In this document: piece by piece, positions 1 to 64,000 of the stretch
Numbering within the stretch: the stretch's first letter is position 1
How the letters are laid out: the number at the start of each line of letters is the position of its first letter
Source of the DNA: Lachnospiraceae bacterium
GTDB lineage: Bacteria > Bacillota > Clostridia > Lachnospirales > Lachnospiraceae
DNA: 64,000 nt
Assembly (NCBI GenBank): GCA_024689465.1
Contig: JAILDL010000013.1
Coordinates: 1-64,000, forward strand
Reading direction: 5' to 3'
Position numbers and translations under genes: made by a program
Notes under the pieces: model-generated
Told to the model about the DNA's origin: nothing
What the model saw: only the letters and a program-made list of their open reading frames with translations
Database searches by the model: none

Positions 1-1494
1 GGCCTTGTGAAAAGCAGGGACCTGCAGGGCGGGCATGAGACCATCGTTTCCGTTATCGGAGACGGAGCCCTCACCGGCGGTATGGCATACGAAGCCTTAA
101 ACAACGCTTCCAAGCTGACCACCAACTTTGTCATTGTCTTAAACGATAACAACATGTCCATTTCCGAAAATGTAGGCGGCATGAGCCGGTACCTGAACAG
201 TATCCGTACCGCCAACCCCTACCTGGATCTGAAAGAGGACGTATACAATTCCCTGTTAAATACCAAAAACGGCGATGCCATCATCAAGTACATCCGAAGG
301 GTGAAGAACAATGTGAAGAGCTTTGTGGTTCCCGGTATGTACTTTGAGGAGATGGGAATCACCTATCTGGGCCCTGTGGACGGACACAATGTGGAGGACA
401 TGGTCCGTGTCTTCCAGGAAGCCAAAAGGATCAAGGGTGCCTGCATCGTCCATGTGCGGACCAAAAAGGGAAACGGCTACGAACCGGCGGAGAAGCATCC
501 TGCCAGATTCCACGGCACCGATCCCTTCCAGATCGCCACGGGTCTTCCCACAAAGCCCAGAACCAAGGCCAACTATACGGATATCTTTTCCACGGTGATG
601 GTAAAGCTGGGCAGCAGAGATCCAAAGGTCGTGGCCATTACCGCAGCCATGGCGGACGGAACGGGATTAAAGCGCTTCCGCATAGCCTATCCCGACCGGT
701 TTTTTGATGTGGGGATCGCAGAACAGCATGCCGTGACCTTTGCGGCAGGCCTGGCAGCAGGTGGATTAAAGCCTATCGTGGCGGTGTATTCCTCCTTCCT
801 GCAAAGAGCTTATGACCAGATTCTCCATGACGTGTGCATCCAGAACCTGCCGGTGGTTTTTGCCATCGACCGGGCAGGTCTTGTGGGAAGTGACGGAGAG
901 ACCCATCAGGGCATCTTTGACCTGTCCTATCTTTCCTCCATCCCCAATATGCATATCATGGCCCCCAAGAACAAATGGGAGCTGTCGGATATGCTGAAGT
1001 TTGCCCTGCGCTTTGACGGACCCATTGCCATCCGCTATCCCAGAGGAGAAGCCTATGACGGTCTGGAGATGTTCCGGGCAAAAATCGAGTTCGGCAAGGC
1101 AGAGGTCCTCTATGAAGAAGAGGATATCCTCCTGCTGGCTGTGGGCAGCATGGTAAAAACGGCAGAAGAAGTGCGAAAGCGCTTAAAGGATATGGGCTAT
1201 GCCTGTTCCCTGGTAAACGCCCGCTTTGTAAAGCCCATCGATGCGGATGTGATAAAGGAGCTCCACAGCGACCATAAGCTCATCGTGACCCTGGAGGAAA
1301 ACGTGGAAAGCGGCGGCTACGGAGAAAAGGTGCGGAAGGTCCTGATGGATCTGGACAGTAAGAGCAGACTCCTGACCGTTGCCATTCCCGACGAATATGT
1401 GGAGCACGGCAATGTGGACCTTTTAAAGCAGGAACTGTGTATGGATACCGATTCCATTGTTAAGCGCATTGCCACAGCCTATGTGGGGCTGTGA
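1..1494 (+). CDS. dxs: 1-deoxy-D-xylulose-5-phosphate synthase, C-terminal part (5' end outside window)
   Basis: The enzyme condenses pyruvate and glyceraldehyde 3-phosphate, the first step of the MEP isoprenoid pathway, using thiamine diphosphate. The reading frame is open from base 1, so the start lies upstream; about 120 residues of a usual ~620 are missing. Visible signatures are the ThDP/Mg motif GDGALTGGMAYEALNN, the transketolase segments YSSFLQRAYDQ and DRAGLVGSDGETHQG, and a C-terminal transketolase domain ending in AYVGL. It heads the classic Firmicute order dxs-tlyA-nadK-argR-recN. The gap to tlyA is about 54 bases. Assignment is firm from family motifs and context. Confidence 0.97.
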   Translation, partial: GLVKSRDLQGGHETIVSVIGDGALTGGMAYEALNNASKLTTNFVIVLNDNNMSISENVGGMSRYLNSIRTANPYLDLKEDVYNSLLNTKNGDAIIKYIRRVKNNVKSFVVPGMYFEEMGITYLGPVDGHNVEDMVRVFQEAKRIKGACIVHVRTKKGNGYEPAEKHPARFHGTDPFQIATGLPTKPRTKANYTDIFSTVMVKLGSRDPKVVAITAAMADGTGLKRFRIAYPDRFFDVGIAEQHAVTFAAGLAAGGLKPIVAVYSSFLQRAYDQILHDVCIQNLPVVFAIDRAGLVGSDGETHQGIFDLSYLSSIPNMHIMAPKNKWELSDMLKFALRFDGPIAIRYPRGEAYDGLEMFRAKIEFGKAEVLYEEEDILLLAVGSMVKTAEEVRKRLKDMGYACSLVNARFVKPIDADVIKELHSDHKLIVTLEENVESGGYGEKVRKVLMDLDSKSRLLTVAIPDEYVEHGNVDLLKQELCMDTDSIVKRIATAYVGL

Positions 1495-1548
1495 TCGAAT
1501 ACCTCCGGAAGGAAAAAGGCCGGACGGAGCATTTTCAGAGGATTGTCT

Positions 1549-2445
1549 GTGAAAGAAAGATTGGATGTTTTGCTGGTAGAGCGGGGGCTTGCCCCTTCCC
1601 GGGAGAAAGCCAAGCTTCTCATCATGTCCGGGGACGTGTTCGTCAACGGAAATCGGGAAGATAAAGCAGGGTCAACCTTTGATCCGGAGAAATCCGAGAT
1701 CACCGTAAAGGGAGCGGCGCTGCCCTATGTCAGCAGAGGTGGTTTAAAACTGGAAAAAGCCCTGCAGGTCTTTCCCATTGACCTGACCGGAAAGATCTGT
1801 ATGGATATCGGTGCTTCCACCGGCGGCTTTACGGACTGTATGCTGCAAAACGGGGCTTCAAAAGTGTACAGCATCGACGTAGGCTACGGACAGCTGGACT
1901 GGAAGCTGCGCACCGATGAGCGGGTGGTGTGTATGGAAAAAACCAATTTCCGTCACATGCAGCCGGGGGATCTGGATACGACCCCGGATTTCGCTTCCTG
2001 TGATGTGTCCTTTATCTCTCTGACCAAGATCCTGATCCCGGCCAGAAACCTCCTGAAGGAGGACGGCTATATGGTCTGCCTGATCAAGCCCCAGTTTGAA
2101 GCGGGTAAGGACAAGGTGGGCAAAAAGGGAGTGGTAAGAGACAGTAAGGTTCACCGGGAAGTGGTGGAAAAGATCGTGGATTTTGCCGATATGATCGGAT
2201 TTGCCGTAGAGGGGCTGTCCTTTTCCCCAATCCGCGGACCGGAAGGCAATATTGAATATCTGTTATACCTGCGAAAGGACGGAGCAAAATGCGCCGGCCT
2301 GCAGGAGCTGGACGAGACCGAAGCAAACAGGAAGCTCCATATACTGGAGGAAGAGCACCAGGGAATCTCTCATACGGATCCGAAGATGGCACAGACCATC
2401 CTGGAGAATGTAGAGGGAGCACATGAGGCATTGGACAAGACATGA
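1549..2445 (+). CDS. tlyA: TlyA-family rRNA 2'-O-methyltransferase / hemolysin-like protein
   Basis: TlyA proteins are S-adenosylmethionine-dependent rRNA ribose methyltransferases. The 298-residue protein has an N-terminal S4 RNA-binding domain (about residues 2-60, with LDVLLVERGLAPSREKAK) followed by an FtsJ/RrmJ fold whose SAM motif is MDIGASTGGFTDCML. I prefer the GTG start at 1549, which has AGAGG seven bases upstream; a TTG at 1543 is the alternative. It overlaps nadK by four bases (ATGA). The order dxs-tlyA-nadK is usual in clostridia. Confidence 0.93.
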   Translation: MKERLDVLLVERGLAPSREKAKLLIMSGDVFVNGNREDKAGSTFDPEKSEITVKGAALPYVSRGGLKLEKALQVFPIDLTGKICMDIGASTGGFTDCMLQNGASKVYSIDVGYGQLDWKLRTDERVVCMEKTNFRHMQPGDLDTTPDFASCDVSFISLTKILIPARNLLKEDGYMVCLIKPQFEAGKDKVGKKGVVRDSKVHREVVEKIVDFADMIGFAVEGLSFSPIRGPEGNIEYLLYLRKDGAKCAGLQELDETEANRKLHILEEEHQGISHTDPKMAQTILENVEGAHEALDKT

Positions 2446-3254
2446 AGACATTTTGTGTGATCTCAAACCGGGACAAAGACGTAAACCTGAACCATGCAAA
2501 CCATGTAAAAAAGTATCTGGAATCCAGAGGGTGTGCCTGTTATATTGATTCCGGCGACTACGGCGATATTCCGGTGATCCGGGAGGAGACGGAAGGTGTG
2601 CTGGTCCTTGGCGGCGACGGCACCATGCTGAAAGCGGCCAGAGATCTGGCAGGCTACGGACTGCCCCTTCTGGGGATCAACCTTGGCACCGTAGGGTATC
2701 TTACGGAAGTGGAGATCGGATCCATGGAAAATGCTCTGGATCGCGTGATCCGGGATGAGTATCACATCGAAGAGCGGATGATGCTGGAGGGAAGAGCCAA
2801 AGGTACGGCCATGGCTTTAAATGATATCGTAGTATCCCGTACCGGTCCCCTGCAGATGATGAGCTATAATGTTTATGTAAACGGCCAGTTCTTAAACGGC
2901 TATCAGGCAGACGGGATCATCGTTTCCACGCCTACCGGATCCACCGGCTACAATATGTCCGCCGGCGGGCCTGTGGTGGAGCCCACCGCCAGTATCCTGG
3001 TGGTCACCCCCATCTGTCCCCATACTTTAAATACCCGCAGCATTATCTTATCTCCGGCGGATGAGATCCGTATTGAAGTGCCGGAAGGACGCATGGGTAT
3101 GAAACAGATGCTGCTGGCCTATTTTGACGGCGGCAGTGATATGGTTCTGGAAACCGGTGATTCCCTGACCATTGTACGAAGCAAACGGACGACGAAGATC
3201 ATGCGTCTGTCCCAGATCAGCTTTCTGGAGACCCTCCATAAGAAACTGCAATAA
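2442..3254 (+). CDS. nadK: NAD kinase
   Basis: It phosphorylates NAD to NADP with ATP or polyphosphate in the cytoplasm. The 270-residue protein shows the kinase motif LGGDGTMLKAA and the NAD-binding segment GINLGTVGYLTEVE. The glycine-rich STPTGSTGYNMSAGGP motif, conserved in the family, is intact. The ATG overlaps the tlyA stop codon (ATGA), indicating translational coupling. Length is normal for the clostridial enzyme. Confidence 0.96.
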   Translation: MKTFCVISNRDKDVNLNHANHVKKYLESRGCACYIDSGDYGDIPVIREETEGVLVLGGDGTMLKAARDLAGYGLPLLGINLGTVGYLTEVEIGSMENALDRVIRDEYHIEERMMLEGRAKGTAMALNDIVVSRTGPLQMMSYNVYVNGQFLNGYQADGIIVSTPTGSTGYNMSAGGPVVEPTASILVVTPICPHTLNTRSIILSPADEIRIEVPEGRMGMKQMLLAYFDGGSDMVLETGDSLTIVRSKRTTKIMRLSQISFLETLHKKLQ

Positions 3255-3336
3255 AGAAGCCTTTTATATGCAAGCCGGATGGTTTGCATTCAAAAGATAG
3301 ATGCTGATAGTTTGACTCAGATAAGGAAAGTGAACA

Positions 3337-3786
3337 ATGAAAAAAAGCAGACATGAAAAGATAATGGAACTGGTGGAAGAGTACGATATCGAAACCCAGG
3401 AAGAGCTGGCGGATTTCCTCCAGAAGGCGGGATATCCCGTAACCCAGGCTACCGTTTCCAGAGACATTCGGGAACTGCAGCTGTTAAAGGTTTCCACCGG
3501 AGGCGGCCACCAGAAGTATGTGCTTATGCAGGAACAGCAGGATACCCGGTTTTCCGACCGGTATGTGCGGGTCTTAAAGGAAGGCTTTGTTTCCATGGAT
3601 GCGGCGCAGCAGCTCCTGGTCATCCATACCGTATCCGGTATGGCCATGGCGGTTGCGGCAGCACTGGATGATATGAAACTCCATGAGATCCTTGGTTCCA
3701 TAGCAGGAGACGATACCATCTTCGTAGCCACCAGAAGCAATGAGGATGCTTTGGAAGTCATGCGCAGGATCAAGGAAGCCCTGTAA
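3337..3786 (+). CDS. argR: Arginine repressor ArgR
   Basis: ArgR is a hexameric, arginine-responsive regulator of arginine biosynthesis and catabolism genes. The 149-residue protein has an N-terminal winged helix (residues about 1-75, with VTQATVSRDIRELQLLKV). The C-terminal oligomerisation and arginine-binding domain carries IAGDDTIFVATRS, close to the family core GTIAGDDT. An AAGGAAAG ribosome site precedes the ATG. It sits between nadK and recN as in most Firmicutes. Confidence 0.96.
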   Translation: MKKSRHEKIMELVEEYDIETQEELADFLQKAGYPVTQATVSRDIRELQLLKVSTGGGHQKYVLMQEQQDTRFSDRYVRVLKEGFVSMDAAQQLLVIHTVSGMAMAVAAALDDMKLHEILGSIAGDDTIFVATRSNEDALEVMRRIKEAL

Positions 3787-3839
3787 GAAGAAATAGATCT
3801 TTTGTATGCCCGGAGAGTATACGAAAGGAGATTTGTACC

Positions 3840-5531
3840 ATGTTAACCCGTTTACACGTTCAAAATCTGGCCCTCATTGAGGAAGCGGATGTTGAATTTG
3901 AAGAAGGTCTGAATATCCTGTCCGGAGAGACCGGCGCCGGCAAGTCCATTCTGCTGGGGTCCATGCATCTTGCTCTTGGCGGTAAGGCGGATAAGGACAT
4001 GATCCGTACCGGAGAAGAGAATGCACTGGTGGAACTGGTCTTTCAGTCGGATTCGGAGAGACTGTCCGCTCTGCTGGACGAGATGGAACTGCCAAGGGAA
4101 GAGGACGGAACCCTGCTTCTTACCCGGAAGCTTTCCCAGACCAGGAGCGTACTGAAAGTCAACGGTGAGATCGCAACCGCCAGGCAGGTGCGGGAGATCG
4201 CCGATACCCTGATCAATATCCACGGGCAGCAGGAACATCAGGTGCTGCTGCATAAGCAGGCTCATATGCGCCTGCTGGACAATTATGTGGGAGAGAAGCT
4301 GACACCCATCCTGCAGGAGATCGAGGCAAAACGCAGGCAGTATAAGCAGATCCGGGAAGAGCTGGAAAGCCTTTCCGCAGACAGCCGCATGCGGGAGCGG
4401 GAGATCTCTCTTGCAGAATATGAGATCCGGGAGATCGAGGAAGCGCAGATCACCATAGGAGAAGACGAAGAGATCGAGAGCCGTTACCGGAAGATGGCTT
4501 CCGGGCGCAGGATCATGGAAGCGCTTTCGGAAGTGGAGCAGCTCCTCCTGGAGGACACAGACGGAGCAGCCGGCCGGATCGGCAAAGCCCTGGGACGCAT
4601 GCATACGGCTGCAGAATACGATGAGGATCTGCAGGATCTGCAAAGCCAGTTGACGGACCTGGACGGGATCATGAGCGACTTTGGCAGAAGCCTTTCTGCT
4701 TACATGTCCGATTTTGAATACGATGATGCCTCCATGCGGGAGCTGGAAAAGCGTCTGGATCTTTTAAACCATTTAAAGAGCAAGTACGGGCAGAGCCTGG
4801 AGGATGTGCTTTCCTACGGGGAGGAGCGAAGGGAGAGCCTGGAAAAGCTTCTGCATTTTGAAGAAACAAAAGAAAAACTGGAGCAGGAAACAGAGGATCT
4901 GCATAAGGACCTGTTGAAACTGTGCGGCAAGGCCAGTAAGCTGCGAAAACAGGCTGCCGGTGAGTTTTCCGAGGTGATCAGTGCGGCACTGGCAGATCTT
5001 AACTTTAACCAGACCCGCTTTGAAACAAGGGTTACCCCCAATGAGGAGCAGATCACGGACCAGGGATACGATGAGGTGGAATTTACCATTTCCCTAAATC
5101 CCGGTGAGCCCCTGCTTCCTCTGCAGAACGTAGCAAGCGGCGGAGAGCTGTCCCGTATCATGCTGGCCTTTAAGAGTGTTCTGGCAGACAAGGACGATGT
5201 GGAGACCATGATCTTTGATGAGATCGATGCCGGTATCAGCGGACGGACGGCCTGGAAGGTGGCGGAAAAGCTGGGGGTTCTGGCAGGAGATCGGCAGGTG
5301 ATCTGCATCACCCATCTTCCCCAGATCGCAGCCATGGCGGATGCCCATTTCTATATTGAGAAGACCACCGACGGCAAGAGCAGTATCACCCGGATCTCCC
5401 GGTTAAATGAGGAGACTTCGGTTCGCGAACTTGCAAGACTGCTTGGCTCCGATCAGATCACGGAGGCAGGATTAGCCAATGCATTGGAATTAAAACAGCA
5501 GGCGGAACATACAAAACGCGGAGGGCAGTAG
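3840..5531 (+). CDS. recN: DNA repair protein RecN
   Basis: RecN is an SMC-like ATPase acting early at double-strand breaks. In 563 residues the order is Walker A (GETGAGKSI, about residues 30-38), a long coiled coil, the ABC signature region (SGGELSRIMLAFKS) and Walker B (MIFDEIDAGISG). An AAGGAG site lies upstream of the ATG. glgA follows after four bases, so the two are probably cotranscribed. No LexA box was seen directly upstream. Confidence 0.96.
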   Translation: MLTRLHVQNLALIEEADVEFEEGLNILSGETGAGKSILLGSMHLALGGKADKDMIRTGEENALVELVFQSDSERLSALLDEMELPREEDGTLLLTRKLSQTRSVLKVNGEIATARQVREIADTLINIHGQQEHQVLLHKQAHMRLLDNYVGEKLTPILQEIEAKRRQYKQIREELESLSADSRMREREISLAEYEIREIEEAQITIGEDEEIESRYRKMASGRRIMEALSEVEQLLLEDTDGAAGRIGKALGRMHTAAEYDEDLQDLQSQLTDLDGIMSDFGRSLSAYMSDFEYDDASMRELEKRLDLLNHLKSKYGQSLEDVLSYGEERRESLEKLLHFEETKEKLEQETEDLHKDLLKLCGKASKLRKQAAGEFSEVISAALADLNFNQTRFETRVTPNEEQITDQGYDEVEFTISLNPGEPLLPLQNVASGGELSRIMLAFKSVLADKDDVETMIFDEIDAGISGRTAWKVAEKLGVLAGDRQVICITHLPQIAAMADAHFYIEKTTDGKSSITRISRLNEETSVRELARLLGSDQITEAGLANALELKQQAEHTKRGGQ

Positions 5532-5535
5532 GAAT

Positions 5536-6981
5536 ATGAAAAAAATCTTATTTGCAGCATCGGAAGGAGTTCCTTTTATCAAGACAGGCGGTCTGGCAGA
5601 CGTAGTGGGATCCCTGCCCAAGTGCATCGACAAGCGGTATTTCGATGTGCGGATCATCATGCCCAAATATACCTGCATGAAGCAGGAACTTAAGGACAAG
5701 ATGGTCTACAGGACCCATTTCTACATGGATTTCCACTGGAAGGACGAATATGTGGGCATCCTGGAAGCGGAAGTGGACGGCATCCATTACTACTTTGTGG
5801 ACAATGAGATGTTCTTTGGCGGAGACCGTCCCTACAGCAACGATGCGCTCTATGAGATCAAGAAGTTTACCTTCTTCTCCAAGGCGGTATTATCCGCCCT
5901 GCCACTGATCGACTTCCAGCCGGATCTTATCCACTGCCATGACTGGCAGACCGGTATGATCCCGGTGTATTTAAAAGAGCGGTTCCAGGGAAATCTGTTT
6001 TTCCATGATATCAAGACGGTCATGACCATTCACAACTTAAAGTTCCAGGGACGCTGGGGTGTAAAGGAAGTGCAGGACATTACCGGTCTTTCCGATTACT
6101 ATTTTACCTCCGATAAGCTGGAGAGCTTTAAGGACGGTGATCTGTTAAAGGGTGGTCTGGTATTTGCTGATGCCATCACCACCGTCAGCAAGACCTATGC
6201 GGAGGAGATCAAGACAGACTTTTACGGAGAGCACTTAAACGGCCTCCTTGCTGCCCGCAGCAATGACCTGCGGGGGATCGTCAACGGCATTGACTACGAG
6301 CAGTTTAATCCTATGACCGATGACAAGATCCCCTTCCGGTACGGCCCCATCGACTTCCGCAAGATGAAGCCGAAAAACAAGCGGGCTCTGCAAAAGGAAC
6401 TGGGCCTTCCCGAAAACGAAAAGATCATGATGATCGGTATCGTTTCCCGTTTGACGGACCAGAAGGGCCTGGACCTGATTGCCTATGTGCTGGAAGAACT
6501 GTGCCATGACGAGATCCAGCTGGTGGTTCTGGGAACCGGGGAAGAGCAGTATGAGAACATGTTCCGCTATTTTGCATGGCGGCACGGGGACAAGGTATCT
6601 GCCAACCTGTATTATTCCGATACCCTGGCCAACAAGATCTATGCGGCCTGCGATGCCTATCTGATGCCTTCGTTGTTTGAGCCCTGCGGCTTATCGCAGC
6701 TGATCGCCCTGCGCTATGGTACCGTGCCCATTGTCCGGGAGACCGGCGGCCTGAAGGATACGGTAGAACCTTACAACGAATATGAGAGCACCGGAACAGG
6801 CTTTAGCTTTGCCAACTACAATGCGCATGAGATGATGGCGGCTGTGCGAAGCGCAGAGCGCATCTATTACGATAAGAAGAGAGAATGGAACAAGATGGTG
6901 GACCGGGGCATGGCCATGGATTTCTCCTGGCAGGCTTCCGCAAACCAGTACCAGGAGATGTATGACTGGCTCATCGGTTAA
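5536..6981 (+). CDS. glgA: Glycogen synthase (ADP-glucose type, GT5)
   Basis: It transfers glucose from ADP-glucose to the non-reducing end of alpha-1,4-glucan. The 481-residue protein has the GT5 N-terminal motif KTGGLADVVGSLPK, the HDWQTGM segment, and a C-terminal GT-B half with the active-site stretch SLFEPCGLSQL and the TGGLKDTV motif. A GGAGGG site lies within the end of recN. No other glg genes are in the window, so the glycogen operon is not assembled here. Confidence 0.95.
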   Translation: MKKILFAASEGVPFIKTGGLADVVGSLPKCIDKRYFDVRIIMPKYTCMKQELKDKMVYRTHFYMDFHWKDEYVGILEAEVDGIHYYFVDNEMFFGGDRPYSNDALYEIKKFTFFSKAVLSALPLIDFQPDLIHCHDWQTGMIPVYLKERFQGNLFFHDIKTVMTIHNLKFQGRWGVKEVQDITGLSDYYFTSDKLESFKDGDLLKGGLVFADAITTVSKTYAEEIKTDFYGEHLNGLLAARSNDLRGIVNGIDYEQFNPMTDDKIPFRYGPIDFRKMKPKNKRALQKELGLPENEKIMMIGIVSRLTDQKGLDLIAYVLEELCHDEIQLVVLGTGEEQYENMFRYFAWRHGDKVSANLYYSDTLANKIYAACDAYLMPSLFEPCGLSQLIALRYGTVPIVRETGGLKDTVEPYNEYESTGTGFSFANYNAHEMMAAVRSAERIYYDKKREWNKMVDRGMAMDFSWQASANQYQEMYDWLIG

Positions 6982-6989
6982 GAGCTTTT

Positions 6990-8618
6990 ATGAACGATAA
7001 GAAAGAAACCAACAATTTTATAGCCCAGGCGGGGATCCTGGCCATGGCCGGTATCATCAGCCGTATCATCGGCCTGTTATACCGCTCCCCTTTAACGGGG
7101 ATCATCGGGGATGAAGGAAACGGCTATTATAACTATGCCATCAATATCTATGCGATCATCCTGCTGATCTCCTCCTACAGTATTCCTTCCGCCCTTTCCA
7201 AGCTCATCGCCGGAAAACTGGCATTTAAGGAATACCGGAATGCCCATCGGATCTTTCACTGTACACTGATCTATGTGATCACAGTGGGAGGAATCGCCAG
7301 CTTGTTTGCCTATGTGGCGGCACCGTTTCTGGTGGTTCCCAACGCAGTATCGGTTCTGCGCATCTTTGTGCCGGCCATCTTTCTGTCCGGACTGTGCGGT
7401 GTGCTCCGCGGATATTTCCAGGCCCACAGGACCATGGTGCAGACGTCCATCTCTCAGATCCTGGAGCAGATCGTAAATGCGGCCGTGTCCATCGGGGCAG
7501 CCTATGCTTTGACCAGACTGGTCAAAGACCAGGACGCCACCACCAGAGCCATCTACGGCGCCATGGGAAGTGCCATCGGTACGGGCTCCGGTGTGCTCAT
7601 GGCCCTGCTGTTCATGCTGGCCATGTACGGGATCAACCGGAAGGTGATCCTGAAGAGAGTAAGGAAGGATAAGACCGGAAAACTGGATTCCTACGGGGAT
7701 ATTTTCAAGATGCTGCTCCTCATCGTGACCCCCTTTATCCTGTCTACCTTTATCTATAATTTTTCCACATCCCTGGACCAGACCCTTTATTCCAGGCTGA
7801 TGATGCAGTTAAAAGGCCTTACCCAGGAACAGACGGCCACCTATTACGGTGTGTTCAATACCAAGGCCATCACCATTGTGAATATTCCCATTGCCCTGGC
7901 AACGGCCATGAGTGCCGCCATGATGCCCAATGTTTCCGGGCTCTATGCCCGGGGAGAGATGGAGGCGCTAAAGGAAAAGGTTCGGCAGGCCATCAAGGTT
8001 TCCATGCTGGTGTCGATCCCGGCATCTGTGGGGCTGGCGGTTCTGGCAAAGCCCGTGATGCAGATCCTGTTTCCGCAGAAAGTGTCTCTGGATCTGGCAT
8101 CTGCGTTGCTGTGTGCACTGTCCGTGACCGTGGTCTTTTTCAGCCTTTCGACTTTGACCATGGGGATCTTACAGGGCATCGGAAAGGTAAACGCGCCGGT
8201 GATCCATGCAGCTGTTTCGCTGGTGATCCAGGCCCTTGTCCTGGTCCTGGTGCTGGTATTTACCGATTGGAATCTTTACGGACTGGTGCTGGCCAATATC
8301 ACCTATTCCCTTTTGATGTGTATCCTGAATGAACTTCGCATGCGAAAGGAACTGGGCATAAAGCAGGAGATCCGAAGCACCTTTGTGCGGCCCTTCCTTT
8401 GTGCAGCAGGTATGGGACTGGTGGCAAGAGCCGTGTATGAGGGGCTCTACTTTATCCTTCCCGTAAATCTTCCGGCTGCCATCGTCAGCATTCTGGTTTC
8501 TCTGGTAACCTATCTGATCCTGGTGATCAAAACAAAGACCGTGACAAAAGAGGAACTTCAGGGATTTCCCAAAGGCACAACCCTGGTGGGACTGTGCGAG
8601 AAGTTGCATCTGCTCTAG
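6990..8618 (+). CDS. MOP-superfamily flippase (SpoVB/MurJ-like polysaccharide biosynthesis protein)
   Basis: A 542-residue polytopic membrane protein with about 14 predicted hydrophobic segments, typical of the multidrug/oligosaccharidyl-lipid/polysaccharide exporter superfamily. The N-terminus (AGILAMAGIISRIIGLLYR) matches the SpoVB / lipid II flippase-like branch. In that branch members flip undecaprenyl-linked cell-wall or sporulation intermediates; the exact substrate here is not shown. It follows glgA after eight bases and is likely in the same transcript. Confidence 0.85.
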   Translation: MNDKKETNNFIAQAGILAMAGIISRIIGLLYRSPLTGIIGDEGNGYYNYAINIYAIILLISSYSIPSALSKLIAGKLAFKEYRNAHRIFHCTLIYVITVGGIASLFAYVAAPFLVVPNAVSVLRIFVPAIFLSGLCGVLRGYFQAHRTMVQTSISQILEQIVNAAVSIGAAYALTRLVKDQDATTRAIYGAMGSAIGTGSGVLMALLFMLAMYGINRKVILKRVRKDKTGKLDSYGDIFKMLLLIVTPFILSTFIYNFSTSLDQTLYSRLMMQLKGLTQEQTATYYGVFNTKAITIVNIPIALATAMSAAMMPNVSGLYARGEMEALKEKVRQAIKVSMLVSIPASVGLAVLAKPVMQILFPQKVSLDLASALLCALSVTVVFFSLSTLTMGILQGIGKVNAPVIHAAVSLVIQALVLVLVLVFTDWNLYGLVLANITYSLLMCILNELRMRKELGIKQEIRSTFVRPFLCAAGMGLVARAVYEGLYFILPVNLPAAIVSILVSLVTYLILVIKTKTVTKEELQGFPKGTTLVGLCEKLHLL

Positions 8619-8674
8619 GAAGCATACTCGAGATCGATTTTTTATCAAATGGGATCATTTTGCGTGTTTTTGAT

Positions 8675-8702
8675 TTTACAAATAGACAACAGTTTGTATA
8701 AT
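8675..8702 (+). promoter_or_regulatory. Predicted sigma-A promoter for the EAL-domain gene
   Basis: TTTACA at 8675-8680 and TATAAT at 8697-8702 are separated by 16 bases. They lie about 87 bases upstream of the EAL-domain protein start, in the 171-base gap after the flippase. Confidence 0.65.
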
Positions 8703-8789
8703 AGAAATGAAACTTGCTGTTTTTGGGGGAAAATCGCAGGTATTTCGTATTACAAAAACAAAAATGTGTAGGATACCAGGAGAAAAACT

Positions 8790-10466
8790 ATGTCGGAAGG
8801 AATCCAGTGGAGAGACCTGAATGCCTTGTTCGAGCGGGCAGATGAAGCTTATGAGAGCGTCGGCGAGCTGCATGATGCCCTTATGAAGAGTATGCGCCCT
8901 TTTTCCCAGGCCTTTGGTGTGGCCAAGGTGGAGGTGCATGTTTCAGGACGTCCCAATCCCTATTATCCCAATGGCTACAATACCCATTATGAAACCCGTT
9001 TTCTGGATGGCCAGGACCCATACAGCAGAGGCTATATGGTGTCCAACAATTTCGGGCAGGGGTCTGTCAAACTGATCCTGTACCCGGTTACCGGCAGAGA
9101 GTGGGATGAAGAGACCAAGCTGGAGCTGGAGACCTTTTCCCGTATCATTACAACCATTATGAACCGCGGTGCGCTGAACCAGAACATGATCCGGGCCAGC
9201 AGGACCGATTCCCTGACAGGGCTTGCCAATGCCCTGGGCGTTCGCATCTTCCAGAGAGAACTGGCAGAAAAAGGCGTTGTGCCGGAATATACCGGCGTGT
9301 TCTGTAATCTGAAAAACTTTAAACTGATCAACCAGGAGATGGGCAGTGAAACCGGCGATCACCTGTTAAAGGAGTTTGGCCGAAAACTCCAGGAACAGAT
9401 CGATCCTTCCTGTGAACAGGTTGCCCGTCTGGGCGGCGATAATTTCTTTATCACGGTGCAGACCAGACATCTGGAGAACATTCTCCAGGTCATTCCGTCC
9501 ACCAAGGTGGATGTGGAGCAGGAAGGAGTACTGGTGAAGGTGCCTCTGTTATCCAGAGCAGGTATCTTCAGTGGCGGGTCCAATGACGACCCCGAATCCC
9601 TGATCAGCTTTGCCGCTATGACCCTGGAGCGGGGAAAAAGAGACCGCTCCCAGGATCTGTATTATTTCCGTAAGGAACTGGTGGAACAGATCATGCAGGA
9701 GAAGCGCTTTACCGTGGAACTTCCCATGGCTTTGCAGCAGGAGGAACTTCTGCCCTTCTTCCAGCCCAAGATCGATACCAGTACCGGCAGGATGATCGGT
9801 GCGGAAGCACTGGTGCGTTGGAATTATCACGGCAGGGAACTGCTGACACCCGGCGTATTCCTCCGTGCGCTGGAGCGGGAGAGCCGCCTGGTGCAGGAAG
9901 TGGACATTTACATGCTCCGTCAGGTCTGCAAGTATATCCGCAAATGGCTGGATATGGGACTGGATCCGGGGCGGATCTCCATCAACTATTCCAGACAGAA
10001 TCTGCGCAATCCGGATATTGCCGACATCACTTTCAGTGTGCTGGATGAAAACAATATTGACGGTAAATACATCGAGATCGAGATCACGGAGACCACCGAG
10101 ATGGACGATGTGGCCATCCTGAACAAATTTATTGCTGCCATGCATGAACGGGGCGTTCATGTGAGCATGGACGATTTCGGAACCGGCTACTCCGCAGTAA
10201 GCCTGCTGGAGAACCTGGATTTCAATGTGGTGAAGCTGGACCGATCATTTATGATCCGTATCACCAATCGGGAGAGCAAGGTGGAGATCATCATCCGCAA
10301 CATTGTCCGAATGCTAAAGGAGCTGAACGTACAGGTCATCGCGGAAGGCGTGGAGACCGACGAGCAGCTGAAGATGGTTCAGGGTGCTGGCTGCGATGTG
10401 GTACAGGGCTTCCTGTTCCAGAAACCCATGCCGCCCAAGGAATTTGAAGAGATGCTGAAGCGTTGA
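8790..10466 (+). CDS. EAL-domain cyclic-di-GMP phosphodiesterase with degenerate GGDEF domain
   Basis: A 558-residue cytoplasmic protein in three parts: an N-terminal region (about 1-125, GAF-like in size), a GGDEF-fold domain (about 135-300) and an EAL domain (about 310-555). The GGDEF motif reads GGDNF at residues 215-219, which should abolish diguanylate cyclase activity. The EAL domain keeps GAEALVRW (EAL at 339-341), EITETT, DDFGTGYS, KLDRSF and EGVET, the metal and substrate ligands of active phosphodiesterases. I infer a c-di-GMP hydrolase with a regulatory, inactive GGDEF domain. It is transcribed alone between its own promoter and a terminator. Confidence 0.9.
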   Translation: MSEGIQWRDLNALFERADEAYESVGELHDALMKSMRPFSQAFGVAKVEVHVSGRPNPYYPNGYNTHYETRFLDGQDPYSRGYMVSNNFGQGSVKLILYPVTGREWDEETKLELETFSRIITTIMNRGALNQNMIRASRTDSLTGLANALGVRIFQRELAEKGVVPEYTGVFCNLKNFKLINQEMGSETGDHLLKEFGRKLQEQIDPSCEQVARLGGDNFFITVQTRHLENILQVIPSTKVDVEQEGVLVKVPLLSRAGIFSGGSNDDPESLISFAAMTLERGKRDRSQDLYYFRKELVEQIMQEKRFTVELPMALQQEELLPFFQPKIDTSTGRMIGAEALVRWNYHGRELLTPGVFLRALERESRLVQEVDIYMLRQVCKYIRKWLDMGLDPGRISINYSRQNLRNPDIADITFSVLDENNIDGKYIEIEITETTEMDDVAILNKFIAAMHERGVHVSMDDFGTGYSAVSLLENLDFNVVKLDRSFMIRITNRESKVEIIIRNIVRMLKELNVQVIAEGVETDEQLKMVQGAGCDVVQGFLFQKPMPPKEFEEMLKR

Positions 10467-10479
10467 GCATGCCAATTAA

Positions 10480-10506
10480 AAGCTGGCCGTTTGGGCCAGC
10501 TTTTTT
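10480..10506. terminator. Bidirectional rho-independent terminator
   Basis: A 9-bp perfect stem AAGCTGGCC / GGCCAGCTT with a five-base loop is followed by a T run on the + strand and by TTTTAATT on the - strand. It separates the convergent EAL-domain gene and rqcH. Confidence 0.85.
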
Positions 10507-10513
10507 GATTCGG

Positions 10514-12301
10514 TCAGTCATTTACCAGGGTCAGCATGGAGATATCCGTGTCCATGACCATGGAATAATTGGTGTAATACACCACGAAGCCGGGCTTTGC
10601 TCCTGCCGGCTTTTTCACGTTCTTTTTCTGGAGATAATCGATCTCCGCTTTGCCGATGGCACTGGCTTTGGAATAGTGGGCAGCCAGTCTGGCGGCATCT
10701 TCAAAGGCCCGGTCCGGGACTTCCTTTCCCTCTGTTTTTAAGACCACATGAGAGCCGGGGATCTTCTTTGCATGGAACCACCAGTCATTTCCCGTTGCCA
10801 GCTTAAAGGTCAGGGCATCGTTCTGGAAATTGTTCTTTCCCACATAGATATGGAAGCCGTCCTGGCTGATGTAGTGATAGGGCTTACTGGTGATCTTGAC
10901 CTTCTTGGAACCGCCTTTTCTGCGGATATAGCCGCAGGCGATCAGCTCTTCCCGGATCTCCGTAAGGTCTTCTTCCTTTTCTGCGATATCCAAAGCGGTG
11001 GCGATGGACTCTAAATGATCAATCTCTGCCTTGACTTCCAGGGTCAGAGAAGAGAGGGCTTCATAGGTCCGCTTCATCTTGCCGTACTTATCAAAGTAGC
11101 GCTTGGCGTTTTCCGCAGGGGTCAGGGTGGGATCCAGGGGGATGGTCACTTCTTCGCCGGTGTAGTAATTAACGGCTTTCAGGCTCTTGGCGCCGGGGCT
11201 GGCCTGATAACCGTAGGTATGAAGGAGTTCCCCGTAGATCCGGTAATCATCCCGTTTCGCTGTATCTTCCATCTGCTTAAGCTGCAGATCGTATTTTTTG
11301 ACGTCCCGCTCCAGGGCTGTCTGCACGATGTGACGCAGATCCGCACTTTTCTGGCGGATACGGGTGATGGCGTTCTTCTGGGCATAGAAGGTCCGAAGAA
11401 GGGCAGAGATGCTATCGAAACAAACCTGATCCTCTGCCTTGTACATGGTCAGGGGAACGGCAGCAAATTCCACCGGCTTTTTGCCCTTTTCCATCTGTTC
11501 ATAGCAGATGGCGCAGGTAAAGGAGCCATGCAGGATCCGTTGCCGAAGACGGTCGAAAGCGCTAAAGAGGCGCCTTGCGTTTTCTTCAAAATCCGGTAGC
11601 TGCACGCCGGGGATCTCGCTTTCCCGGTAGGAGAGGGCGCTGCGGTCTGCGTCCAGCTCCGCCTCGTAGCAAAGCTCCTGTGCGATCACGGGAGAGATAC
11701 CGGTGAGGGATCCGTAGATCGCTTTGTACAGCGGCGTTGCCTTTCCGAAGATCCGGGAAACAAAGTCTTCTTCCGATACCGTAAGCGGGTCGGATTTATC
11801 GGTGGTTTCCGGGATGAAATAGGGCTTTCCCGGAAGCACCTCCCGAACAGAGCTGACAAAGGAGGAAATATGCTTGATGGAGTCAACGATGGTATCCGTT
11901 TCGTCCACCAGGATCAGGTTACTGTGCTTGCCCATCAGCTCCAGAGTCAGCTTCTTATGGCGCAGATCCCCCATTTCGTCATAATGCTCGATCTCAAACT
12001 GGATGACACGCTCTAATCCGGGCTGGGAGATGTTTGTGATCCGTCCGTTTTGCAGGTGCTTTCGCAGCAGCATGCAAAAGCCGGGAGCTGTCATGGGGGA
12101 AGGGGTATGGTCGTCTGCCAGGTAGCAGAGGGGAAGGGAAGCGTCCGCGGAGAGCAGAAGGCGGTAGGTACCCGTAGTCTGTTTTACCACCATTTCCACT
12201 GCGTCGCTTTCCGGTTGTGCGATCTTATAGACACGGCCGCCGGTTAAGAGATCGTTGCATTCTTTTACCACTGCGGCCACTGTGATTCCGTCAAAAGCCA
12301 T
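10514..12301 (-). CDS. rqcH: RqcH / NFACT-family ribosome quality control factor
   Basis: RqcH binds stalled 50S-peptidyl-tRNA complexes and recruits alanyl-tRNA for C-terminal alanine tailing. The 595-residue protein has the NFACT-N domain at the start (MAFDGITVAAVVKECNDLL), a central coiled coil (about 290-440), and the C-terminal NFACT-R/DUF814 domain with GNDWWFHAKKIPGSHV. Older annotation calls this family fibronectin-binding protein, which I do not adopt. It is a single gene running against its neighbours. Confidence 0.92.
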   Translation of the reverse strand: MAFDGITVAAVVKECNDLLTGGRVYKIAQPESDAVEMVVKQTTGTYRLLLSADASLPLCYLADDHTPSPMTAPGFCMLLRKHLQNGRITNISQPGLERVIQFEIEHYDEMGDLRHKKLTLELMGKHSNLILVDETDTIVDSIKHISSFVSSVREVLPGKPYFIPETTDKSDPLTVSEEDFVSRIFGKATPLYKAIYGSLTGISPVIAQELCYEAELDADRSALSYRESEIPGVQLPDFEENARRLFSAFDRLRQRILHGSFTCAICYEQMEKGKKPVEFAAVPLTMYKAEDQVCFDSISALLRTFYAQKNAITRIRQKSADLRHIVQTALERDVKKYDLQLKQMEDTAKRDDYRIYGELLHTYGYQASPGAKSLKAVNYYTGEEVTIPLDPTLTPAENAKRYFDKYGKMKRTYEALSSLTLEVKAEIDHLESIATALDIAEKEEDLTEIREELIACGYIRRKGGSKKVKITSKPYHYISQDGFHIYVGKNNFQNDALTFKLATGNDWWFHAKKIPGSHVVLKTEGKEVPDRAFEDAARLAAHYSKASAIGKAEIDYLQKKNVKKPAGAKPGFVVYYTNYSMVMDTDISMLTLVND

Positions 12302-12423
12302 TTTGTTTATCTCCTGTAAAATGTTCGGCTATTATTGTATCATGATTGACGCCGGGGTTCTACTAATCTATAATACAATGGAATGCGCGCTTGTGTGACT
12401 GCGTGCGGGAAAGAAGGAACTTC

Positions 12424-13302
12424 ATGATCAAGAGCATGACCGGTTTCGGCCGGAGTGAAGGCACATTTGACGGCCGTAAGTACACCGTAGAATTAAAATC
12501 CGTAAACCACAGGTATCTGGATGTGAATCTGAAGATGCCCAAGATCCTCAACCTGTTTGAGAGTTCCATCCGCACCGAGCTGAAGAAATACATGGAGCGC
12601 GGCAAGGTGGATGTATTTATCACCTTTGAAGATCAGAACGAAGAGACCGGCACCCTGCGGTATAACAGCCGTCTGGCCGGAGAATATCTGAAGTATCTGA
12701 AGATGATGTCCGAAGAATTCGGGCTGGAAAACGATATCCGTGTTTCCTCCTTATCCCGTTATCCCGATGTTTTTGTAACCGAGGATAAGGGCCTGGATGA
12801 AGATAAACTGTGGAAGGAACTGCAGCAGGTCATTGACGGTGCCGCAGAAAGCTTCGTTAAGACCCGTATTGCGGAAGGTGAGCGCTTAAAGAGCGACCTC
12901 ATCGCCAAACTGGACGGCATGCTGGAGGTGGTAGACTTTATCACCGAGAGAAGTCCGGCTATTATCGAGCAGTATCAGCAAAAGCTTCGGGAGAAGGTGC
13001 AGGTACTCCTTGGAGACAAGGAAGTGGACGAAGCAAGACTTCTTACCGAAGTGACCATCTTTGCGGATAAGGTCTGCATCGATGAGGAACTGGTCCGTTT
13101 AAAGAGCCATATCAAGGCAACGGAAGAAACCTTATCCGAAGGTGGCAGTGTTGGACGGAAGCTGGATTTCATCGCACAGGAGATGAACCGGGAGTCCAAT
13201 ACCATCTTATCCAAGACCACGGATCTGGAAGTATCCAATCGTGCCATTACTTTGAAGACTGAGATCGAAAAGGTCAGAGAGCAGATCCAGAACATCGAGT
13301 AA
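12424..13302 (+). CDS. yicC: YicC family endoribonuclease
   Basis: YicC-family proteins (DUF1732) are endoribonucleases. The 292-residue protein begins MIKSMTGFGR, the family hallmark, and carries the LKSVNHRYLDVN segment. It ends with the DUF1732 region rich in Glu/Arg (EMNRESNTILSKT). The start at 12424 has GAAGGA upstream; a longer open frame begins at 12391 without support. It heads the run yicC-remA-gmk-rpoZ-rimO-pgsA, with gaps under 20 bases throughout. Confidence 0.92.
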   Translation: MIKSMTGFGRSEGTFDGRKYTVELKSVNHRYLDVNLKMPKILNLFESSIRTELKKYMERGKVDVFITFEDQNEETGTLRYNSRLAGEYLKYLKMMSEEFGLENDIRVSSLSRYPDVFVTEDKGLDEDKLWKELQQVIDGAAESFVKTRIAEGERLKSDLIAKLDGMLEVVDFITERSPAIIEQYQQKLREKVQVLLGDKEVDEARLLTEVTIFADKVCIDEELVRLKSHIKATEETLSEGGSVGRKLDFIAQEMNRESNTILSKTTDLEVSNRAITLKTEIEKVREQIQNIE

Positions 13303-13317
13303 GAGGTTGATACAGAT

Positions 13318-13581
13318 ATGAACAAACTGATCCATATCGGTTTTGGTAACATTGTCAATGTGGAGAAGATCATAGCGATCGTCAGTCCCGACTCCGCCCC
13401 TGTTAAGAGGCTGGTACAAAGGGCCAGAGAAGAGGGTAGCGTCATCGACGCCACGCAGGGCCGTAAGACAAAATCGGTGCTGGTAATGGAGAACAGCCAG
13501 ATCGTGCTGAGCGCATTACTCCCGGAGACCATCTCCGGCAGAGTAGCACCCCTGGAGGAAACAGGAGGCAAAAGCGAATGA
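13318..13581 (+). CDS. remA: RemA-like regulator (DUF370)
   Basis: In Bacillus, RemA is a DNA-binding regulator of matrix and osmoprotection genes. The 87-residue protein has the DUF370 core IHIGFGNIVNVEKIIAIV with the conserved basic segment SAPVKRLVQRAREEG. Position between yicC and gmk is the usual one in Firmicutes. Its stop overlaps the gmk start (ATGA). Its targets in this organism are not evident from the window. Confidence 0.9.
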   Translation: MNKLIHIGFGNIVNVEKIIAIVSPDSAPVKRLVQRAREEGSVIDATQGRKTKSVLVMENSQIVLSALLPETISGRVAPLEETGGKSE

Positions 13582-14210
13582 AGCAAAAGGGAGTTCTGAT
13601 CGTCGTTTCCGGATTCGCCGGAACCGGTAAAGGTACGCTGATGAAGCGCCTGTTATCGGACTATGATACCTATGCGTTATCCGTTTCCATGACCACCCGG
13701 TCGCCCAGACCCGGTGAGGAGCATGGAAGAGAATATTTTTTCGTAACAAAAGAAGAATTTGAAAAGAAGATCGAAGAGGGCGGTCTCATCGAGCACGCCT
13801 GTTATTGCGATAACTACTACGGTACCCCCAGAGATTACGTGGAGCAGAAACTGGAAGAAGGCAAGAACGTGATCCTGGAGATCGAGGTACAGGGAGCGCT
13901 CAAGGTAAAGGAGAGATTTCCCGACAGCATTCTGATCTATGTACTGCCGCCCAGCATTCCCGAACTGGAAAAGCGGCTGATCGGAAGAGGAACGGAGACA
14001 CCGGAAGTGATTCACAGAAGACTGTCCCGTGCTACCGAAGAGATCCGGGAGATCCAGAAGTACGATTACATTGTGGTGAATGATGATCTGGACCGATGCG
14101 TTGTGCAGCTGCATTCCATTATTTCCAGCGCACAGGCACGTCCCTACTATCATAAAGAGTTCATTTCCCGGCTCGCAGACGAGCTGGCTGTTCTGATGAA
14201 AGGAGAATAA
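13578..14210 (+). CDS. gmk: Guanylate kinase
   Basis: It phosphorylates GMP to GDP. The 210-residue protein has the P-loop GFAGTGKGTLMKRLL, the GMP-binding segment SMTTRSPRPGEEHGREYFFV and the lid-proximal IEVQGALKVKERFP. Length is normal. It is coupled to remA by a four-base overlap, and rpoZ starts four bases after its stop. Confidence 0.97.
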   Translation: MKQKGVLIVVSGFAGTGKGTLMKRLLSDYDTYALSVSMTTRSPRPGEEHGREYFFVTKEEFEKKIEEGGLIEHACYCDNYYGTPRDYVEQKLEEGKNVILEIEVQGALKVKERFPDSILIYVLPPSIPELEKRLIGRGTETPEVIHRRLSRATEEIREIQKYDYIVVNDDLDRCVVQLHSIISSAQARPYYHKEFISRLADELAVLMKGE

Positions 14211-14214
14211 ATAC

Positions 14215-14463
14215 ATGTTACACCCGAATTACACAGACCTTATGAAAGTTGTTAACAGCGAGGTTGAACCCGGCGAAGCACCCGTGGTCAACAGCCGTTA
14301 TTCCATCGTTATGGCGACTGCCCGCAGAGCCCGTCAGTTGATCGCAGGAGACGAGCCCATGATCGAGAAGGCAGCCGGCAAGAAGCCCCTGTCTGTAGCA
14401 GTAGAAGAGTTGAACCAGGGCCTTTTAAAGATCATTGCTGATGATGAAAGTGAGGAGCAGTAA
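14215..14463 (+). CDS. rpoZ: RNA polymerase omega subunit
   Basis: Omega supports assembly of RNA polymerase by chaperoning beta prime. The 82-residue protein shows the family core SRYSIVMATARRARQL and KPLSVAVEELNQG. An AAAGGAG site lies in the gmk end. Placement directly after gmk is conserved across bacteria. Confidence 0.95.
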   Translation: MLHPNYTDLMKVVNSEVEPGEAPVVNSRYSIVMATARRARQLIAGDEPMIEKAAGKKPLSVAVEELNQGLLKIIADDESEEQ

Positions 14464-14468
14464 GCTTC

Positions 14469-15812
14469 GTGAAGCTGTATTTTATTTCGCTGGGTTGTGA
14501 TAAAAATCTGGTGGATTCCGAGATGATGCTGGGGCAGCTGGTGGAACACGGGATAGAGCTCACCGATGACATCGAGGAAGCACAGGCAGTTGTGATCAAC
14601 AGTTGCTGCTTCATTGGAGATGCCAAGGAGGAGAGCATTCAGAATATCCTGGACATGGCACAGCGTAAGAAAAGCGGACAGCTGAAGGCCATTGTTGTGG
14701 GCGGTTGTCTGGCACAGCGTTATCAGGAAGAGATCCGCAAGGAGATCCCGGAGGTGGATGCCATCATCGGCACCATGAACATCGACCGGATCGTGGAAGC
14801 ACTGGATCAGGCACTGCAGGGCGAAACTGGAAACTATGTCGGGGACTGCAATGCAGTTCCCGTTTTTGGTAAAAAACGGTATGTGACCACCGGTGGCCAC
14901 TATGCCTATATGAAGATCGCAGAAGGCTGCAACAAGCGCTGCACCTATTGCATCATTCCCTACGTAAGAGGGTCTTTTCGCAGCATTCCCATGGAAAGTC
15001 TTCTGGCAGAAGCAAATACTCTGGCGGAGCAGGGGGTAAAGGAACTGATCCTGGTGGCCCAGGAGACCACGCTCTACGGTGTGGACCTGTACGGTGAGAA
15101 ATCTCTGCATAAGCTTTTACTGGAACTGGCGAAGATCCCGGGGATCAAGTGGATCCGCGTGCTGTACTGTTATCCCGAAGAGATCTACGACGATCTGATC
15201 GAGACCATCGCAACAGAGCCGAAGGTCTGTCACTATCTGGACCTTCCCATTCAGCATGCATCCGATGAGATCCTGCGCCGCATGGGAAGAAGGACCAATC
15301 AGCAGGATCTGCGGGAAATCATCGGAAAGCTCAGAAGCCGTATTCCCGATATCTGCCTGCGTACGACCCTGATCTCCGGTTTCCCCGGAGAGACCCAGGA
15401 AGACTTTGAAGAACTCTACCGTTTTGTAAACGAGATGGAGTTTGACCGCCTTGGGGTATTTACTTACTCGGCGGAAGAGGGAACACCGGCAGCCGAGATG
15501 CCGGATCAGATCCCCGAAGAAGTGAAGGAAAGCCGCAGAGACGAACTCATGGAGCTGCAGCAGGAGATCGCTTTTGAAAAGGCCGGCGAGCGGGTTGGCA
15601 AAACCTTCGAAGTTCTGGTGGAAGGATCCCTTCCGGAAGAAGGCACCTTTGTGGGCCGAACCTACATGGATGCACCGGAAGTGGACGGATTCGTCTTCTT
15701 TGAACCCAGACCGGAGGAAGCAACCCGGGAATATATGACCGGAGAGATTGAATATGTGACCATTACCGAAGCCAGAGAGTATGATCTCTACGGTGAGGTA
15801 ACGGAGCAGTAA
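14469..15812 (+). CDS. rimO: Ribosomal protein S12 methylthiotransferase RimO
   Basis: A radical-SAM enzyme that beta-methylthiolates an aspartate of ribosomal protein S12 (as known from E. coli). The 447-residue protein has an N-terminal UPF0004 domain with three cysteines (SLGCDKNLVDSE, INSCCF, VGGCLAQ). The radical-SAM CX3CX2C motif is CNKRCTYC, and a TRAM domain ends the protein. The start is GTG at 14469, with GAGGAG inside the end of rpoZ; no ATG lies nearby in frame. Confidence 0.95.
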   Translation: MKLYFISLGCDKNLVDSEMMLGQLVEHGIELTDDIEEAQAVVINSCCFIGDAKEESIQNILDMAQRKKSGQLKAIVVGGCLAQRYQEEIRKEIPEVDAIIGTMNIDRIVEALDQALQGETGNYVGDCNAVPVFGKKRYVTTGGHYAYMKIAEGCNKRCTYCIIPYVRGSFRSIPMESLLAEANTLAEQGVKELILVAQETTLYGVDLYGEKSLHKLLLELAKIPGIKWIRVLYCYPEEIYDDLIETIATEPKVCHYLDLPIQHASDEILRRMGRRTNQQDLREIIGKLRSRIPDICLRTTLISGFPGETQEDFEELYRFVNEMEFDRLGVFTYSAEEGTPAAEMPDQIPEEVKESRRDELMELQQEIAFEKAGERVGKTFEVLVEGSLPEEGTFVGRTYMDAPEVDGFVFFEPRPEEATREYMTGEIEYVTITEAREYDLYGEVTEQ

Positions 15813-15823
15813 ACGGAGGCATT

Positions 15824-16360
15824 ATGAATTTACCCAACAAACTCACTATATTTCGCGTTATTTTAATTCCTTTCTTTGTAGTAGCCGTATTGCTGGAGAA
15901 TACCTACCCGGTTCTCAAGTGGGTAGCTCTGGTGATCTTTATTGTGGCATCTCTGACCGACCTTCTGGACGGCAAGATCGCCCGTAAATACAATCTGGTA
16001 ACCGACTTTGGCAAATTTATGGATCCCTTGGCAGATAAGCTTCTGGTTTGCTCTGCCATGATCTGTCTCATCGAGCTGGGACGGATCCCTTCCTGGATCG
16101 TGGTGGTGATCATTGCCAGAGAATTTACCATCAGTGGTTTCCGTCTGATCGCTGCCGATAACGGAAGAGTCATTGCCGCCAGCTACTGGGGCAAGTTTAA
16201 GACCACCTTCCAGATGGTCATGGTGATCCTGATGCTGGCCGATATCCCCCAGCTTTCCATCCTGACCGCAGTGATCATGTGGATCGCACTGGCACTGACC
16301 ATTATTTCCCTGATCGACTACCTGGTAAAGAACAGGGATGTCATGAAGGGAACCAAATAA
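15824..16360 (+). CDS. pgsA: CDP-diacylglycerol-glycerol-3-phosphate 3-phosphatidyltransferase
   Basis: It forms phosphatidylglycerophosphate, the precursor of phosphatidylglycerol, at the membrane. The 178-residue protein has several membrane segments and the CDP-alcohol phosphotransferase motif, seen as LLDGKIARKY followed by DFGKFMDPLADK. Length and the NLPNKLTIFRV start are typical. It sits directly downstream of rimO. Confidence 0.95.
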   Translation: MNLPNKLTIFRVILIPFFVVAVLLENTYPVLKWVALVIFIVASLTDLLDGKIARKYNLVTDFGKFMDPLADKLLVCSAMICLIELGRIPSWIVVVIIAREFTISGFRLIAADNGRVIAASYWGKFKTTFQMVMVILMLADIPQLSILTAVIMWIALALTIISLIDYLVKNRDVMKGTK

Positions 16361-16444
16361 ATACGGGGATTCACCGAAAATAACAGGAACCAACAGGAAA
16401 TCAAAAGGATTTACAGAAAATCACAGCAGATCTCAGGAGGTCTC

Positions 16445-17707
16445 ATGGTAGCGGAGATTATCAGCGTCGGCACCGAAATTTTATTAGGAAATATTGTTAA
16501 TACCAATGCAGCCTATCTGTCCGAGCAGTGTGCCTTACTGGGCATCAACTGCTATTATCAGGATGTGGTGGGAGATAACCGGGAACGGATCATGGGCATC
16601 CTTCGTACCGCTCTGGAGCGGGCGGATGTGCTTTTGATCGGCGGAGGTCTTGGCCCCACACCCGATGATCTCACCAAGGAAACCTGTGCAGAGGTGCTGG
16701 GCAAGCAGCTCTACATGGATGAAGCCGTGAAGACATCCATTCTGGACTTTTTTAATCGGAAGGGGATCACGCCTGCATCCAACAACTTTAAGCAGGCTCT
16801 GGTACCGGAAGGCGCCGTAGTATTGGAAAATCCCAACGGTACAGCCCCCGGACTGATCCTGGAAGCAAACGGAAAGCATTTGATCCTTCTGCCCGGACCG
16901 CCCAACGAGCTGGTTCCCATGTTTGAAGAGAAGGTAAAGCCCTATCTTCAGAACCTGGTACCCGGAACCATCTATTCCAAGATGGTGAAGCTGTGCGGTG
17001 TGGGAGAATCCGCGGTAGCAGAGCAGATCGCAGATCTTATTGAGGGACAGACCAATCCCACCATCGCTACCTATGCCAAGACCGGAGAAGTGCACCTGCG
17101 TGTAACCGCCAAGGCAGAAGACGAGAAGGCTGCCAAGCAGCTGGTCAAGCCCATGGTCAAGGAGCTGAAGGAACGCTTCGGAAACCATATCTATTCCACG
17201 GAAAACGATACCACACTGGAAAAGGCGGTAGTGGATCTGCTTCTTGCCAACAAACTGACGGTGGCAACGGCAGAATCCTGCACCGGCGGACTCCTGGCTG
17301 GGCGTCTGATCAATGTGGCCGGCGTATCCGATGTATTTAAGAACGGCCTCATCACCTATTCCAACAAATCCAAGCACCGCCTGCTGGGCGTCAAGAAGAA
17401 GACCCTGGAAAAGCACGGTGCAGTGAGCAAAGAGACGGCAGAAGAGATGGCAAAGGGCCTGGCAGCCCTGACCAAAGCCGATGTGGCGGTATCCGTCACC
17501 GGCATTGCGGGTCCCGACGGCGGAACCGATAAGAAGCCCGTCGGACTGATCTATATATCCTGCAGTGTTTGCGGGAAGACGACCACAAGAGAGTTTACCT
17601 TTACGGGGAACCGTGCCAAGGTGCGGGAAGCTTCTGTTGCTGCAGGCTTAAACCTGATGCGGGAATCCATCCTGGAATACTACAGCAAGGAGATCTTCGG
17701 AAGCTGA
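16445..17707 (+). CDS. cinA: CinA-like protein with nicotinamide-nucleotide amidase domain
   Basis: The 420-residue protein joins an N-terminal MoaB/MogA-like domain (GGGLGPTPDDLTKET) to a C-terminal CinA amidase domain (about 250-415, with VATAESCTGGLLAGRL and VSVTGIAGPDGGT). The C-terminal domain is known to deamidate nicotinamide mononucleotide; the N-terminal domain has ADP-ribose pyrophosphatase activity in some homologues. A strong CAGGAGG site precedes the ATG. The pgsA-cinA-recA order is common in Firmicutes and links it to competence or recombination. Confidence 0.94.
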   Translation: MVAEIISVGTEILLGNIVNTNAAYLSEQCALLGINCYYQDVVGDNRERIMGILRTALERADVLLIGGGLGPTPDDLTKETCAEVLGKQLYMDEAVKTSILDFFNRKGITPASNNFKQALVPEGAVVLENPNGTAPGLILEANGKHLILLPGPPNELVPMFEEKVKPYLQNLVPGTIYSKMVKLCGVGESAVAEQIADLIEGQTNPTIATYAKTGEVHLRVTAKAEDEKAAKQLVKPMVKELKERFGNHIYSTENDTTLEKAVVDLLLANKLTVATAESCTGGLLAGRLINVAGVSDVFKNGLITYSNKSKHRLLGVKKKTLEKHGAVSKETAEEMAKGLAALTKADVAVSVTGIAGPDGGTDKKPVGLIYISCSVCGKTTTREFTFTGNRAKVREASVAAGLNLMRESILEYYSKEIFGS

Positions 17708-17736
17708 GGCTTCGGGAACTACATAGAAAGAGTATG

Positions 17737-17779
17737 AGCCTTCGGGTGCGCTGCGGTTTGGCGTCCCGGAGGCTTTTTT
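17737..17779 (+). terminator. Rho-independent terminator after cinA
   Basis: A 10-bp stem AGCCTTCGGG / CCCGGAGGCT (one G-T pair) with an 18-base loop is followed by six T. It ends the long yicC-to-cinA transcript. Confidence 0.85.
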
Positions 17780-18209
17780 GATCCGCGAGTGCATGGTACA
17801 TTCCCATCCCTGCAAGCATCGATCCGCTGCTTGCAGGGCGTGGGATTGTGCCTCAGCGGGCTGGATTTGCGCTTCAGGTATTCTTGGGAGTTCGGATTAA
17901 TAAATTGATGAAAAAACACTTTACAGGGGGATGGTACTATGGTAACATTCTCACTTGGATGGCTTCTAAAACCATCGGGAAAGGTTCCGTGATTGACCGG
18001 TCCGAACGGAACATTTCCGGGAACATTTCCGGCGTATTTTCGCCATCATTCTCTCTGAGTCCGTTTTATGGGACTCATCTTCGGTTAATCTGATATCAGT
18101 CCATGGATCATCATTGTTTCACCTCTTTCGATAATGATGGGAACCAGCGGATCGTAGCAGTTAAAACCCAGTTTCACAGCTAGTTTCACAAAAAACAGTA
18201 ACAATTCAA
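17780..18209. other. Gene-poor stretch between cinA terminator and recA promoter
   Basis: I see no convincing protein gene here. It holds a perfect 11-bp hairpin at 17808-17838 (arms CCCTGCAAGCA and TGCTTGCAGGG), extendable by TCCCA / TGGGA at 17802-17845. A two-copy repeat of GGAACATTTCC lies near 18010-18035. A small hairpin GAGTCC / GGACTC lies near 18057-18076. Two very short frames have ribosome-like sites: 17 codons on the + strand from 17939, and a nine-codon frame on the - strand near 18115. Both are weakly supported. Confidence 0.5.
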
Positions 18210-18238
18210 TTGACAGGAACGATTGTTTGCTTTATGAT
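18210..18238 (+). promoter_or_regulatory. recA promoter
   Basis: TTGACA at 18210-18215 and TATGAT at 18233-18238 are separated by exactly 17 bases. They lie about 45 bases upstream of the recA ATG. Confidence 0.85.
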
Positions 18239-18244
18239 TAAAAA

Positions 18245-18258
18245 CGAACAGACGTTCT
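18245..18258. promoter_or_regulatory. LexA (SOS) box
   Basis: CGAACAGACGTTCT fits the Gram-positive LexA operator GAAC-N4-GTTC. It lies just downstream of the recA -10 element, where a bound repressor would block initiation. This makes recA-recX SOS-inducible by inference. Confidence 0.85.
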
Positions 18259-18280
18259 TAATGCAAAGGAGATCGTATTT

Positions 18281-19351
18281 ATGGCAAACGAAGAAAAGCA
18301 AAAAGCATTGGAAGCGGCCTTAGCCCAGATTGAAAAGGCTTATGGTAAGGGCGCTGTTATGAAGTTAGGCGATCCCGCCGCACAGATGGATATCAAGACC
18401 ATTCCCACCGGTTCTCTAAGTCTGGACCTGGCCCTTGGTCTTGGCGGCATCCCGAAGGGCAGGATCGTAGAAATATACGGACCGGAATCTTCCGGTAAGA
18501 CCACCGTTACCCTGCACATGATCGCAGAGGTTCAGAAGAGAGGCGGTATTGCGGGCTTCATTGATGCAGAGCATGCACTGGATCCTGTATATGCTAAGAA
18601 CATCGGCGTAGATATTGATAACCTGTATATTTCCCAGCCGGATAACGGAGAGCAGGCCCTGGAGATCGCAGAGACCCTGGTTCGTTCCGGTGCGCTGGAG
18701 ATCGTAGTAGTGGACTCTGTTGCCGCTCTGGTTCCCAAGCAGGAGATTGAAGGTGATATGGGCGATTCCCATGTGGGTCTGCAGGCTCGTCTGATGTCCC
18801 AGGCCCTGCGTAAGTTAACGGCCATCATCAGCAAGACCAACTGTACGGTTGTTTTCATTAACCAGCTGCGTGAGAAGATCGGTGTTATGTTTGGTAACCC
18901 CGAGACAACGACCGGTGGTAGAGCACTGAAGTTCTATGCCTCCGTACGTTTGGACGTTCGTAAGATCGATACCCTGAAGCAGGCCGGCGAAGTCATCGGT
19001 AACCGTACCCGCGTCAGAGTGGTTAAGAATAAGGTGGCTCCTCCCTTTAAGGAGGCAGAATTTGATATCATGTTCGGTAAGGGTATTTCCTTCTCCGGCG
19101 ATGTTCTGGATCTGGCTTCCAACGTAGACATCGTTAATAAGAGCGGTGCATGGTATGCCTACAACGGAGAGAAGATCGGACAGGGTCGGGAGAATGCCAA
19201 GCTTTATCTGGAAGAGCATCCGGACATTTGCGATGAGATCGCGACCAAGGTAAAGGAGCATTACGGTGTAGGAGAGCTTCTGGAAGATGCAGAGGCAGAA
19301 GATGACGCACCGGCTAAGAAGGCCTCCAGAAAAGCCAAAGAAGAGGATTAA
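18281..19351 (+). CDS. recA: Recombinase RecA
   Basis: RecA forms ATP-dependent filaments on single-stranded DNA for strand exchange and drives LexA self-cleavage. The 356-residue protein has Walker [10 protein letters not shown], the [11 protein letters not shown] segment and the [20 protein letters not shown] loop region. Its C-terminal tail is acidic and lysine-rich, ending [18 protein letters not shown] precedes the ATG. It has its own promoter and LexA box, and is followed by recX after 14 bases. Confidence 0.98.
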
Positions 19352-19365
19352 ACGGCGGTTACAAG

Positions 19366-19989
19366 ATGATCGTTACAGAGATAAAAGAATTCCGGAAAGG
19401 CCGTTATCAGGTCTTTCTGGACGGAGAGGCGGCATTTGTCCTATATAGGGGAGAACTCCGCAGCTTTTCCCTGCGGGAAGGGGAGGAGATCTCACCGGAG
19501 GCTTACAGGGAGATCCTGGAGAAGGTGCTTCCCAAACGGGCCAAGCTTCGCTGCATGAATCTCCTGAAAACGAAGAGCTACACCGAGAAACAGCTGCGGG
19601 ACAAAATGCGGGAAGGGCTGTATCCTCAGGCTGCCATCGATGAAGCCATCGAATATCTGAAATCCTTTCACTATGTGGACGATGATCAATTTGCGGAAGA
19701 TTATGTATTCTTTAACATGGAGCATCGTAGCAGGACCCGGATCGAACAGGATCTCATGAAGAAGGGGATCTCCAAAGAAGTTACCCGGGCTGCCTTTGAG
19801 AGGTTGGAGGATAAGGGAACGGTACAGGACGAGACGGAGCAGATCCGCAGGTTCCTGGAAAAGAAGCACTTTGATCCGGAAGAAATGGACAAAAAAGAAC
19901 AGCAAAAGCTCATGGCTTCGCTGTTCCGTAAAGGGTTCTCCGCTGATAAGATCAGGCAAGTTTTTCGTTGTTATGAATCAGATTACTGA
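19366..19989 (+). CDS. recX: Regulatory protein RecX
   Basis: RecX modulates RecA filaments. The 207-residue protein consists of helical repeats with the family signatures LLKTKSYTEKQLRDKM, YVDDDQFAEDYV and RTRIEQDLMKKGISKEV. It is cotranscribed with recA. Its 3' end overlaps the stop of the convergent amidotransferase gene by 38 bases, so the two mRNAs are antisense at their ends. Confidence 0.93.
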   Translation: MIVTEIKEFRKGRYQVFLDGEAAFVLYRGELRSFSLREGEEISPEAYREILEKVLPKRAKLRCMNLLKTKSYTEKQLRDKMREGLYPQAAIDEAIEYLKSFHYVDDDQFAEDYVFFNMEHRSRTRIEQDLMKKGISKEVTRAAFERLEDKGTVQDETEQIRRFLEKKHFDPEEMDKKEQQKLMASLFRKGFSADKIRQVFRCYESDY

Positions 19990-20623
19990 AATATTGGAAC
20001 ATGATCGCGCCGTCGCTTACATTGGGACGGCGATTTTCATAGGCTAAACGCTCGGGATGCCATTGTACACCCACGATGGGAAGACTCTGGTGACAAACGG
20101 CTTCGATCAGATGATCCTCTGCCGAATAAGCACAGACTTCCAAGCCGTCTCCCAAACGCCCCAGTGCCTGATGATGAGCACTGTTTGCCAGGAAAGAAGA
20201 ACCGTAGAGGGCTTCGATGTAGGAGCCTTTCACAGCTTCTATTCCATGGATCTTATCTTCAAATTCCCAGGTATGACGTTCCTTGGAAGCATCCGGGATA
20301 TCCTGGATCAGATCACCGCCGAAGTAGACGTTGATCACCTGGATCCCTCTGCAGATACCAAAAACGGGTTTGCCGTCTTTTACAAAGCGATCCAGTAACT
20401 GTAACTGGATGGCATCCAAAGCGGTATCAATGTCTTTGGAACCGTTTAATTCCTGCTTGAAATTGCAGGGGTGAATATCACCTCCGCCGGGAAGCAGAAG
20501 TGCGTCGTAGTATTTGGCATCATTGGGATCCAAAGATACCGTACAGGACAAGCCGGTGTTAAACAAAGCATTCTGATAGTTACAAAGCTTTTCTTCGTAG
20601 CCGGCCAGTAAGATTCTCTTCAT
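19952..20623 (-). CDS. Class I glutamine amidotransferase-like hydrolase (PuuD/gamma-Glu-GABA hydrolase type)
   Basis: A 223-residue protein of the peptidase C26 / GATase1 family. It has the nucleophile elbow FGICRGIQVINVYFGGDL with the catalytic Cys, a His in NSAHHQALG, and the C-terminal VQWHPE catalytic His-Glu pair. Relatives cleave gamma-glutamyl bonds, for example gamma-glutamyl-GABA in putrescine breakdown. No putrescine genes lie nearby, so the substrate is uncertain. The gene stands alone between recX and rny. Confidence 0.85.
   Translation of the reverse strand: MKRILLAGYEEKLCNYQNALFNTGLSCTVSLDPNDAKYYDALLLPGGGDIHPCNFKQELNGSKDIDTALDAIQLQLLDRFVKDGKPVFGICRGIQVINVYFGGDLIQDIPDASKERHTWEFEDKIHGIEAVKGSYIEALYGSSFLANSAHHQALGRLGDGLEVCAYSAEDHLIEAVCHQSLPIVGVQWHPERLAYENRRPNVSDGAIMFQYFSNLIHNNEKLA
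20008..20037 (+). terminator. Possible terminator of recA-recX inside the convergent gene
   Basis: A 7-bp stem CGCCGTC / GACGGCG followed by ATTTTC lies 20 bases beyond the recX stop, inside the coding region of the amidotransferase on the other strand. The T run is short. Confidence 0.4.
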
Positions 20624-20746
20624 AAAATATGAGTCCTCATATCATTTATAAGCTGATCTTAACGCAACACATTTATTATTTTCCAAAAAGGGTACGTCAG
20701 ACAAGAGGATATTTGTACAAAAAGTACAGCCAAAACAGGCGAAACC

Positions 20747-20775
20747 TTGACATAAGTTTCAAAGACGTATAAAAT
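20747..20775 (+). promoter_or_regulatory. rny promoter
   Basis: TTGACA at 20747-20752 and TAAAAT at 20770-20775 are spaced by 17 bases, about 105 bases before the rny start. The 257-base gap upstream of rny shows nothing else clear. Confidence 0.8.
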
Positions 20776-20880
20776 TGAACTGTTGTAGTATGCTAATTTG
20801 AATGCCTATATTCTGGATTATGTAGGTCGTTCTTAATAGAGAAAGTACAATGAAAACTAAATAAGGAGGTGCTCCTGTAT

Positions 20881-22428
20881 ATGCTTTATACAGTCATAGC
20901 AGTAGTCGTTGCTCTGGTAGTAGCAATTCCGGTTTCCGCCATTGTAGCCGTAAACCATCATAAGAAGGTGGAGGCACAGACCCTTGGTTCTGCAGAGACC
21001 AAAGCCAGAGAGATTATCGATGAAGCTCTGAAGGAAGCTGATAGCACGAAACGTGAGGCTGCACTTGCTGCGAAGGAAGAATCCATCCGGATCAAGAAAG
21101 AGACGGACAAGGAGGTTAAGGAACTTCGTGCAGAGGTACAGCGTAGAGAGAATCGTATTCAGCAGAAGGAAGAGAACATTGATAAGAAGGCCAACTCCAT
21201 CGAGCAGAAGGAGGCTCAGCTTGCCAAGAAAGAAGAGGCAATGAGCAGGCAGAAGGAAGAAATTGCGAAGCTGAATGAACAAAGATTACAGGAACTGGAA
21301 CGAATCTCTGGATTAACCTCCGAACAGGCAAAAGAGTATTTACTGAAAATTGTTGAAGACGATGTAAGACATGAATCCGCCGTGATGATCAAGGAAATGG
21401 AGAATCAGGCGAAAGAAGAGGCAGAAAAGAAGGCGAAGGAATACATTGTAAACGCCATTCAGAAATGTGCCGCAGATCATGTAGCGGAAGCTACCATCTC
21501 TGTAGTACAGCTGCCCAACGATGAGATGAAGGGAAGAATCATTGGTCGTGAGGGACGTAATATCCGTACCCTGGAGACCATGACCGGTGTTGATCTGATC
21601 ATTGATGACACACCGGAAGCAGTTGTTCTTTCCGGATTTGATCCGATCCGAAGAGAAGTTGCTCGTATCGCTCTGGAGAAACTGATCGTAGATGGACGTA
21701 TCCATCCGGCCAGAATCGAAGAGATGGTAGAGAAAGCTCAGAAGGAAGTCAATGAGCAGATTAAGGAAGAAGGCGAAGCCGCTGCACTGGAGTGTGGTGT
21801 ACATGGCCTCCATCCTGAAGTGATCAAACTTCTTGGACGAATGAAATTCAGAACCAGCTATGGTCAGAATGTACTGAGACATTCTGTGGAAGTGGCACAG
21901 CTGACCGGCATTATGGCTTCTGAACTTGGTCTCGATGTACGCGTTGCGAAGAGAGCCGGACTGCTCCACGATATTGGTAAAGCAGTTGACCATGAGATGG
22001 AAGGCTCCCATATCCAGTTGGGCGTTGAGATCTGTAGAAAGTATAAGGAATCTCAGGTAGTTATCAACGCAGTAGAGGCACATCATGGTGATGTGGAACC
22101 TACTTCCCTGATCGCATGTCTGGTACAGGCTGCTGATGCGATTTCCGCAGCAAGACCCGGCGCGAGAAGAGAGACTCTGGAAACTTATACAACCAGACTT
22201 AAAGAACTTGAAGATATCGCAAACAATTTTAAGGGTGTAGAAAAATCTTTTGCTATTCAGGCAGGTAGAGAGATTCGTGTAATGGTAGTTCCCGAGCAGG
22301 TAACTGATACAGATATGGTTCTGTTAGCTCGTGATATTTCCAAGCAGATCGAAGCTTCTATGGAATATCCCGGACAGATCAAGGTAAATCTGATCAGAGA
22401 ATCCCGCGTAACCGATTACGCTAAGTAA
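20881..22428 (+). CDS. rny: Ribonuclease Y
   Basis: RNase Y is a membrane-anchored endoribonuclease that initiates mRNA decay. The 515-residue protein has an N-terminal membrane helix ([17 protein letters not shown]), a long charged coiled coil (about 30-200), a KH domain ([19 protein letters not shown]) and an HD domain ([12 protein letters not shown]). I take the ATG at 20881, eleven bases after AAGGAGG; a GTG at 20869 would overlap that ribosome site. Flanked by its own promoter and terminator. Confidence 0.97.
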
Positions 22429-22459
22429 TTTAATCCAATTAGAGAGCAATAAAACCACA

Positions 22460-22490
22460 GAGGATGGACAGATATGTCCATCCTCTTTTT
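22460..22490 (+). terminator. rny terminator
   Basis: A perfect 11-bp stem GAGGATGGACA / TGTCCATCCTC with loop GATA is followed by TTTTT. Confidence 0.92.
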
Positions 22491-22509
22491 CATATGCGAA
22501 ACTTAAGAT

Positions 22510-22630
22510 GGGCCAGAACAAATAAGACGGGGCGGATCAAAAAAAGACGGGCTGGATCAAAAAAGCCGCTATGGATTAAAAAAGACGGGCCGGATCAAAA
22601 GGGCAGATCGGATCAAAGAGAGGGATCGGA
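22510..22630. repeat. Degenerate ~19-base tandem repeat
   Basis: About five to six imperfect copies of a unit close to GGGCCGGATCAAAAAAGAC lie head to tail between the rny terminator and the GH112 terminators. Unit length is 19-20 bases with substitutions between copies. There is no coding support and no CRISPR-like spacers. Confidence 0.7.
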
Positions 22631-22647
22631 CAAAACAGATGATAAAC

Positions 22648-22677
22648 GAAAAAGGACAGATCCGGGGAGATCTGTCC
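22648..22677 (-). terminator. Terminator of the GH105-GH112 operon (distal)
   Basis: On the - strand a 9-bp stem GGACAGATC / GATCTGTCC is followed by TTTTTCG. Confidence 0.8.
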
Positions 22678-22692
22678 TTCGTACAAAGGGGT

Positions 22693-22737
22693 ACTTATGA
22701 AAAAAGTCAAAACGTACGTATTGACTCACATAAGTCA
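22693..22737 (-). terminator. Nested hairpin, probable proximal terminator of the GH105-GH112 operon
   Basis: Inverted arms ACTTATG / CATAAGT enclose AGTCAA / TTGACT around an ACGTACGT centre. On the - strand the inner hairpin runs directly into TTTTT, nine bases after the GH112 stop codon. With the following hairpin this makes tandem terminators. Confidence 0.65.
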
Positions 22738-22745
22738 GAAGTTCA

Positions 22746-24908
22746 TCACTCCAATGTGGTGATGAGAGTGCTGTAGGCAGGAAGGTCCTTGAAGGCCTTT
22801 GTGCCCAGCGGTGTACGGATGTTGGTACTTTGTATGAGATTGGAATTGTTGATCACGATCAGCTGCTTTTTGGAAGGGAAATAAGCACATTCCGTAGCAG
22901 GGTTATCTGTGATGAAATCGCTGTTCGTGTTGCCTGTTAAGGATAACAGGAGATTTAATAACAGGCGGTTGTTTTCCAATGTGGTCTCGAAAGAGGAGAG
23001 GTACACGCCCTTTCCTTTGCCAAAGTCATGAATGGTAAAGGTGGGGGTTCCGTTCTCGCTGGCAAGAACCTGGGCCTTACCATCTGTTAAGTGAACAGAT
23101 GCCTTTTTCTTGATATAGCATCCTTCCGGCATGAGATTCGGGATCCTGGTCTCGGTAAATTCCCATTTGCCGTGGCATACTCTGGCAGCGGTATCTTCAT
23201 CCACACCTAAAACAGAGGCCATCTTAAAGACGGTATCGCCTTCGGAAGTGGCGGAGGGCTCGTTTACACCCAGGAAAACGCCTCCGTTGTAAACAAAGCG
23301 GGTGATGGCTTCTTCCACATCGTGGTTGTTCCACCTGTCACCGCCGCTCCATGCAGTGGAAGCCTGACCGGCATTGATGATCACCTGGTATGCAGACAGA
23401 TCCTGTTTGATCACATCGTTAAAGTCAAGGAAGGACACTTCTACGGGGAAACCGGAGAGAGCTTCGTTGATATGGATCAGGTCGTGCATGTAGGTTTCGT
23501 GGAAATGTCCGCTCAGTGTCCAGGCACGAAGAGAACCCCAGGCATGCAGTACAGCCACCTTGATGGGGAGCACTGTAGGGCCACCGGCCTCATGGAGGGA
23601 GCGGATGGTGCGGAACTCATCTGCGATATCCGCAATGTAATTACAAAAGTCCGGATAGCCCTCCACCAGGTGAAGGTATCCTCCCAGGCCGATGCGGTCG
23701 ATCTTGGCACGAAGAAGGGCTCTGCGCACATGATTCCAATACTGCTTGGCATCCAGCGTGGGATTGCCACCGGCAGAGAAGGTGGGAAGCCCACCAAGTC
23801 CTACCGGGAACAGGTAGGGGTGTAAGCGAAGCTCATGGGTATCGACCTTTGCATTGGCACAAAGTCTGGCTTCATAACCGGAGAAGACGCATTTGATCAG
23901 GCCGTCAAAACCAAACTCGGTAAAACGCTTGCCGTTAGGCTCTACGCCGATCCAGCTATCGTCATAGAAGACGTAGGCTTTCTTTCCGTACTTGTGAACG
24001 ATGCTTACCAGTTCCTTTCCGAAACGGACAACGAACTGGTTGATAAAATCCATATAATCCAGCTGGGTCTTGGTGGGAGGCATGTGGGTTACATGCAGAT
24101 CTCCCTTGTTGATGAAATCTTCGGCGGTTAAGCGGTAGCCGTAGGTTTCCGCAAAGTTATCCAGCATTCTGGGGCTGACGGTGAAATCGTAGGAACCCCA
24201 GTCGGAGAAGAGCTGATGATTGCGAGGATCGCTTCCCCAGATCCATACGAAGTTGTAAAACATGGAGGTGAAACGGACCACATTGGTGGCAGGATGCTCC
24301 TCACACCAGGTGGTCAGCCACTGCTTCAGATATTCCTGAGTCTCGGGATAAACCGGGTCGATCTGCATGAGATGTTCTTTGTCCCAGTTGTTGGTGGTGT
24401 GGTTATACATGGAGATCTCTTCCCAGATACGATATGCCAGGAAGCTGACGGTATAACGATGCCAGGGAATAAAATGGGACACGGTCAGATTGCCGGATTC
24501 TGCATCGTAGGCCCAGAAACGGGGATTGACTTCCGTACCGGAGGTGCGGTCATACACCTGCCAGTATTTCTGGGAAGCAGAAGAGGCATTCACCCGGAAC
24601 TGATCGGGATAAAAGTCATCCATCAGATGGAAGGTGAGAGACTCCTCGGTTGCCACTTTGGGCTGGGTCACCAGAAAGGTCTGCTGCAGTTTATCCAGGT
24701 TGTTTCGTGCCCATTCATTGTGATCCCGGATGATGCAGATGGTGGAGTAGATGTCATAGCCGGCGTTTAAAATGTCGTCGGAAAGGACGGTACCGTCGCT
24801 GTCGCGGATCACGTCTGCGCCCCATTTTTCTGCCATTTCCAGTGTTAATTTTTCGTAGCCGGATTCGCCGGGAAGGGTAAATCCGCCTTTCTTGTTTGTA
24901 GTTTCCAT
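22746..24908 (-). CDS. GH112 phosphorylase, probably D-galactosyl-beta-1,4-L-rhamnose phosphorylase
   Basis: GH112 enzymes reversibly phosphorolyse beta-galactosides to galactose 1-phosphate. The 720-residue cytoplasmic protein aligns throughout with the family: FTLPGESGYEKLT at the start, ADVIRDSDGT, PWHRYTVSFLAYRIWEE and VVRFTSMFYNF. FYDDSWIGVEP holds Asp317 at the position of the general acid Asp313 of the Bifidobacterium enzyme. The start METTNKKGG at 24908 fits the family length; an open frame extends to 24941. The downstream position after a GH105 rhamnogalacturonyl hydrolase favours galactosyl-rhamnose over lacto-N-biose as substrate. That is an inference; galacto-N-biose/lacto-N-biose activity is not excluded. 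Confidence 0.85.
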   Translation of the reverse strand: METTNKKGGFTLPGESGYEKLTLEMAEKWGADVIRDSDGTVLSDDILNAGYDIYSTICIIRDHNEWARNNLDKLQQTFLVTQPKVATEESLTFHLMDDFYPDQFRVNASSASQKYWQVYDRTSGTEVNPRFWAYDAESGNLTVSHFIPWHRYTVSFLAYRIWEEISMYNHTTNNWDKEHLMQIDPVYPETQEYLKQWLTTWCEEHPATNVVRFTSMFYNFVWIWGSDPRNHQLFSDWGSYDFTVSPRMLDNFAETYGYRLTAEDFINKGDLHVTHMPPTKTQLDYMDFINQFVVRFGKELVSIVHKYGKKAYVFYDDSWIGVEPNGKRFTEFGFDGLIKCVFSGYEARLCANAKVDTHELRLHPYLFPVGLGGLPTFSAGGNPTLDAKQYWNHVRRALLRAKIDRIGLGGYLHLVEGYPDFCNYIADIADEFRTIRSLHEAGGPTVLPIKVAVLHAWGSLRAWTLSGHFHETYMHDLIHINEALSGFPVEVSFLDFNDVIKQDLSAYQVIINAGQASTAWSGGDRWNNHDVEEAITRFVYNGGVFLGVNEPSATSEGDTVFKMASVLGVDEDTAARVCHGKWEFTETRIPNLMPEGCYIKKKASVHLTDGKAQVLASENGTPTFTIHDFGKGKGVYLSSFETTLENNRLLLNLLLSLTGNTNSDFITDNPATECAYFPSKKQLIVINNSNLIQSTNIRTPLGTKAFKDLPAYSTLITTLE

Positions 24909-25001
24909 ATTGTCCAATTCTTTTTCATCCCCCTGTGGCAAGGAAGAAGGAATGAGATCATTCTTCTTTGCACCATATTGTAAAGCAGGAACGGCAGGAA
25001 C

Positions 25002-26048
25002 TTATAATGCGCCGTCGCTGCGATTCTTATCGTAATTCAGGATGCCGGAGAGGAAAGCAAGGGCAAGACCCTGTCCCCAACCCTGGATCCAGTCTCTGGA
25101 GATACCGCGATAGCCGTCTCTGTCCTTCATAACAGCGGTACCGCCGGAAACATTTAATACCCGTCCGTCGTCGGAAATGTTTTCCAGAACACCCTTTACG
25201 GACTTGTTGATGTACTTGATATGCAAGGGATTTCCCTTATTGACCATGGCTGCTGCGATACCGCAGGAAGCGGAGATCTCTTCATAGGATTCCGGATCGT
25301 CCAGAATGGTACGCCATAAGCCGTTCTCAGTCTGCACCAGTTTTAAGGATGCCAGCTGTTCGTTGAGAGATCCTACGATATCCAGGAACTTGGGATACAG
25401 ATAGCATTCCGGAAGACGCTTGCCTACTTCCGACATGGTATAGGCAGCCCAGGCATTGGCTCTGCCCCAGTAGAAGCCGGACATGTGATCTTTGGTGATG
25501 TTGTTATAGCCGTGATAGTAGAAGCCGGTTGCAGGATCCTGCAGATATTTGATGTGCCAGTAATATTGGTTTAACGCATCATCGATCAGCTTCTCGTCTT
25601 TTAAGAGAACGCCTGCACGGAGCATGAAAAATGCGGCCATAAACAGGGTGTCTGCCCAGGCCTGTTCCGGAAAGTCATTGTTTACGGAAACGGTATGCTG
25701 GAGAACGTGGTCCCCGAAGCGAAGAGCCTTGGTCTGTAAATAGTCCAGTTTGCTCTTGGCGATATCCAGATAGGTTTCGTCTCCTGTATGCTCATACAGA
25801 GTCAGCATGGCGTGACCCATGGCACAGGTATTGACGGTCCAGGAGGGGAGACCCAGATCGATATATTCATCCACGCGGGCCTTTAAGGCATCCAGGTATT
25901 CCTGCTTGCCGGTTACTTCATAGGCTTCACAAATACCGTAATAGGCCACTCCTGCGGGCCAATCCCAGGTCAGATCCATACGCATGGTGCGTTCTACGAT
26001 CTTGTCGATGGCCTGTTCTACTTGCTTTTTATCGTATTCCAGTTTCAT
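25002..26048 (-). CDS. GH105 unsaturated rhamnogalacturonyl hydrolase
   Basis: GH105 enzymes hydrate the 4,5-unsaturated galacturonic acid at the non-reducing end of lyase-generated pectin oligosaccharides. The 348-residue protein is an (alpha/alpha)6 barrel with the conserved QAWADTLFMAAFF segment, where Asp133 corresponds to the catalytic Asp143 of Bacillus YteR. The ISASCGIAAAM and RDWIQGWGQGLAL segments are also conserved. No signal peptide, so it acts in the cytoplasm on imported oligosaccharides. AAAGGAG precedes the ATG. It is first in an operon with the GH112 phosphorylase, and divergent from an AraC regulator. Confidence 0.92.
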   Translation of the reverse strand: MKLEYDKKQVEQAIDKIVERTMRMDLTWDWPAGVAYYGICEAYEVTGKQEYLDALKARVDEYIDLGLPSWTVNTCAMGHAMLTLYEHTGDETYLDIAKSKLDYLQTKALRFGDHVLQHTVSVNNDFPEQAWADTLFMAAFFMLRAGVLLKDEKLIDDALNQYYWHIKYLQDPATGFYYHGYNNITKDHMSGFYWGRANAWAAYTMSEVGKRLPECYLYPKFLDIVGSLNEQLASLKLVQTENGLWRTILDDPESYEEISASCGIAAAMVNKGNPLHIKYINKSVKGVLENISDDGRVLNVSGGTAVMKDRDGYRGISRDWIQGWGQGLALAFLSGILNYDKNRSDGAL

Positions 26049-26101
26049 TTCAGGCTCCTTTAATAGGCATAAGCATGCATCATTAGAGATGGTTTGCTTA
26101 A

Positions 26102-26107
26102 ATTATA
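26102..26107 (-). promoter_or_regulatory. -10 element of the GH105-GH112 operon promoter
   Basis: A perfect TATAAT on the - strand. The -35 position 17 bases upstream reads AGACTT, a poor match, as expected for an activator-dependent promoter. Confidence 0.65.
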
Positions 26108-26119
26108 GGAATCATAGGG

Positions 26120-26157
26120 TCGAAAAGTCTATGCAACTAACTTCGAAAACTATGCAA
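26120..26157. promoter_or_regulatory. Direct-repeat operator, probable AraC-family binding site
   Basis: TCGAAAAGTCTATGCAA at 26120-26136 and TCGAAAACTATGCAA at 26143-26157 are direct repeats about two helical turns apart. The proximal copy overlaps the -35 position of the GH105 promoter. This is the arrangement used by AraC/XylS activators, and an AraC-type gene lies adjacent. A related TCGTTTATGCAAAG occurs at 27304-27317, upstream of the transporter genes. Confidence 0.65.
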
Positions 26158-26251
26158 AATCAATTATTTATGATAGGATGATAGCGAAACCTGAAAGGGG
26201 TTTCATTGTGCACTTTTGTTAATTTTGTACACTTACATTAAGGAAGAGATC

Positions 26252-27208
26252 ATGTCGAAACCGAAAAAGACCGTTATTGAATACAGAAATTATGAGCTTC
26301 CGCTGGAGTTTCCGGTGCTTCTTCTAACCGGAGACAGGTGGCATATTTCCGATGTAAAGAGCGATAAGCTGCATTTCCACAATTGTCTTGAGATCGGGAT
26401 CTGCCATACGGACAGCGGATTTATGGAGTTTGCGGATACAAAGCAATCCTTTCAGGCAGGGGATGTAACCTTTGTTTCCAGAAACGTGCCCCATACCACT
26501 TATTCGGCAAAAGGGACCGCCAGCTTGTGGTCCTATCTGTTTGTGTCTCCCGGGGACCTTTTGCGAAACATGTTTGAACCGTCGTATCCCAATGCCCGGA
26601 TCTTTCGGGATATGTGCGATGATTTCCGGTTTATCATGAGCAGGGAAGAGTATCCGGAGATCCACTTCATGGTGTGCCAGATCATTCGGGAAATGACGGA
26701 AAAGAAGATGAATTACCAGTTTGCGGTTAAAGGACTGTTCCTCAGTCTGTTTATGGAATTCATGCGGATCTACAGCAAGGAAGACAGCGATTCCCAGGCC
26801 CATGCACCGGAAAATGCCCTGGTGATCAGCCCTGCTCTGGACTACATTCAGGAACGGTACATGGAGAACTTTCCCATGGAAGATCTGGCGAATCGCTGCC
26901 ACCTGAGCGAAACCCATTTCCGCCGGGTATTCCACGAGATCATGAATACCAGCCCGCTGGATTATCTCAACACAACCCGCATTTTGCAGGCTTGTACGCT
27001 GCTGCGTACCAGCGAGGATTCCATCCTGGAGATTTCGGAAAAAGTGGGATTTCGTTCGGTTTCCAGCTTTAACCGGCATTTTGCCACCATCATGGGAACC
27101 CAGCCTACCAGCTGGAGACACCGGATGCTCCTGAGCGACAAAACCTCTATTTTACAGTATTCCGGCTGGATGCAGGCACAGAATCTGGCGGAACCCGAAG
27201 AAGAATAA
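26252..27208 (+). CDS. AraC-family transcriptional regulator
   Basis: A 318-residue regulator with an N-terminal cupin-like ligand-binding domain (HFHNCLEIGICHTDSG, then QAGDVTFVSRNVPHT). Two C-terminal helix-turn-helix motifs are present (MEDLANRCHLSETHFRRVFH and ILEISEKVGFRSVSSFNRHF). I use the ATG at 26252 with AAGGAAGAG upstream; the open frame starts earlier at 26216. Divergent from the GH105-GH112 operon and upstream of a sugar transporter, it most likely senses a rhamnogalacturonan-derived sugar and activates both. The ligand is inferred. Confidence 0.9.
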   Translation: MSKPKKTVIEYRNYELPLEFPVLLLTGDRWHISDVKSDKLHFHNCLEIGICHTDSGFMEFADTKQSFQAGDVTFVSRNVPHTTYSAKGTASLWSYLFVSPGDLLRNMFEPSYPNARIFRDMCDDFRFIMSREEYPEIHFMVCQIIREMTEKKMNYQFAVKGLFLSLFMEFMRIYSKEDSDSQAHAPENALVISPALDYIQERYMENFPMEDLANRCHLSETHFRRVFHEIMNTSPLDYLNTTRILQACTLLRTSEDSILEISEKVGFRSVSSFNRHFATIMGTQPTSWRHRMLLSDKTSILQYSGWMQAQNLAEPEEE

Positions 27209-27248
27209 ACGCAGAAATTTTGCGTTTGAGTGTTTTTACTAAAATCGC

Positions 27249-27330
27249 TTACTTAAAAATGGCAATAACTCACAAACTGCTGAGCTGTTGCCTTTTTAAA
27301 TGGTCGTTTATGCAAAGCATTTTTAAGTAA
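27249..27330. terminator. Terminator hairpin nested inside a 13-bp inverted repeat
   Basis: TTACTTAAAAATG (27249-27261) and CATTTTTAAGTAA (27318-27330) are perfect inverted repeats. Between them GGCAA...CTCA / TGAG...TTGCC forms a hairpin followed by TTTTT (27261-27297), which would terminate the AraC transcript. The outer pair may act as an anti-structure or as a separate regulatory element before the transporter operon. Confidence 0.55.
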
Positions 27331-27448
27331 ATGAAGAGATAAGGAGTCTGAATTATTTTAGGATGTAGCTATAAGAAATTAACAAAATGTGTGGCCTTCT
27401 CAGGAAGGCGGTTGTGCATTTTTTTGTTCTAAGAATGGAGTTTGGCAC

Positions 27449-28405
27449 ATGGCAAAGAATAAGCAGAGTACAAGTCCTGCACCGGTTACCAAACGCAGAT
27501 CGGTTGCAAGCGGCTTCAAGAGAGACTGGCAGTTATATCTGATGCTGCTGTTTCCCCTGGCAATGGTATTTATCTTCAATTACGCATCCTATCCCGGATT
27601 ACGGATGATCTTCTACAATTACAAACCGGCGAAGGGCTGGGACGGAAGTAAGTTCGTGGGAATGGACATTATCCTGAAGGTATTTGCCGATAAGGATTTC
27701 CGGAATGCGCTGATCAGTTCCCTGGTATTTAACTTCATGGATCTGCTGGTCGGCTTCCCGATGCCCATTATTCTGGCGCTGATGCTCAATGAGCTGCGGT
27801 ATCCCCGGTTTAAGAAAGTAACGCAGACGATCCTGTATCTGCCCCACTTCCTTTCCTGGGTCATCATCGGTAGCGTGGCCTACACCATGTTCCGTCCGAC
27901 TTCCGGTCTGGTGAACATTGCCCTGCAGAACATGGGGCTGATCGATCAGGGTATTCCCTTCCTGACAGAGAAATTCCACTGGGCGGTAACCTACCTGCTC
28001 ATCGGTGTATGGCAGGGTATGGGATGGGGAACCATCATTTACCTGGCAGCGATCACCGGTATCAGCGGAGAGCTGTATGAAGCAGCCATGATCGACGGTG
28101 CTAACCGCTGGCAGAGAATGCGCCATATTACATTACCCGGCATCAAAAGTACGGTTGTTACCCTGCTGATCATGAACCTGGGACGTATCATGGGAAGTAA
28201 CTACGAACGTCTGGATTCCTTCTATAATTCGCAGGTTCGCGACTTCCAGTATCAGCTGGCGGTATACATCTATGAAAAGGGTCTTGCGGGAGCGAAGTTC
28301 TCCGAAGCAACCGTGGTCGGCTTATTCCAGTCCATCGTGGGACTGATCCTTGTTATCGCAGCGGACCGTTTTGCCAAGAAGCTTGGTGAGGACGGCTTGT
28401 TATAA
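27449..28405 (+). CDS. Oligosaccharide ABC transporter permease (LplB type, CUT1)
   Basis: A 318-residue membrane protein with six predicted helices and the permease-ATPase coupling (EAA) motif in YEAAMIDGANRWQRMRHITL. It is similar in layout to Bacillus LplB. The ATG at 27449 follows GGAG; the open frame starts 20 codons earlier without a ribosome site. No ATPase gene is present in the cluster, so a shared MsmK-type ATPase must be encoded elsewhere. Substrate is inferred from the neighbouring GH105 and GH112 genes: rhamnogalacturonan oligosaccharides. Confidence 0.9.
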   Translation: MAKNKQSTSPAPVTKRRSVASGFKRDWQLYLMLLFPLAMVFIFNYASYPGLRMIFYNYKPAKGWDGSKFVGMDIILKVFADKDFRNALISSLVFNFMDLLVGFPMPIILALMLNELRYPRFKKVTQTILYLPHFLSWVIIGSVAYTMFRPTSGLVNIALQNMGLIDQGIPFLTEKFHWAVTYLLIGVWQGMGWGTIIYLAAITGISGELYEAAMIDGANRWQRMRHITLPGIKSTVVTLLIMNLGRIMGSNYERLDSFYNSQVRDFQYQLAVYIYEKGLAGAKFSEATVVGLFQSIVGLILVIAADRFAKKLGEDGLL

Positions 28406-28454
28406 CAGGCTTCATCCGACCCAGAGAATCTGAAATACTCAAAGGACAATGAAC

Positions 28455-29378
28455 ATGGCTAAGAATAAGAAAAATGTTGAAGAAGTGACCTCTGCCGACG
28501 GTAGCAGAGCGATCAATAAATTCCGCATCAGCGATGCGGTCATGATGCTCATCATCGTGCTGCTGTGCGCAACCTGCGTACTGCCTTTCCTGCATCTGGC
28601 TGCAAAATCCATATCCAGTAATTCCATGGTCATGGCCAAGAAGATTTTCTTCTGGCCAAAACAGATCACCTTTGATGCGTATGCATCCATCTTCAGTGAC
28701 GGTTCCATGGTTCGTTCCATGATCTACAGCGTGGGCGTGACACTTTTGTTTACCTTACTTGGTATGATCGTTTGTACTTGTGCGGCATACCCTCTTTCCA
28801 AGAAGCGACTGAAGGGAAGATATTTCTTTACCTTCCTTTTGATGTTCCCCATGTACTTCGGAGCAGGTCTGATCCCGACCTACCTGTTATACAAGAATCT
28901 GCATCTGCTGGATACCATGTGGGTACTGGTACTGCCTCTGATCTATTCTCCGTATAACATGCTGATCATGAAGACTTTCTTCCAGAGCAGCATCCCGGAT
29001 AGTTTGGAGGAATCCGCATTCCTGGACGGTGCATCCAATTTCCAGGTACTGTTTAAGATCGTCCTTCCGCTTTCCAAGCCGATCCTGGCTACGCTGTCCC
29101 TGTTCTATGCAGTAGGACGCTGGAATGCTTATGCGGATAACAAATACTACATCCGTTCCGAAGTATACAAGATGATCCAGTACAAATTATCCCAGCTGGT
29201 ATCATCTGCGGCAGAAGCACAGTCCGCTACGCTTTCCGAAGCCAGTGCGGTTACTTCTACGCCGGAAGTATTGCAGGCTGCCTGCATCATGTTCGTAACC
29301 ATTCCGATCATCTGTATTTATCCGTTCCTGCAGAAGTATTTCGTAAAGGGAACCATGATCGGAGCAGTAAAGGGCTGA
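28455..29378 (+). CDS. Oligosaccharide ABC transporter permease (YtcP type, CUT1)
   Basis: The second permease of the transporter, 307 residues with six hydrophobic segments and the EAA-loop segment EESAFLDGASNFQVLFKIVL. The ATG at 28455 is better spaced from AAAGGA than the one at 28449. It ends KGTMIGAVKG, a usual YtcP terminus. Cotranscribed with the LplB-type gene and followed by the lipoprotein gene. Confidence 0.9.
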   Translation: MAKNKKNVEEVTSADGSRAINKFRISDAVMMLIIVLLCATCVLPFLHLAAKSISSNSMVMAKKIFFWPKQITFDAYASIFSDGSMVRSMIYSVGVTLLFTLLGMIVCTCAAYPLSKKRLKGRYFFTFLLMFPMYFGAGLIPTYLLYKNLHLLDTMWVLVLPLIYSPYNMLIMKTFFQSSIPDSLEESAFLDGASNFQVLFKIVLPLSKPILATLSLFYAVGRWNAYADNKYYIRSEVYKMIQYKLSQLVSSAAEAQSATLSEASAVTSTPEVLQAACIMFVTIPIICIYPFLQKYFVKGTMIGAVKG

Positions 29379-29459
29379 GCCCTTTTTAAGACGGTAGTTA
29401 TCCCCTTTTGGGGCAAAAAACTATATTCATTTTAAGTTATTCTTACAAGGAGGAATACG

Positions 29460-31190
29460 ATGAAAAAGAATGCTTTACAGAAAGTCCTTGCTCTGGCAAT
29501 GGTTGGCGCTATGGCAATGGGCACACTGGCAGGCTGTGGCAGCACCCAGGAAGCAGCACCCGCTGATACTTCCGCTGCTACAACAACGGAATCTGCAACC
29601 AGTACCGATACAACTGCTGCAGAAACCACAGCAGAAGCTGCTGCTGACGAAGTAGCAGGCATGGAAGGTTGGGAGCCTTTCGCTGAGACCGTAACATTAA
29701 AGGTTCCTGTATACGACAGAGGTGCTGAAGGTGTTCCGGATGTATCCAACAACTACTGGACCAAGTGGATCCAGGAGAATTTCGGTGACAAGTACAACAT
29801 CAACGTTGAGTACGTTGGTATCACCCGTTCCGATGTTTTAACTGATTATGCACTGCTTGCAGCTGCAGATGATCTTCCTACCATCCTGATGGAGTATGAC
29901 TTCCCGAAGCAGGCAAAGTGGGTTACCGATGGTTATCTGACCACCTTTGACATGAACGAGTTTGCTAAGGTTGCTCCTACTTACTATGCAAGAATGGAAG
30001 AACTTGGCCTTCTGAAGTACTCCGAATTAAACGGCGAGACCTACTTCTGCCTGGCTGAGAGACCTTACTCCGACACAAACTACACCTTCGTTACTTTCTA
30101 TCGTACAGACTGGGCTGAGCAGGTTGGCTACGATTCTTATCCTGCAACCTGGGCTGACCAGAAAGATATGCTGTTAAAGATCAAGGAAGCAGGCCTTTCC
30201 GAGTACCCTCTGGGCGGATCCATGGTATCCGGTGCCGGTGTTGACCAGAACTACGCTTACAGAGAGTTTCCTTTCGATGAGGAAGACTGGGCTGTATACG
30301 GCGACTACAACGTAGTAGCACTTGGCAATCCTGCAAACAAGAAGCTGATCCAGAGAGAGAACGAGAAGTACAACTTAGGTCTGATCGATCCTGAGTACTA
30401 CACCATCGATGCTGAGACTGCAAAGTCCAACTTCGTTAATGGCAAGTCCTTCCAGTGGTCCGGTTACATTTCCGGTTCCATGGACTTCCTGACCGGTTTC
30501 TATGAGAACAACCCTGACGGAAAGCTGGCTGTAGCTGTTTCCCAGAACGTAGTAGATAAGGACGGCGGCACCACCCCTGCATTCCGTGCAAACAATCCCT
30601 TCGGTATGATGGTTTCCTTCTCCTCTTCCGCAACAGAAGATGAGATCAAGGCAGCTTGGATGTACATGGAGTGGTTATCTCAGGAAGAGAACCTCTTCAC
30701 ATTCCAGTGGGGTATTGAAGGCGAGAACTACACCATGGGCGAGAACGGACTTCCCGTTGCAACTGCTGATTACGATGGTGAGTACAAGCAGGGCTTCAAC
30801 AACAGCAAGGACTACTGGTGTATCGTAGTAGAAGCAAGAAATGCAGGTACCATCGAAGATATCATCCATGCAAATACTCCTCACGATCTTCCGCAGGAAT
30901 TCGAAGAGGATATCGTAAAGAACTACTATGCACAGGTTGAGATCGCTGAAGCTGGTTACGCTGTACATGATTGTATGTTCGCTGTAGATATCGAAGCAGT
31001 TGGTGAGTACTCCGCAACTCTTGCTGAGAAGTACACCGTTTACAGAGATAACCTGACCATGTGTGATCCTGCTGAATTCGATGCACTGTATGATCAGTAT
31101 GCACAGGAATATGCTGATGCAGGTTATGCTGAGATCGCAGAAGAGAGACTGGAAGCTTATCAGAACGGTATGACTTCTAAGTTACAGTAA
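29460..31190 (+). CDS. Oligosaccharide-binding lipoprotein (ABC transporter)
   Basis: A 576-residue extracellular solute-binding protein, tethered by a lipobox LAGC with Cys26 after the signal MKKNALQKVLALAMVGAMAM. A Thr/Ala/Glu-rich linker (about 27-65) follows, then a large family 1-type binding fold. Size near 570 residues matches the LipO/YtcQ group that partners LplB/YtcP permeases. A strong AAGGAGG site and a marked preference for frequently used codons suggest high expression. A terminator follows. Confidence 0.92.
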   Translation: MKKNALQKVLALAMVGAMAMGTLAGCGSTQEAAPADTSAATTTESATSTDTTAAETTAEAAADEVAGMEGWEPFAETVTLKVPVYDRGAEGVPDVSNNYWTKWIQENFGDKYNINVEYVGITRSDVLTDYALLAAADDLPTILMEYDFPKQAKWVTDGYLTTFDMNEFAKVAPTYYARMEELGLLKYSELNGETYFCLAERPYSDTNYTFVTFYRTDWAEQVGYDSYPATWADQKDMLLKIKEAGLSEYPLGGSMVSGAGVDQNYAYREFPFDEEDWAVYGDYNVVALGNPANKKLIQRENEKYNLGLIDPEYYTIDAETAKSNFVNGKSFQWSGYISGSMDFLTGFYENNPDGKLAVAVSQNVVDKDGGTTPAFRANNPFGMMVSFSSSATEDEIKAAWMYMEWLSQEENLFTFQWGIEGENYTMGENGLPVATADYDGEYKQGFNNSKDYWCIVVEARNAGTIEDIIHANTPHDLPQEFEEDIVKNYYAQVEIAEAGYAVHDCMFAVDIEAVGEYSATLAEKYTVYRDNLTMCDPAEFDALYDQYAQEYADAGYAEIAEERLEAYQNGMTSKLQ

Positions 31191-31246
31191 TCTTCGAAAC
31201 GATATTCACAACATAAGTATTCGGAAGCTATTCACAACATATACGG

Positions 31247-31282
31247 GCACCTCGGAGCAACGCTCCGGGGTGCTTGTTTTTT
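31247..31282 (+). terminator. Terminator of the transporter operon
   Basis: A stem GCACCTCGGAGC / GCTCCGGGGTGC with loop AAC is followed by TTGTTTTTT. Just upstream the 13-mer TATTCACAACATA occurs twice (near 31203 and 31230). Confidence 0.88.
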
Positions 31283-31339
31283 CGACAAAAAAGCGGTAAG
31301 CTTTGGGAAAGAAACCTGATCTTTCACGGAGGAGCTTAA

Positions 31340-32524
31340 ATGAATTCATTTACCTATTATGCACCCACCAAGGTTGTATTCGGAAAAGACGCAGAATCCC
31401 ATTTGGGAGAACTGCTGCATGAATTTGGAGCGACCAAAGTTTTATTGCATTACGGCGGATCCAGCGCCGAACGTTCCGGCCTTTTAGGAAGAGTACGGGA
31501 TGTACTGAAGAAGGAAAACATTCCCTTTACCGAGCTGGGAGGCGTAGTACCCAATCCCAGGCTTTCCAAGGTAAAGGAGGGCATTGACCTGTGCAAAAAG
31601 GAAGGGGTGGACTTCTTGCTGGCAGTCGGCGGCGGAAGCGTCATCGATTCCTGTAAGGCCATCGGATATGGCCTTTGCTATGACGGAGACGTGTGGGATT
31701 TTTATGCAAAGAAAGCAGTTCCCAAGGCCTGCGCTCCCGTAGGCGCTGTTCTTACCATTGCCGCAGCCGGCAGTGAGATGAGCGATTCTTCCGTTATTAC
31801 CAATGAGGACGGATGGCTTAAGAGAGGCTGCAACAACAATGCCTGTCGTTGTAAGTTTGCGGTTTGCAATCCGGAACTGACCTATTCCCTGCCGCCTTAT
31901 CAGACCGCAAGCGGCTGTGTGGATATCATGATGCATACCATGGAGCGTTTCTTTACCGAAGGAGAATCCATGGAAATGTCCGATGCCGTTGCAACCGGAC
32001 TGATCAAGACCGTGGCCAGAAATGCAAAGATCCTGATGAAGGAGCCGGATAATTACAATGCCCGTGCAGAAGTGATGTGGGCCAGCTCCTTATCCCATAA
32101 CGGTCTGACCGGATGCGGAAACATCGCCAACGGAGACTGGGCATGCCATCAGATGGAGCACGAACTGGGCGGAATGTTTGACTGTACCCACGGTGCAGGT
32201 CTGGCAGCCATCTGGGGAAGCTGGGCGCGTTATGTTATGCCGGAAAATCCGGCACGTTTTGCCAAGTTTGCAAGAGAAGTTTTCGGCATCAGCGTACTGG
32301 GAGATGATGTTGCGACAGCGATCCAGGGCATCGAATCCATGGAAAAACTGTACCGGAAGCTGGAGATGCCCACGAACATTAAAGAGCTGGGCTATGAACT
32401 GACCGATAAGCAGATCGAAGAGCTTTCCTATAAATGTACCTTCGAAGGAACCCGTACCATCGGCGGCTTTAAGAAACTGGACGGTAAGGACATTACAGCC
32501 ATCCTGAAGATGGCCAGAGGCTGA
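31340..32524 (+). CDS. Iron-containing NAD(P)H-dependent alcohol dehydrogenase (YqhD/BdhA-like)
   Basis: The 394-residue protein is a group III iron alcohol dehydrogenase. It begins FTYYAPTKVVFGKDA and has the nucleotide-binding AVGGGSVIDSCKAIG. Metal ligands are visible in GCVDIMMHTMERF and in HQMEHELGGMFDCTHGAGLA. This branch reduces aldehydes or ketones to alcohols, including butanol and, in sugar acid or deoxysugar pathways, lactaldehyde. Lactaldehyde arises from rhamnose breakdown, so a role next to the rhamnogalacturonan locus is possible but unproven. It has a GGAGG site upstream. Confidence 0.9.
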   Translation: MNSFTYYAPTKVVFGKDAESHLGELLHEFGATKVLLHYGGSSAERSGLLGRVRDVLKKENIPFTELGGVVPNPRLSKVKEGIDLCKKEGVDFLLAVGGGSVIDSCKAIGYGLCYDGDVWDFYAKKAVPKACAPVGAVLTIAAAGSEMSDSSVITNEDGWLKRGCNNNACRCKFAVCNPELTYSLPPYQTASGCVDIMMHTMERFFTEGESMEMSDAVATGLIKTVARNAKILMKEPDNYNARAEVMWASSLSHNGLTGCGNIANGDWACHQMEHELGGMFDCTHGAGLAAIWGSWARYVMPENPARFAKFAREVFGISVLGDDVATAIQGIESMEKLYRKLEMPTNIKELGYELTDKQIEELSYKCTFEGTRTIGGFKKLDGKDITAILKMARG

Positions 32525-32558
32525 CAGAACGACAACTGGGAAGGATTACCGGATAGCA

Positions 32559-33113
32559 ATGGATGACGAAAAACTGATCTACCATAGACTGGACCGGAAG
32601 CTGGTCCATAAGGGCAAGATCGTAGATTATTACCAGGATACCGTGCAGGTACCCAACGGCGAAACAGAAGTGTGGGACTTTGTGGCCCATAAAGGGGCGG
32701 CAGCAACACTGCCGGTACTGCCCGATGGCCGGATCCTGATGGTGAAGCAATACCGAAATGCACTGGACCGGTTTACCCTGGAGATCCCTGCAGGCGGACT
32801 GAACGGTTCTTCAGAGCCTACCATGATCGCGGCAGCCAGAGAGCTGGAAGAGGAGACCGGGTATCGCCCCGGAAACCTGGAACTCCTGCTGACGATCCAG
32901 ACCACGGTGGCCTTTACCAACGAACGCATTGATATCTACCTGGCTACGAACCTTGTAAAGACCAGCCAGCACCTGGATCATGATGAATTCCTGAAAGTGG
33001 AAGCTTACAGCCTGGACGACCTGCTGGGCATGATCGAGAGCGGCACGCTGGAAGATTCCAAGACTGTCAGCGCGATCCTGAAGTACAAACTGTTCGTGAA
33101 CCCGGCACAGTAA
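32559..33113 (+). CDS. Nudix hydrolase, ADP-ribose pyrophosphatase-like
   Basis: A 184-residue protein with a complete Nudix box: GLNGSSE, then seven residues, then RELEEETGY. The overall layout (HKGAAATLPVLPDGRILMVKQYRNAL before the box) is that of NudF/YqkG-type ADP-ribose pyrophosphatases, here split as HKGAAATLPVL and MVKQYRNAL. It probably removes ADP-ribose or similar dinucleotides. It lies 34 bases after the alcohol dehydrogenase and may be cotranscribed. Confidence 0.88.
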   Translation: MDDEKLIYHRLDRKLVHKGKIVDYYQDTVQVPNGETEVWDFVAHKGAAATLPVLPDGRILMVKQYRNALDRFTLEIPAGGLNGSSEPTMIAAARELEEETGYRPGNLELLLTIQTTVAFTNERIDIYLATNLVKTSQHLDHDEFLKVEAYSLDDLLGMIESGTLEDSKTVSAILKYKLFVNPAQ

Positions 33114-33417
33114 CGAGATGGGAAATCTGCCCGGCGCCCCGGTAATAGGGAACGAAACTGCCCGGCACAGAGGCGGGAGACAACAAACGCCCCGTTACAT
33201 TAACGAATGGTTTCTCTCTCGCAAATGGGCTCCTCTAAGCTCGATGCGACATGCATAAACAATCCCCGAAGAAGATCAACTCGCGCTACGCGCTCAAACA
33301 GAATCTTCTTCGGGGATTATTTTGTCTGTCTCGCTAAGATCCGCCATTACTGCTCGTTCAAAATCCATTCGTCACTGTTCGGGGCGATCTTTTGTTAATT
33401 GTCCCTGTGCCGGGTTC
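33098..33417. repeat. Nested inverted repeats between convergent genes
   Basis: Three nested pairs are visible. The outer is GAACCCGGCACAG (33098-33110) with CTGTGCCGGGTTC (33405-33417), perfect over 13 bp. The middle is ACGAATGG (33203-33210) with CCATTCGT (33365-33372). The inner is a 16-bp perfect pair at 33261-33276 and 33303-33318. A further copy of CCCGGCACAG lies near 33165. There is no protein gene in the 308 bases between the Nudix and DAHP synthase genes. It could be a small non-autonomous palindromic element or a large folded 3' UTR. Confidence 0.65.
33261..33324. terminator. Bidirectional terminator between the Nudix and DAHP synthase genes
   Basis: The 16-bp perfect stem AATCCCCGAAGAAGAT with its complement, loop about 26 bases, is followed by ATTTTGT on the + strand. 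The innermost loop contains a short CGCGCTACGCG palindrome. Confidence 0.7.
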
Positions 33418-33421
33418 CCTC

Positions 33422-34453
33422 TCAGTGAAGTCCTTCTACGATCTCGTAGATCAGGCGTTTCGAATCTTCCCAGCCCAGACAGGGATCGGTGATGGACTGG
33501 CCGTAGGTGCCGTTTCCGATCTTCTGGCTGCCTTCTACCAGGTAGCTCTCGATCATGACCCCTTTTACCAGCTGATGTATGTCCGCATTTTGCCTGCGGG
33601 AGTGGAGCACTTCCTTGACGATACGGATCTGCTGCTTAAACTGCTTGTTGGAGTTGTTGTGGTTGGCATCGATGATGCAGGCAGGGTTTTGCAGATCCCG
33701 CTGGGCATAGGCATCCATCAACATGGCCAGATTTTCGTAGTGATAGTTGGGAAGGCTTCTGCCATACTGGTTCACGCTTCCGCGCAGAATGGTGTGAGCC
33801 AGCGGATTGCCGGTGGTCTGCACTTCCCAGCCCCGGTAGATAAAGGAATGGGGCTGCTGGGCTGCATAGACGCTGTTCAACATAACGGAGATGTCTCCGG
33901 AAGTAGGATTCTTCATACCGCTTGCTACGTCAAAGCCGCTGACGGTGAGGCGATGCTGCTGATCCTCTACGGAACGGGCTCCGATGGCCACGTAGGAGAG
34001 AATATCGGATACATAGCCCCAGTTTTCGGGGTATAACATTTCATCCGCTGCAGTCAGATGGGATTCGGTCATGGCGCGGATGTGCATCTTACGCATGGCG
34101 ATCAGGCCGGCGTAGAAATCTTCTTCCTTTTCGGGATCGGGCTGGGAGGTGATCCCCTTGTACCCGTCCCCGGTGGTGCGGGGCTTGTTGGTGTAGATCC
34201 GGGGGATCAGGATGATTTCATCCTTCACCTGCTCGTTTACTTTGGCCAGTCTGGATATATATTCACAAACGGCGTCCTCGTTATCGGCGGAACAGGGTCC
34301 GATGATCACCAGGAACTTATTGCTCTTTCCGGTGATGACATCGCTGATCTCTTGGTCCCGCTGCTTTTTGATTTCCTGAATCTCTGCGGGTATGGGAAGC
34401 TCCTGCCGGATCTCTTCCGGGGTAGGGAGCTTGGATTTGAATGTGAAAGCCAT
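33422..34453 (-). CDS. 3-deoxy-7-phosphoheptulonate (DAHP) synthase, class I
   Basis: It condenses phosphoenolpyruvate and erythrose 4-phosphate, the first step of aromatic amino-acid synthesis. The 343-residue protein is of the AroF/AroG/AroH type, with LVIIGPCSADNEDAVCEYI (PEP/metal region), IPRIYTNKPRTTGDGYKG, SGMKNPTSGD and IDANHNNSNKQ. No additional chorismate mutase domain is fused. It is a single gene with a near -10 TATAAT at 34494-34499 on the - strand. No T-box or attenuator was seen in the short leader. Which feedback class (Phe, Tyr or Trp) cannot be read directly. Confidence 0.94.
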   Translation of the reverse strand: MAFTFKSKLPTPEEIRQELPIPAEIQEIKKQRDQEISDVITGKSNKFLVIIGPCSADNEDAVCEYISRLAKVNEQVKDEIILIPRIYTNKPRTTGDGYKGITSQPDPEKEEDFYAGLIAMRKMHIRAMTESHLTAADEMLYPENWGYVSDILSYVAIGARSVEDQQHRLTVSGFDVASGMKNPTSGDISVMLNSVYAAQQPHSFIYRGWEVQTTGNPLAHTILRGSVNQYGRSLPNYHYENLAMLMDAYAQRDLQNPACIIDANHNNSNKQFKQQIRIVKEVLHSRRQNADIHQLVKGVMIESYLVEGSQKIGNGTYGQSITDPCLGWEDSKRLIYEIVEGLH

Positions 34454-34603
34454 AAGTTATTTCCTCGTTGTTTTTGAATTTACAGACTGAATAATTATAA
34501 CAATATTTTTGCACAAATAAAACGGGAGATTTTTCGTGGAATTTCTGCATCTTTGCAGGGTAAAAATGTGCCCGTGAACATTTTCGTCTTTCTAAATATA
34601 TGC

Positions 34604-34609
34604 TAAAAT
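34604..34609 (+). promoter_or_regulatory. Extended -10 element upstream of the GH51 gene
   Basis: TGCTAAAAT fits an extended -10 (TGN-TAAAAT) with only a weak -35 (TTTTCG at 34581-34586, 17-base spacing). It lies about 120 bases before the GH51 start. The 274-base gap between the DAHP synthase and GH51 starts holds both divergent promoters. Confidence 0.5.
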
Positions 34610-34727
34610 TGTAATTGGTGTGATAGTGCAATCGGGCAGGATGATCCTTCCCTTTTGCAACGATGATTCAGAAAAAGATACAAAAAGAAGAAAAAGCATT
34701 GCGTATTTACGCAGAAATGAGGAGAAA

Positions 34728-36236
34728 ATGACCACATTGTACATCAATCCTGCCGTGCAGAAGGGACATATCAATCCCGAACTGCAGGGGCAGTTTTCCG
34801 AGCATCTGGGACGATGCATCTATGAAGGCCTGTATGTAGGCGAGAAGTCCAAGATTCCCAATGTGAAGGGAATGCGTAAGGACGTTGTGGATGCCTTAAA
34901 GAAGATCCACGTACCGGTGCTGCGCTGGCCCGGCGGCTGTTTTGCCGATGAATATCACTGGAAAGACGGCATCGGCCCTAAGTCCACCCGTAAGAGAATG
35001 GTCAATACTCATTGGGGCGGCGTTGTAGAAGATAACAGCTTCGGAACCCATGAGTTCATGGAGCTTTGCAAGCAGATCGGCTGCAAGACCTACATCAACG
35101 GTAATGTGGGCAGCGGTACGGTTCAGGAGATGAGCGAATGGTATGAGTACATGACCTTCGAAGGGGAATCTCCCATGTCCAAGCTGCGGGAGAAGAACGG
35201 CCATAAGGCAGGCTGGAACGTTGACTACTTCGGCGTTGGAAACGAGAGCTGGGGCTGCGGCGGTAACATGCGTCCTGTATATTATGCAGATCTGTACAGA
35301 AGATACCAGACCTATGTAAGAGACTACCGGCACGACGGCCATACCAGAAAGATCGCCTGTGGTCCCAATGCGGGAGACTTTAACTGGACCAAACAGCTGC
35401 TGGCAACCTGTTACGAAGGAACCCCTGCATCTGCCCATGGCTTCATGGATGGTCTTTCCCTGCACTATTACACACTGCCCGGTGACTGGGTAGGCGGAAA
35501 GGGCAGTGCGACAGAGTTTGATACCGCAGAGTATTACCATACTGTAAAGAAGACTCTGTTCATGGAAGATCTGATCAAGGGCCACGGCGCTATCATGGAC
35601 CAGTACGATCCCGAGAAGAAGATCGGCCTGATCATTGATGAGTGGGGTACCTGGTACGATGTAGAGCCCGGCACCAATCCCGGCTTTTTGTATCAGCAGA
35701 ACACCATGCGGGATGCGGTGATCGCCGGTATCAACCTGAACCTGTTCAATAAGCACTGCGACCGTGTAAAGATGGCCAACATCGCGCAGATGGTCAACGT
35801 ACTGCAGGCAATGATCTTAACCGACGGGGACAAGATGCTCCTGACACCTACCTACCATGTATTTGATCTGTATCAGAAGCATCAGGATGCGGAACTGGTG
35901 GAGAGCGTACTGGTAGACAACGACCAGGTTGGCATGGGAGACGATATGGTGCCTCGTATTTCCGAGTCTGTTTCCCGTATGAAGGACGGAAAGCTTCTGA
36001 TCACACTGGTAAACCTGTCCGCAGAGGAAGAAGCTCCTTTAACCATCTCCCTTTCCGGAGAAAAGGCCGGCAAGGCAGAGGGACGTGTTCTGGCAGGTAA
36101 CATGGATCAGAAGAACACCTTTAAGAGTAAAAATGCTGTGAAGCCTGCAAAGCTCACCGGTCTGACGGTGAAGGGAGACCAGATCAAGGTTACCTTACCT
36201 GCTTGCAGCGTAGCAGAGATCGTCGTTACACAGTAA
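34728..36236 (+). CDS. GH51 alpha-L-arabinofuranosidase
   Basis: The enzyme removes terminal arabinofuranose from arabinan or arabinoxylan oligosaccharides. The 502-residue protein has the acid/base Glu173 in GVGNESWGCGG and the nucleophile Glu305 in IIDEWGTWYD, with the barrel start VLRWPGGCFADEYHWKDGIG and a C-terminal beta domain. There is no signal peptide, so it acts on imported oligosaccharides. The ATG at 34728 has GAGGAGAAA just upstream; the open frame extends back to 34620 without a ribosome site. Confidence 0.94.
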   Translation: MTTLYINPAVQKGHINPELQGQFSEHLGRCIYEGLYVGEKSKIPNVKGMRKDVVDALKKIHVPVLRWPGGCFADEYHWKDGIGPKSTRKRMVNTHWGGVVEDNSFGTHEFMELCKQIGCKTYINGNVGSGTVQEMSEWYEYMTFEGESPMSKLREKNGHKAGWNVDYFGVGNESWGCGGNMRPVYYADLYRRYQTYVRDYRHDGHTRKIACGPNAGDFNWTKQLLATCYEGTPASAHGFMDGLSLHYYTLPGDWVGGKGSATEFDTAEYYHTVKKTLFMEDLIKGHGAIMDQYDPEKKIGLIIDEWGTWYDVEPGTNPGFLYQQNTMRDAVIAGINLNLFNKHCDRVKMANIAQMVNVLQAMILTDGDKMLLTPTYHVFDLYQKHQDAELVESVLVDNDQVGMGDDMVPRISESVSRMKDGKLLITLVNLSAEEEAPLTISLSGEKAGKAEGRVLAGNMDQKNTFKSKNAVKPAKLTGLTVKGDQIKVTLPACSVAEIVVTQ

Positions 36237-36244
36237 TGCAACCA

Positions 36245-36272
36245 GCGAAGCGGACCGTCCGGTTCGCTTCGC
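36245..36272 (+). other. Hairpin between the GH51 and diguanylate cyclase genes
   Basis: A 12-base stem GCGAAGCGGACC / GGTTCGCTTCGC with a four-base loop, lacking a following T run on the + strand. It may mark a processing site or a partial transcriptional break rather than a normal terminator. Confidence 0.5.
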
Positions 36273-36309
36273 ACTTAAAAAATCTGAACGGATTTTCGTA
36301 GGGGGGTCT

Positions 36310-38007
36310 ATGGAAACCAATCGAAAAGGAATGTGGTATCAGCATCTGTTTTACGTGCTGGTACTGATCTTTTCTCTCATCGTCGTGGTCGGAGTGTGGA
36401 TGATCCCGCACCAGGACCGAAAATTTTATTTCGGAAAAGCCATGGTAATGGCGGATGGCTGGGTCTATGAGTCTTACGACGGTAAGGCTTATCTGGTGAA
36501 CCTGGATAATGTATCCAAGATTCCCGAGAATATGGAGGAAGGACTGCGCATGTCCTACACTCTTCCGGACAATTCGCTGTTTCCTTATGATACCATCGGC
36601 GTCTTTACGGCGTTTCAGCGGGTTCGTTTCTTTATCAACGATACTCTGATCTATGATTCCAAGGATCAGAACCTGATCTATCACGGGGTGGATAAATCAG
36701 ACGGAAGCTTTTGGAATCTGGTATCCTTGCCCGGCGATTTTAAGGGGAAAACGCTGACCATGGAACTGACCAGCCCCTATGCGGATTACCGTGTGCCTAC
36801 GGGTACCTACTATCTGGGAACCCGTGCGGCCGTTTATGCGTCCATCCTGTTTGGAAGCATGTGGCGGCTTGTGACCGCATTTTTCCTGATCCTGCTGGGA
36901 CTGTTTTTGCTGATCTTAAGCTGTGTGGTATACAGAAGGGACCGTTTCTGGTATACGGGAACAACCTACTTCAGTATTTCCGTTATGTGTCTGGGCGTCT
37001 GGTTCTTTGTGGAACGGAATCTGTTTCAGCTGTTCTTTGGCAACGCCAACGTGACCACCTTTATGTCCTTCTTGGCGCTGAAGCTGTTCATCATCACGTT
37101 CCTCCAGTATTTCCGCCATTCCTTCCCGGCCCATTTCAAACGGGTCAACCAACTGCTTTTGATCGTACTGTACATAGAACTCATCGCTTCTACGATCCTG
37201 CAGATGTTTAAGGTATTGGATTATTATGAGATGATCATTCCCTTCCATGCCCTGATCGTTTTGACCATCATCTGCATCCTGACGGAAAGTATCCTGGAGC
37301 GTTTTTATTATCGAAATTATGCGGCCAATTACATGTTTATCTCCAATGTGATCCTGGCCATCTTTTCCCTGTGTGAGATCATTACCTTCTATCGGAATGA
37401 CCGCACCTTTATGGGCTTGATCCTCTGCGCAGGCGTGGTTTTATATTCCCTGATCCTGTATCTCTTTGAGATGCGCCGTGTGGCAGTGACCGTACACCGT
37501 GCAAATCAGAGCGAATACTTCCGGAATCTGGCCATGCTGGATGTACTCACCGGCTGCTTTAACCGCGGCGTTATGCAGCAGTGGCTGGAAGCCCATGAGC
37601 CCAAGGAACTCCGGGAAAAGAGAAGATGCTGCGTCCTTTTGTGTGACGTGGACCACTTAAAGACCATCAACGATTCCTACGGACACCAGATGGGCGATCA
37701 GGCCATCATCCGTACTGGAATCCTGTTAAAGGAGAGCTTTTTGGATCACGGCATCTGCTGTCGTATCGGCGGTGACGAATTTGCCTGCTTCTTAGAGAAG
37801 ATCTCCGAAGAGACGCTGAAAAAACGGATGCATCTGTTTGAACAGGCGGTACGCAATTCCAACGAGGAGTTTTCCTTCCCGTACTGCGTATCCATCGGCT
37901 ATGCCTTCTTTGACGAAGAGAAGGATCAGAATCTGTCCGCGACCATCAACCGGGCAGATCAGAACATGTATTTAAAGAAGAATGCACATCATAAGGATGG
38001 TGAATAA
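36310..38007 (+). CDS. Membrane-bound diguanylate cyclase with extracytoplasmic sensor domain
   Basis: The 565-residue protein starts with a membrane helix (about 10-32). An extracytoplasmic beta-rich domain follows (about 35-175), then seven or so membrane helices (about 178-390) as in 7TM-DISM sensors, and a C-terminal GGDEF domain. The active site RIGGDEF (GGDEF at 487-491) is intact, and DVLTGCFNRG and DVDHLKTINDSYGHQMGDQ are present. It should make c-di-GMP in response to an external ligand. The N-terminal domain resembles carbohydrate-binding jelly rolls in pattern, but this is a guess. It lies five bases ahead of a GH1 gene, suggesting a saccharide-related signal. Confidence 0.9.
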   Translation: METNRKGMWYQHLFYVLVLIFSLIVVVGVWMIPHQDRKFYFGKAMVMADGWVYESYDGKAYLVNLDNVSKIPENMEEGLRMSYTLPDNSLFPYDTIGVFTAFQRVRFFINDTLIYDSKDQNLIYHGVDKSDGSFWNLVSLPGDFKGKTLTMELTSPYADYRVPTGTYYLGTRAAVYASILFGSMWRLVTAFFLILLGLFLLILSCVVYRRDRFWYTGTTYFSISVMCLGVWFFVERNLFQLFFGNANVTTFMSFLALKLFIITFLQYFRHSFPAHFKRVNQLLLIVLYIELIASTILQMFKVLDYYEMIIPFHALIVLTIICILTESILERFYYRNYAANYMFISNVILAIFSLCEIITFYRNDRTFMGLILCAGVVLYSLILYLFEMRRVAVTVHRANQSEYFRNLAMLDVLTGCFNRGVMQQWLEAHEPKELREKRRCCVLLCDVDHLKTINDSYGHQMGDQAIIRTGILLKESFLDHGICCRIGGDEFACFLEKISEETLKKRMHLFEQAVRNSNEEFSFPYCVSIGYAFFDEEKDQNLSATINRADQNMYLKKNAHHKDGE

Positions 38008-38012
38008 CACCT

Positions 38013-39368
38013 ATGTTTCGTGATGATTTTGTATGGGGCGTTGCAGCCAGCGCATATCAGGTAGAAGGAACCGATCCGGAGGACGGAAGAGGAGAATGCA
38101 TCTGGGACGTGTATGCAAAGGCCGGCAGGTGCTTCGAAGGTCATACCGCAGAGGTAGCCTGCGACCATATGCACCGCTATGAAGAGGACTATGCTCTGAT
38201 GGAAGAATATGGCATTCCTGCCTACCGTTTCTCCATCAGCTGGGCAAGACTGATCCCGGACGGAACGGGAGCCGTCAATGAAACGGCCGTTACCCTTTAT
38301 CGCAATATGCTGGAGAGCATGAAAAAGCACCATATCACCCCCTATCTTACCCTGTACCATTGGGAACTGCCCCAGGCATTGCAGGAGCAGGGAGGGTGGC
38401 TGAATCCCGCCAGCGAGGACTGGTTTGCCTACTATGCGAAAGTGGTGGCAGAGCGTTTCTCCGATCTGGTGGAATATTTTATCACCTTTAACGAGCCTCA
38501 GTGTTTTACGGGACTGGGATATATGCGGGCTGCCCAGGCACCGGGCCTTATGTTAAATACGCGGGAAGTCTTTGAGATCACCCTGCATGTATTAAGAGCC
38601 CATGGGAAAGCCGTAAAGGCTCTGCGGCAGTATGCAAAGAGTGAGATCAGGATCGGCTATGCCCCTACCTGCGGAGTGGCGATCCCTGCTACCGACCGCC
38701 CCGAAGATGTGGAAGCTGCACGCAAGGTGTACTTTGGATTTTACAATGAAACAGACAACTGGACCTGGAATGTATCCTGGTTTTCGGATCCGGTTTTTTT
38801 AGGTTCCTTTCCGAAGGAAGCCCTTGAAAAGTATAAGGAATACATCCCCGAGATTACAGAGGAAGATCAAAAACTCATCCATCAGCCGCTGGATTTTATG
38901 GGGCAGAACATCTACAACGGATATCTGGTCCGTGCCGGCAAGGACGGCGAGCCGGAATTTGTGAACCGTCCCATCGGTCTGGGAAAGACCGCCATCGGCT
39001 GGCCGGTTACCCCGAAGTGTCTGTACTGGGGTCTTAAGTTTATCTATGAACGGTATAAGATGCCCATTTACATCACCGAGAACGGCATGAGCTGCCATGA
39101 CTGGGTGGCTCTGGACGGACAGGTGCATGATCCCAACCGCATCGATTTTCTGCACCGCTATATGCTGGAAATGAAGAAGGCGGCAGAAGAGGGCGTGGAT
39201 ATCCGCGGCTATTTCCTTTGGACCTTCCTGGATAATTTCGAATGGACCAATGGATACAACGACCGTTTCGGCCTGGTATATGTGGATTATGCCACACAGA
39301 AAAGGATCCCTAAGGATTCCTGCAGCTGGTACCGGGATGTGATAAAAACAAACGGGGAGAATCTGTGA
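38013..39368 (+). CDS. GH1 beta-glucosidase
   Basis: A 451-residue cytoplasmic glycosidase of family GH1. The acid/base Glu161 lies in TFNEPQ and the nucleophile Glu356 in YITENGMSC. The glycone pocket residues are in WGVAASAYQVEG and in NFEWTNGYNDRFGLVYVD. The sequence near the C-terminus (WTFLDNFEW) has no phosphate-binding pattern typical of 6-phospho-beta-glucosidases, so a free beta-glucoside such as cellobiose is the likelier substrate. It is tightly packed after the diguanylate cyclase and overlaps the next gene by one base. Confidence 0.93.
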   Translation: MFRDDFVWGVAASAYQVEGTDPEDGRGECIWDVYAKAGRCFEGHTAEVACDHMHRYEEDYALMEEYGIPAYRFSISWARLIPDGTGAVNETAVTLYRNMLESMKKHHITPYLTLYHWELPQALQEQGGWLNPASEDWFAYYAKVVAERFSDLVEYFITFNEPQCFTGLGYMRAAQAPGLMLNTREVFEITLHVLRAHGKAVKALRQYAKSEIRIGYAPTCGVAIPATDRPEDVEAARKVYFGFYNETDNWTWNVSWFSDPVFLGSFPKEALEKYKEYIPEITEEDQKLIHQPLDFMGQNIYNGYLVRAGKDGEPEFVNRPIGLGKTAIGWPVTPKCLYWGLKFIYERYKMPIYITENGMSCHDWVALDGQVHDPNRIDFLHRYMLEMKKAAEEGVDIRGYFLWTFLDNFEWTNGYNDRFGLVYVDYATQKRIPKDSCSWYRDVIKTNGENL

Positions 39369-40537
39369 TGATCTATCTGGACCATGCAGCCACCACCCCT
39401 GTGGATCCGGCTGTTTTGCAGCAGATGCTGCCATATTTTAGTGAAAACTACGGAAATGCCAGCACCATTTATTCTCTGGGGCAGAGCGCCAAGAAAGCTA
39501 TCCATACCGCCCGTAAACAACTGGCAGACTGTCTGGGATGCGAGATCAATGAGATCTACTTTACCGCAGGGGGCAGCGAATCGGATAACTGGGCTCTCTG
39601 GGGTGTAGCCCGGGCACTGAAGGAAAAGGGGCGTCACATCGTTACGTCCCGCATCGAGCACCATGCCATCTTAAATGCCTGCAAGGCTTTGGAAAAGGAA
39701 GGCTATGAGGTCACCTACCTGCCGGTGGATGCGAACGGCATTGTTTCTCCGGAGGATGTCAGGAGGGCCATTCGGCAGGATACCATACTGGTATCGGTAA
39801 TGGCCGCCAACAACGAGATCGGAACCGTGCAGGACATTGCAGCCATCGGAGCGATCTGCCGGGAGAAGAACGTGCTGTTTCATACCGATGCCGTACAGGC
39901 CTTCGGCAAGATTCCCATTCAAGTGGACTCCATGCATATCGATCTGTTAAGCGTCAGCGCACACAAGCTTTACGGCCCCAAAGGTGTGGGCTTTTTGTAT
40001 GTGCGGAATCTTTCTCCTTTTGGACCGCTGATCTTCGGAGGCAGTCAGGAGCGGAACCGCAGAGCGGGAACGGAGAATGTTCCCGGGATCGTAGGGCTGG
40101 GAGCAGCGGCTGCTACAGCTGTTTCTTCCATGGAGCAGGTCTGCGCCCATGAAGAGAAACTGCGGGAACATTTAAAAGACCGCATTCTGTCGGAAATTCC
40201 CGATGCACTGGTAAACGGATGGGAAGCGGTAAGAGATCCCGAAACCGGCGCCTATCGGAGCCTTCCGGGAACGCTGGATGTATCCTTCCCCGGCATCGAA
40301 GCACAGTCGGCTCTGATCATGCTGGATATGGAAGGGATCTGCTGTTCCGGCGGATCGGCCTGTACAACAGGCGCCCTGGAGTCTTCTCATGTACTACTGT
40401 CCATCGGAAGAAGTGACATAGAGGCCAAAGGAAGCCTTCGTTTTACCATAGGAAAAGACAATACTTTAGAAGAAATGGACCGCACGGCCGATGCGCTGGT
40501 TCGTATCGTGGAGCGCCTGCGGAGTATACGATTATGA
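39368..40537 (+). CDS. Cysteine desulfurase (NifS/IscS-like, class V aminotransferase)
   Basis: A PLP enzyme that moves sulfur from cysteine to a protein persulfide. The 389-residue protein begins IYLDHAATTPVDPAV, has the PLP lysine in SVSAHKLYGPKG, and the catalytic cysteine in SGGSACTTGALESSHVL. The loop length around the Cys is that of the NifS/IscS group. The ATG at 39368 overlaps the GH1 stop (TGATG); a GTG at 39365 is the alternative. No IscU, thiI or mnmA gene is adjacent, so its sulfur acceptor is unknown; setting within a glycoside operon is odd. Confidence 0.9.
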   Translation: MIYLDHAATTPVDPAVLQQMLPYFSENYGNASTIYSLGQSAKKAIHTARKQLADCLGCEINEIYFTAGGSESDNWALWGVARALKEKGRHIVTSRIEHHAILNACKALEKEGYEVTYLPVDANGIVSPEDVRRAIRQDTILVSVMAANNEIGTVQDIAAIGAICREKNVLFHTDAVQAFGKIPIQVDSMHIDLLSVSAHKLYGPKGVGFLYVRNLSPFGPLIFGGSQERNRRAGTENVPGIVGLGAAAATAVSSMEQVCAHEEKLREHLKDRILSEIPDALVNGWEAVRDPETGAYRSLPGTLDVSFPGIEAQSALIMLDMEGICCSGGSACTTGALESSHVLLSIGRSDIEAKGSLRFTIGKDNTLEEMDRTADALVRIVERLRSIRL

Positions 40538-41484
40538 ACAATCAGGAAATCAAACCCTTTTATTTTGGAACATACTTTTTTGAAGAAACTGAGGATGGCT
40601 ATCTGCAGGCCTATCAGTACTCCAGGGCGCAGATGGACTACTTTGAGAAGGCCTCGGACTTCTGGTTCGAGCGCTGCAGCGCATCTACTGCCAAGACCAT
40701 TGAGATGATCACGGATGCAACAAAGATTTCCTTGGATTATAAGATCCTTTGGGAAGGTTCTCAGGATTCCGTGGAGCTGATGGTAGACGGCCTGATCACC
40801 CGGATCGATTACATCAAGGATATGGCCAAGGAAGAAAACCTGTCCTGGCAGCTGCCTGCCTGCGACGGTTCGCAGAGAAATGTAGTGATCTACCTGCCGG
40901 CAGATGCCACTATGGTGATCAAGAACCTGGAAATAAACGGCACTGCAAAGGCGCCTGTAAAGAAGGAAAAGGTGCTGTGGCTGGGCGATTCCATTACCCA
41001 GGGCTTCGGTCCCTTACGCTCTTCCCAGACCTATGTCAGTGTGGCAAATCGCCTCTTAAACTACGATATCATCAATCAGGGGATCGGCGGCTATGTCTAT
41101 GACAAATATTCCCTCATGAAGATGGAAGGTTATCAGCCGGATCGGATCATTGTCGCACTGGGCACCAACCAGTACGGCTCCCCCACCATGGACGCCGTGG
41201 AAGAGTATTATGAAACGCTGATGAGCATCTATGGAAATGAGATCCCGGTACTGTGTATCTCTCCCTTATGGAGAGGGGATAACCCGGAAGGGATCCCGAC
41301 CCTGGAGCGTTACTGTGAGAATATTAAGAGGATCGCCGGCAGCTATAAGAATGTAACCGTGATCGATGGTTTCAAACTGGTTCCGCACCTGTCCGAGTAC
41401 TTTCTGGATAACCTGCATCCCAACTGTCTGGGCGCGGAAGTCTATGGGCGGAATCTGGTTGAGGAGATCCGAAGGAGTTGGTAA
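40534..41484 (+). CDS. SGNH/GDSL esterase with N-terminal beta domain
   Basis: A 316-residue protein with an N-terminal beta-rich domain (about 1-140) and a C-terminal SGNH hydrolase fold. Block I is LWLGDSITQGFG with the catalytic Ser, block III ALGTNQYG, and block V DNLHPN with the Asp-His pair. The two-domain layout resembles carbohydrate esterase family 2-like deacetylases, so it may deacetylate sugars; this is inference. No signal peptide. It overlaps the cysteine desulfurase gene by four bases (ATGA) and closes this operon; no terminator was seen directly after it. Confidence 0.88.
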   Translation: MNNQEIKPFYFGTYFFEETEDGYLQAYQYSRAQMDYFEKASDFWFERCSASTAKTIEMITDATKISLDYKILWEGSQDSVELMVDGLITRIDYIKDMAKEENLSWQLPACDGSQRNVVIYLPADATMVIKNLEINGTAKAPVKKEKVLWLGDSITQGFGPLRSSQTYVSVANRLLNYDIINQGIGGYVYDKYSLMKMEGYQPDRIIVALGTNQYGSPTMDAVEEYYETLMSIYGNEIPVLCISPLWRGDNPEGIPTLERYCENIKRIAGSYKNVTVIDGFKLVPHLSEYFLDNLHPNCLGAEVYGRNLVEEIRRSW

Positions 41485-41531
41485 GGTAATTTCTTCGGTA
41501 AGGATCGGCAAAAGCGAATGGATTCAGATAT

Positions 41532-41560
41532 TTGACGATTGGAGCTTTTAATGTTAGTAT
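41532..41560 (+). promoter_or_regulatory. Promoter of the antisense RNA (antitoxin)
   Basis: TTGACG at 41532-41537 and TAGTAT at 41555-41560 are spaced by exactly 17 bases, with a start expected near 41567. Confidence 0.7.
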
Positions 41561-41566
41561 TTTTAT

Positions 41567-41660
41567 AGAAAAAAGTGCTACCGGTAGACGGTTAGCCTAG
41601 GTTTCTGATGGTATAGAATAACCGCTCAGTCCGGCAAGACTATGGGCGGTTATTTTTGTG
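41567..41660 (+). ncRNA. Predicted antisense RNA antitoxin, about 90 nt
   Basis: Between the + strand promoter and the hairpin terminator lies a transcript with no open frame. It is fully complementary to the 3' region of the toxin mRNA on the other strand, including the last few codons. This convergent layout is that of Bacillus TxpA/RatA and BsrG/SR4 pairs. Existence is inferred from promoter and terminator only. Confidence 0.65.
41618..41657 (+). terminator. Terminator of the antisense RNA
   Basis: A 9-bp stem AATAACCGC / GCGGTTATT, with inner AGTC / GACT pairing, runs into TTTTTG on the + strand. On the - strand the hairpin lacks a good T run; toxin mRNA may end at the later TTTTTTC beyond 41575. 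Confidence 0.75.
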
Positions 41661-41751
41661 TCTTGGAGTCATGCTTTCCAAACATGTGACCAAGACAGAA
41701 GAACGTTGCACATAGTGCAAGTACTGCAATCAAGTCGCTGATTGTGAGCAT
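41650..41751 (-). CDS. Small hydrophobic peptide, putative type I toxin (holin-like / TxpA-like)
   Basis: A 33-codon gene. The peptide starts MLTISDLIAVLALC, has one membrane segment (about residues 6-24) and a basic tail ending KHDSKTQK. This pattern matches membrane toxins of type I systems, including Pfam-type putative holin-like toxins. TAAGGAGG lies nine bases before the ATG, an ideal ribosome site. It has a near-consensus promoter 110 bases upstream and an antisense RNA at its 3' end. Expected action is insertion into the inner face of the membrane when the antisense RNA fails. Family assignment rests on layout and composition, not on a database search. Confidence 0.75.
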   Translation of the reverse strand: MLTISDLIAVLALCATFFCLGHMFGKHDSKTQK

Positions 41752-41865
41752 AACACGAATCCTCCTTACACGGATTTCTCTAAAGAGATTTCTATGTTAA
41801 CAGAGGTCACAGTCCTCTGATGAAGGACTAACCGCCTACCGTTGATACTGGTAGCACCAGGAACA

Positions 41866-41894
41866 ATTATATCGAACAGACATTCTGCGGTCAA
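41866..41894 (-). promoter_or_regulatory. Toxin promoter, near consensus
   Basis: On the - strand TTGACC (41894-41889) and a perfect TATAAT (41871-41866) are separated by 17 bases. Start expected near 41859, giving a leader of about 108 bases. That leader holds three further small hairpins, for example CAGAGG / CCTCTG and AGTCCT / AGGACT. Confidence 0.88.
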
Positions 41895-41926
41895 CATAGA
41901 TGTTTGGAAAGGATAAAAAAACTACC

Positions 41927-42763
41927 ATGGCAATTCATTTTTCAACCAAAGGAATTAAACATAAGACGGTTCATATCAAGGTAAACGGTCGCAGCGTTCC
42001 GCTGCTGATCCTGGCACCCGAGGCGCCCGTGGATCATGCTCCCGGTGTACTGTGGATCCACGGAGGCGGTTTTGCTACGGGTATGAAGGAGATGGCCTAT
42101 ATGGGCCGGGCGGCTGATCTGGTTCGCGAGCATGGAGCAGTCGTGGTGGCACCGGGCTATCACCTGTCCATCCTGTATCCGTATCCGACGGCCCTTCTGG
42201 AGTGTTATGCAGCTCTGAAATTTATGCTGCAGCATGCGGAAGAGCTGCACATCAACCGAAATCAGATCATGGTAGGCGGAGAGAGTGCCGGAGGCGGGCT
42301 GACCGCAGCAGTTTGTATGCTGGCAAGGGATAGAGGAGAAGTGAACGTAGCGTTCCAGATGCCCTTATATCCCATGCTGGATCAGTTTGATACGGAATCC
42401 TCCAGGGATAATCATGCCAGGATCTGGAATACCAGACGCAATCATATGGCCTGGCAGTTATATCTGCGGGATCGGTACCACAAGAAGGTATCCCCCTATG
42501 CATCGCCTGCGACCCAGACGGATTATTCCAATCTGCCGCCGGCTTACACCTTTGTCTGTACGGCAGAGCCTTTCTATGAGGAAACTCTATCCTTTATCCG
42601 GAATCTACAGGATGCGGGGATCGAGACCAAGGTGGATGTATACCGGGGCATGTATCATGCCTTTGACATGATGGATCCGGATCACCCCACCGGACAGGAA
42701 GCCATCGAGCGGTTTAACGCTTATTTTGCTTATGCAAAGACCCGTTATTTTGCCCAGAATTAA
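41927..42763 (+). CDS. Alpha/beta-hydrolase esterase, hormone-sensitive-lipase-like family
   Basis: A 278-residue cytoplasmic hydrolase with the oxyanion motif IHGGGFATG, the nucleophile elbow GGESAGGGL (Ser120) and the catalytic His244 in GMYHAFDM. The third member is probably Glu214 in TAEPFYEE, where the family usually has Asp. Such enzymes cleave small esters, including acetylated sugars. I take the ATG at 41927, downstream of GGAAAGGA; an in-frame ATG at 41900 has no ribosome site. Its start lies just beyond the toxin promoter, on the opposite strand. Confidence 0.85.
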   Translation: MAIHFSTKGIKHKTVHIKVNGRSVPLLILAPEAPVDHAPGVLWIHGGGFATGMKEMAYMGRAADLVREHGAVVVAPGYHLSILYPYPTALLECYAALKFMLQHAEELHINRNQIMVGGESAGGGLTAAVCMLARDRGEVNVAFQMPLYPMLDQFDTESSRDNHARIWNTRRNHMAWQLYLRDRYHKKVSPYASPATQTDYSNLPPAYTFVCTAEPFYEETLSFIRNLQDAGIETKVDVYRGMYHAFDMMDPDHPTGQEAIERFNAYFAYAKTRYFAQN

Positions 42764-42784
42764 AGACAAGCTCAAATGAAAGAA

Positions 42785-42811
42785 AAGCTCCGCACACTGC
42801 GGAGCTTTTTT
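42785..42811 (+). terminator. Esterase terminator
   Basis: A 10-bp stem AAGCTCCGCA / TGCGGAGCTT with a three-base loop, followed by a T run. On the - strand it can also serve the converging amino-acid transporter operon. Confidence 0.88.
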
Positions 42812-42840
42812 ACGTGATATGGTTGGTTTTGTCAGTTCCA

Positions 42841-43602
42841 TCACTTAGCAATGGCACTGAGGAACTGTCTGGTCCGTTCCATCTTCGGATGATCGATGAG
42901 TTCTTTGGCATCGCCCTGCTCAGTGATGACGCCCTGATCCATGAAGATGATGGTGTCCGATACATCCCGGGCAAAGTTCATTTCATGGGTTACGATGATC
43001 ATGGTGGTGTGACTTTCCGCCAGGGAGCGGATAACCTTTAACACTTCACCGGTAAGCTCCGGATCCAGCGCGGAAGTAGGCTCATCAAAGCAGAGAATAT
43101 CCGGATGCATGGCCAGCGCTCGGGCTATGGCCACACGCTGCTGCTGTCCGCCGGAGAGCTGATGGGGATAATTGCCCATTCGGTCGGAAAGCCCCATTTT
43201 ATCCAGTAATTCTCTGGCTTCTTTCTTTGCCTCGTCTTCGGTCTTAACCTTCAGGAGGGTAGGCGCCAGAGCCACATTTTCCAGTGCCGTGTACTGGGGA
43301 AACAGGTTAAAGTGCTGGAAAACCATGCCAAAGTGCAGGCGGTTCTGACGGATGTCTTCTTCCCGGACATGCTTGTCGCTGCTTAAATTGGCGGCGTTAA
43401 ACAGCTCTTTTCCTCTTACGGAAATGATCCCTTCATCCGGTGTTTCGATGAAATTCAGACACCGCAGGAGCGTGGTCTTTCCGCTTCCGGAGGAACCGAT
43501 GATAGAAACCACCTGGCCTTCCTCCATGGAGAAGCTGATTCCCTTTAACACTTCTGTATTTTCAAATTTCTTCTTAATATCTTTTACTTCTAAAATCGAC
43601 AT
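42841..43602 (-). CDS. Polar amino-acid ABC transporter ATP-binding protein
   Basis: The 253-residue ATPase has Walker [13 protein letters not shown], the signature [15 protein letters not shown], Walker [15 protein letters not shown] and the switch His in TMIIVTHEM. The whole sequence follows the GlnQ/HisP group. It is the last gene of a three-gene operon (binding protein, permease, ATPase). Substrate is a polar amino acid or cystine-like compound; which one is not determined. Confidence 0.95.
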
Positions 43603-43617
43603 GTTTTGTCCCTATGA

Positions 43618-44271
43618 TCACTTAAAATAGTCCAGTTTCTTTTCCAGGTAATGGAAGAGCATCGTCAAAAGACCGGAGAAGAGCAGGAAGAATGCTCCGG
43701 TATACAGCAGAGGCCAGATGATACCATCACTCTTGATAAAGGAAGATCCGTTCCAGATGATCTCGTAAACGGAGATGATCCGGGCAAGGGAGGTATCCTT
43801 TACCAGGGTGATGATCTCGTTGCTCATAGGAGGTACGATGCGCTTTACTACCTGCAGGAGAATGATCTTAAAGAAGATATCCTTCTTGGTCAGGCCCAGT
43901 ACCTGGCCGGCTTCGTATTGTCCGACGGGAATGGACTGCAAGCCGCCACGGTAGATCTCGGAAAAGTAGCAGGCATAGTTGATGACGAAGGCCACCAGCG
44001 CCGCCAGAAAACGTCCGGAAAGGCCCACCCAGGGCGATTCTCCCAGGAGAAGACCGGGACCGTAATAAATGACGATCAGCTGAAGCATCAGCGGGGTACC
44101 ACGGATGATCCAGATAAATAACTGCACCGGCAGACGGATGATCTTTGCCTTGCTCATGGACCCGAAGCAGATGATCAGGCCCAGAGGAATGGCAAAGACA
44201 AGCGTAAGTGCAAACAGTTTTAAGGTTGATAAAAATCCCTCTAACAGAGACAGGGTTACGGTAACAAACAT
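43618..44271 (-). CDS. Polar amino-acid ABC transporter permease
   Basis: A 217-residue His/Glu/Gln-type permease with several membrane segments. The family segment ILQLIVIYYG-like reads LMLQLIVIYYGPGLLLG, and the coupling loop contains GQYEAGQVLGLTKKDIFFKI. Placed 33 bases after the binding protein and 15 bases before the ATPase. Confidence 0.93.
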   Translation of the reverse strand: MFVTVTLSLLEGFLSTLKLFALTLVFAIPLGLIICFGSMSKAKIIRLPVQLFIWIIRGTPLMLQLIVIYYGPGLLLGESPWVGLSGRFLAALVAFVINYACYFSEIYRGGLQSIPVGQYEAGQVLGLTKKDIFFKIILLQVVKRIVPPMSNEIITLVKDTSLARIISVYEIIWNGSSFIKSDGIIWPLLYTGAFFLLFSGLLTMLFHYLEKKLDYFK

Positions 44272-44304
44272 AAGAAGTCCTTAGATAACAGATTGGTTCG
44301 CGGA

Positions 44305-45108
44305 TTAGTTCTGAGGTACAAGAGCAGCAGTAAGCTCGTAGGTATCGGCTACGGTCTTTAAGCTGCCATCCTTTTCAAACTTGGCAAACTCGGAGTTGAT
44401 GAAATCGGTCAGGTCTGAACCCTTGCGGCAGCCTACTACATACTCTTCGGATGTAAGAGATACGGTGTAGGTCAGGTTCTCGTAGCTGGTGCCTTCGCCG
44501 GTCATGGCAGCTGCCATTAACAGGTCGATGATGCAGGCATCAGAGGTGCCGGCGGCAACTTCCATAACTGCATCTGCCTGTGCAGAAACAGAAGTAAAGG
44601 TAAGGTTATTCTCCGTTGCGGCAGCTTCTCCTGCAGAGCCTGCTTCTACTGCAAAACTAAGGTCGGCTAAGGAAGCAACATCGGTATAGGAAGCAGCCTT
44701 ATCGGAAGGCAGTACCACTACCTGGGCGTTATTTAAGTAAGGCCTGGTGCAGTTCATGGATGTCTTTACTTCATCGGTCAGAGTCATTCCGTTCCAGACA
44801 ACGTCGATGGACTTGTTGTCCAGCTCCAGGATCTTGTTATCCCAGTCGATTTCGATGAACTGAACTTCCACGCCCAGATCCTTGGCAACGGCTCTGGCCA
44901 GGTCTGCATCAAAGCCGATCCATTCGCCGGATTCATCGGTGTAATCCATGGGAGCAAAGTCTGTGATACCTACAATGAGGGTTCCCTTGTCCTTGATATA
45001 AGCAAGGTCACCGCTTTCTGCAGATGTCTTTCCTGCAGATGCGCCGCAGGCAGTTAAAGAAAATACAGTAAGAGCGGCTAAAACTACGGATAAAAGTTTC
45101 TTTTTCAT
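44305..45108 (-). CDS. Amino-acid-binding lipoprotein (SBP family 3)
   Basis: A 267-residue secreted binding protein with a signal peptide and lipobox LTAC (Cys21). The family 3 binding core shows GTLIVGITDFAPMDY, WIGFDADLARAVAKDLG, WDNKILELDNKSIDVVWNG and later DACIIDLLMA. GGAGG precedes the ATG. It delivers the amino acid to the adjacent permease and ATPase. Confidence 0.94.
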   Translation of the reverse strand: MKKKLLSVVLAALTVFSLTACGASAGKTSAESGDLAYIKDKGTLIVGITDFAPMDYTDESGEWIGFDADLARAVAKDLGVEVQFIEIDWDNKILELDNKSIDVVWNGMTLTDEVKTSMNCTRPYLNNAQVVVLPSDKAASYTDVASLADLSFAVEAGSAGEAAATENNLTFTSVSAQADAVMEVAAGTSDACIIDLLMAAAMTGEGTSYENLTYTVSLTSEEYVVGCRKGSDLTDFINSEFAKFEKDGSLKTVADTYELTAALVPQN

Positions 45109-45210
45109 AATTCCTCCATTAGTAGAAATAGTTTAGTTAATTTAGTCCTTTACCACTCTACCATAATAAAATGTGTATGTCTACGAAGGACATCAAAAAA
45201 GATGAAGTCG

Positions 45211-45239
45211 TTGGCGCGAGGGATAGGAATTGCTATAAT
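45211..45239 (+). promoter_or_regulatory. Promoter of the Nif11-like small gene and GH20 gene
   Basis: TTGGCG at 45211-45216 and a perfect TATAAT at 45234-45239 with 17-base spacing, about 29 bases before the start codon at 45268. Confidence 0.7.
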
Positions 45240-45267
45240 GAAGCATAATCTTAAGAGAGGTAGCCCT

Positions 45268-45573
45268 ATGAGCGATTATATGCAGGTGGATATCCCGGAA
45301 GCGCTAGACAGATTGATGACGCTGGCTAAGAAAGATGAGACGTTGAAACAGCAGCTCCTCGCGACAAAGAATGAGAAGAACCCTATCGGTGCGTTCTGCG
45401 AGATCGCAACAAAGGCAGGATGCCCTATCTATGAGATGGACCTGATCACAGCAGGTGAAGAGCGGTATGCGGCGCTTAGAAGAAGCACCAACGGAGGCGG
45501 AGAGAATTCTCCACTGCTAAACTGCGAAGACGATGATTACGAACTGTTTCTGGAAGAACTGAGAAGACTGTAA
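45268..45573 (+). CDS. Nif11-like small protein of unknown function
   Basis: A 101-residue acidic protein. The first two thirds resemble a Nif11-type helical domain: a repeating helix (ALDRLMTLAKKDETLKQQLL), an EIATKAGCPIYEMDL segment where Nif11 leaders have the G-x-x-[FY] turn. The tail carries STNGGGENSPLL followed by an acidic end DDDYELFLEEL. In some bacteria Nif11 domains are leader peptides of ribosomal peptide natural products, but no modifying enzyme or transporter is nearby. I see no double-glycine cleavage site before a cysteine-rich core. The start at 45268 has AGAGAGG upstream. It shares a transcript with a GH20 gene 31 bases on. Confidence 0.6.
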   Translation: MSDYMQVDIPEALDRLMTLAKKDETLKQQLLATKNEKNPIGAFCEIATKAGCPIYEMDLITAGEERYAALRRSTNGGGENSPLLNCEDDDYELFLEELRRL

Positions 45574-45604
45574 AGAAAGCAAAAGCTGAAAGCGAGGGAC
45601 AAGT

Positions 45605-47251
45605 ATGTCCATCAATCGATTACGGGAGCTGGGCGTTATGATCGACTGCTCCCGAAATGCAGTGGTCCATGTGCCAGCATTAAAAAGATTCATGAAGATC
45701 TGTGCAGGCTTTGGATATGATTACATCGGTCTGTACACCGAAGATACGCTGGAGGTGGAGGGTGAGCCGTACTTTGGCTACCAGAGAGGCCGGTATACCG
45801 GAGAAGAGATCCGGGAAGCCGCTGCTTATGCAAAGAGCCTGGGGATGGAGCTTCGTCCCTATATCCAGACGCTGGCGCATATCAATCAGATCACGGAATA
45901 CTCCGATTACTGCGGACATATCGATACCGGAGACATCCTGCTTACAGGAGATGAGCGAGTTTATCAACTGCTGGATCATGTTCTGAAGACGATCTCGGAG
46001 ACCTATTCTTCTAAGGTTGTAAATATCGGTATGGATGAAGCCCACATGGTGGGCCTTGGAAGGTATCTGGAACAGCACGGATATGAGGATCGGGTCCAGA
46101 TCATCTTAAGGCATCTGGAAAAAGTAGTGGAGCTGTGCAAACAGTACGATTTAAAGCCGCAGATGTGGAGCGATATGTTCTTCCGCCTGTTGAATAATGG
46201 TTCCTACGATTCCGGAGATCCGGAAAAGAACCGGGCATTGATGGAGGAAATGAAGCGCACCGTCCATATTCCGGAGGGACTGGAACTGGTTTATTGGGAC
46301 TATTACAGTACGGACGTGGCGCATTATAAAACTATGCTCTCTCAGCATAAAGCCATGACCGATCGCATTTCCTTTGCAGGCGGGGCCTGGAGATGGATGG
46401 GCTTTAATCCCTATAACAGTTTCTCCATTCTGGCAACGAAGTCTGCCTTGGAAGCCTGCCTTTCGGAGGATATTGATTCCTGCGTGATCACCATGTGGGG
46501 AGATGACGGAACGGAGTGCAGTATATACAGTGTATTGCCGGCTTTATTTGAAGCCGCCGTTGCGGGAGGCAAGATTTCAGACCGCGGTATCTTTGAAAAG
46601 GTGACCGGCTATACCTTTGAAGAATTTATGCTACTGGATCTGCCGGATCCGGGGTGTGAAGGAAAACATAAGAACAACCTGACCAAGATCCTGCTGTTTG
46701 CGGATCCCTTGCTTGGGGTATTCGATTCGCTGGTGCCGGACAATACAGCAACTTACTATGCGGATGTTGCAAAGAAACTTCATGCTGTGACATGCGGCAG
46801 AGAAAGAGAAGAAGACAGCGTTTTTCGGATGCAGGAGATGCTCTGCAGGGTTCTGGAATTAAAGGCAGATTTGGGAATAAGGTTAAGACAGGCCTATCAG
46901 GAAGCCTTTCAGGCTGGCGATAAAGAAGCATTAAAGGATTTAAAGGACCATGTCCTTCCGGAACTGATCACCCGTCTGGATGCCTTTTATCAGGCATTCC
47001 GCAAGCAGTGGCTGGAGGAAGCCAAGCCCTTCGGCTTTGAGGTACAGACCATCCGGATCGGAGGACTTCGGCAGAGACTGGTAGATTGCATCGATACGTT
47101 GGAACAGTACCTGAACGGAAATCTGCAGAAGATCGAGGAACTGGAGACAAAGGCCCTGCCGGTGGGCTATTACATGGACGGAGGATCCTACACGGATCCT
47201 GAGTTTAACCGGTACAGGCTGCTTGCCACTACATCCAGATTATCCTGGTAG
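45605..47251 (+). CDS. GH20-like glycoside hydrolase (hexosaminidase-type barrel)
   Basis: A 548-residue cytoplasmic protein whose N-terminal two thirds form a GH20 TIM barrel. The catalytic Asp-Glu pair is in VVNIGMDEAHMVG. PYIQTLAHINQI and WAWRWMG-like GAWRWMGFNPYN are further conserved features. It lacks the N-terminal GH20b alpha/beta domain usual in the family. The last ~190 residues are mostly helical and of unknown function. It likely releases a terminal N-acetylhexosamine from imported oligosaccharides. It ends four bases before the convergent response regulator, with no terminator between them. Confidence 0.78.
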   Translation: MSINRLRELGVMIDCSRNAVVHVPALKRFMKICAGFGYDYIGLYTEDTLEVEGEPYFGYQRGRYTGEEIREAAAYAKSLGMELRPYIQTLAHINQITEYSDYCGHIDTGDILLTGDERVYQLLDHVLKTISETYSSKVVNIGMDEAHMVGLGRYLEQHGYEDRVQIILRHLEKVVELCKQYDLKPQMWSDMFFRLLNNGSYDSGDPEKNRALMEEMKRTVHIPEGLELVYWDYYSTDVAHYKTMLSQHKAMTDRISFAGGAWRWMGFNPYNSFSILATKSALEACLSEDIDSCVITMWGDDGTECSIYSVLPALFEAAVAGGKISDRGIFEKVTGYTFEEFMLLDLPDPGCEGKHKNNLTKILLFADPLLGVFDSLVPDNTATYYADVAKKLHAVTCGREREEDSVFRMQEMLCRVLELKADLGIRLRQAYQEAFQAGDKEALKDLKDHVLPELITRLDAFYQAFRKQWLEEAKPFGFEVQTIRIGGLRQRLVDCIDTLEQYLNGNLQKIEELETKALPVGYYMDGGSYTDPEFNRYRLLATTSRLSW

Positions 47252-47255
47252 AAGC

Positions 47256-48047
47256 CTAGTTGTTACGGTACTCGCTGGGAGTAATTCCATAAAAAGTCTT
47301 AAAGACACTCATAAAGTGCTTTTCGGAGAAATAGCCCACTTGTTGGGCTATTTCTCGTATGGGCAGATTTTGCTCAGTTCTGAGAAGGACCGCAGCCTGT
47401 GTCATACGTAGCCTGGTAATGAAACGAGAGTAGGACTCCCCGGTTTCTTCATGAAATATACCGGATAGGTAGGAAGGGGAAACACCCAGTGCATCGGCCA
47501 CCTCACCCTGAGATATGTTTTCTGTATAATGAGCAGAAATGTAATCCACCGCTTTCTGCGCCAGAGAGTCATCTCCTTGTGCAGAAGCAGTGAAACGGCT
47601 CAGGATAAGCTGTGTGATCTCGTTGGGCGTTGAATCATCCGGAAGAACGACGGTATTACGGCGCTCACAAATATGTTCTTTGATCTTCTCTAATGCATCA
47701 TGCATTTCCTGATCATTCAAAGGTTTCAGAATATATTCCATAACGCCCAGTTTGATGGCTTCTTTGGCATAAGCAAAATCATCGTAGCCTGTCAGAAGCA
47801 GCACCGGCAGTTCACTTCCGGTTTTCCGCATCTTCTTTACAACTTCCAGACCGGATACAAGCGGCATTTTGATATCGGTTATAAAAAGATCATAGGTATG
47901 ATCATCCAGAAGTTTTAATGCTTCTTCTCCGTTGGAGGCCACATCTTTTACATAATAATCCCCATGGATCTGGCTTAGATTATTTGAAATGTAGGACCGC
48001 ATTAACGGTTCATCTTCTGCAAAACAAACGCTAAATTCCGGTTTCAT
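47256..48047 (-). CDS. Response regulator with AraC-type output (YesN-like)
   Basis: A 263-residue regulator with an N-terminal receiver domain (phospho-acceptor Asp58 in DLFITDIKMP; Lys in YILKPLND) and a C-terminal AraC helix-turn-helix pair (QGEVADALGVSPSYLSGIFH; PIREIAQQVGYFSEKHFMSV). I take the ATG at 48047, which overlaps the end of the sensor kinase gene by 17 bases. With the kinase it forms a sugar-responsive system controlling the adjoining transporter and glycosidase genes. Confidence 0.93.
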   Translation of the reverse strand: MKPEFSVCFAEDEPLMRSYISNNLSQIHGDYYVKDVASNGEEALKLLDDHTYDLFITDIKMPLVSGLEVVKKMRKTGSELPVLLLTGYDDFAYAKEAIKLGVMEYILKPLNDQEMHDALEKIKEHICERRNTVVLPDDSTPNEITQLILSRFTASAQGDDSLAQKAVDYISAHYTENISQGEVADALGVSPSYLSGIFHEETGESYSRFITRLRMTQAAVLLRTEQNLPIREIAQQVGYFSEKHFMSVFKTFYGITPSEYRNN

Positions 48048-49839
48048 TTGCAAACTCCGTTCTGATAGTAAGTGGAATATGGATCGTGATAGTAGTTCCT
48101 TTGTCGGGAACCGAATCGATTTCAAACTGTAAAGGCTCCCCATATTTTAATTTCAGCCGTTTGGCTATATTTGTAACGCCTACACCTGAGGTTTCGGTAG
48201 AGGTGTCGCTATCGGTAAAAAGATGAGTTTTTAACTGGTCTAGTGTTTCTTTCGGCATGCCCATTCCGGTATCCGAAATACAAAAAACAGCATAAGGTGG
48301 AGCATAATCTGCCGTGATGGAGATATGCGTTCCGGTGGCTTTGGGTTCGCATCCGTGGATGATGGCATTTTCTACCAGAGGCTGGATGGTCATGGCCGGC
48401 AGAAGCAGTTTGTGAAGTTCTTTATCTACTCGAATGGAGTAGGAGAGTTTTTCATGCCTTCTGGATTGAAGACTCAGGTAACTCTCGGTTATATGAAGCT
48501 CACTTAGTAAGGAGATTTCACTGTCGGCATTGACCATTCCACGGAGTAAAACAGACAGCTCGTCTATTGCCTTTAAGGCTTCCGCATCCTGTCTGGTTTT
48601 GATGAGCAGACTGATGGTATTTAAGGTATTAAACAGGAAATGCGGTCGGATCTGCTGGCATAAGCTGTCATACTCCGCCTTTTGCTGCAGGTATTTGGCT
48701 TCGTAGATCTTTTTGGTAAGCCGGCGATTGCCTTCCATCGTGCGTTGGATCTGATCCAGCAGATCGTTATAGGTTTCGTTCAGATAATTGATCTCTTCCA
48801 CATCACATTCCGGTGCGCGTAAGGACAGATCGCCACCTTGAGACCGCTGCATGACTCCGATCGTGGTATTGATCGGCTGCAGGAAAGTACGAACATAGAG
48901 GACGGAGAAGACCAGTCCCATAACAGAGCAAAGAATTGCAAGGATCAGAGAAAAAATACGGATGGGCGCAGCTTCTTTGAGCAACTGGGAGCGGGATGTG
49001 ATCTCGACTACATACCAGTTTGTGCCTTCGATGTTCTGGGAATTAACGATGTACCCGGAACCATTCAGGGTCAGGTTTTCAATGCCGTTTTCAAAGGTGA
49101 GATTTCGGGATAGTAACTCCGGATCAATGGCTTCCGGGAGAGAAGACCTTTGGTAGATGACGTTACCGGAATCATCCAACATGTACAGGGCACTGTTATT
49201 GTTTAATTCTACCGGATTTAGCACTTCAGAAATTCCGGTATAATCTGCATCTACCCGGATCACACCGATGGTATGATTATCGGCGCGCAGACTCCGTAAC
49301 TGTCGTACCAGTGAAAAGACAGACAGAGTATAGCCGCTTTCGGTCTCTGTTTGGACGGGAAGGAAGATCAGATCGGTACTTTCCAGAGCTTTCCGATACC
49401 AGTCTTCTGAGGCATAATCGGAGTGCAGGGAAATGCTGTGAGAAGTCCGGGTCGTATAATAAATATCGTCGGAGATGATATATACTCGTAAGATCTCTTT
49501 TCGGGGAATGGTCATCACTTCCCTAAGATACCCTTCGATGGTCCTTTTTTTACTCAGCTTTTCGGCAGCAGCCTGCGGATTGGTATCCAATAGATTCATG
49601 ATATCCGCGTTATAATAGGGAGCCATACTCAGGCGGGATAATTCATCGATATACAGACCGGTATTAAGAGCGATCTGTTCTACAATGGATTCTGTTTTTT
49701 CGGCAGCCGTTCGAATGAAATGATTCTGATACCACAAGGAACCTGCCAGTGATACGATGATCACGGAAGTAAACAATAAGGCAGTGATCGAAACAACCAG
49801 TTGCCGTTTTAGATTGGAACGTTTCCCCCTGTTTCGCAT
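48031..49839 (-). CDS. Sensor histidine kinase (YesM-like)
   Basis: A 602-residue membrane kinase: a first helix (about 15-37), an extracytoplasmic double-Cache-size domain (about 40-290), a second helix (about 292-315), HAMP, then the LytS/YesM-type His_kinase domain with the phospho-acceptor in RPHFLFNTLN. The C-terminal HATPase has VENAIIHG and SDTGMGM. The ATG at 49839 has AGGG nine bases upstream; an ATG at 49854 lies too close to the -10 TATAAT (49866-49861, extended TGA-TATAAT). It is divergent from the sugar-binding lipoprotein gene and probably senses the same sugars. Confidence 0.92.
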   Translation of the reverse strand: MRNRGKRSNLKRQLVVSITALLFTSVIIVSLAGSLWYQNHFIRTAAEKTESIVEQIALNTGLYIDELSRLSMAPYYNADIMNLLDTNPQAAAEKLSKKRTIEGYLREVMTIPRKEILRVYIISDDIYYTTRTSHSISLHSDYASEDWYRKALESTDLIFLPVQTETESGYTLSVFSLVRQLRSLRADNHTIGVIRVDADYTGISEVLNPVELNNNSALYMLDDSGNVIYQRSSLPEAIDPELLSRNLTFENGIENLTLNGSGYIVNSQNIEGTNWYVVEITSRSQLLKEAAPIRIFSLILAILCSVMGLVFSVLYVRTFLQPINTTIGVMQRSQGGDLSLRAPECDVEEINYLNETYNDLLDQIQRTMEGNRRLTKKIYEAKYLQQKAEYDSLCQQIRPHFLFNTLNTISLLIKTRQDAEALKAIDELSVLLRGMVNADSEISLLSELHITESYLSLQSRRHEKLSYSIRVDKELHKLLLPAMTIQPLVENAIIHGCEPKATGTHISITADYAPPYAVFCISDTGMGMPKETLDQLKTHLFTDSDTSTETSGVGVTNIAKRLKLKYGEPLQFEIDSVPDKGTTITIHIPLTIRTEFANETGI

Positions 49840-49860
49840 AAGAAATACCCTCATGTGGTG

Positions 49861-49869
49861 ATTATATCA
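49861..49869 (-). promoter_or_regulatory. Extended -10 element of the two-component operon
   Basis: TGA-TATAAT on the - strand, giving a start close to the kinase gene. Confidence 0.5.
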
Positions 49870-50012
49870 TTCCTTTACAGAGTTTTTTCGGGAATCATAA
49901 AAAAACGAACCTTCATCGTAAAAGCCGGGAATTTTATCTTGAAATGAGCCATGGCATAATCAGAATTGCAAAAGGCCATATATGGAAACATGCAACGAAA
50001 GGAGAATGTATT

Positions 50013-51389
50013 GTGGGAAAGAAAAAGTTTTTAGCAGTCCTGTTAACCGCTGCTCTGGGTATGAGCACTCTGGCAGGATGTGGGGCAACTGATACAAGCA
50101 CATCCGGTGAAGCACCGGATACAAATACCGTAACGGAAGCTGCAACACCTGCAGCAAGCGAGGCAGAGGCTGCAGATAGTACGGAAAAGGAAAACAAGGC
50201 AGTTGATCTTACCTTCTTTACAGGAAAAGTTGAAACGGTGGACCTGCTCAATCAGATCATCAGCGATTACAACCAGCAGTCCGGCGGGATCACTGTAGAA
50301 CAGGAGTATCAGGCAGATGCAAGTAACATCATTAAGATCAAATTTGCATCCGGCGAGTCTCCTGATCTCATGACAACTTACGAACAGGAATATGTTAATC
50401 AGGGCAAATATCTGGACCTGTCTGATCGGAACGAATGGTGGGACAGACTGATCCCTTCCATGAAGGAAAGCTGTACCGACCTGGAGTCCGGAAAACAGTA
50501 CCGTGTGTGCACCAATATGACTATGGCAGGCTTTTTCTACAACAAGGAAATGTTTGACGAGTTAGGCCTTAAGGTTGCCACAACCTGGCCGGAATTTGAA
50601 GCAAATCTGGAAGCAATCAAAGAAGCACATCCCGATGTGGATCCCTGGTTCATCTTTGGCGAAGCCTGGCATCTTGGACATCTGATCGAATTCATGCCTC
50701 ATGGATATATCAAGGCAAAGTATGGTGCTACCGAGGCCAAGAAAGCAATGCTCAGTAATGATAGCGCAAAGCTGGATTGGGGCAATCCGGACGGTGCTAT
50801 GGCTACCTTTGCAAAGAATCTGGTAGAACTTCAGAAGAAGGGGCTCATCAATGAGGACGTTCTGACTGCAACCAGCGACAACTGCATCGATGCCTTTGTG
50901 ACTGGCAAGTGCGCGATGTTCTCTAATGGTATGTGGTGTCTGTCGGATCTGCTTACAAAGAATCCGGATATGGCAGATAAGATCGGCTTTGCTCCTTATC
51001 CTGCCTTCATGGAGGACGGTGTTCCGGTAGTTTTGGTCGCAGAAGATTCCGGTTACAGTATCTCTGCCGAAACAGAACATGTAGACGAAGTAGTCGATTT
51101 CCTGAATTTCCTTTTCAGTGCGGAAAATCAGAAAAAGTATGCAGAGACCTTGGGATCTCCCAGTGCATTTAAGGATGTTGATGCTTCCTGGGCACCAGAC
51201 AGCATCGTATCCGGCGTAAATGATGCAGTGGCAAGTGCAACCAATATTGGATTCACAAATGAAAAGCCCGCAGGTTTCTCCGGTGATGATGCCGGACGTC
51301 TGGTTCAGGATCTGCTGGCAGGAACCTATAGTCCCGAAGAATTTGCAAAGGCATACGAGGAAGCTTGGAATGCCGGCTATACAAATTAG
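50013..51389 (+). CDS. Sugar-binding lipoprotein (CUT1 ABC transporter, SBP family 1)
   Basis: A 458-residue extracellular binding protein. The start is GTG at 50013 with GAAAGGAG eight bases upstream, giving the signal VGKKKFLAVLLTAALG and lipobox LAGC (Cys23). A Ser/Thr/Ala/Glu-rich linker follows, then a maltose-binding-protein-like fold (VDLTFFTGKVETVDLLNQII, then FASGESPDLMTTYEQEY). Placed before two permeases and two alpha-glucan enzymes. I infer isomaltooligosaccharides or other alpha-1,6-glucosides as ligands. Confidence 0.93.
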   Translation: MGKKKFLAVLLTAALGMSTLAGCGATDTSTSGEAPDTNTVTEAATPAASEAEAADSTEKENKAVDLTFFTGKVETVDLLNQIISDYNQQSGGITVEQEYQADASNIIKIKFASGESPDLMTTYEQEYVNQGKYLDLSDRNEWWDRLIPSMKESCTDLESGKQYRVCTNMTMAGFFYNKEMFDELGLKVATTWPEFEANLEAIKEAHPDVDPWFIFGEAWHLGHLIEFMPHGYIKAKYGATEAKKAMLSNDSAKLDWGNPDGAMATFAKNLVELQKKGLINEDVLTATSDNCIDAFVTGKCAMFSNGMWCLSDLLTKNPDMADKIGFAPYPAFMEDGVPVVLVAEDSGYSISAETEHVDEVVDFLNFLFSAENQKKYAETLGSPSAFKDVDASWAPDSIVSGVNDAVASATNIGFTNEKPAGFSGDDAGRLVQDLLAGTYSPEEFAKAYEEAWNAGYTN

Positions 51390-51401
51390 TAATTGATCTT
51401 T

Positions 51402-51440
51402 GGACTGCAGGCACCTGATCGTGTCCTGCAGTCCTTTTTT
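51402..51440 (+). terminator. Internal terminator after the binding-protein gene
   Basis: A perfect 10-bp stem GGACTGCAGG / CCTGCAGTCC with a 13-base loop, followed by six T. It lies between the lipoprotein and permease genes, and would make the lipoprotein message more abundant than that of downstream genes. Confidence 0.85.
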
Positions 51441-51456
51441 ATAGGTGGTAGTTATT

Positions 51457-52320
51457 ATGCAACGAAAGAAAAACAAGGCAGCTCAGTTTCTTTCTCTACC
51501 GGCACTTATCCTGTATGGTGTATTCTTCGTATATCCACTGCTCAGAGGGATCGGGATGAGCCTGACCAATTGGGACGGAATGGGGCAGGCTACGTTTATC
51601 GGCCTGAAGAATTATTTTGATTTTTTCAGTGATAAGAGGGCACTCCATGATATCCAAACAACGGTTATCTTTGCTGTGGGAAGTGCTGTGCTTTTAAATA
51701 TAGTGGGCCTTCTTTATGCGCTGCTCATGAACACGGAATTTAAAGGAAAAAGTATTGCACGGGTGATCATTTATCTGCCGGCGATCATCAGCCCGTTGAT
51801 CATGGGATATATCTGGTACTTTCTGTTACAGCCTAAACGGGGGTATCTGTATTATGCCTGCATGCAGTTGGGACTGCCGGATCTGATCGGTAACTGGATG
51901 AGTTCATATCACAGTGCGCTGGCGGTGCTGATCGTGGTAAATGTCTGGCAGTTTGCCGGCATGACCATGATCATATATCTGGCAGGACTAAAAGCGATTG
52001 CAAAAGATTATACGGAGGCTGCAGCCATCGACGGAGCCACAAAGTGGCAGTTGTTTTTTCGGATTACGCTGCCGCTCCTCATGCCGGCGATCCGGATCAA
52101 TGTAGTGACCAATATTATTGGTTCCTTATCGGTATTTGACGTCATCATGTCGCTTACAGAGGGTGGTCCGGGTTATGCGACGGAATCTTTGTCTATTTAC
52201 ATCATGCGGATGTGCTACGGAAGCAGAACAGGCTATTCTACAGCGGTAGCTATGATCCTGTTTGTGATCATTCTGATTCCGGTACTGATATCCATGCGCC
52301 TGACCAGGCAGAAAGGTTGA
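51457..52320 (+). CDS. Sugar ABC transporter permease (MalF-like, CUT1)
   Basis: A 287-residue permease with six predicted helices and the coupling loop YTEAAAIDGATKWQLFFRIT. The ATG at 51457 follows AGGTGGT; an in-frame GTG at 51445 would overlap it. No ATPase is encoded in the cluster, so a shared multi-sugar ATPase elsewhere is implied. Confidence 0.92.
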   Translation: MQRKKNKAAQFLSLPALILYGVFFVYPLLRGIGMSLTNWDGMGQATFIGLKNYFDFFSDKRALHDIQTTVIFAVGSAVLLNIVGLLYALLMNTEFKGKSIARVIIYLPAIISPLIMGYIWYFLLQPKRGYLYYACMQLGLPDLIGNWMSSYHSALAVLIVVNVWQFAGMTMIIYLAGLKAIAKDYTEAAAIDGATKWQLFFRITLPLLMPAIRINVVTNIIGSLSVFDVIMSLTEGGPGYATESLSIYIMRMCYGSRTGYSTAVAMILFVIILIPVLISMRLTRQKG

Positions 52321-52322
52321 TC

Positions 52323-53156
52323 ATGCTCAGAGAAAAGAAAATCACCAAGATCAGCAGAGGCGTGATCGTATTTCTTCTATGCATTGCGTACCTGCTTCCT
52401 TTCTATATTCTGAATATCCTGGCTTTAAATGCGCCAGATCGTGTTTTCTACGAAGGAAACCTGTTTATTCCGGATTTTCATCTGGAAAATTTTGCAGAGG
52501 CATGGACAACTTCTCATATTGGGAGAGCTATGATCAATTCGGCGATCATAACCTTCGGCACATTGGCCTTGACCATTATCTGTGGTGGCCTGGCGGGGTA
52601 TGCCATCGCCCGTTTTCCGACAGCCTATAACCGCTTTGTATTTGGCCTGATCATCGGATGCATGATGATCCCGGGTATTATTAATACAGTGCCTCTTTAT
52701 ACTCTGATGAGGCAGCTGAAAGCAGTAAATACCCTGTGGGGGATGATCTTTGTCTGCTCTGCGTTAGCAATGCCTTCCGCAGTTTTTATCTATACCACAT
52801 TTATACAGGCATTGCCGGTCACGTTGGATGAAGCAGCAGCTCTGGATGGTTGCTCAAAGTTCCAGATATTCTGGAAGATCATTTTCCCGATCATCCGTCC
52901 TGCCACGGCATCGTTTGTGATCCTGAACGGATTCGGCATCTGGAACAATTATGCGCAGGCTGTTTTCTTCTTACAGAGCAGCAAGAAGCATAATGTGCCT
53001 CAGGCACTGTCGGTATTTTTCCAACAGTTTGCGGGGGCAAAATGGCACCTCATGGCTTCGACGTCCATGATCGCCATTATTCCGGTCGTGGTGGTATTTC
53101 TGATCTTCCAGAAGCAATTTATCAGTGGTTTGGCAGACGGGGCAGTGAAAGGATAA
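52323..53156 (+). CDS. Sugar ABC transporter permease (MalG-like, CUT1)
   Basis: A 277-residue permease with six helices and the loop DEAAALDGCSKFQIFWKIIF. It starts two bases after the preceding stop, with AAAGG upstream; a longer open frame from 52212 overlaps the previous gene and is not used. It ends KQFISGLADGAVKG, usual for the family. Confidence 0.92.
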   Translation: MLREKKITKISRGVIVFLLCIAYLLPFYILNILALNAPDRVFYEGNLFIPDFHLENFAEAWTTSHIGRAMINSAIITFGTLALTIICGGLAGYAIARFPTAYNRFVFGLIIGCMMIPGIINTVPLYTLMRQLKAVNTLWGMIFVCSALAMPSAVFIYTTFIQALPVTLDEAAALDGCSKFQIFWKIIFPIIRPATASFVILNGFGIWNNYAQAVFFLQSSKKHNVPQALSVFFQQFAGAKWHLMASTSMIAIIPVVVVFLIFQKQFISGLADGAVKG

Positions 53157-53160
53157 AACG

Positions 53161-54807
53161 ATGGAATTATACCCAAACAAGTCACAGTACATGGTCGGAG
53201 AATCTGTCAGACTGTTCCTTCGCACAGAGAATGCAGAACAAGATCCGTATCAGATCCGGATCATGCATCTGGATGAGGTGATCATGACCCGCACGATCTG
53301 CGCAGAGGAAGAAGAAACCGGAATCGACCTGGATGATAGAGACTTTTCCGTTGGAGGATACGGCGTAGATCTGATAAAAGAGGAGAGAGTCCTATGCCAT
53401 ACAGCGTTCGATGTTGTGGAAGACCCCTTTGAATCCCTTCGATACGGCTTTCTGAGTGATTTCGAAGAAAAGGATATGGAGAACGGTGCACTGGAATGGA
53501 TGCGTAGATGCCATATCAATCTGGTGCAGTTTTATGACTGGTCCTACCGCCATGACCATCTGGTTTCGGACGAAGCTTTTTATACAGATATGATGGGAAA
53601 ACCGATCTTTCGTGAAGCGGTGTGCCAGAAGATCCAAAAAGCAGGGAAGTACGGGATGAAAACAATGGCTTACGGTGCAGTTTATGCTGCCAGTAAGGCG
53701 TTTTATGAAGAGCATCCCCGTTGGGCGCTATTTTACCCGGATGGAGAACCCATTACATTTATTGATGTTTTCTACATCATGAACATTCAGGAAGAGTCGC
53801 CGTGGAGAGAGCATCTGATCGGTCAATACAAAGAGGCAATTACCCAAATGGGCTTCAGCGGGATCCACATGGACACTTATGGAGAACCCAAAACAGCAAA
53901 AGCGCATTTAAAGGATTCTCCAGAGGCGGTTTATCTGGAGGAGGCTTTCCCGGGACTCATTCATGATACGTATGAAAGCCTGAAGGAGAGCATGCAAGAT
54001 CCCTGTCTGGTGTTTAATAATGTGGGAAACTGGCCGGTGGATCAAACAGCTGATACAGACCAGAAAGCAGTATACGTGGAAGTATGGTCGCCGTATGACC
54101 GGTACGAGCACATTGCCAAGATCATTCGGGAGGCAAGAGCATTTTGCAAAGATCAAAAACCGGTCATCCTGGCGGCTTATCTGGCTTCATTCCGTCTGGA
54201 AAGCATAGAACGTGGGATCCGCGCAGCCCGTTTGTTGCTAGCCGGGATTATCTCCAATGGTGCGTATAACCTTTTGACCGGAGAAAACCAGGCCATTTTG
54301 ACGCAAGGCTATTACAGTGACTATACAAAGCTGGATAGAAATGCAGCGAATGTGATCTGTGCTTATTACGATTTCATGATCCGCTATAAGGAACTGTTTT
54401 ATGACAAATGCCTGTCCGATGTGTCCATGACCCATTTTGGAGGAGACAATCTGGAATATACCACTCACTGTGACAGGGTCGATGTAACGCCCAAAGCAGG
54501 TAAGATCTGGCTGATCATCCGCCAGTCAAAAAGCAAAAGAGTGCTCTCACTGATCAATCTTTGCGGAAACGATGATCTCTGGAATCAGGGCAAAGAAGAA
54601 CCGGAAACGATACAAAATATCGATTTTTCAGTACAGATAAACGAATCTTTGGAGGGAATCTATATGGCTTCACCGGATGCGGAAGATCAGGGGATGAAAG
54701 CTGTGGACTATCAGGTCAAAGATGAAAAGCAGGGGCGGTTTGTAACGTTTGCTATCCCGAAACTGACTTACTGGACGATCATCGAGATAAGAGGAAAAGA
54801 AAGGTAG
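53161..54807 (+). CDS. GH66 family enzyme (dextranase / cycloisomaltooligosaccharide-related), cytoplasmic
   Basis: A 548-residue protein with an N-terminal beta domain (about 1-90), the GH66 barrel beginning LRYGFLSDF, and a C-terminal beta domain. The predicted nucleophile is Asp238 in GIHMDTYGE and the acid/base Glu307 in VYVEVWSP. Their 69-residue separation equals that of known GH66 enzymes (68-69). GH66 enzymes cleave alpha-1,6-glucan, some forming cyclic products. There is no signal peptide, unlike secreted dextranases, so it should act on imported isomaltooligosaccharides or cyclic ones. It starts four bases after the permease and is followed by a GH13 enzyme. Confidence 0.85.
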   Translation: MELYPNKSQYMVGESVRLFLRTENAEQDPYQIRIMHLDEVIMTRTICAEEEETGIDLDDRDFSVGGYGVDLIKEERVLCHTAFDVVEDPFESLRYGFLSDFEEKDMENGALEWMRRCHINLVQFYDWSYRHDHLVSDEAFYTDMMGKPIFREAVCQKIQKAGKYGMKTMAYGAVYAASKAFYEEHPRWALFYPDGEPITFIDVFYIMNIQEESPWREHLIGQYKEAITQMGFSGIHMDTYGEPKTAKAHLKDSPEAVYLEEAFPGLIHDTYESLKESMQDPCLVFNNVGNWPVDQTADTDQKAVYVEVWSPYDRYEHIAKIIREARAFCKDQKPVILAAYLASFRLESIERGIRAARLLLAGIISNGAYNLLTGENQAILTQGYYSDYTKLDRNAANVICAYYDFMIRYKELFYDKCLSDVSMTHFGGDNLEYTTHCDRVDVTPKAGKIWLIIRQSKSKRVLSLINLCGNDDLWNQGKEEPETIQNIDFSVQINESLEGIYMASPDAEDQGMKAVDYQVKDEKQGRFVTFAIPKLTYWTIIEIRGKER

Positions 54808-54818
54808 TAGTTGGATAT

Positions 54819-56447
54819 ATGGAATGGTGGAAAGAGAGGGCATTTTATCAGATCTATCCTCGAAGCTTTATGGATGGTAACGGGGACGGGATAGGCGATA
54901 TCAAGGGAATCATCTCAAAGCTGGATTATCTCAAATGGCTGGGGATTGGTGCTGTTTGGCTATGCCCGGTCTATGCATCTCCCAATGCCGATATGGGATA
55001 CGACATCAGCGATTATGAAGCAATCATGGAAGAGTTTGGCTCCATGGAAGATTTTGATCTGCTGCTTAAGGAGATGCATAAGCGGGATATCAAGCTGATC
55101 ATGGATCTGGTAGTCAATCATTCTTCTGATGAACACAGGTGGTTTCGGGAAGCGCGGAAAAGAAAGGATAATCCCTATCGGGATTTCTATATCTGGAGAG
55201 AAGGAAAAGAAGGAAGAGAGCCCAATAACTGGAGCTCCTTTTTTACGCCTTCTGCATGGAGCTATGATGAAACAACGGGGGAATGGTACTTGCATCTGTT
55301 TTCCGAGAAGCAGCCGGATCTGAACTGGGAAAATCCATCCCTTCGGAAGGAAATCTTTGCCATGATCAATCGTTGGCTAGACCGGGGCGTGGACGGTTTC
55401 CGAATGGATGTGATCAGCCTGATCGCGAAAGATCAGACATTTCCCGACGCACCGGGAGAAGGTTACCAAATGGATCCGACCCTGTTTTCCTTTCGCCTTC
55501 AGATGCATCAGTATCTGAAAGAAATGCGGAATACCTGCTTTCGCGGAAGAGACTGTATGTGTGTGGGGGAAACCACCTTTGTAAATACAACCAATGCTCC
55601 TTTGGTGGTGGGAGACGGGACGGAATTAGACCTGTTATTCCAGTTTGATCTCATGGACATCGATGGAGGCATTTCTAAATGGGATCTTCGGGATTTTGAT
55701 CTGGCCAGATTTAAACAGATCATCTGCCGCTGGCAGCAGGCCATTCCCTGGAATACGTTATTCTGGGGAAATCATGACCAGCCAAGGGCTGTATCCAGAT
55801 TCGGAGATGATACGAGCTTCCTTTTGTGGAACCGAAGCGCAAAGACTCTGGCAGCAGCCATGTATCTGCTAAAAGGGACACCGTTTATTTATCAGGGTGA
55901 AGAAATCGGAATGACCAATTATCCTTTTAAGTCAAAGGATGAACTGCGGGATGTTGAAAGTCTGAATCTTTTGAAACATGCGACAAGGGACGAAAAAGGG
56001 AAAGCCTGGAAAGGGATTCTGGCGAAAGGAAGAGATAATGCCAGAACACCGATGCAGTGGAATGAGGAAAATAATGCCGGCTTTACTACAGGAACGCCAT
56101 GGATTGCTGTAAATCCCAATTATATGCACATTAACGTTGAAGATGAGCAAAGTGAGGAATGGTCGATTCTTTCTTTCTATCGGCAACTGCTTTCCTTAAG
56201 AGCCAGTGAAAAAACAATATTAGAAGGAGATTTTGTATTGTTGCTGCCGGAGCATCCGCATATCTTTGCCTATGAGAGGACAACACAGGATAGCAGGATC
56301 TGTGTATATTGTAATCTGTCAGGAGAAGAAGAAAAACTGGAACTACCGGAAAAAGGACAGATTCTCATAAAGGAAGCATATGAGGATGGAATCTTACAAC
56401 CCTGGGGGTGTTTGATCACCAAACAGAATGCTGAAAATTCAGGATAA
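54819..56447 (+). CDS. GH13_31 oligo-1,6-glucosidase / alpha-glucosidase
   Basis: A 542-residue cytoplasmic alpha-glucosidase. Catalytic residues are Asp197 (GFRMDVI), Glu251 (CVGETTF) and Asp320 (WGNHDQPR); region I is DLVVNHSSDEHRWF. Val198 after the nucleophile is the residue known to favour alpha-1,6 over alpha-1,4 linkages in this subfamily. This fits release of glucose from isomaltooligosaccharides made by the GH66 partner. It starts 11 bases after the GH66 gene. Confidence 0.93.
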   Translation: MEWWKERAFYQIYPRSFMDGNGDGIGDIKGIISKLDYLKWLGIGAVWLCPVYASPNADMGYDISDYEAIMEEFGSMEDFDLLLKEMHKRDIKLIMDLVVNHSSDEHRWFREARKRKDNPYRDFYIWREGKEGREPNNWSSFFTPSAWSYDETTGEWYLHLFSEKQPDLNWENPSLRKEIFAMINRWLDRGVDGFRMDVISLIAKDQTFPDAPGEGYQMDPTLFSFRLQMHQYLKEMRNTCFRGRDCMCVGETTFVNTTNAPLVVGDGTELDLLFQFDLMDIDGGISKWDLRDFDLARFKQIICRWQQAIPWNTLFWGNHDQPRAVSRFGDDTSFLLWNRSAKTLAAAMYLLKGTPFIYQGEEIGMTNYPFKSKDELRDVESLNLLKHATRDEKGKAWKGILAKGRDNARTPMQWNEENNAGFTTGTPWIAVNPNYMHINVEDEQSEEWSILSFYRQLLSLRASEKTILEGDFVLLLPEHPHIFAYERTTQDSRICVYCNLSGEEEKLELPEKGQILIKEAYEDGILQPWGCLITKQNAENSG

Positions 56448-56529
56448 AGATTGTAAAGTGTTCTAAAATCCGATATTTTTAAGGAGAAGTAGTAATGTTT
56501 TTCTTTCCTGAAAATAGAGGGGGATATGT

Positions 56530-57114
56530 ATGGAAGCATTGGAAGCGATCCGCACCAGAAGAAGCACCAGAGCCTACAAGGACAAGATGCCCGATCGGGA
56601 TTTGATCCGGGAAGTCATTGAAGCCGGACGGACGGCCCCCAGCGGCTCTAACAGCCAGGCAACGCACCTTTTGGTGATCACAGATGGCAAAGTGCTGGAA
56701 GACCTGGCGGGATTGGTGCAAATGGAGTTTGCAAAGATGGAGATCACAGAGGATACCTATGTGTCCCTGAAGCATTCCATTCAGGCATCCAAAGCCGGAA
56801 CCTATGTATTTCACTATAATGCGCCGGTTCTGATCGTCACGGCGAATCGCAAAGGCTATGGCAATGCCATGGCAGACAGCGCCTGCGTACTGGAAAACAT
56901 GATGATCGCCGCAAACGCCCTGAATCTTGGCAGCTGCTGGATCAATCAGCTCCACTGGCTGGATGAGAATGAAGCTGTGCGATCCTTCATGGAAAAGCTG
57001 GGCTTAAAAGAAGAGGAGACCATCACCGGTGGCCTGATCCTGGGGTATCCGGAGGGCGGCCTTCCCAATCGGGAACCGTTGGAGCGGAAAGGAAATCCCG
57101 TTACCTGGATCTGA
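56530..57114 (+). CDS. Nitroreductase family flavoprotein
   Basis: A 194-residue FMN-dependent oxidoreductase. The N-terminal RRSTRAYKDKMPDRDLI and RTAPSGSNSQATHLLVI bind FMN phosphate. VLENMMIAANALNLGSCWI and the LILGYPEGG-containing end are typical. AGGGGG lies before the ATG. The physiological substrate is unknown. It has no evident link with either flanking carbohydrate locus. Confidence 0.9.
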   Translation: MEALEAIRTRRSTRAYKDKMPDRDLIREVIEAGRTAPSGSNSQATHLLVITDGKVLEDLAGLVQMEFAKMEITEDTYVSLKHSIQASKAGTYVFHYNAPVLIVTANRKGYGNAMADSACVLENMMIAANALNLGSCWINQLHWLDENEAVRSFMEKLGLKEEETITGGLILGYPEGGLPNREPLERKGNPVTWI

Positions 57115-57160
57115 GCATACCCGGTGACCAAATCTAAAAAAATGACACCTGCATAAAATG

Positions 57161-57191
57161 AGAAGCCTTTGAACAGAAGGCTTCTTTTTTT
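57161..57191 (+). terminator. Nitroreductase terminator
   Basis: A 9-bp stem AGAAGCCTT / AAGGCTTCT with a seven-base loop, followed by a T run. Confidence 0.88.
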
Positions 57192-57242
57192 ATGCTACAA
57201 GATAGAAAACCAGAATGGAAGGGATGGATGGAGAGGAGCAAC

Positions 57243-59054
57243 ATGAAAAAACGATTACTTGGTCTTTTGGCCTGTGGCATATTGATCGCCGTACTGGCAT
57301 GGACCGGATTGGAAACAAAAATACAGAAAGAAAAAGAAAACTTCATGAAGATTGAAAACTATCACACAGCCCAGCTGGGAGAGAACGTATATCTGTTCCG
57401 GGAAAGCGATGATCACGCACAGATCCAGGAGATCATTGATTCTGTCTATCGGAAACAGGAAGCAAACCAGTTCGGGGAGGAGCGTATTGCCTTTTGCTTT
57501 TTCCCCGGAGATTACAGCGATATCACCGTCAGCGTAGGGTTTTATACCCAGGTGCTTGGCCTGGGAACGAGGCCGACGGATGTAAAGATCGGAAAGCTGG
57601 AGTGTCTGGCCAGATGGCTGGGAAACGATCCCGGCAATCACAACGCCTGCTGCAATTTCTGGCGCAGCGTGGAAAACGTGGAGCTGTTATCCAATACGGT
57701 CTGGGCCGTGTCCCAGGCTACAGATATGCGACGGATACAGGTGGACGGAGCCCTTTACCTCCACGATGACTATGGCTGGTGCAGCGGCGGCTTCTTATCG
57801 GATTCCAAAGTAGCCACCATGATCGACTCCGGCTCCCAGCAGCAGTGGCTTTCCAGAAACAACCGGTACAAAGCCTGGATGAACGATAACTGGAACGAAG
57901 TCTTTGTAGGAGATGATCCCGACGGAACCCCCACCGGTACCTGGCCGGTCAAAGCCTATACCGAGGTGGAAAAGACAGTAGAGATCCGGGAAAAGCCCTT
58001 CCTTGTATGGACCGAGGCGGAAGTAAAAAGCGCACTGGGGATCTTTGTTCCCGAAACGCGCATGGACAGCGTAGGCCCCTCCTGGGAGGAGGACGCAGAA
58101 ACGCCCGGAAATATCAGCGCCATTACGGACTGGTACATCGCACAGCCGGGTACGGATTCTGCAGAAACCATCAATGCAGCCATTCTGGAGGGAAAGAACA
58201 TCCTCTTTACGCCGGGTATCTACAATCTGTATGAGCCCATCGTGGTAGAGCAGGATGACCGGATGCTCCTTGGCCTTGGCCTTGCATCTCTGCGTGCCTG
58301 CAACGGCAATGCCTGCATCGAAACAAAGGGCAGTAACCTGACCATCGCGGGACTTTTATTTGATGCCGGTGTTGCAGCAGAAAAGGACGGCAAGAAGGTA
58401 TCTTCTCCAAACCTTCTCTATGTAGGAGAAGGAAAGGACGTGAACATTTCCGACCTGTATTTCCGTGTAGGCGGTACACCCACCAATCAGCCGGCGACCG
58501 CTACCTGCTGCGTCACCCTGGATGCGGATCATGTGATCGGCGATAACCTGTGGGTCTGGAGAGCCGATCATGGGGATCAGGTTGCCTGGGATAAGAACGT
58601 AACAAAGAACGGCATCGTGATCAACGGAGACGATACCATCATGTATGCCCTGATGGTAGAGCATTTTCATGAATACCAGACCGTGTGGAACGGCAACAAC
58701 GGCCAGCTGTATATGTACCAGAGCGAAGTGCCCTATGACGTTCCCGGTAACGATGTATGGATGAGCAGGGGCGGCACCCGCTACGGCTATGCTTCCCTGT
58801 TTGTAAACGATGATGTGGAGCGATTCCACGGAGAAGGGATCGGCATCTATCTGTATAACCGGGATGCTTCGGTGCTTTTGGAGAGCGTCATGGAGATGCC
58901 GGATAAGAAGGGCGTATCCGTTCACCACATCCTGTCGGTGATGATCACCGGAAATCCCGGCGTAGCCCATGTTTTAAACGAAGCAGGAGGGGCCGCCATG
59001 ACACCCGGCTCAAAAGCCATGTTGATCGATTATGAGGGAGGAGAGTATCGATGA
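57243..59054 (+). CDS. Membrane-anchored right-handed beta-helix protein of unknown activity
   Basis: A 603-residue protein with an N-terminal hydrophobic segment (MKKRLLGLLACGILIAVLAW) that acts as signal anchor. The rest is rich in short beta strands with Gly/Asn/Asp turns. Features are VLGLGTRPTDVKIGKL, NACCNFWRSVENV, SGSQQQWLSRN, FTPGIYNLYEPI, GLGLASLRACNG, VIGDNLWVWRADHGDQV and MYALMVEHFHEYQTVWNGN. The repeating pattern is that of pectin-lyase-like / GH55-like parallel beta-helices. Members of this group are often mislabelled adenylyl cyclase or coagulation factor 5/8-type; I see no cyclase motif. The ATG at 57243 follows GAGAGGAG. Cytoplasmic start MKIENYHTA at about 57345 is a less likely alternative. 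Overlap with a laminaribiose-phosphorylase-like gene suggests a beta-glucan-active enzyme. Confidence 0.7.
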   Translation: MKKRLLGLLACGILIAVLAWTGLETKIQKEKENFMKIENYHTAQLGENVYLFRESDDHAQIQEIIDSVYRKQEANQFGEERIAFCFFPGDYSDITVSVGFYTQVLGLGTRPTDVKIGKLECLARWLGNDPGNHNACCNFWRSVENVELLSNTVWAVSQATDMRRIQVDGALYLHDDYGWCSGGFLSDSKVATMIDSGSQQQWLSRNNRYKAWMNDNWNEVFVGDDPDGTPTGTWPVKAYTEVEKTVEIREKPFLVWTEAEVKSALGIFVPETRMDSVGPSWEEDAETPGNISAITDWYIAQPGTDSAETINAAILEGKNILFTPGIYNLYEPIVVEQDDRMLLGLGLASLRACNGNACIETKGSNLTIAGLLFDAGVAAEKDGKKVSSPNLLYVGEGKDVNISDLYFRVGGTPTNQPATATCCVTLDADHVIGDNLWVWRADHGDQVAWDKNVTKNGIVINGDDTIMYALMVEHFHEYQTVWNGNNGQLYMYQSEVPYDVPGNDVWMSRGGTRYGYASLFVNDDVERFHGEGIGIYLYNRDASVLLESVMEMPDKKGVSVHHILSVMITGNPGVAHVLNEAGGAAMTPGSKAMLIDYEGGEYR

Positions 59055-61696
59055 AAAGATTTGTGGAAGAGGATGTATTTGAGATCAAAGGGGAGCACGT
59101 ATCCCCCCAGCTGTATTTTCCGCTGGCTGGTGAAAACGGGTTAAAGAGTGCCATCACCCCTTACGGAAAGGGGGATGCCAAGACGGATCAGAACCATTTC
59201 CTGTTTGCCCCCACCAGCGTTCTGGACTTGTCGGAAGGCAATCTGGGCAGAAACTTCTGGTTCTGCTTAAGGGAAGGAGAACCCTGGTCTTTATTCGGCA
59301 GCAGTGCATGGCAGAAGGCCCTGGAATTTACCGAGGATGAAGAAGAGGTGGAGATAAAGGCCGGCTATATGTGGCAGACCATCACCCGCAGCAGCGAAGT
59401 GTTAAAGCTGAAGGCGGAGGTTACCAGCTTTATCCCCTTTGGTGAAAATACGGAGATCCATTTATTTACCATCGAAAATACCGGTAGCAAACCGGTGGTT
59501 GGAACGGCCCTGTCTGCCTTTCCCATTTACGGCAGGAGCGCGGACAACATCCGGGATCATCGCCATGTGACCAGCTTACTGCACAGATGCCGCGTGGGAG
59601 AAAAGGGCATTTATGTAACGCCCACCATGAGCTTTGACGAGCGGGGGCACCAGAGAAACGATGTGACCTATTTTGTAGAGGGTATGACCGGGGACGGAAG
59701 ATACCCCACCCGGTTTATCCCGGTTCTGGACGACTTTGTGGGGGACGGCACCTTAGAGCGCCCCGAAGCCTTAAAGGATCTGGAACACTTTGCAGATTAT
59801 GTGGCACCGGGAACGGAAGTAGCAGGTCAGGAAATGACAGGCACCTTACTGTTTCCCGAACTGACCCTGCAGCCCGGAGATCAGAAGACCTATATCCTCT
59901 TTGCGGGGATCGGAGAAGGGTCGAAAAAGTACCACACTCTGGAGGATGTGCAGGCAGAACTGGAAAAAACCAGACGCTACTGGAAGAACAAGATGAATGT
60001 AGCAGTGGAAACCGCGGATCCTGCCTTTGACGGGTTTATGCGCTGGGTAGCGTTCCAGCCGGAACTCAGACGCCTCTTTGGCTGCTCCTTCCTGCCCCAT
60101 CACGATTACGGAAAAGGCGGCAGAGGATGGAGAGACTTATGGCAGGACTGCCTGGCTCTGCTTCTGATGAATCCCGGCGGTGTACGGGCAATGCTTCTTG
60201 GAAACTTTGCAGGAGAGCGGATTGACGGAACCAATGCCACCATCATCGGGGAAAAGCCTGGTGAGTTTAAGGCGGACCGGAACGCCATCTCCCGTGTGTG
60301 GATGGATCACGGCGCATGGCCGTTCCTTACCTGTGACCTGTATTTTAACCAGACCGGAGACTACGGCCTGTTACAGGAAAAGACGGTTTACTTCAGAGAC
60401 CGCCTGATCTACCGGGGCGAGAAGGTATCGGAAAACCATTATACCGACACCCTGCTGCATACCGCATCCGGAGACGTCTATGAAGGAACGGTATTGGAGC
60501 ACCTCCTGCTGCAGAACCTGGCAGCCTACTGGGATACCGGGGAAGCAGGACACCTTCGCCTTCGCAATGCAGACTGGAACGATGCCCTGGATATGGCAGC
60601 CGATAAGGGCGAGAGCGTAGCCTTTACCAACTTCTACGGAAGAAACCTGCTCCTTTTGGCTGAGCTGATCGAAAAGGTGGTGCCGGAGGGAGAAGAAGTA
60701 ACCTTCTTTGCGGAGATGGAGCACCTTCTGGCAAAAGGTAAGGCAGATCCTTCCTACCGCAAAGATGTGCTGAACGGTTATCTGGAAACCGTAAAGGAAA
60801 CGGTTTCCGGTGCCATGACTTCCATGGAAGGCAGAGCACTGGCCAGAAACCTGCGTGATAAGGGACTGGAGCTGTTAGAAGAGATCCGCCGGAAAGAGTG
60901 GATCGACTTAGGGGACGGCGGCTTCTACAACGGCTACTATGACGATCACGGCAGAGCCCTGGAGGGCATCCGGGACGGAAGAGTCCACATGATGCTTACC
61001 AGTCAGGTATTTGCCATCATGGCAGGCACCGCAGATGCAAAGCAGGTGGAAGCCATTGTAAAGAGCGCCGATGACCTTTTGTTTGATGCTTCCTGTGGTG
61101 GCTACCGTTTAAATACGGACTTTAAGGAAGTCAAGATGGATATGGGCCGGATGTTCGGCTTTGCCTTCGGAGAAAAGGAAAACGGAGCGGTCTTTGCCCA
61201 CATGGCCGTGATGTACGGAAATGCCTTGTACCAGAGAGGCTTTGCAAAGGAAGGCTATAAGGCACTGCATGCCCTTTACAGCCAGTCCATGAACGATGCA
61301 GTCAGCCGCATCTACCCGGGCCTGCCGGAATACTTCGGACGAAAGGGCAGAGGTTTATATCACTACCTCACCGGTTCCGCCAGCTGGTATCTCATGACCG
61401 TGATGAACCAGATGTTTGGCGTACGGGGAAAGGACGGAAATCTCCTTCTGGATCCCAAGCTGCTCAGAGAACAGTTCGATGAGGAACATAAGGCACAGAT
61501 ATCCTGCCGTTTTGCGGATATCGACTGGAAGATCACCTATGAGAACCCGGAGGATAAGGAATACGGCGAGTATACCATCCGGGAGCTGTATCTGGATGAC
61601 GAGCGTTGTGACACGACCCGACCGGAGATCCCTCTGGGCAAGATCAAATCCTTAAATGAAGGCATCCGTCACCGGATCCGTGTGGTCCTTGGATAA
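59051..61696 (+). CDS. GH94 phosphorylase, laminaribiose-phosphorylase-like
   Basis: GH94 enzymes phosphorolyse beta-glucosides to glucose 1-phosphate and a shorter sugar. The 881-residue protein has an N-terminal beta-sandwich, a helical linker, an (alpha/alpha)6 barrel and a C-terminal beta domain. The blocks IYGRSADNIRDHRHVTSLLH, SFDERGHQRN, SFLPHHDYGKGGRGWRDLW and GTNATIIGEKPGEF match my recollection of Paenibacillus laminaribiose phosphorylase nearly residue for residue. The catalytic Asp lies in NADWND (506-511). No signal peptide. It overlaps the beta-helix gene by four bases (ATGA). Cellobiose or other beta-1,3 dimers remain possible substrates. Confidence 0.88.
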   Translation: MKRFVEEDVFEIKGEHVSPQLYFPLAGENGLKSAITPYGKGDAKTDQNHFLFAPTSVLDLSEGNLGRNFWFCLREGEPWSLFGSSAWQKALEFTEDEEEVEIKAGYMWQTITRSSEVLKLKAEVTSFIPFGENTEIHLFTIENTGSKPVVGTALSAFPIYGRSADNIRDHRHVTSLLHRCRVGEKGIYVTPTMSFDERGHQRNDVTYFVEGMTGDGRYPTRFIPVLDDFVGDGTLERPEALKDLEHFADYVAPGTEVAGQEMTGTLLFPELTLQPGDQKTYILFAGIGEGSKKYHTLEDVQAELEKTRRYWKNKMNVAVETADPAFDGFMRWVAFQPELRRLFGCSFLPHHDYGKGGRGWRDLWQDCLALLLMNPGGVRAMLLGNFAGERIDGTNATIIGEKPGEFKADRNAISRVWMDHGAWPFLTCDLYFNQTGDYGLLQEKTVYFRDRLIYRGEKVSENHYTDTLLHTASGDVYEGTVLEHLLLQNLAAYWDTGEAGHLRLRNADWNDALDMAADKGESVAFTNFYGRNLLLLAELIEKVVPEGEEVTFFAEMEHLLAKGKADPSYRKDVLNGYLETVKETVSGAMTSMEGRALARNLRDKGLELLEEIRRKEWIDLGDGGFYNGYYDDHGRALEGIRDGRVHMMLTSQVFAIMAGTADAKQVEAIVKSADDLLFDASCGGYRLNTDFKEVKMDMGRMFGFAFGEKENGAVFAHMAVMYGNALYQRGFAKEGYKALHALYSQSMNDAVSRIYPGLPEYFGRKGRGLYHYLTGSASWYLMTVMNQMFGVRGKDGNLLLDPKLLREQFDEEHKAQISCRFADIDWKITYENPEDKEYGEYTIRELYLDDERCDTTRPEIPLGKIKSLNEGIRHRIRVVLG

Positions 61697-61714
61697 GAAG
61701 AGGAGAATCAAGCG

Positions 61715-64000
61715 ATGAATCAAACCTATACTTGGAACGATTATGGAAAGAAAAGCCCCTTTGCAAGCTTCCTGCCGGGAATCGCAGGAGAAAAGGGAAT
61801 CCCCATCTGGTGCTACTACGTAAACAGAGGGCAGGCAGTGGTCAGCTTCGGCTCCAACCATAAGGACCATGCCATCATGGAGTTTTATCCTGCCCATGTA
61901 GCTTATCAGAATGTCAAGCGGACCGGCTTTCGTACCTTTATAAAGGAAAACGGAATGGTCACAGAGCCCTTCATGAAGGAGAAGGTATCCCATGCCATGG
62001 AGATCGGCATGAACCACCTGACCCTTCGGGAGGAAAACAGGGAAAACGCCTTACAGACAGAGGTTACCTATTATACCCTTCCCAATGAGCGGATCGGAGC
62101 ACTGGTACGAAAGGTGACCATCACCAACCTGGGGGAAGAAAGACGCAGCCTGGAGATCTTGGATGGTATGCCTGCTGTGATCTGCTACGGCGTCAGCCAG
62201 GATAACATGAAGAACATGACCCAGACCGCCAAGGCCTGGATGCAGGCGGAGGATACCCGGACCGGAGTTCCTTATTTCCGCGTGCGGGCATCCATCGAGG
62301 ATACCATCGATGTAACCGAGGTAAAGGGCGGAAACTTTGCCTTTGCCATGGATGAGACCGGACGGATGCTCTCTGCGATCACCGATCCCAAGGTAGTCTT
62401 TGCCTATGACAATTCTCTGGGAGAGGCAGCAGGCTTTGAAGAGAAGGACTTAGCAGAGCTCCTTTCCGAAAAGCAGAATGCATCCAACCTCCTTCCCTGT
62501 GCCTTCTTTGGAACTACGCTGATCCTGGAAAAGGGAGAGAGCAGGACCTTCTACGAGCTGATCGGGCAGGTGGAAGATAAGGAGACACTGCAGCACTTCC
62601 TGGAGAAAGGGCTCACCCCTTCCTTCTTCGAAGAAAAGGAGCAGGAAGCAAAGGATTTGGCAGAGGAGCTGACCGGGGACATGGAGACCCATACTGCGCA
62701 TCCTGTTTTCGATGCCTACAGTACCTACACCTATATGGACAATCTGCTGCGCGGCGGAAAGCCCATCCTCCTTGGAAAGAACAAGGTGTTCTATTGCTAT
62801 TCTCGTAAGCACGGGGACCTGGAGCGGGATTACAACTATTTTGCCATGCTGCCGGAATATTATTCTCAGGGCAACGGCAACTTCCGGGATGTAAACCAGA
62901 ACCGTCGCTGCGATATCTTCTTCCATCCCTTCATTGGGCGGGAGAATATACGGATGTTCTACAACCTGATCCAGATGGATGGTTACAACCCGCTGCTCAT
63001 TGAAAAACAGACATACTTCCTAAAGGAAGAGGAGTCCTTTACACCGGGGGCTCTCTTAATGGACCTGGAAAAGCAGATGGGAAGCCTGGAAAAGGCTCTG
63101 CCTGTTTTTGAAGAGACCATGGAGAAAGCACAGAGCCGGGTAAGCGCTTCCTTTGGAGAAGGCTACTGGACCGACCACTGGACCTACAACCTGGATCTGA
63201 TAAAGGAATATCTGGATCTCTTCCCGGAACAGGAAGAGGCCATGCTCTATGAAGAGACCTACAGCTACTTTAAGGCAGGGGCTCTCATCAATCCCCGCTT
63301 TAAGAGATATGTAAAGACAGCCCGTGGCATCCGGCAGTATCGTGCACTGGATCAGAACGCCATGCGAAAGGATCCGGAGAAGCTGGTAAAGAACAGCAAG
63401 GGAAAGATCCAGAAGAGCACCCTGATGGAAAAACTGATCCTGCTCGGGACCATGAAGTTTACAGCCCTGGATCCCTATGGTATGGGCATTGAGATGGAGG
63501 GCGGAAAACCCGGTTGGTATGATGCCTTAAACGGTCTGCCCGGTATGTTGGGAAGCTCGGTGAACGAACTGTGTGAACTGGCACGAAGCCTGGACTATAC
63601 CATCGATGCCTTAAAACGCTTCCCCAGAGCAGTAAAGCTTTTTGCAGAGTTTGCGGATTTCTTTGAAGAGATCCGGAGCATTGCCATGACCCATGAACAG
63701 GCCATGGAAGGGTGCGGCGAGAAGCTGGATTTCTGGAATGCGATCAACGATAAAAAGGAAGCTTACAGAAAGCTGGTATACAACGGGGTATCCGGAGAAG
63801 TCAAAGACCTGTTTGCGGAAGAGATCCTGGCGGGACTTTGCTGCTTCAGAAGGATCGTGGGCATGGGCATCCGGAAAGCCATAAAGCATTCCAACGGGAT
63901 CTGTCCTTCCTACTATTACTACGATGTAACGGATTTTGCAGAGAAGGGAGAGGAGATCATCCCGCTGCATTTTGTACAGAGAAACATTCCCTATTTCCTG
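61715..64000 (+). CDS. Large phosphorylase-like protein (clan GH-Q type), 3' end outside window
   Basis: The frame from ATG 61715 is open to the last base (762 codons), so the C-terminus is missing. AGGAG precedes the start. An N-terminal beta-sandwich region (FLPGIAGEKGIPIWCYYVNR, then EVTYYTLPNERIGALVRKVT) is followed by a helical barrel with GNFRDVNQNRRCDIFF near residue 395. GGKPGWYDALNGLPGMLG near residue 600 has an Asp placed like the catalytic Asp of GH94 (WYDAL compared with WNDAL). Such ~1100-residue proteins include 1,2-beta-oligoglucan and beta-1,3-oligoglucan (GH161) phosphorylases. Pairing with a laminaribiose-type enzyme favours a beta-1,3-oligoglucan phosphorylase, but the family cannot be fixed by eye. 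Confidence 0.7.
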   Translation, partial: MNQTYTWNDYGKKSPFASFLPGIAGEKGIPIWCYYVNRGQAVVSFGSNHKDHAIMEFYPAHVAYQNVKRTGFRTFIKENGMVTEPFMKEKVSHAMEIGMNHLTLREENRENALQTEVTYYTLPNERIGALVRKVTITNLGEERRSLEILDGMPAVICYGVSQDNMKNMTQTAKAWMQAEDTRTGVPYFRVRASIEDTIDVTEVKGGNFAFAMDETGRMLSAITDPKVVFAYDNSLGEAAGFEEKDLAELLSEKQNASNLLPCAFFGTTLILEKGESRTFYELIGQVEDKETLQHFLEKGLTPSFFEEKEQEAKDLAEELTGDMETHTAHPVFDAYSTYTYMDNLLRGGKPILLGKNKVFYCYSRKHGDLERDYNYFAMLPEYYSQGNGNFRDVNQNRRCDIFFHPFIGRENIRMFYNLIQMDGYNPLLIEKQTYFLKEEESFTPGALLMDLEKQMGSLEKALPVFEETMEKAQSRVSASFGEGYWTDHWTYNLDLIKEYLDLFPEQEEAMLYEETYSYFKAGALINPRFKRYVKTARGIRQYRALDQNAMRKDPEKLVKNSKGKIQKSTLMEKLILLGTMKFTALDPYGMGIEMEGGKPGWYDALNGLPGMLGSSVNELCELARSLDYTIDALKRFPRAVKLFAEFADFFEEIRSIAMTHEQAMEGCGEKLDFWNAINDKKEAYRKLVYNGVSGEVKDLFAEEILAGLCCFRRIVGMGIRKAIKHSNGICPSYYYYDVTDFAEKGEEIIPLHFVQRNIPYFL

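What the first reader, a model, noticed from the sequence alone, without database searches (positions are those of the whole stretch)
41532..41894. Compact type I toxin-antitoxin locus with convergent antisense RNA, unmarked by any long ORF
Seen directly: a 33-codon membrane peptide gene on the - strand (41751-41650) with TAAGGAGG, and a promoter TTGACC-17-TATAAT. A convergent promoter TTGACG-17-TAGTAT on the + strand ends in a strong hairpin plus T run at 41657. The two RNAs overlap by about 90 bases at the toxin 3' end. This is the TxpA/RatA and BsrG/SR4 architecture known in Bacillus. The peptide itself I cannot match to a named toxin, so this may be a new lineage of the holin-like group in gut clostridia.
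Basis: partly seen in the sequence, partly recalled or inferred. Interest (0 to 1): 0.88.

Follow-up and report, generated by a model that had tools for sequence, protein, structure and literature searches.

The report
SOS-controlled toxin–antisense RNA locus
A tiny membrane-peptide gene paired with an antisense RNA, found in many Lachnospiraceae gut bacteria, carries almost the same DNA-damage switch as recA, which suggests a self-poisoning module that is released when the cell's DNA is damaged.

Summary
The 33-codon ORF, its ribosome-binding site, both convergent promoters and the shared terminator are at the stated places. Conservation shows they matter: the peptide hits 74 of 397 sampled genomes of the same family (at least two hits look spurious), with pN/pS 0.26. 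An antisense promoter faces it in 112 of 129 loci, against about 12 in shuffles. The peptide passed no Pfam or NCBIfam cut-off and no Rfam, PADLOC or PHROGs match was convincing.

Two features were missed. (1) The toxin mRNA's 5' and 3' ends pair over about 25 bp; 17 of 25 pairs show changes on both sides, and pairing favours the mRNA strand in 74 of 74 and 58 of 60 loci. (2) The toxin promoter carries a LexA/SOS box, 13 of 14 bases identical to a recA box in this window. A clostridial LexA motif is in 44 of 129 toxin promoters, 1 of 129 antisense promoters and 0 of 343 control stretches.

Best reading: a new type I toxin–antitoxin family whose branch with this window is de-repressed by DNA damage. 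Review passages I saw name such SOS control for E. coli. Toxicity, transcription and LexA binding are untested.

The parts
41650..41751 (-). 33-codon ORF of the predicted membrane toxin, stop codon included
   Evidence: best 19-mer Kyte-Doolittle mean 2.24; pN/pS 0.26 over codons 2-27 in 60 loci of 33 codons, pooled over 734 pairs
41761..41767 (-). Shine-Dalgarno AAGGAGG
   Evidence: read; similar motif at similar spacing in most of the relatives printed
41866..41894 (-). toxin promoter TTGACC-17-TATAAT
   Evidence: a promoter of 9 of 12 or better in this stretch in 108 of 129 loci against 13.8 in base shuffles
41873..41886 (.). LexA/SOS box CGAACAGACATTCT (+ strand), inside the toxin promoter
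   Evidence: 13 of 14 bases identical to the recA box CGAACAGACGTTCT at 18245-18258
41826..41858 (-). 5' arm of the long-range mRNA pairing (GGTGCTACC...CGGTAGGCGGTTAGTCC)
41575..41597 (-). 3' arm of the long-range mRNA pairing (GGCTAACCGTCTACCGGTAGCAC), followed by T6 at 41574-41569
   Evidence: in 5 of 129 loci a local intrinsic terminator in the toxin direction follows the arm directly, 0 of 283 control stretches
41617..41654 (.). shared hairpin: terminator of the antisense RNA (TTTTT at 41653-41657) and possible early terminator of the toxin mRNA
   Evidence: 3 of its 9 pairs show changes on both sides in 25 loci, one of them A-U in 16 and G-C in 9
41532..41560 (+). antisense (antitoxin RNA) promoter TTGACG-17-TAGTAT
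   Evidence: 9 of 12 or better in 112 of 129 loci against 11.75 in base shuffles
41567..41657 (+). predicted antisense RNA, about 91 nt (start inferred from the -10)
   Evidence: inference from promoter and terminator; fold z -3.9 for 41566-41660; no transcript data

Best explanation
A chromosomal type I toxin-antitoxin locus under SOS control. In undamaged cells LexA sits on the toxin promoter while the opposite promoter, which lacks the box in nearly all loci examined, makes an antisense RNA complementary to the toxin mRNA's 3' UTR and stop codon. Any leaky toxin mRNA is held down in two ways: its ends zip together (5' arm with 3' arm) with the Shine-Dalgarno locally paired, and the antisense RNA pairs perfectly with the 3' arm. 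Two G-U wobbles are kept in the 5'-3' zipper (23 and 24 of 25 loci), so the antisense RNA, which makes Watson-Crick pairs there, should win by strand displacement and give a long duplex open to RNase III, as RatA does. On DNA damage LexA is cleaved, toxin mRNA outruns the antisense RNA, and a single-helix membrane peptide is made that slows or arrests growth. Shown by sequence and conservation: the ORF, both promoters, the terminator, the 5'-3' pairing and the LexA box. Inferred: transcription, LexA binding, toxicity, the antisense mechanism, RNase III.
For: Family: 74 of 397 sampled family genomes; 80 named loci, mostly labelled Lachnospiraceae genera. Coding: pN/pS 0.26. Antisense promoter: 112 of 129. 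5'-3' pairing with the terminator stem: 95.5% of cells paired against 90.2% in shuffles and 31-48% when slid; in the two arm helices 17 of 25 pairs have changes on both sides; G-U 90 against A-C 13 cells, 47 of the 90 from the two fixed wobbles; real arms pair better than permuted arms, 0 of 10,000. SOS box: 60 of 129 loci at <=1 mismatch, with 25 of 74 against 1.3 +/- 0.9 in dinucleotide shuffles in the first set; GAAC-N4-GTTY in 44 of 129 toxin promoters, 1 of 129 antisense promoters and 0 of 343 control stretches; GAAC-N5-TTY, the looser published form that the window's box fits, 61 against 1 of 129; Hol_Tox loci 0 of 19 at <=1 mismatch. In the own genome a box-plus-(-10) pattern has two places: this promoter and the lexA upstream region; reversed control 0. 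recA, in the same window, has boxes of the same form, one of them in its promoter spacer.
Against: No expression, binding or toxicity data exist. The window's box has one mismatch in a half-site, and 17 places in the 64-kb window fit GAAC-N4-GTTC with <=1 mismatch, so such a site alone is weak; the stricter CGAAC-N4-GTTYG has 0 places in the own genome while its reversed control has 7. The pattern was written after seeing toxin promoters, so the toxin hit there is by construction. 69 of 129 loci lack a box at <=1 mismatch; in the 'SFG' branch only 5 of 44 have one, so SOS control belongs to a branch, not to the whole family. The model does not show that the 5'-3' pairing hides the Shine-Dalgarno: mean unpaired probability is 0.30 in the full mRNA and 0.25 in the truncated one, with 6 loci clearly more and 29 clearly less paired in the full form, of 128. 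18 of 92 intact first-set ORFs had no arm pair found (14 by pattern or contig end, 4 removed by hand); in some of these the upstream region is unlike the family's. The permutation test ignores relatedness, and the structure counted was written by me from folds of members.
Confidence: 0.75

Rival explanations
1. A type I toxin-antitoxin locus as described, but not SOS-controlled in this organism: the box-like sequence is a decayed or chance site and the locus is a stability module or a remnant of past mobility.
For: Box has one half-site mismatch; 17 such sites lie in the 64-kb window; the stricter form has 0 places in the genome; many relatives lack the box; the own genome also holds a 60-base remnant of the locus, so copies decay.
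Against: 13 of 14 bases shared with a recA box in the same window; box placed between -35 and -10 like one of the recA boxes; 40 of 49 loci of the window's own peptide branch have a box at <=1 mismatch.
Confidence: 0.12
2. A LexA-controlled small membrane protein that stops cell division or acts in repair (YneA-, SosA- or DinQ-like), not a self-poison; the antisense RNA only tunes its level.
For: SOS box in the toxin promoter; single hydrophobic stretch. Membrane division inhibitors of the SOS response are recalled knowledge.
Against: The genome already has what reads like a YneA-like LysM gene divergent from lexA (my reading of the sequence); 33 aa with dedicated antisense RNA, strong SD and terminator overlap are marks of type I loci; several genomes carry 2-4 matches.
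Confidence: 0.1
3. The conserved entity is an RNA element or miniature mobile element with terminal inverted repeats; the peptide is incidental.
For: Inverted repeats at both ends; remnant copy elsewhere in the genome; varied neighbours; a structured insert recurs inside some 5' UTRs.
Against: Purifying selection on the reading frame, pN/pS 0.26; repeats keep G-U on the mRNA strand, 74 of 74 and 58 of 60, which a DNA-level repeat would not; both promoters lie outside the repeats.
Confidence: 0.03

Closest known systems
Hol_Tox (PF16935; TxpA/RatA and BsrG/SR4 group)
   Same: Peptide of about 30 aa with hydrophobic stretch and charged tail; convergent antisense RNA; terminator at the stop codon. 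Several Hol_Tox loci of the same family of bacteria show, by eye, the same plan of complementary ends.
   Different: 0 of 45 members match the Pfam model at E <= 1; profile comparison is only suggestive. 0 of 19 Hol_Tox loci had a LexA box at <=1 mismatch.
TisB/IstR-1, DinQ/AgrB, SymE/SymR (E. coli)
   Same: LexA-controlled toxin promoter plus antisense RNA; TisB and DinQ are small membrane peptides (passages of PMC8309996, PMC6562991, PMC1891008).
   Different: Another phylum; no sequence comparison with them was run here beyond the family libraries. Here the antisense RNA is convergent and overlaps the 3' UTR, and the 5'-3' zipper is of the Hok/AapA kind.
AapA/IsoA (Helicobacter) and hok/Sok
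   Same: 5'-3' long-distance pairing of the toxin mRNA (passages of PMC6733600).
   Different: There the pairing traps the SD; here the SD is predicted paired with or without it.
Type I loci of C. difficile and TxpA-/Fst-like sequences of C. bolteae
   Same: Clostridia, convergent overlapping genes, small membrane peptides (abstract and passages of PMC6563280).
   Different: That review reports no sequence homology of the C. difficile toxins to other known ones; its one passage on SOS control names E. coli systems. No direct comparison with this peptide was run.

Membership tests
Type I toxin-antitoxin locus | small hydrophobic peptide under coding selection | tested here: met
Type I toxin-antitoxin locus | antisense RNA gene overlapping the toxin mRNA | tested here: met
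   promoter and terminator conserved; transcript itself not seen
Type I toxin-antitoxin locus | peptide toxic, antisense RNA protects | not testable with these tools
   needs expression experiment
Hol_Tox PF16935 (TxpA/BsrG) | match to the family profile above cut-off | tested here: not met
Hol_Tox PF16935 (TxpA/BsrG) | common ancestry by profile-profile comparison | tested here: inconclusive
   E 4.8e-4, probability 32%, 28 columns without gaps
Hol_Tox PF16935 (TxpA/BsrG) | convergent antisense RNA over the toxin 3' end | tested here: met
LexA (SOS) regulon | LexA box overlapping the promoter, of the form used by recA/lexA in the same genome | tested here: met
   one half-site mismatch, and the strict form CGAAC-N4-GTTYG is absent from the genome
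LexA (SOS) regulon | lexA and recA present | tested here: met
   lexA at C171; recA 18281-19351
LexA (SOS) regulon | induction by DNA damage | not testable with these tools
   needs RNA measurement
Hok/AapA-type mRNA fold-back | 5'-3' long-range pairing of the toxin mRNA | tested here: met
Hok/AapA-type mRNA fold-back | the long-range pairing itself hides the SD | tested here: not met
   SD about as paired, or more, without the 3' arm
Fst/par locus | direct repeats at the two RNA 5' ends giving complementarity (recalled) | tested here: not met
   the repeats here are inverted

The most novel reading that the evidence does not exclude
The locus is an SOS-triggered guard that settles in operons, with the toxin facing against them. 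In the LexA-box loci of the named set 55 of 59 flanking ORFs point the other way, so read-through from the operon would itself yield antitoxin RNA, and losing or silencing the operon would arm the toxin. The commonest Pfam family among the flank proteins scanned is the type I restriction specificity subunit (11 of 131), which would tie a DNA-damage suicide switch to restriction systems. Against it: the LexA-box loci of the first, more diverse set show 12 of 23, and the window locus has no restriction neighbour.
Probability: 0.12. Interest if true: 0.8.

Novelty: new variant of a known kind. Interest (0 to 1): 0.62.

Why it matters
In the review passages I saw, SOS-controlled type I toxins are named for E. 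coli. A widespread family without a named model in Lachnospiraceae, common gut and rumen bacteria, would show the same control logic in another phylum, joined to an mRNA fold-back like that of Helicobacter. It gives a directly testable lead on how gut anaerobes answer DNA-damaging drugs, and a set of loci with strong covariation on which antisense-mRNA competition can be studied.

Tried and rejected
Membership in Hol_Tox by profile: rejected at sequence level. For the window's own peptide the weak hits BcsF and EpuA are below their cut-offs. Among 45 members the best Pfam match is Proton_antipo_N (10 members, best E 2.2e-5); ZZ_ADA2, BcsF and EpuA follow; that table shows no cut-offs. I took these as likeness of hydrophobic helices. 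Five members scanned singly gave only PetM, below its cut-off. PHROGs: best E 0.0025 in 45 members. PADLOC: nothing, window peptide only. Rfam: nothing at gathering in the window or at E <= 1 on the locus. Terminal repeats of a mobile element: disfavoured by the strand test. Fst-type direct repeats: not so. LexA boxes in the antisense promoter: not enriched (2 of 74 at <=1 mismatch against 1.1). SD hiding by the long-range pairing: not supported. Empty-site comparison with the one same-genus genome: the neighbouring gene differs there, so no clean empty site. Orientation bias: strong in the named set (113 of 133 flanks opposite) but absent in the unnamed set (22 of 43), so kept only as a lead. 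Phages: 1 of 50,697 records, E 0.02, and no plasmid record; 1 locus in viral contigs. No structure prediction was run; a 33-residue helix would decide little.

Rows dropped. Of the places, L095 and L103 look like unrelated longer ORFs. One search gave 111 hits, 110 kept; 92 passed length, start and stop filters; 74 had both arms after 4 were removed by hand as misplaced. One decayed copy (L043) stays in. Of 80 named loci 64 were intact with enough flank, 63 non-identical, 60 with both arms by pattern, a few of these perhaps misplaced; 5 of the 60 repeat first-set loci. 134 merged to 129. A1 holds 45 of 86 distinct peptides; A4 holds 25 of 36 chosen from 117 loci, and in A4 the window's outer arm is shifted by the aligner. 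The flank scan used 131 of 151 flank ORFs found. Rival odds were lowered slightly on the second pass only so that all odds add up to one.

Full report
What was checked. The ORF at 41751-41650 (-), its SD, both promoters and the hairpin are present as described. The promoter scan alone is near chance (4 sites against 2.5 +/- 1.6), so the case rests on conservation. The minus-strand RNA folds far better than shuffles (z -7.6), largely because its two ends pair: 41826-41858 with 41575-41597.

The family. A search with the peptide found it in 74 of 397 genomes of the same bacterial family at E <= 0.01; two of the hits looked spurious on inspection. A profile search of 391 genomes of the class found 11 at E <= 1e-4, of which 9 are in the same family. 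A named collection gave 80 loci, mostly labelled Butyrivibrio, Pseudobutyrivibrio, Oribacterium, [Clostridium] aminophilum, Coprococcus comes, Hominisplanchenecus faecis or uncultured Lachnospiraceae; one record is labelled Alistipes, probably a binning error (the last is my inference). Two glycines are invariant in 45 aligned members, consensus MLTIxDLIAVxSLCxTxFxLGYxxGKxxxKTQK. In 60 loci of 33 codons, pN/pS over codons 2-27 is 0.26, pooled over 734 pairs; in the last five codons pS falls from 0.44 to 0.15. That is what one expects if those codons also serve the antisense terminator: ACACAAAAATAA on one strand is TTATTTTTGTGT on the other.

The antisense RNA. In 112 of 129 loci a promoter of at least 9 of 12 matches faces the toxin just beyond the 3' arm; base shuffles give 11.75. 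The terminator stem has compensatory changes in 3 of 9 pairs.

The 5'-3' zipper. In the first set 74 of 74 loci pair better on the mRNA strand than on the opposite strand, and real partners pair better than all 10,000 permutations. In the named set it is 58 of 60 (5 of these 60 repeat first-set loci). 18 of 92 intact first-set ORFs had no arm pair that could be used. In a 25-sequence alignment 95.5% of cells pair (zipper and terminator stem together; shuffles 90.2%), 17 of the 25 zipper pairs show changes on both sides, and sliding the partner by one to three columns drops pairing to 31-48%. G-U cells outnumber A-C cells 90 to 13, so it is the toxin mRNA that folds, and it must extend past the inner hairpin. 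Five of 129 loci have a local intrinsic terminator right after the 3' arm in the toxin direction (0 of 283 control stretches). The SD is predicted paired both with and without the 3' arm (0.30 and 0.25 unpaired over 128 loci; 6 loci clearly more and 29 clearly less paired in the full form); in the window it is almost fully paired (0.005). So the zipper's role is not simple SD hiding. Two wobble pairs are kept in 23 and 24 of 25 loci, where the antisense RNA would form Watson-Crick pairs; I infer tuned competition.

The SOS box. GAAC-N4-GTTC with at most one mismatch lies in the toxin promoter in 25 of 74 loci of the first set (dinucleotide shuffles 1.3 +/- 0.9) and in 60 of 129 overall; in the peptide branch of the window 40 of 49, in the SFG branch 5 of 44, in the rest 15 of 36. 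The motif GAAC-N4-GTTY, among those used for the C. difficile LexA regulon, where LexA binding to the recA operator was measured (passages of PMC4234289), is in 44 of 129 toxin promoters, 1 of 129 antisense promoters and 0 of 343 control stretches; the looser published form GAAC-N5-TTY, which the window's box fits, is in 61 and 1 of 129. The window's own box, CGAACAGACATTCT, differs in one base from a recA box in the same window, CGAACAGACGTTCT at 18245-18258; recA has a second box in its promoter spacer. A box-plus-(-10) pattern, written after seeing the toxin promoters, has two places in the 2.97-Mb draft: this promoter and the upstream region of lexA, in the promoter of a divergent YneA-like LysM gene (the LysM and YneA labels are my reading of the sequence). 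Against this, the stricter CGAAC-N4-GTTYG has no place in the genome (reversed control 7), and one-mismatch sites are not rare: 17 in the 64-kb window.

Neighbourhood. The window locus lies between a GDSL lipase and an alpha/beta hydrolase gene; no phage gene is adjacent. Among relatives, type I restriction genes recur: 17 of 184 loci have a flank ORF similar to one of five seed proteins (HsdS, HsdM, RhuM-like), 0 of 20 Hol_Tox loci (the 184 include repeated loci and many short flanks). HsdS is the commonest Pfam family among 131 flank proteins of the named set, 11 members, against 5 for ABC transporters.

Literature. I saw listings, and passages of eight papers; none was read whole. Passages in reviews name symE, tisB and dinQ of E. 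coli as SOS-controlled type I toxins (PMC6562991, PMC6563280, PMC8309996). One review passage places TisB/IstR in Bacillus subtilis (PMC8167048) but another passage calls it an E. coli system; I take this as a slip. By titles and abstract openings, no listed paper describes this peptide or an SOS-controlled type I toxin of Firmicutes; most subscription papers are not in the library. The RatA and RNase III comparison rests on passages of PMC8167048.

Verdict. A real, conserved type I toxin-antitoxin family without a model of its own in the libraries searched, with LexA control in the branch that includes the window and a covarying mRNA end-to-end pairing. Toxicity, transcription and LexA binding are predictions.

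Noticed in passing
own genome C161:25956-26015 (L003 about 2457-2516): A remnant of the locus (60 bases, 81% identity): only the ORF's 3' end and the terminator hairpin survive, just upstream of a Fur-like regulator ORF (the label is my reading).
   Followed up: partly
window 18210-18258: recA promoter TTGACA-17-TATGAT with two LexA-type boxes, one inside the spacer; a good internal reference for the SOS motif of this organism.
   Followed up: yes
L142, L144, L163, L165, L167, L171, L173 and others: The locus lies beside or between type I restriction genes (hsdS, hsdM) in some relatives; 17 of 184 loci with a restriction- or RhuM-like flank, 11 of 131 flank proteins are HsdS.
   Followed up: partly
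named loci L136-L215: Flanking ORFs point against the toxin in 113 of 133 cases, but not in the unnamed set (22 of 43) nor around Hol_Tox loci (14 of 29).
   Followed up: partly
L068, L087, L090, L023 (5' UTR): A structured insert of about 50 nt recurs at the same place in the 5' UTR hairpin; near-identical in L068 (one copy), L087 and L090, another sequence in L023. Origin unknown.
   Followed up: no
L107-L126: Several Hol_Tox loci of the same bacterial family show, by eye, the same plan: terminator at the stop codon and complementary 5' and 3' ends. The zipper may be general to clostridial type I loci.
   Followed up: partly
L014, L019, L028: Two copies of the toxin ORF lie a few hundred bases apart; the second copy in L014 and L028 lacks a clear start.
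   Followed up: no
L005, L007, L014, L018, L021, L082 (antisense promoter): GAAT-N4-GTTT overlaps the antisense -35 at a nearly fixed place in a subset, though boxes are not enriched overall there; possibly weak LexA control of both promoters.
   Followed up: no

Follow-up and report, generated by a model that had tools for sequence, protein, structure and literature searches.

The right end of a 64,000-nt stretch of a Lachnospiraceae bacterium genome (contig JAILDL010000013.1, positions 1 to 64,000, hereafter the window) carries three closely spaced genes. The question raised by this locus is whether they belong to a pathway in which beta-1,3-glucan is cut at the cell surface and its products are phosphorolysed inside the cell, and how such a pathway would be supplied and controlled.

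The three-gene module

A first-pass annotation had described three open reading frames overlapping or lying within 18 bases of each other, with the first starting at nt 57243. This arrangement was confirmed, with all three on the plus strand (Table 1): the stop codon of the first gene is overlapped by 4 nt by the start of the second, and 18 nt separate the stop of the second from the start of the third. The annotation had looked to the sequence beyond nt 64000 for the remainder of the third gene and for a transporter, and both are present there, the third ORF being complete at 1014 aa. The ATG of the first gene is preceded by a ribosome site, GGAGAGGAG (nt 57230–57238). A longer version of this ORF, starting at nt 57192, was rejected, as that position lies inside the T-run of a terminator-like hairpin and the ribosome site suits the start at 57243. 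A chance origin of the three genes can be ruled out, since their matches to solved structures have E-values of 1e-103 or lower and they stand in the same order in other genera; their identities and order are established.

Table 1. Coordinates of the module genes and of the elements preceding them.
Feature	Position (nt)	Strand	Evidence
Box TAAAAAAATGACACC, candidate operator of the GH55-GH94-GH161 unit	57135..57149	+	Exact second copy; conservation across loci
Intrinsic-terminator-like hairpin between box and -10	57160..57186	+	Fold -15.0 kcal/mol
Predicted -10 element TATGCT	57191..57196	+	56 nt from box start; spacing fixed across loci
GH55 beta-1,3-glucanase, N-terminal membrane anchor	57243..59054	+	4PEW, E=2.8e-104; active-site residues
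GH94 laminaribiose phosphorylase, 881 aa	59051..61696	+	6GGY, E=1.7e-233
GH161 beta-1,3-oligoglucan phosphorylase	61715..64000 in the window, on to contig 64759	+	9QQK/9H8V, E=0

The two phosphorylases

The second gene had been read as a laminaribiose-type GH94 enzyme, and the comparison bears this out. Its product scores 780.7 bits against the Paenibacillus enzyme PsLBP (6GGY), while the next GH94 type reaches 74.3 bits, which clearly marks it, by its sequence, as a laminaribiose phosphorylase. Cellobiose, chitobiose and cellodextrin types were rejected, with scores at least ten-fold lower, and no beta-1,2-oligoglucan phosphorylase was among the matches. The alignment to PsLBP is nearly full-length and includes the ADWND motif region, although the window enzyme occurs in another host and operon. 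Residues A507–D511, H717, T774 and G775 are invariant across seven orthologues and are also present in 6GGY; in GH94 enzymes ADWND is the catalytic Asp region, the His belongs to the phosphate site, and the T-G pair forms a loop.

For the third gene the choice had been left between GH94, GH149 and GH161, and it falls to the last of these. The protein aligns end to end with two solved GH161 structures, 9QQK (1281.6 bits) and 9H8V (1277.6 bits), and no feature that distinguishes it was found in the comparison with these two. GH149 is excluded by score (107–108 bits against the NCBIfam equivalog cut-off of 1150 bits). When GH161 and GH94 were compared by hhalign the probability was 99.4, with W601/D603 aligned to W509/D511, which points to a single clan (GH-Q) with a shared catalytic Asp region. 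One characterised GH161 enzyme acts on oligomers of DP >= 3 and leaves a disaccharide (PMC6484121), an end product that suits a GH94 partner.

The GH55 protein

GH55 is a family with many exo-acting hydrolases, and bacterial members such as SacteLam55A act from the non-reducing end. The product of gene 1 has no match in Pfam or NCBIfam profiles; its match to SacteLam55A of Streptomyces (4PEW) spans 540 residues, with about 40% identity over 513 residues. Active-site residues were compared in an alignment of the window protein with ten related-locus copies, of which one is N-terminally cut and two (L032 and L082) share a genome, and residue roles were read from PMC10637969. The window protein retains 12 of the 13 catalytic and subsite residues of SacteLam55A. 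The catalytic acid E502 and its helper Y505 are conserved in this protein and all orthologues, as are Q174, S198, E480, H481, W444, W446, D449 and F152 in all copies covering them, and the Y194/W196 channel residues and exo-type aromatic block are common to SacteLam55A and the window enzyme. The exception is the equivalent of T149, which belongs to the water-activating relay with Q174, S198 and E480; the window protein has Cys at this position, its relatives have Cys, Leu or Thr, and a fungal GH55 has Glu (PMC10637969).

An N-terminal hydrophobic or lipoprotein-type leader is found in the window protein and in six other distinct orthologues whose N-termini are intact (in the L055 and L096 copies the start is uncertain and the leader not readable), and these leaders suggest that the enzyme is probably exported and surface-tethered. 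The anchor, the Cys in place of T149, and the setting within a phosphorolysis operon distinguish it from SacteLam55A. The earlier description of gene 1 as a membrane-anchored beta-helix protein needs correction in that the protein is a GH55 and, being a member of this family, is itself predicted to hydrolyse. No match was found in phages, and a phage origin was rejected.

Neighbouring genes

The importer of the module, an SBP gene followed by two permease genes, occupies contig 64875–68206, its first gene lying 116 bp past GH161. Next come an SBP-like lipoprotein (68435–70078), a histidine kinase (70096–71904) and an AraC-type response regulator (71901–73352), and a GH3 enzyme lies further downstream at contig 77351. 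There is no ATPase gene near the module, and a MalK/MsmX-type ATPase is encoded on contig C38 of the same genome; GH161 loci are mostly without a transporter ATPase (PMC6484121). Across related loci the lipoprotein (8435–10078 in the numbering of locus L005) is usually better conserved than the adjacent kinase, as expected if the lipoprotein is the ligand sensor. On the minus strand at contig 75303–77312 (L005 15303–17312) is a gene for a LacI-like sugar-binding domain fused to GGDEF, with no HTH match, and relatives of this fusion recur in 13 of 80 GH161 loci.

The first-pass annotation saw no transporter in the visible part of the sequence, but the window does contain an ABC importer (SBP and two permeases, nt 49944–53156), part of an upstream cluster (nt 49944–56447) that also carries GH66 and GH13. 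It was set aside as the module's own importer because it accompanies these alpha-glucan enzymes and a terminator-like hairpin precedes GH55; a nitroreductase gene and the hairpin stand between the two clusters. Together with a divergent HK/RR pair, these genes make up a separate alpha-glucan cluster (nt 47256–56447), probably for dextran or isomalto-oligosaccharides. Its GH66 has no evident signal peptide, which is unusual for the dextranase family.

A conserved box at a fixed distance from the -10 element

The intergenic stretches ahead of GH55 and of the SBP gene have CTAAAAAAATGACACC in common. By pattern search, the exact 15-mer TAAAAAAATGACACC has only two copies in its own genome, the first 5' of GH55 and the second 5' of the transporter (contig 64741), which suggests one regulon of two units. 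With up to 3 mismatches allowed, 47 of 48 loci carry the box 5' of the SBP gene, where mononucleotide shuffles gave a mean of 0.96 and a maximum of 4, and 23 of 58 carry it 5' of the first GH55 or GH94 gene (shuffles: mean 0.59, maximum 3). Exactly 56 nt from the box start there is a TATAAT-like -10 element at 40 of 41 transporter sites (up to 1 mismatch) and at 11 of 16 enzyme sites (up to 2 mismatches). No -35 element is recognisable in the alignment of box sites. Between box and start codon the spacing ranges from 38 to 197 nt across loci, which links the position of the box to the promoter, as would be expected of an activator site.

The hairpin that lies between box and -10 element in the window probably ends upstream transcription, and the same nesting is seen in L032, L060, L083, L092 and others. 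A role as attenuator in the GH55 leader was set aside, as the predicted -10 stands 3' of the hairpin. In four loci of Pseudobutyrivibrio/Butyrivibrio type (L094 at 7218, L100 at 7144, L101 at 7113 and L104 at 7117) the box-like sequence 5' of GH94 forms a perfect, terminator-like palindrome with a T-run (GGACACC...GGTGTCC).

Distribution

A survey of 80 sampled GH161 loci, mostly from Lachnospiraceae, included many short contigs, so its counts are lower bounds: GH94 is present in at least 54, permease P1 in at least 47, the response regulator in at least 40, the lipoprotein in at least 39 and GH55 in at least 8. The order GH55-GH94-GH161-SBP-permeases-lipoprotein-HK-RR is retained in Lachnospiraceae bacterium XBD2001 and in the genus sister, where the contig ends inside GH55. 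Among 299 genomes of the family, GH161 occurs in 33 and GH55 in 14, and 12 of these 14 also have GH161 (Fisher p=3e-11, a value that ignores phylogeny). In many related loci GH161 and the SBP gene are separated by a GH30 gene (L047 13109–14443, L038 6584–7912 and similar); the window locus is without it, and the GH30 of this genome lies on contig C155.

Proposed pathway and alternatives

Very probably, this is a Gram-positive locus for beta-1,3-glucan of the laminarin type, combining GH55 trimming, import, phosphorolysis by GH161 and GH94, and box promoters driven by a sensor. Surface cutting followed by phosphorolysis of oligomers by the large enzyme and of dimers by GH94, as first proposed, is the best reading. 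The surface-tethered GH55 would trim beta-1,3-glucan chains, and laminarioligosaccharides would be taken in by the SBP-dependent importer, powered by an ATPase encoded elsewhere. In the cytoplasm, GH161 would phosphorolyse oligomers of DP >= 3 stepwise to glucose-1-phosphate and laminaribiose, and GH94 would convert laminaribiose and phosphate to glucose-1-phosphate and glucose. The lipoprotein, histidine kinase and AraC-type response regulator would sense the sugar, and the regulator would then switch on the two promoters, before GH55 and before the transporter, through TAAAAAAATGACACC.

The pathway is weakest where oligomers must be supplied: GH55 enzymes of bacteria act in exo fashion, and a search of this genome, which is 82% complete, found no GH16 endo-glucanase. 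GH55 alone may not provide oligomers for import. It is quite possible that GH55 mainly frees glucose and gentiobiose outside the cell and that the phosphorylases use oligomers released by the endo-glucanases of other gut microbes. The exo-type aromatic block and Y194/W196 retained in the window enzyme agree with such scavenging, as do the missing GH16 and the complete absence of GH55 from most relatives with GH94-GH161. However, an endo-glucanase could have been missed in a genome of this completeness, one fungal GH55 acts endo (PMC10637969), and the operon is headed by GH55. The substrate and the direction of the reactions we infer from the company these genes keep. Sequence gives no certain specificity, and the characterised GH161 PapP and a GH149 enzyme accept disaccharide acceptors of other linkages (PMC6484121), so beta-1,3 specificity might be inherited by family name only and the true substrate be, for example, a bacterial or mixed-linkage glucan; this is improbable, as three independent beta-1,3-glucan families meet in one operon. 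Still harder to credit is that the phosphorylases, their reactions being reversible, serve to make beta-1,3-glucan or laminaribiose from glucose-1-phosphate, given that a co-transcribed hydrolase, an importer-type SBP with permeases and a sensor system all indicate catabolism.

As to what binds the box, we infer that the response regulator of the locus is the likeliest candidate, from co-occurrence: where a lipoprotein/RR orthologue is present, 41 of 43 loci have the full site, versus 12 of 36 where it is absent, by a loose criterion, several of the 12 being shortened contigs or having orthologues just below threshold. Those 12 loci could instead point to another protein, such as a global regulator. 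This appears rather unlikely against the near-constant pairing of site and orthologue and the confinement of both exact copies in the window genome to the module locus. We lean towards a dedicated beta-1,3-glucan regulon shared among Lachnospiraceae, in which the lipoprotein, kinase and AraC-type regulator would activate the enzyme and transporter units via a TAAAAAAATGACACC operator at a fixed distance from the -10 element. In this regulon the transporter unit would encode its own sensor, and a terminator would be nested between operator and -10 here and in several relatives.

Relation to known systems and significance

Phosphorolysis had been considered less documented for gut Firmicutes than hydrolytic laminarin use, but GH94-GH161 tandems with ABC transporters in Firmicutes were already published, with the same sequential phosphorolysis proposed, by Kuhaudomlarp et al. 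2019 (PMC6484121). The window locus shows the pattern of these loci, with adjacent GH94 and GH161 genes, ABC permeases and an SBP, and, as usual among them, no ATPase gene in the cluster. It adds to them a GH55 at the head, the lipoprotein with histidine kinase and response regulator, and the shared candidate operator; the main text of PMC6484121 makes no mention of GH55 or two-component systems. The mixed-linkage glucan locus of Blautia producta (PMC10318527) is similar in belonging to a gut Firmicute and in having a cell-anchored glucanase, an ABC importer and an intracellular GH94, but it uses GH16 and a beta-1,4-specific GH94 inactive on laminaribiose, and no GH161 is described there. The literature searched, of which coverage was partial, contained no earlier description of the box, of laminarin loci with GH55 in Lachnospiraceae, or of a GH55-headed locus that combines a three-component regulator with a shared operator. 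The enzymes at the core and the way they work together are therefore already known (PMC6484121), while the regulatory element is possibly new.

The locus offers a testable route by which Gram-positive bacteria of the gut and rumen may use algal and fungal beta-1,3-glucan, and phosphorolysis would keep the bond energy as glucose-1-phosphate. The conserved box provides a sequence handle with which such loci may be found and assigned, including those with unrecognised enzymes, and it draws attention to a lipoprotein that is probably sugar-sensing.
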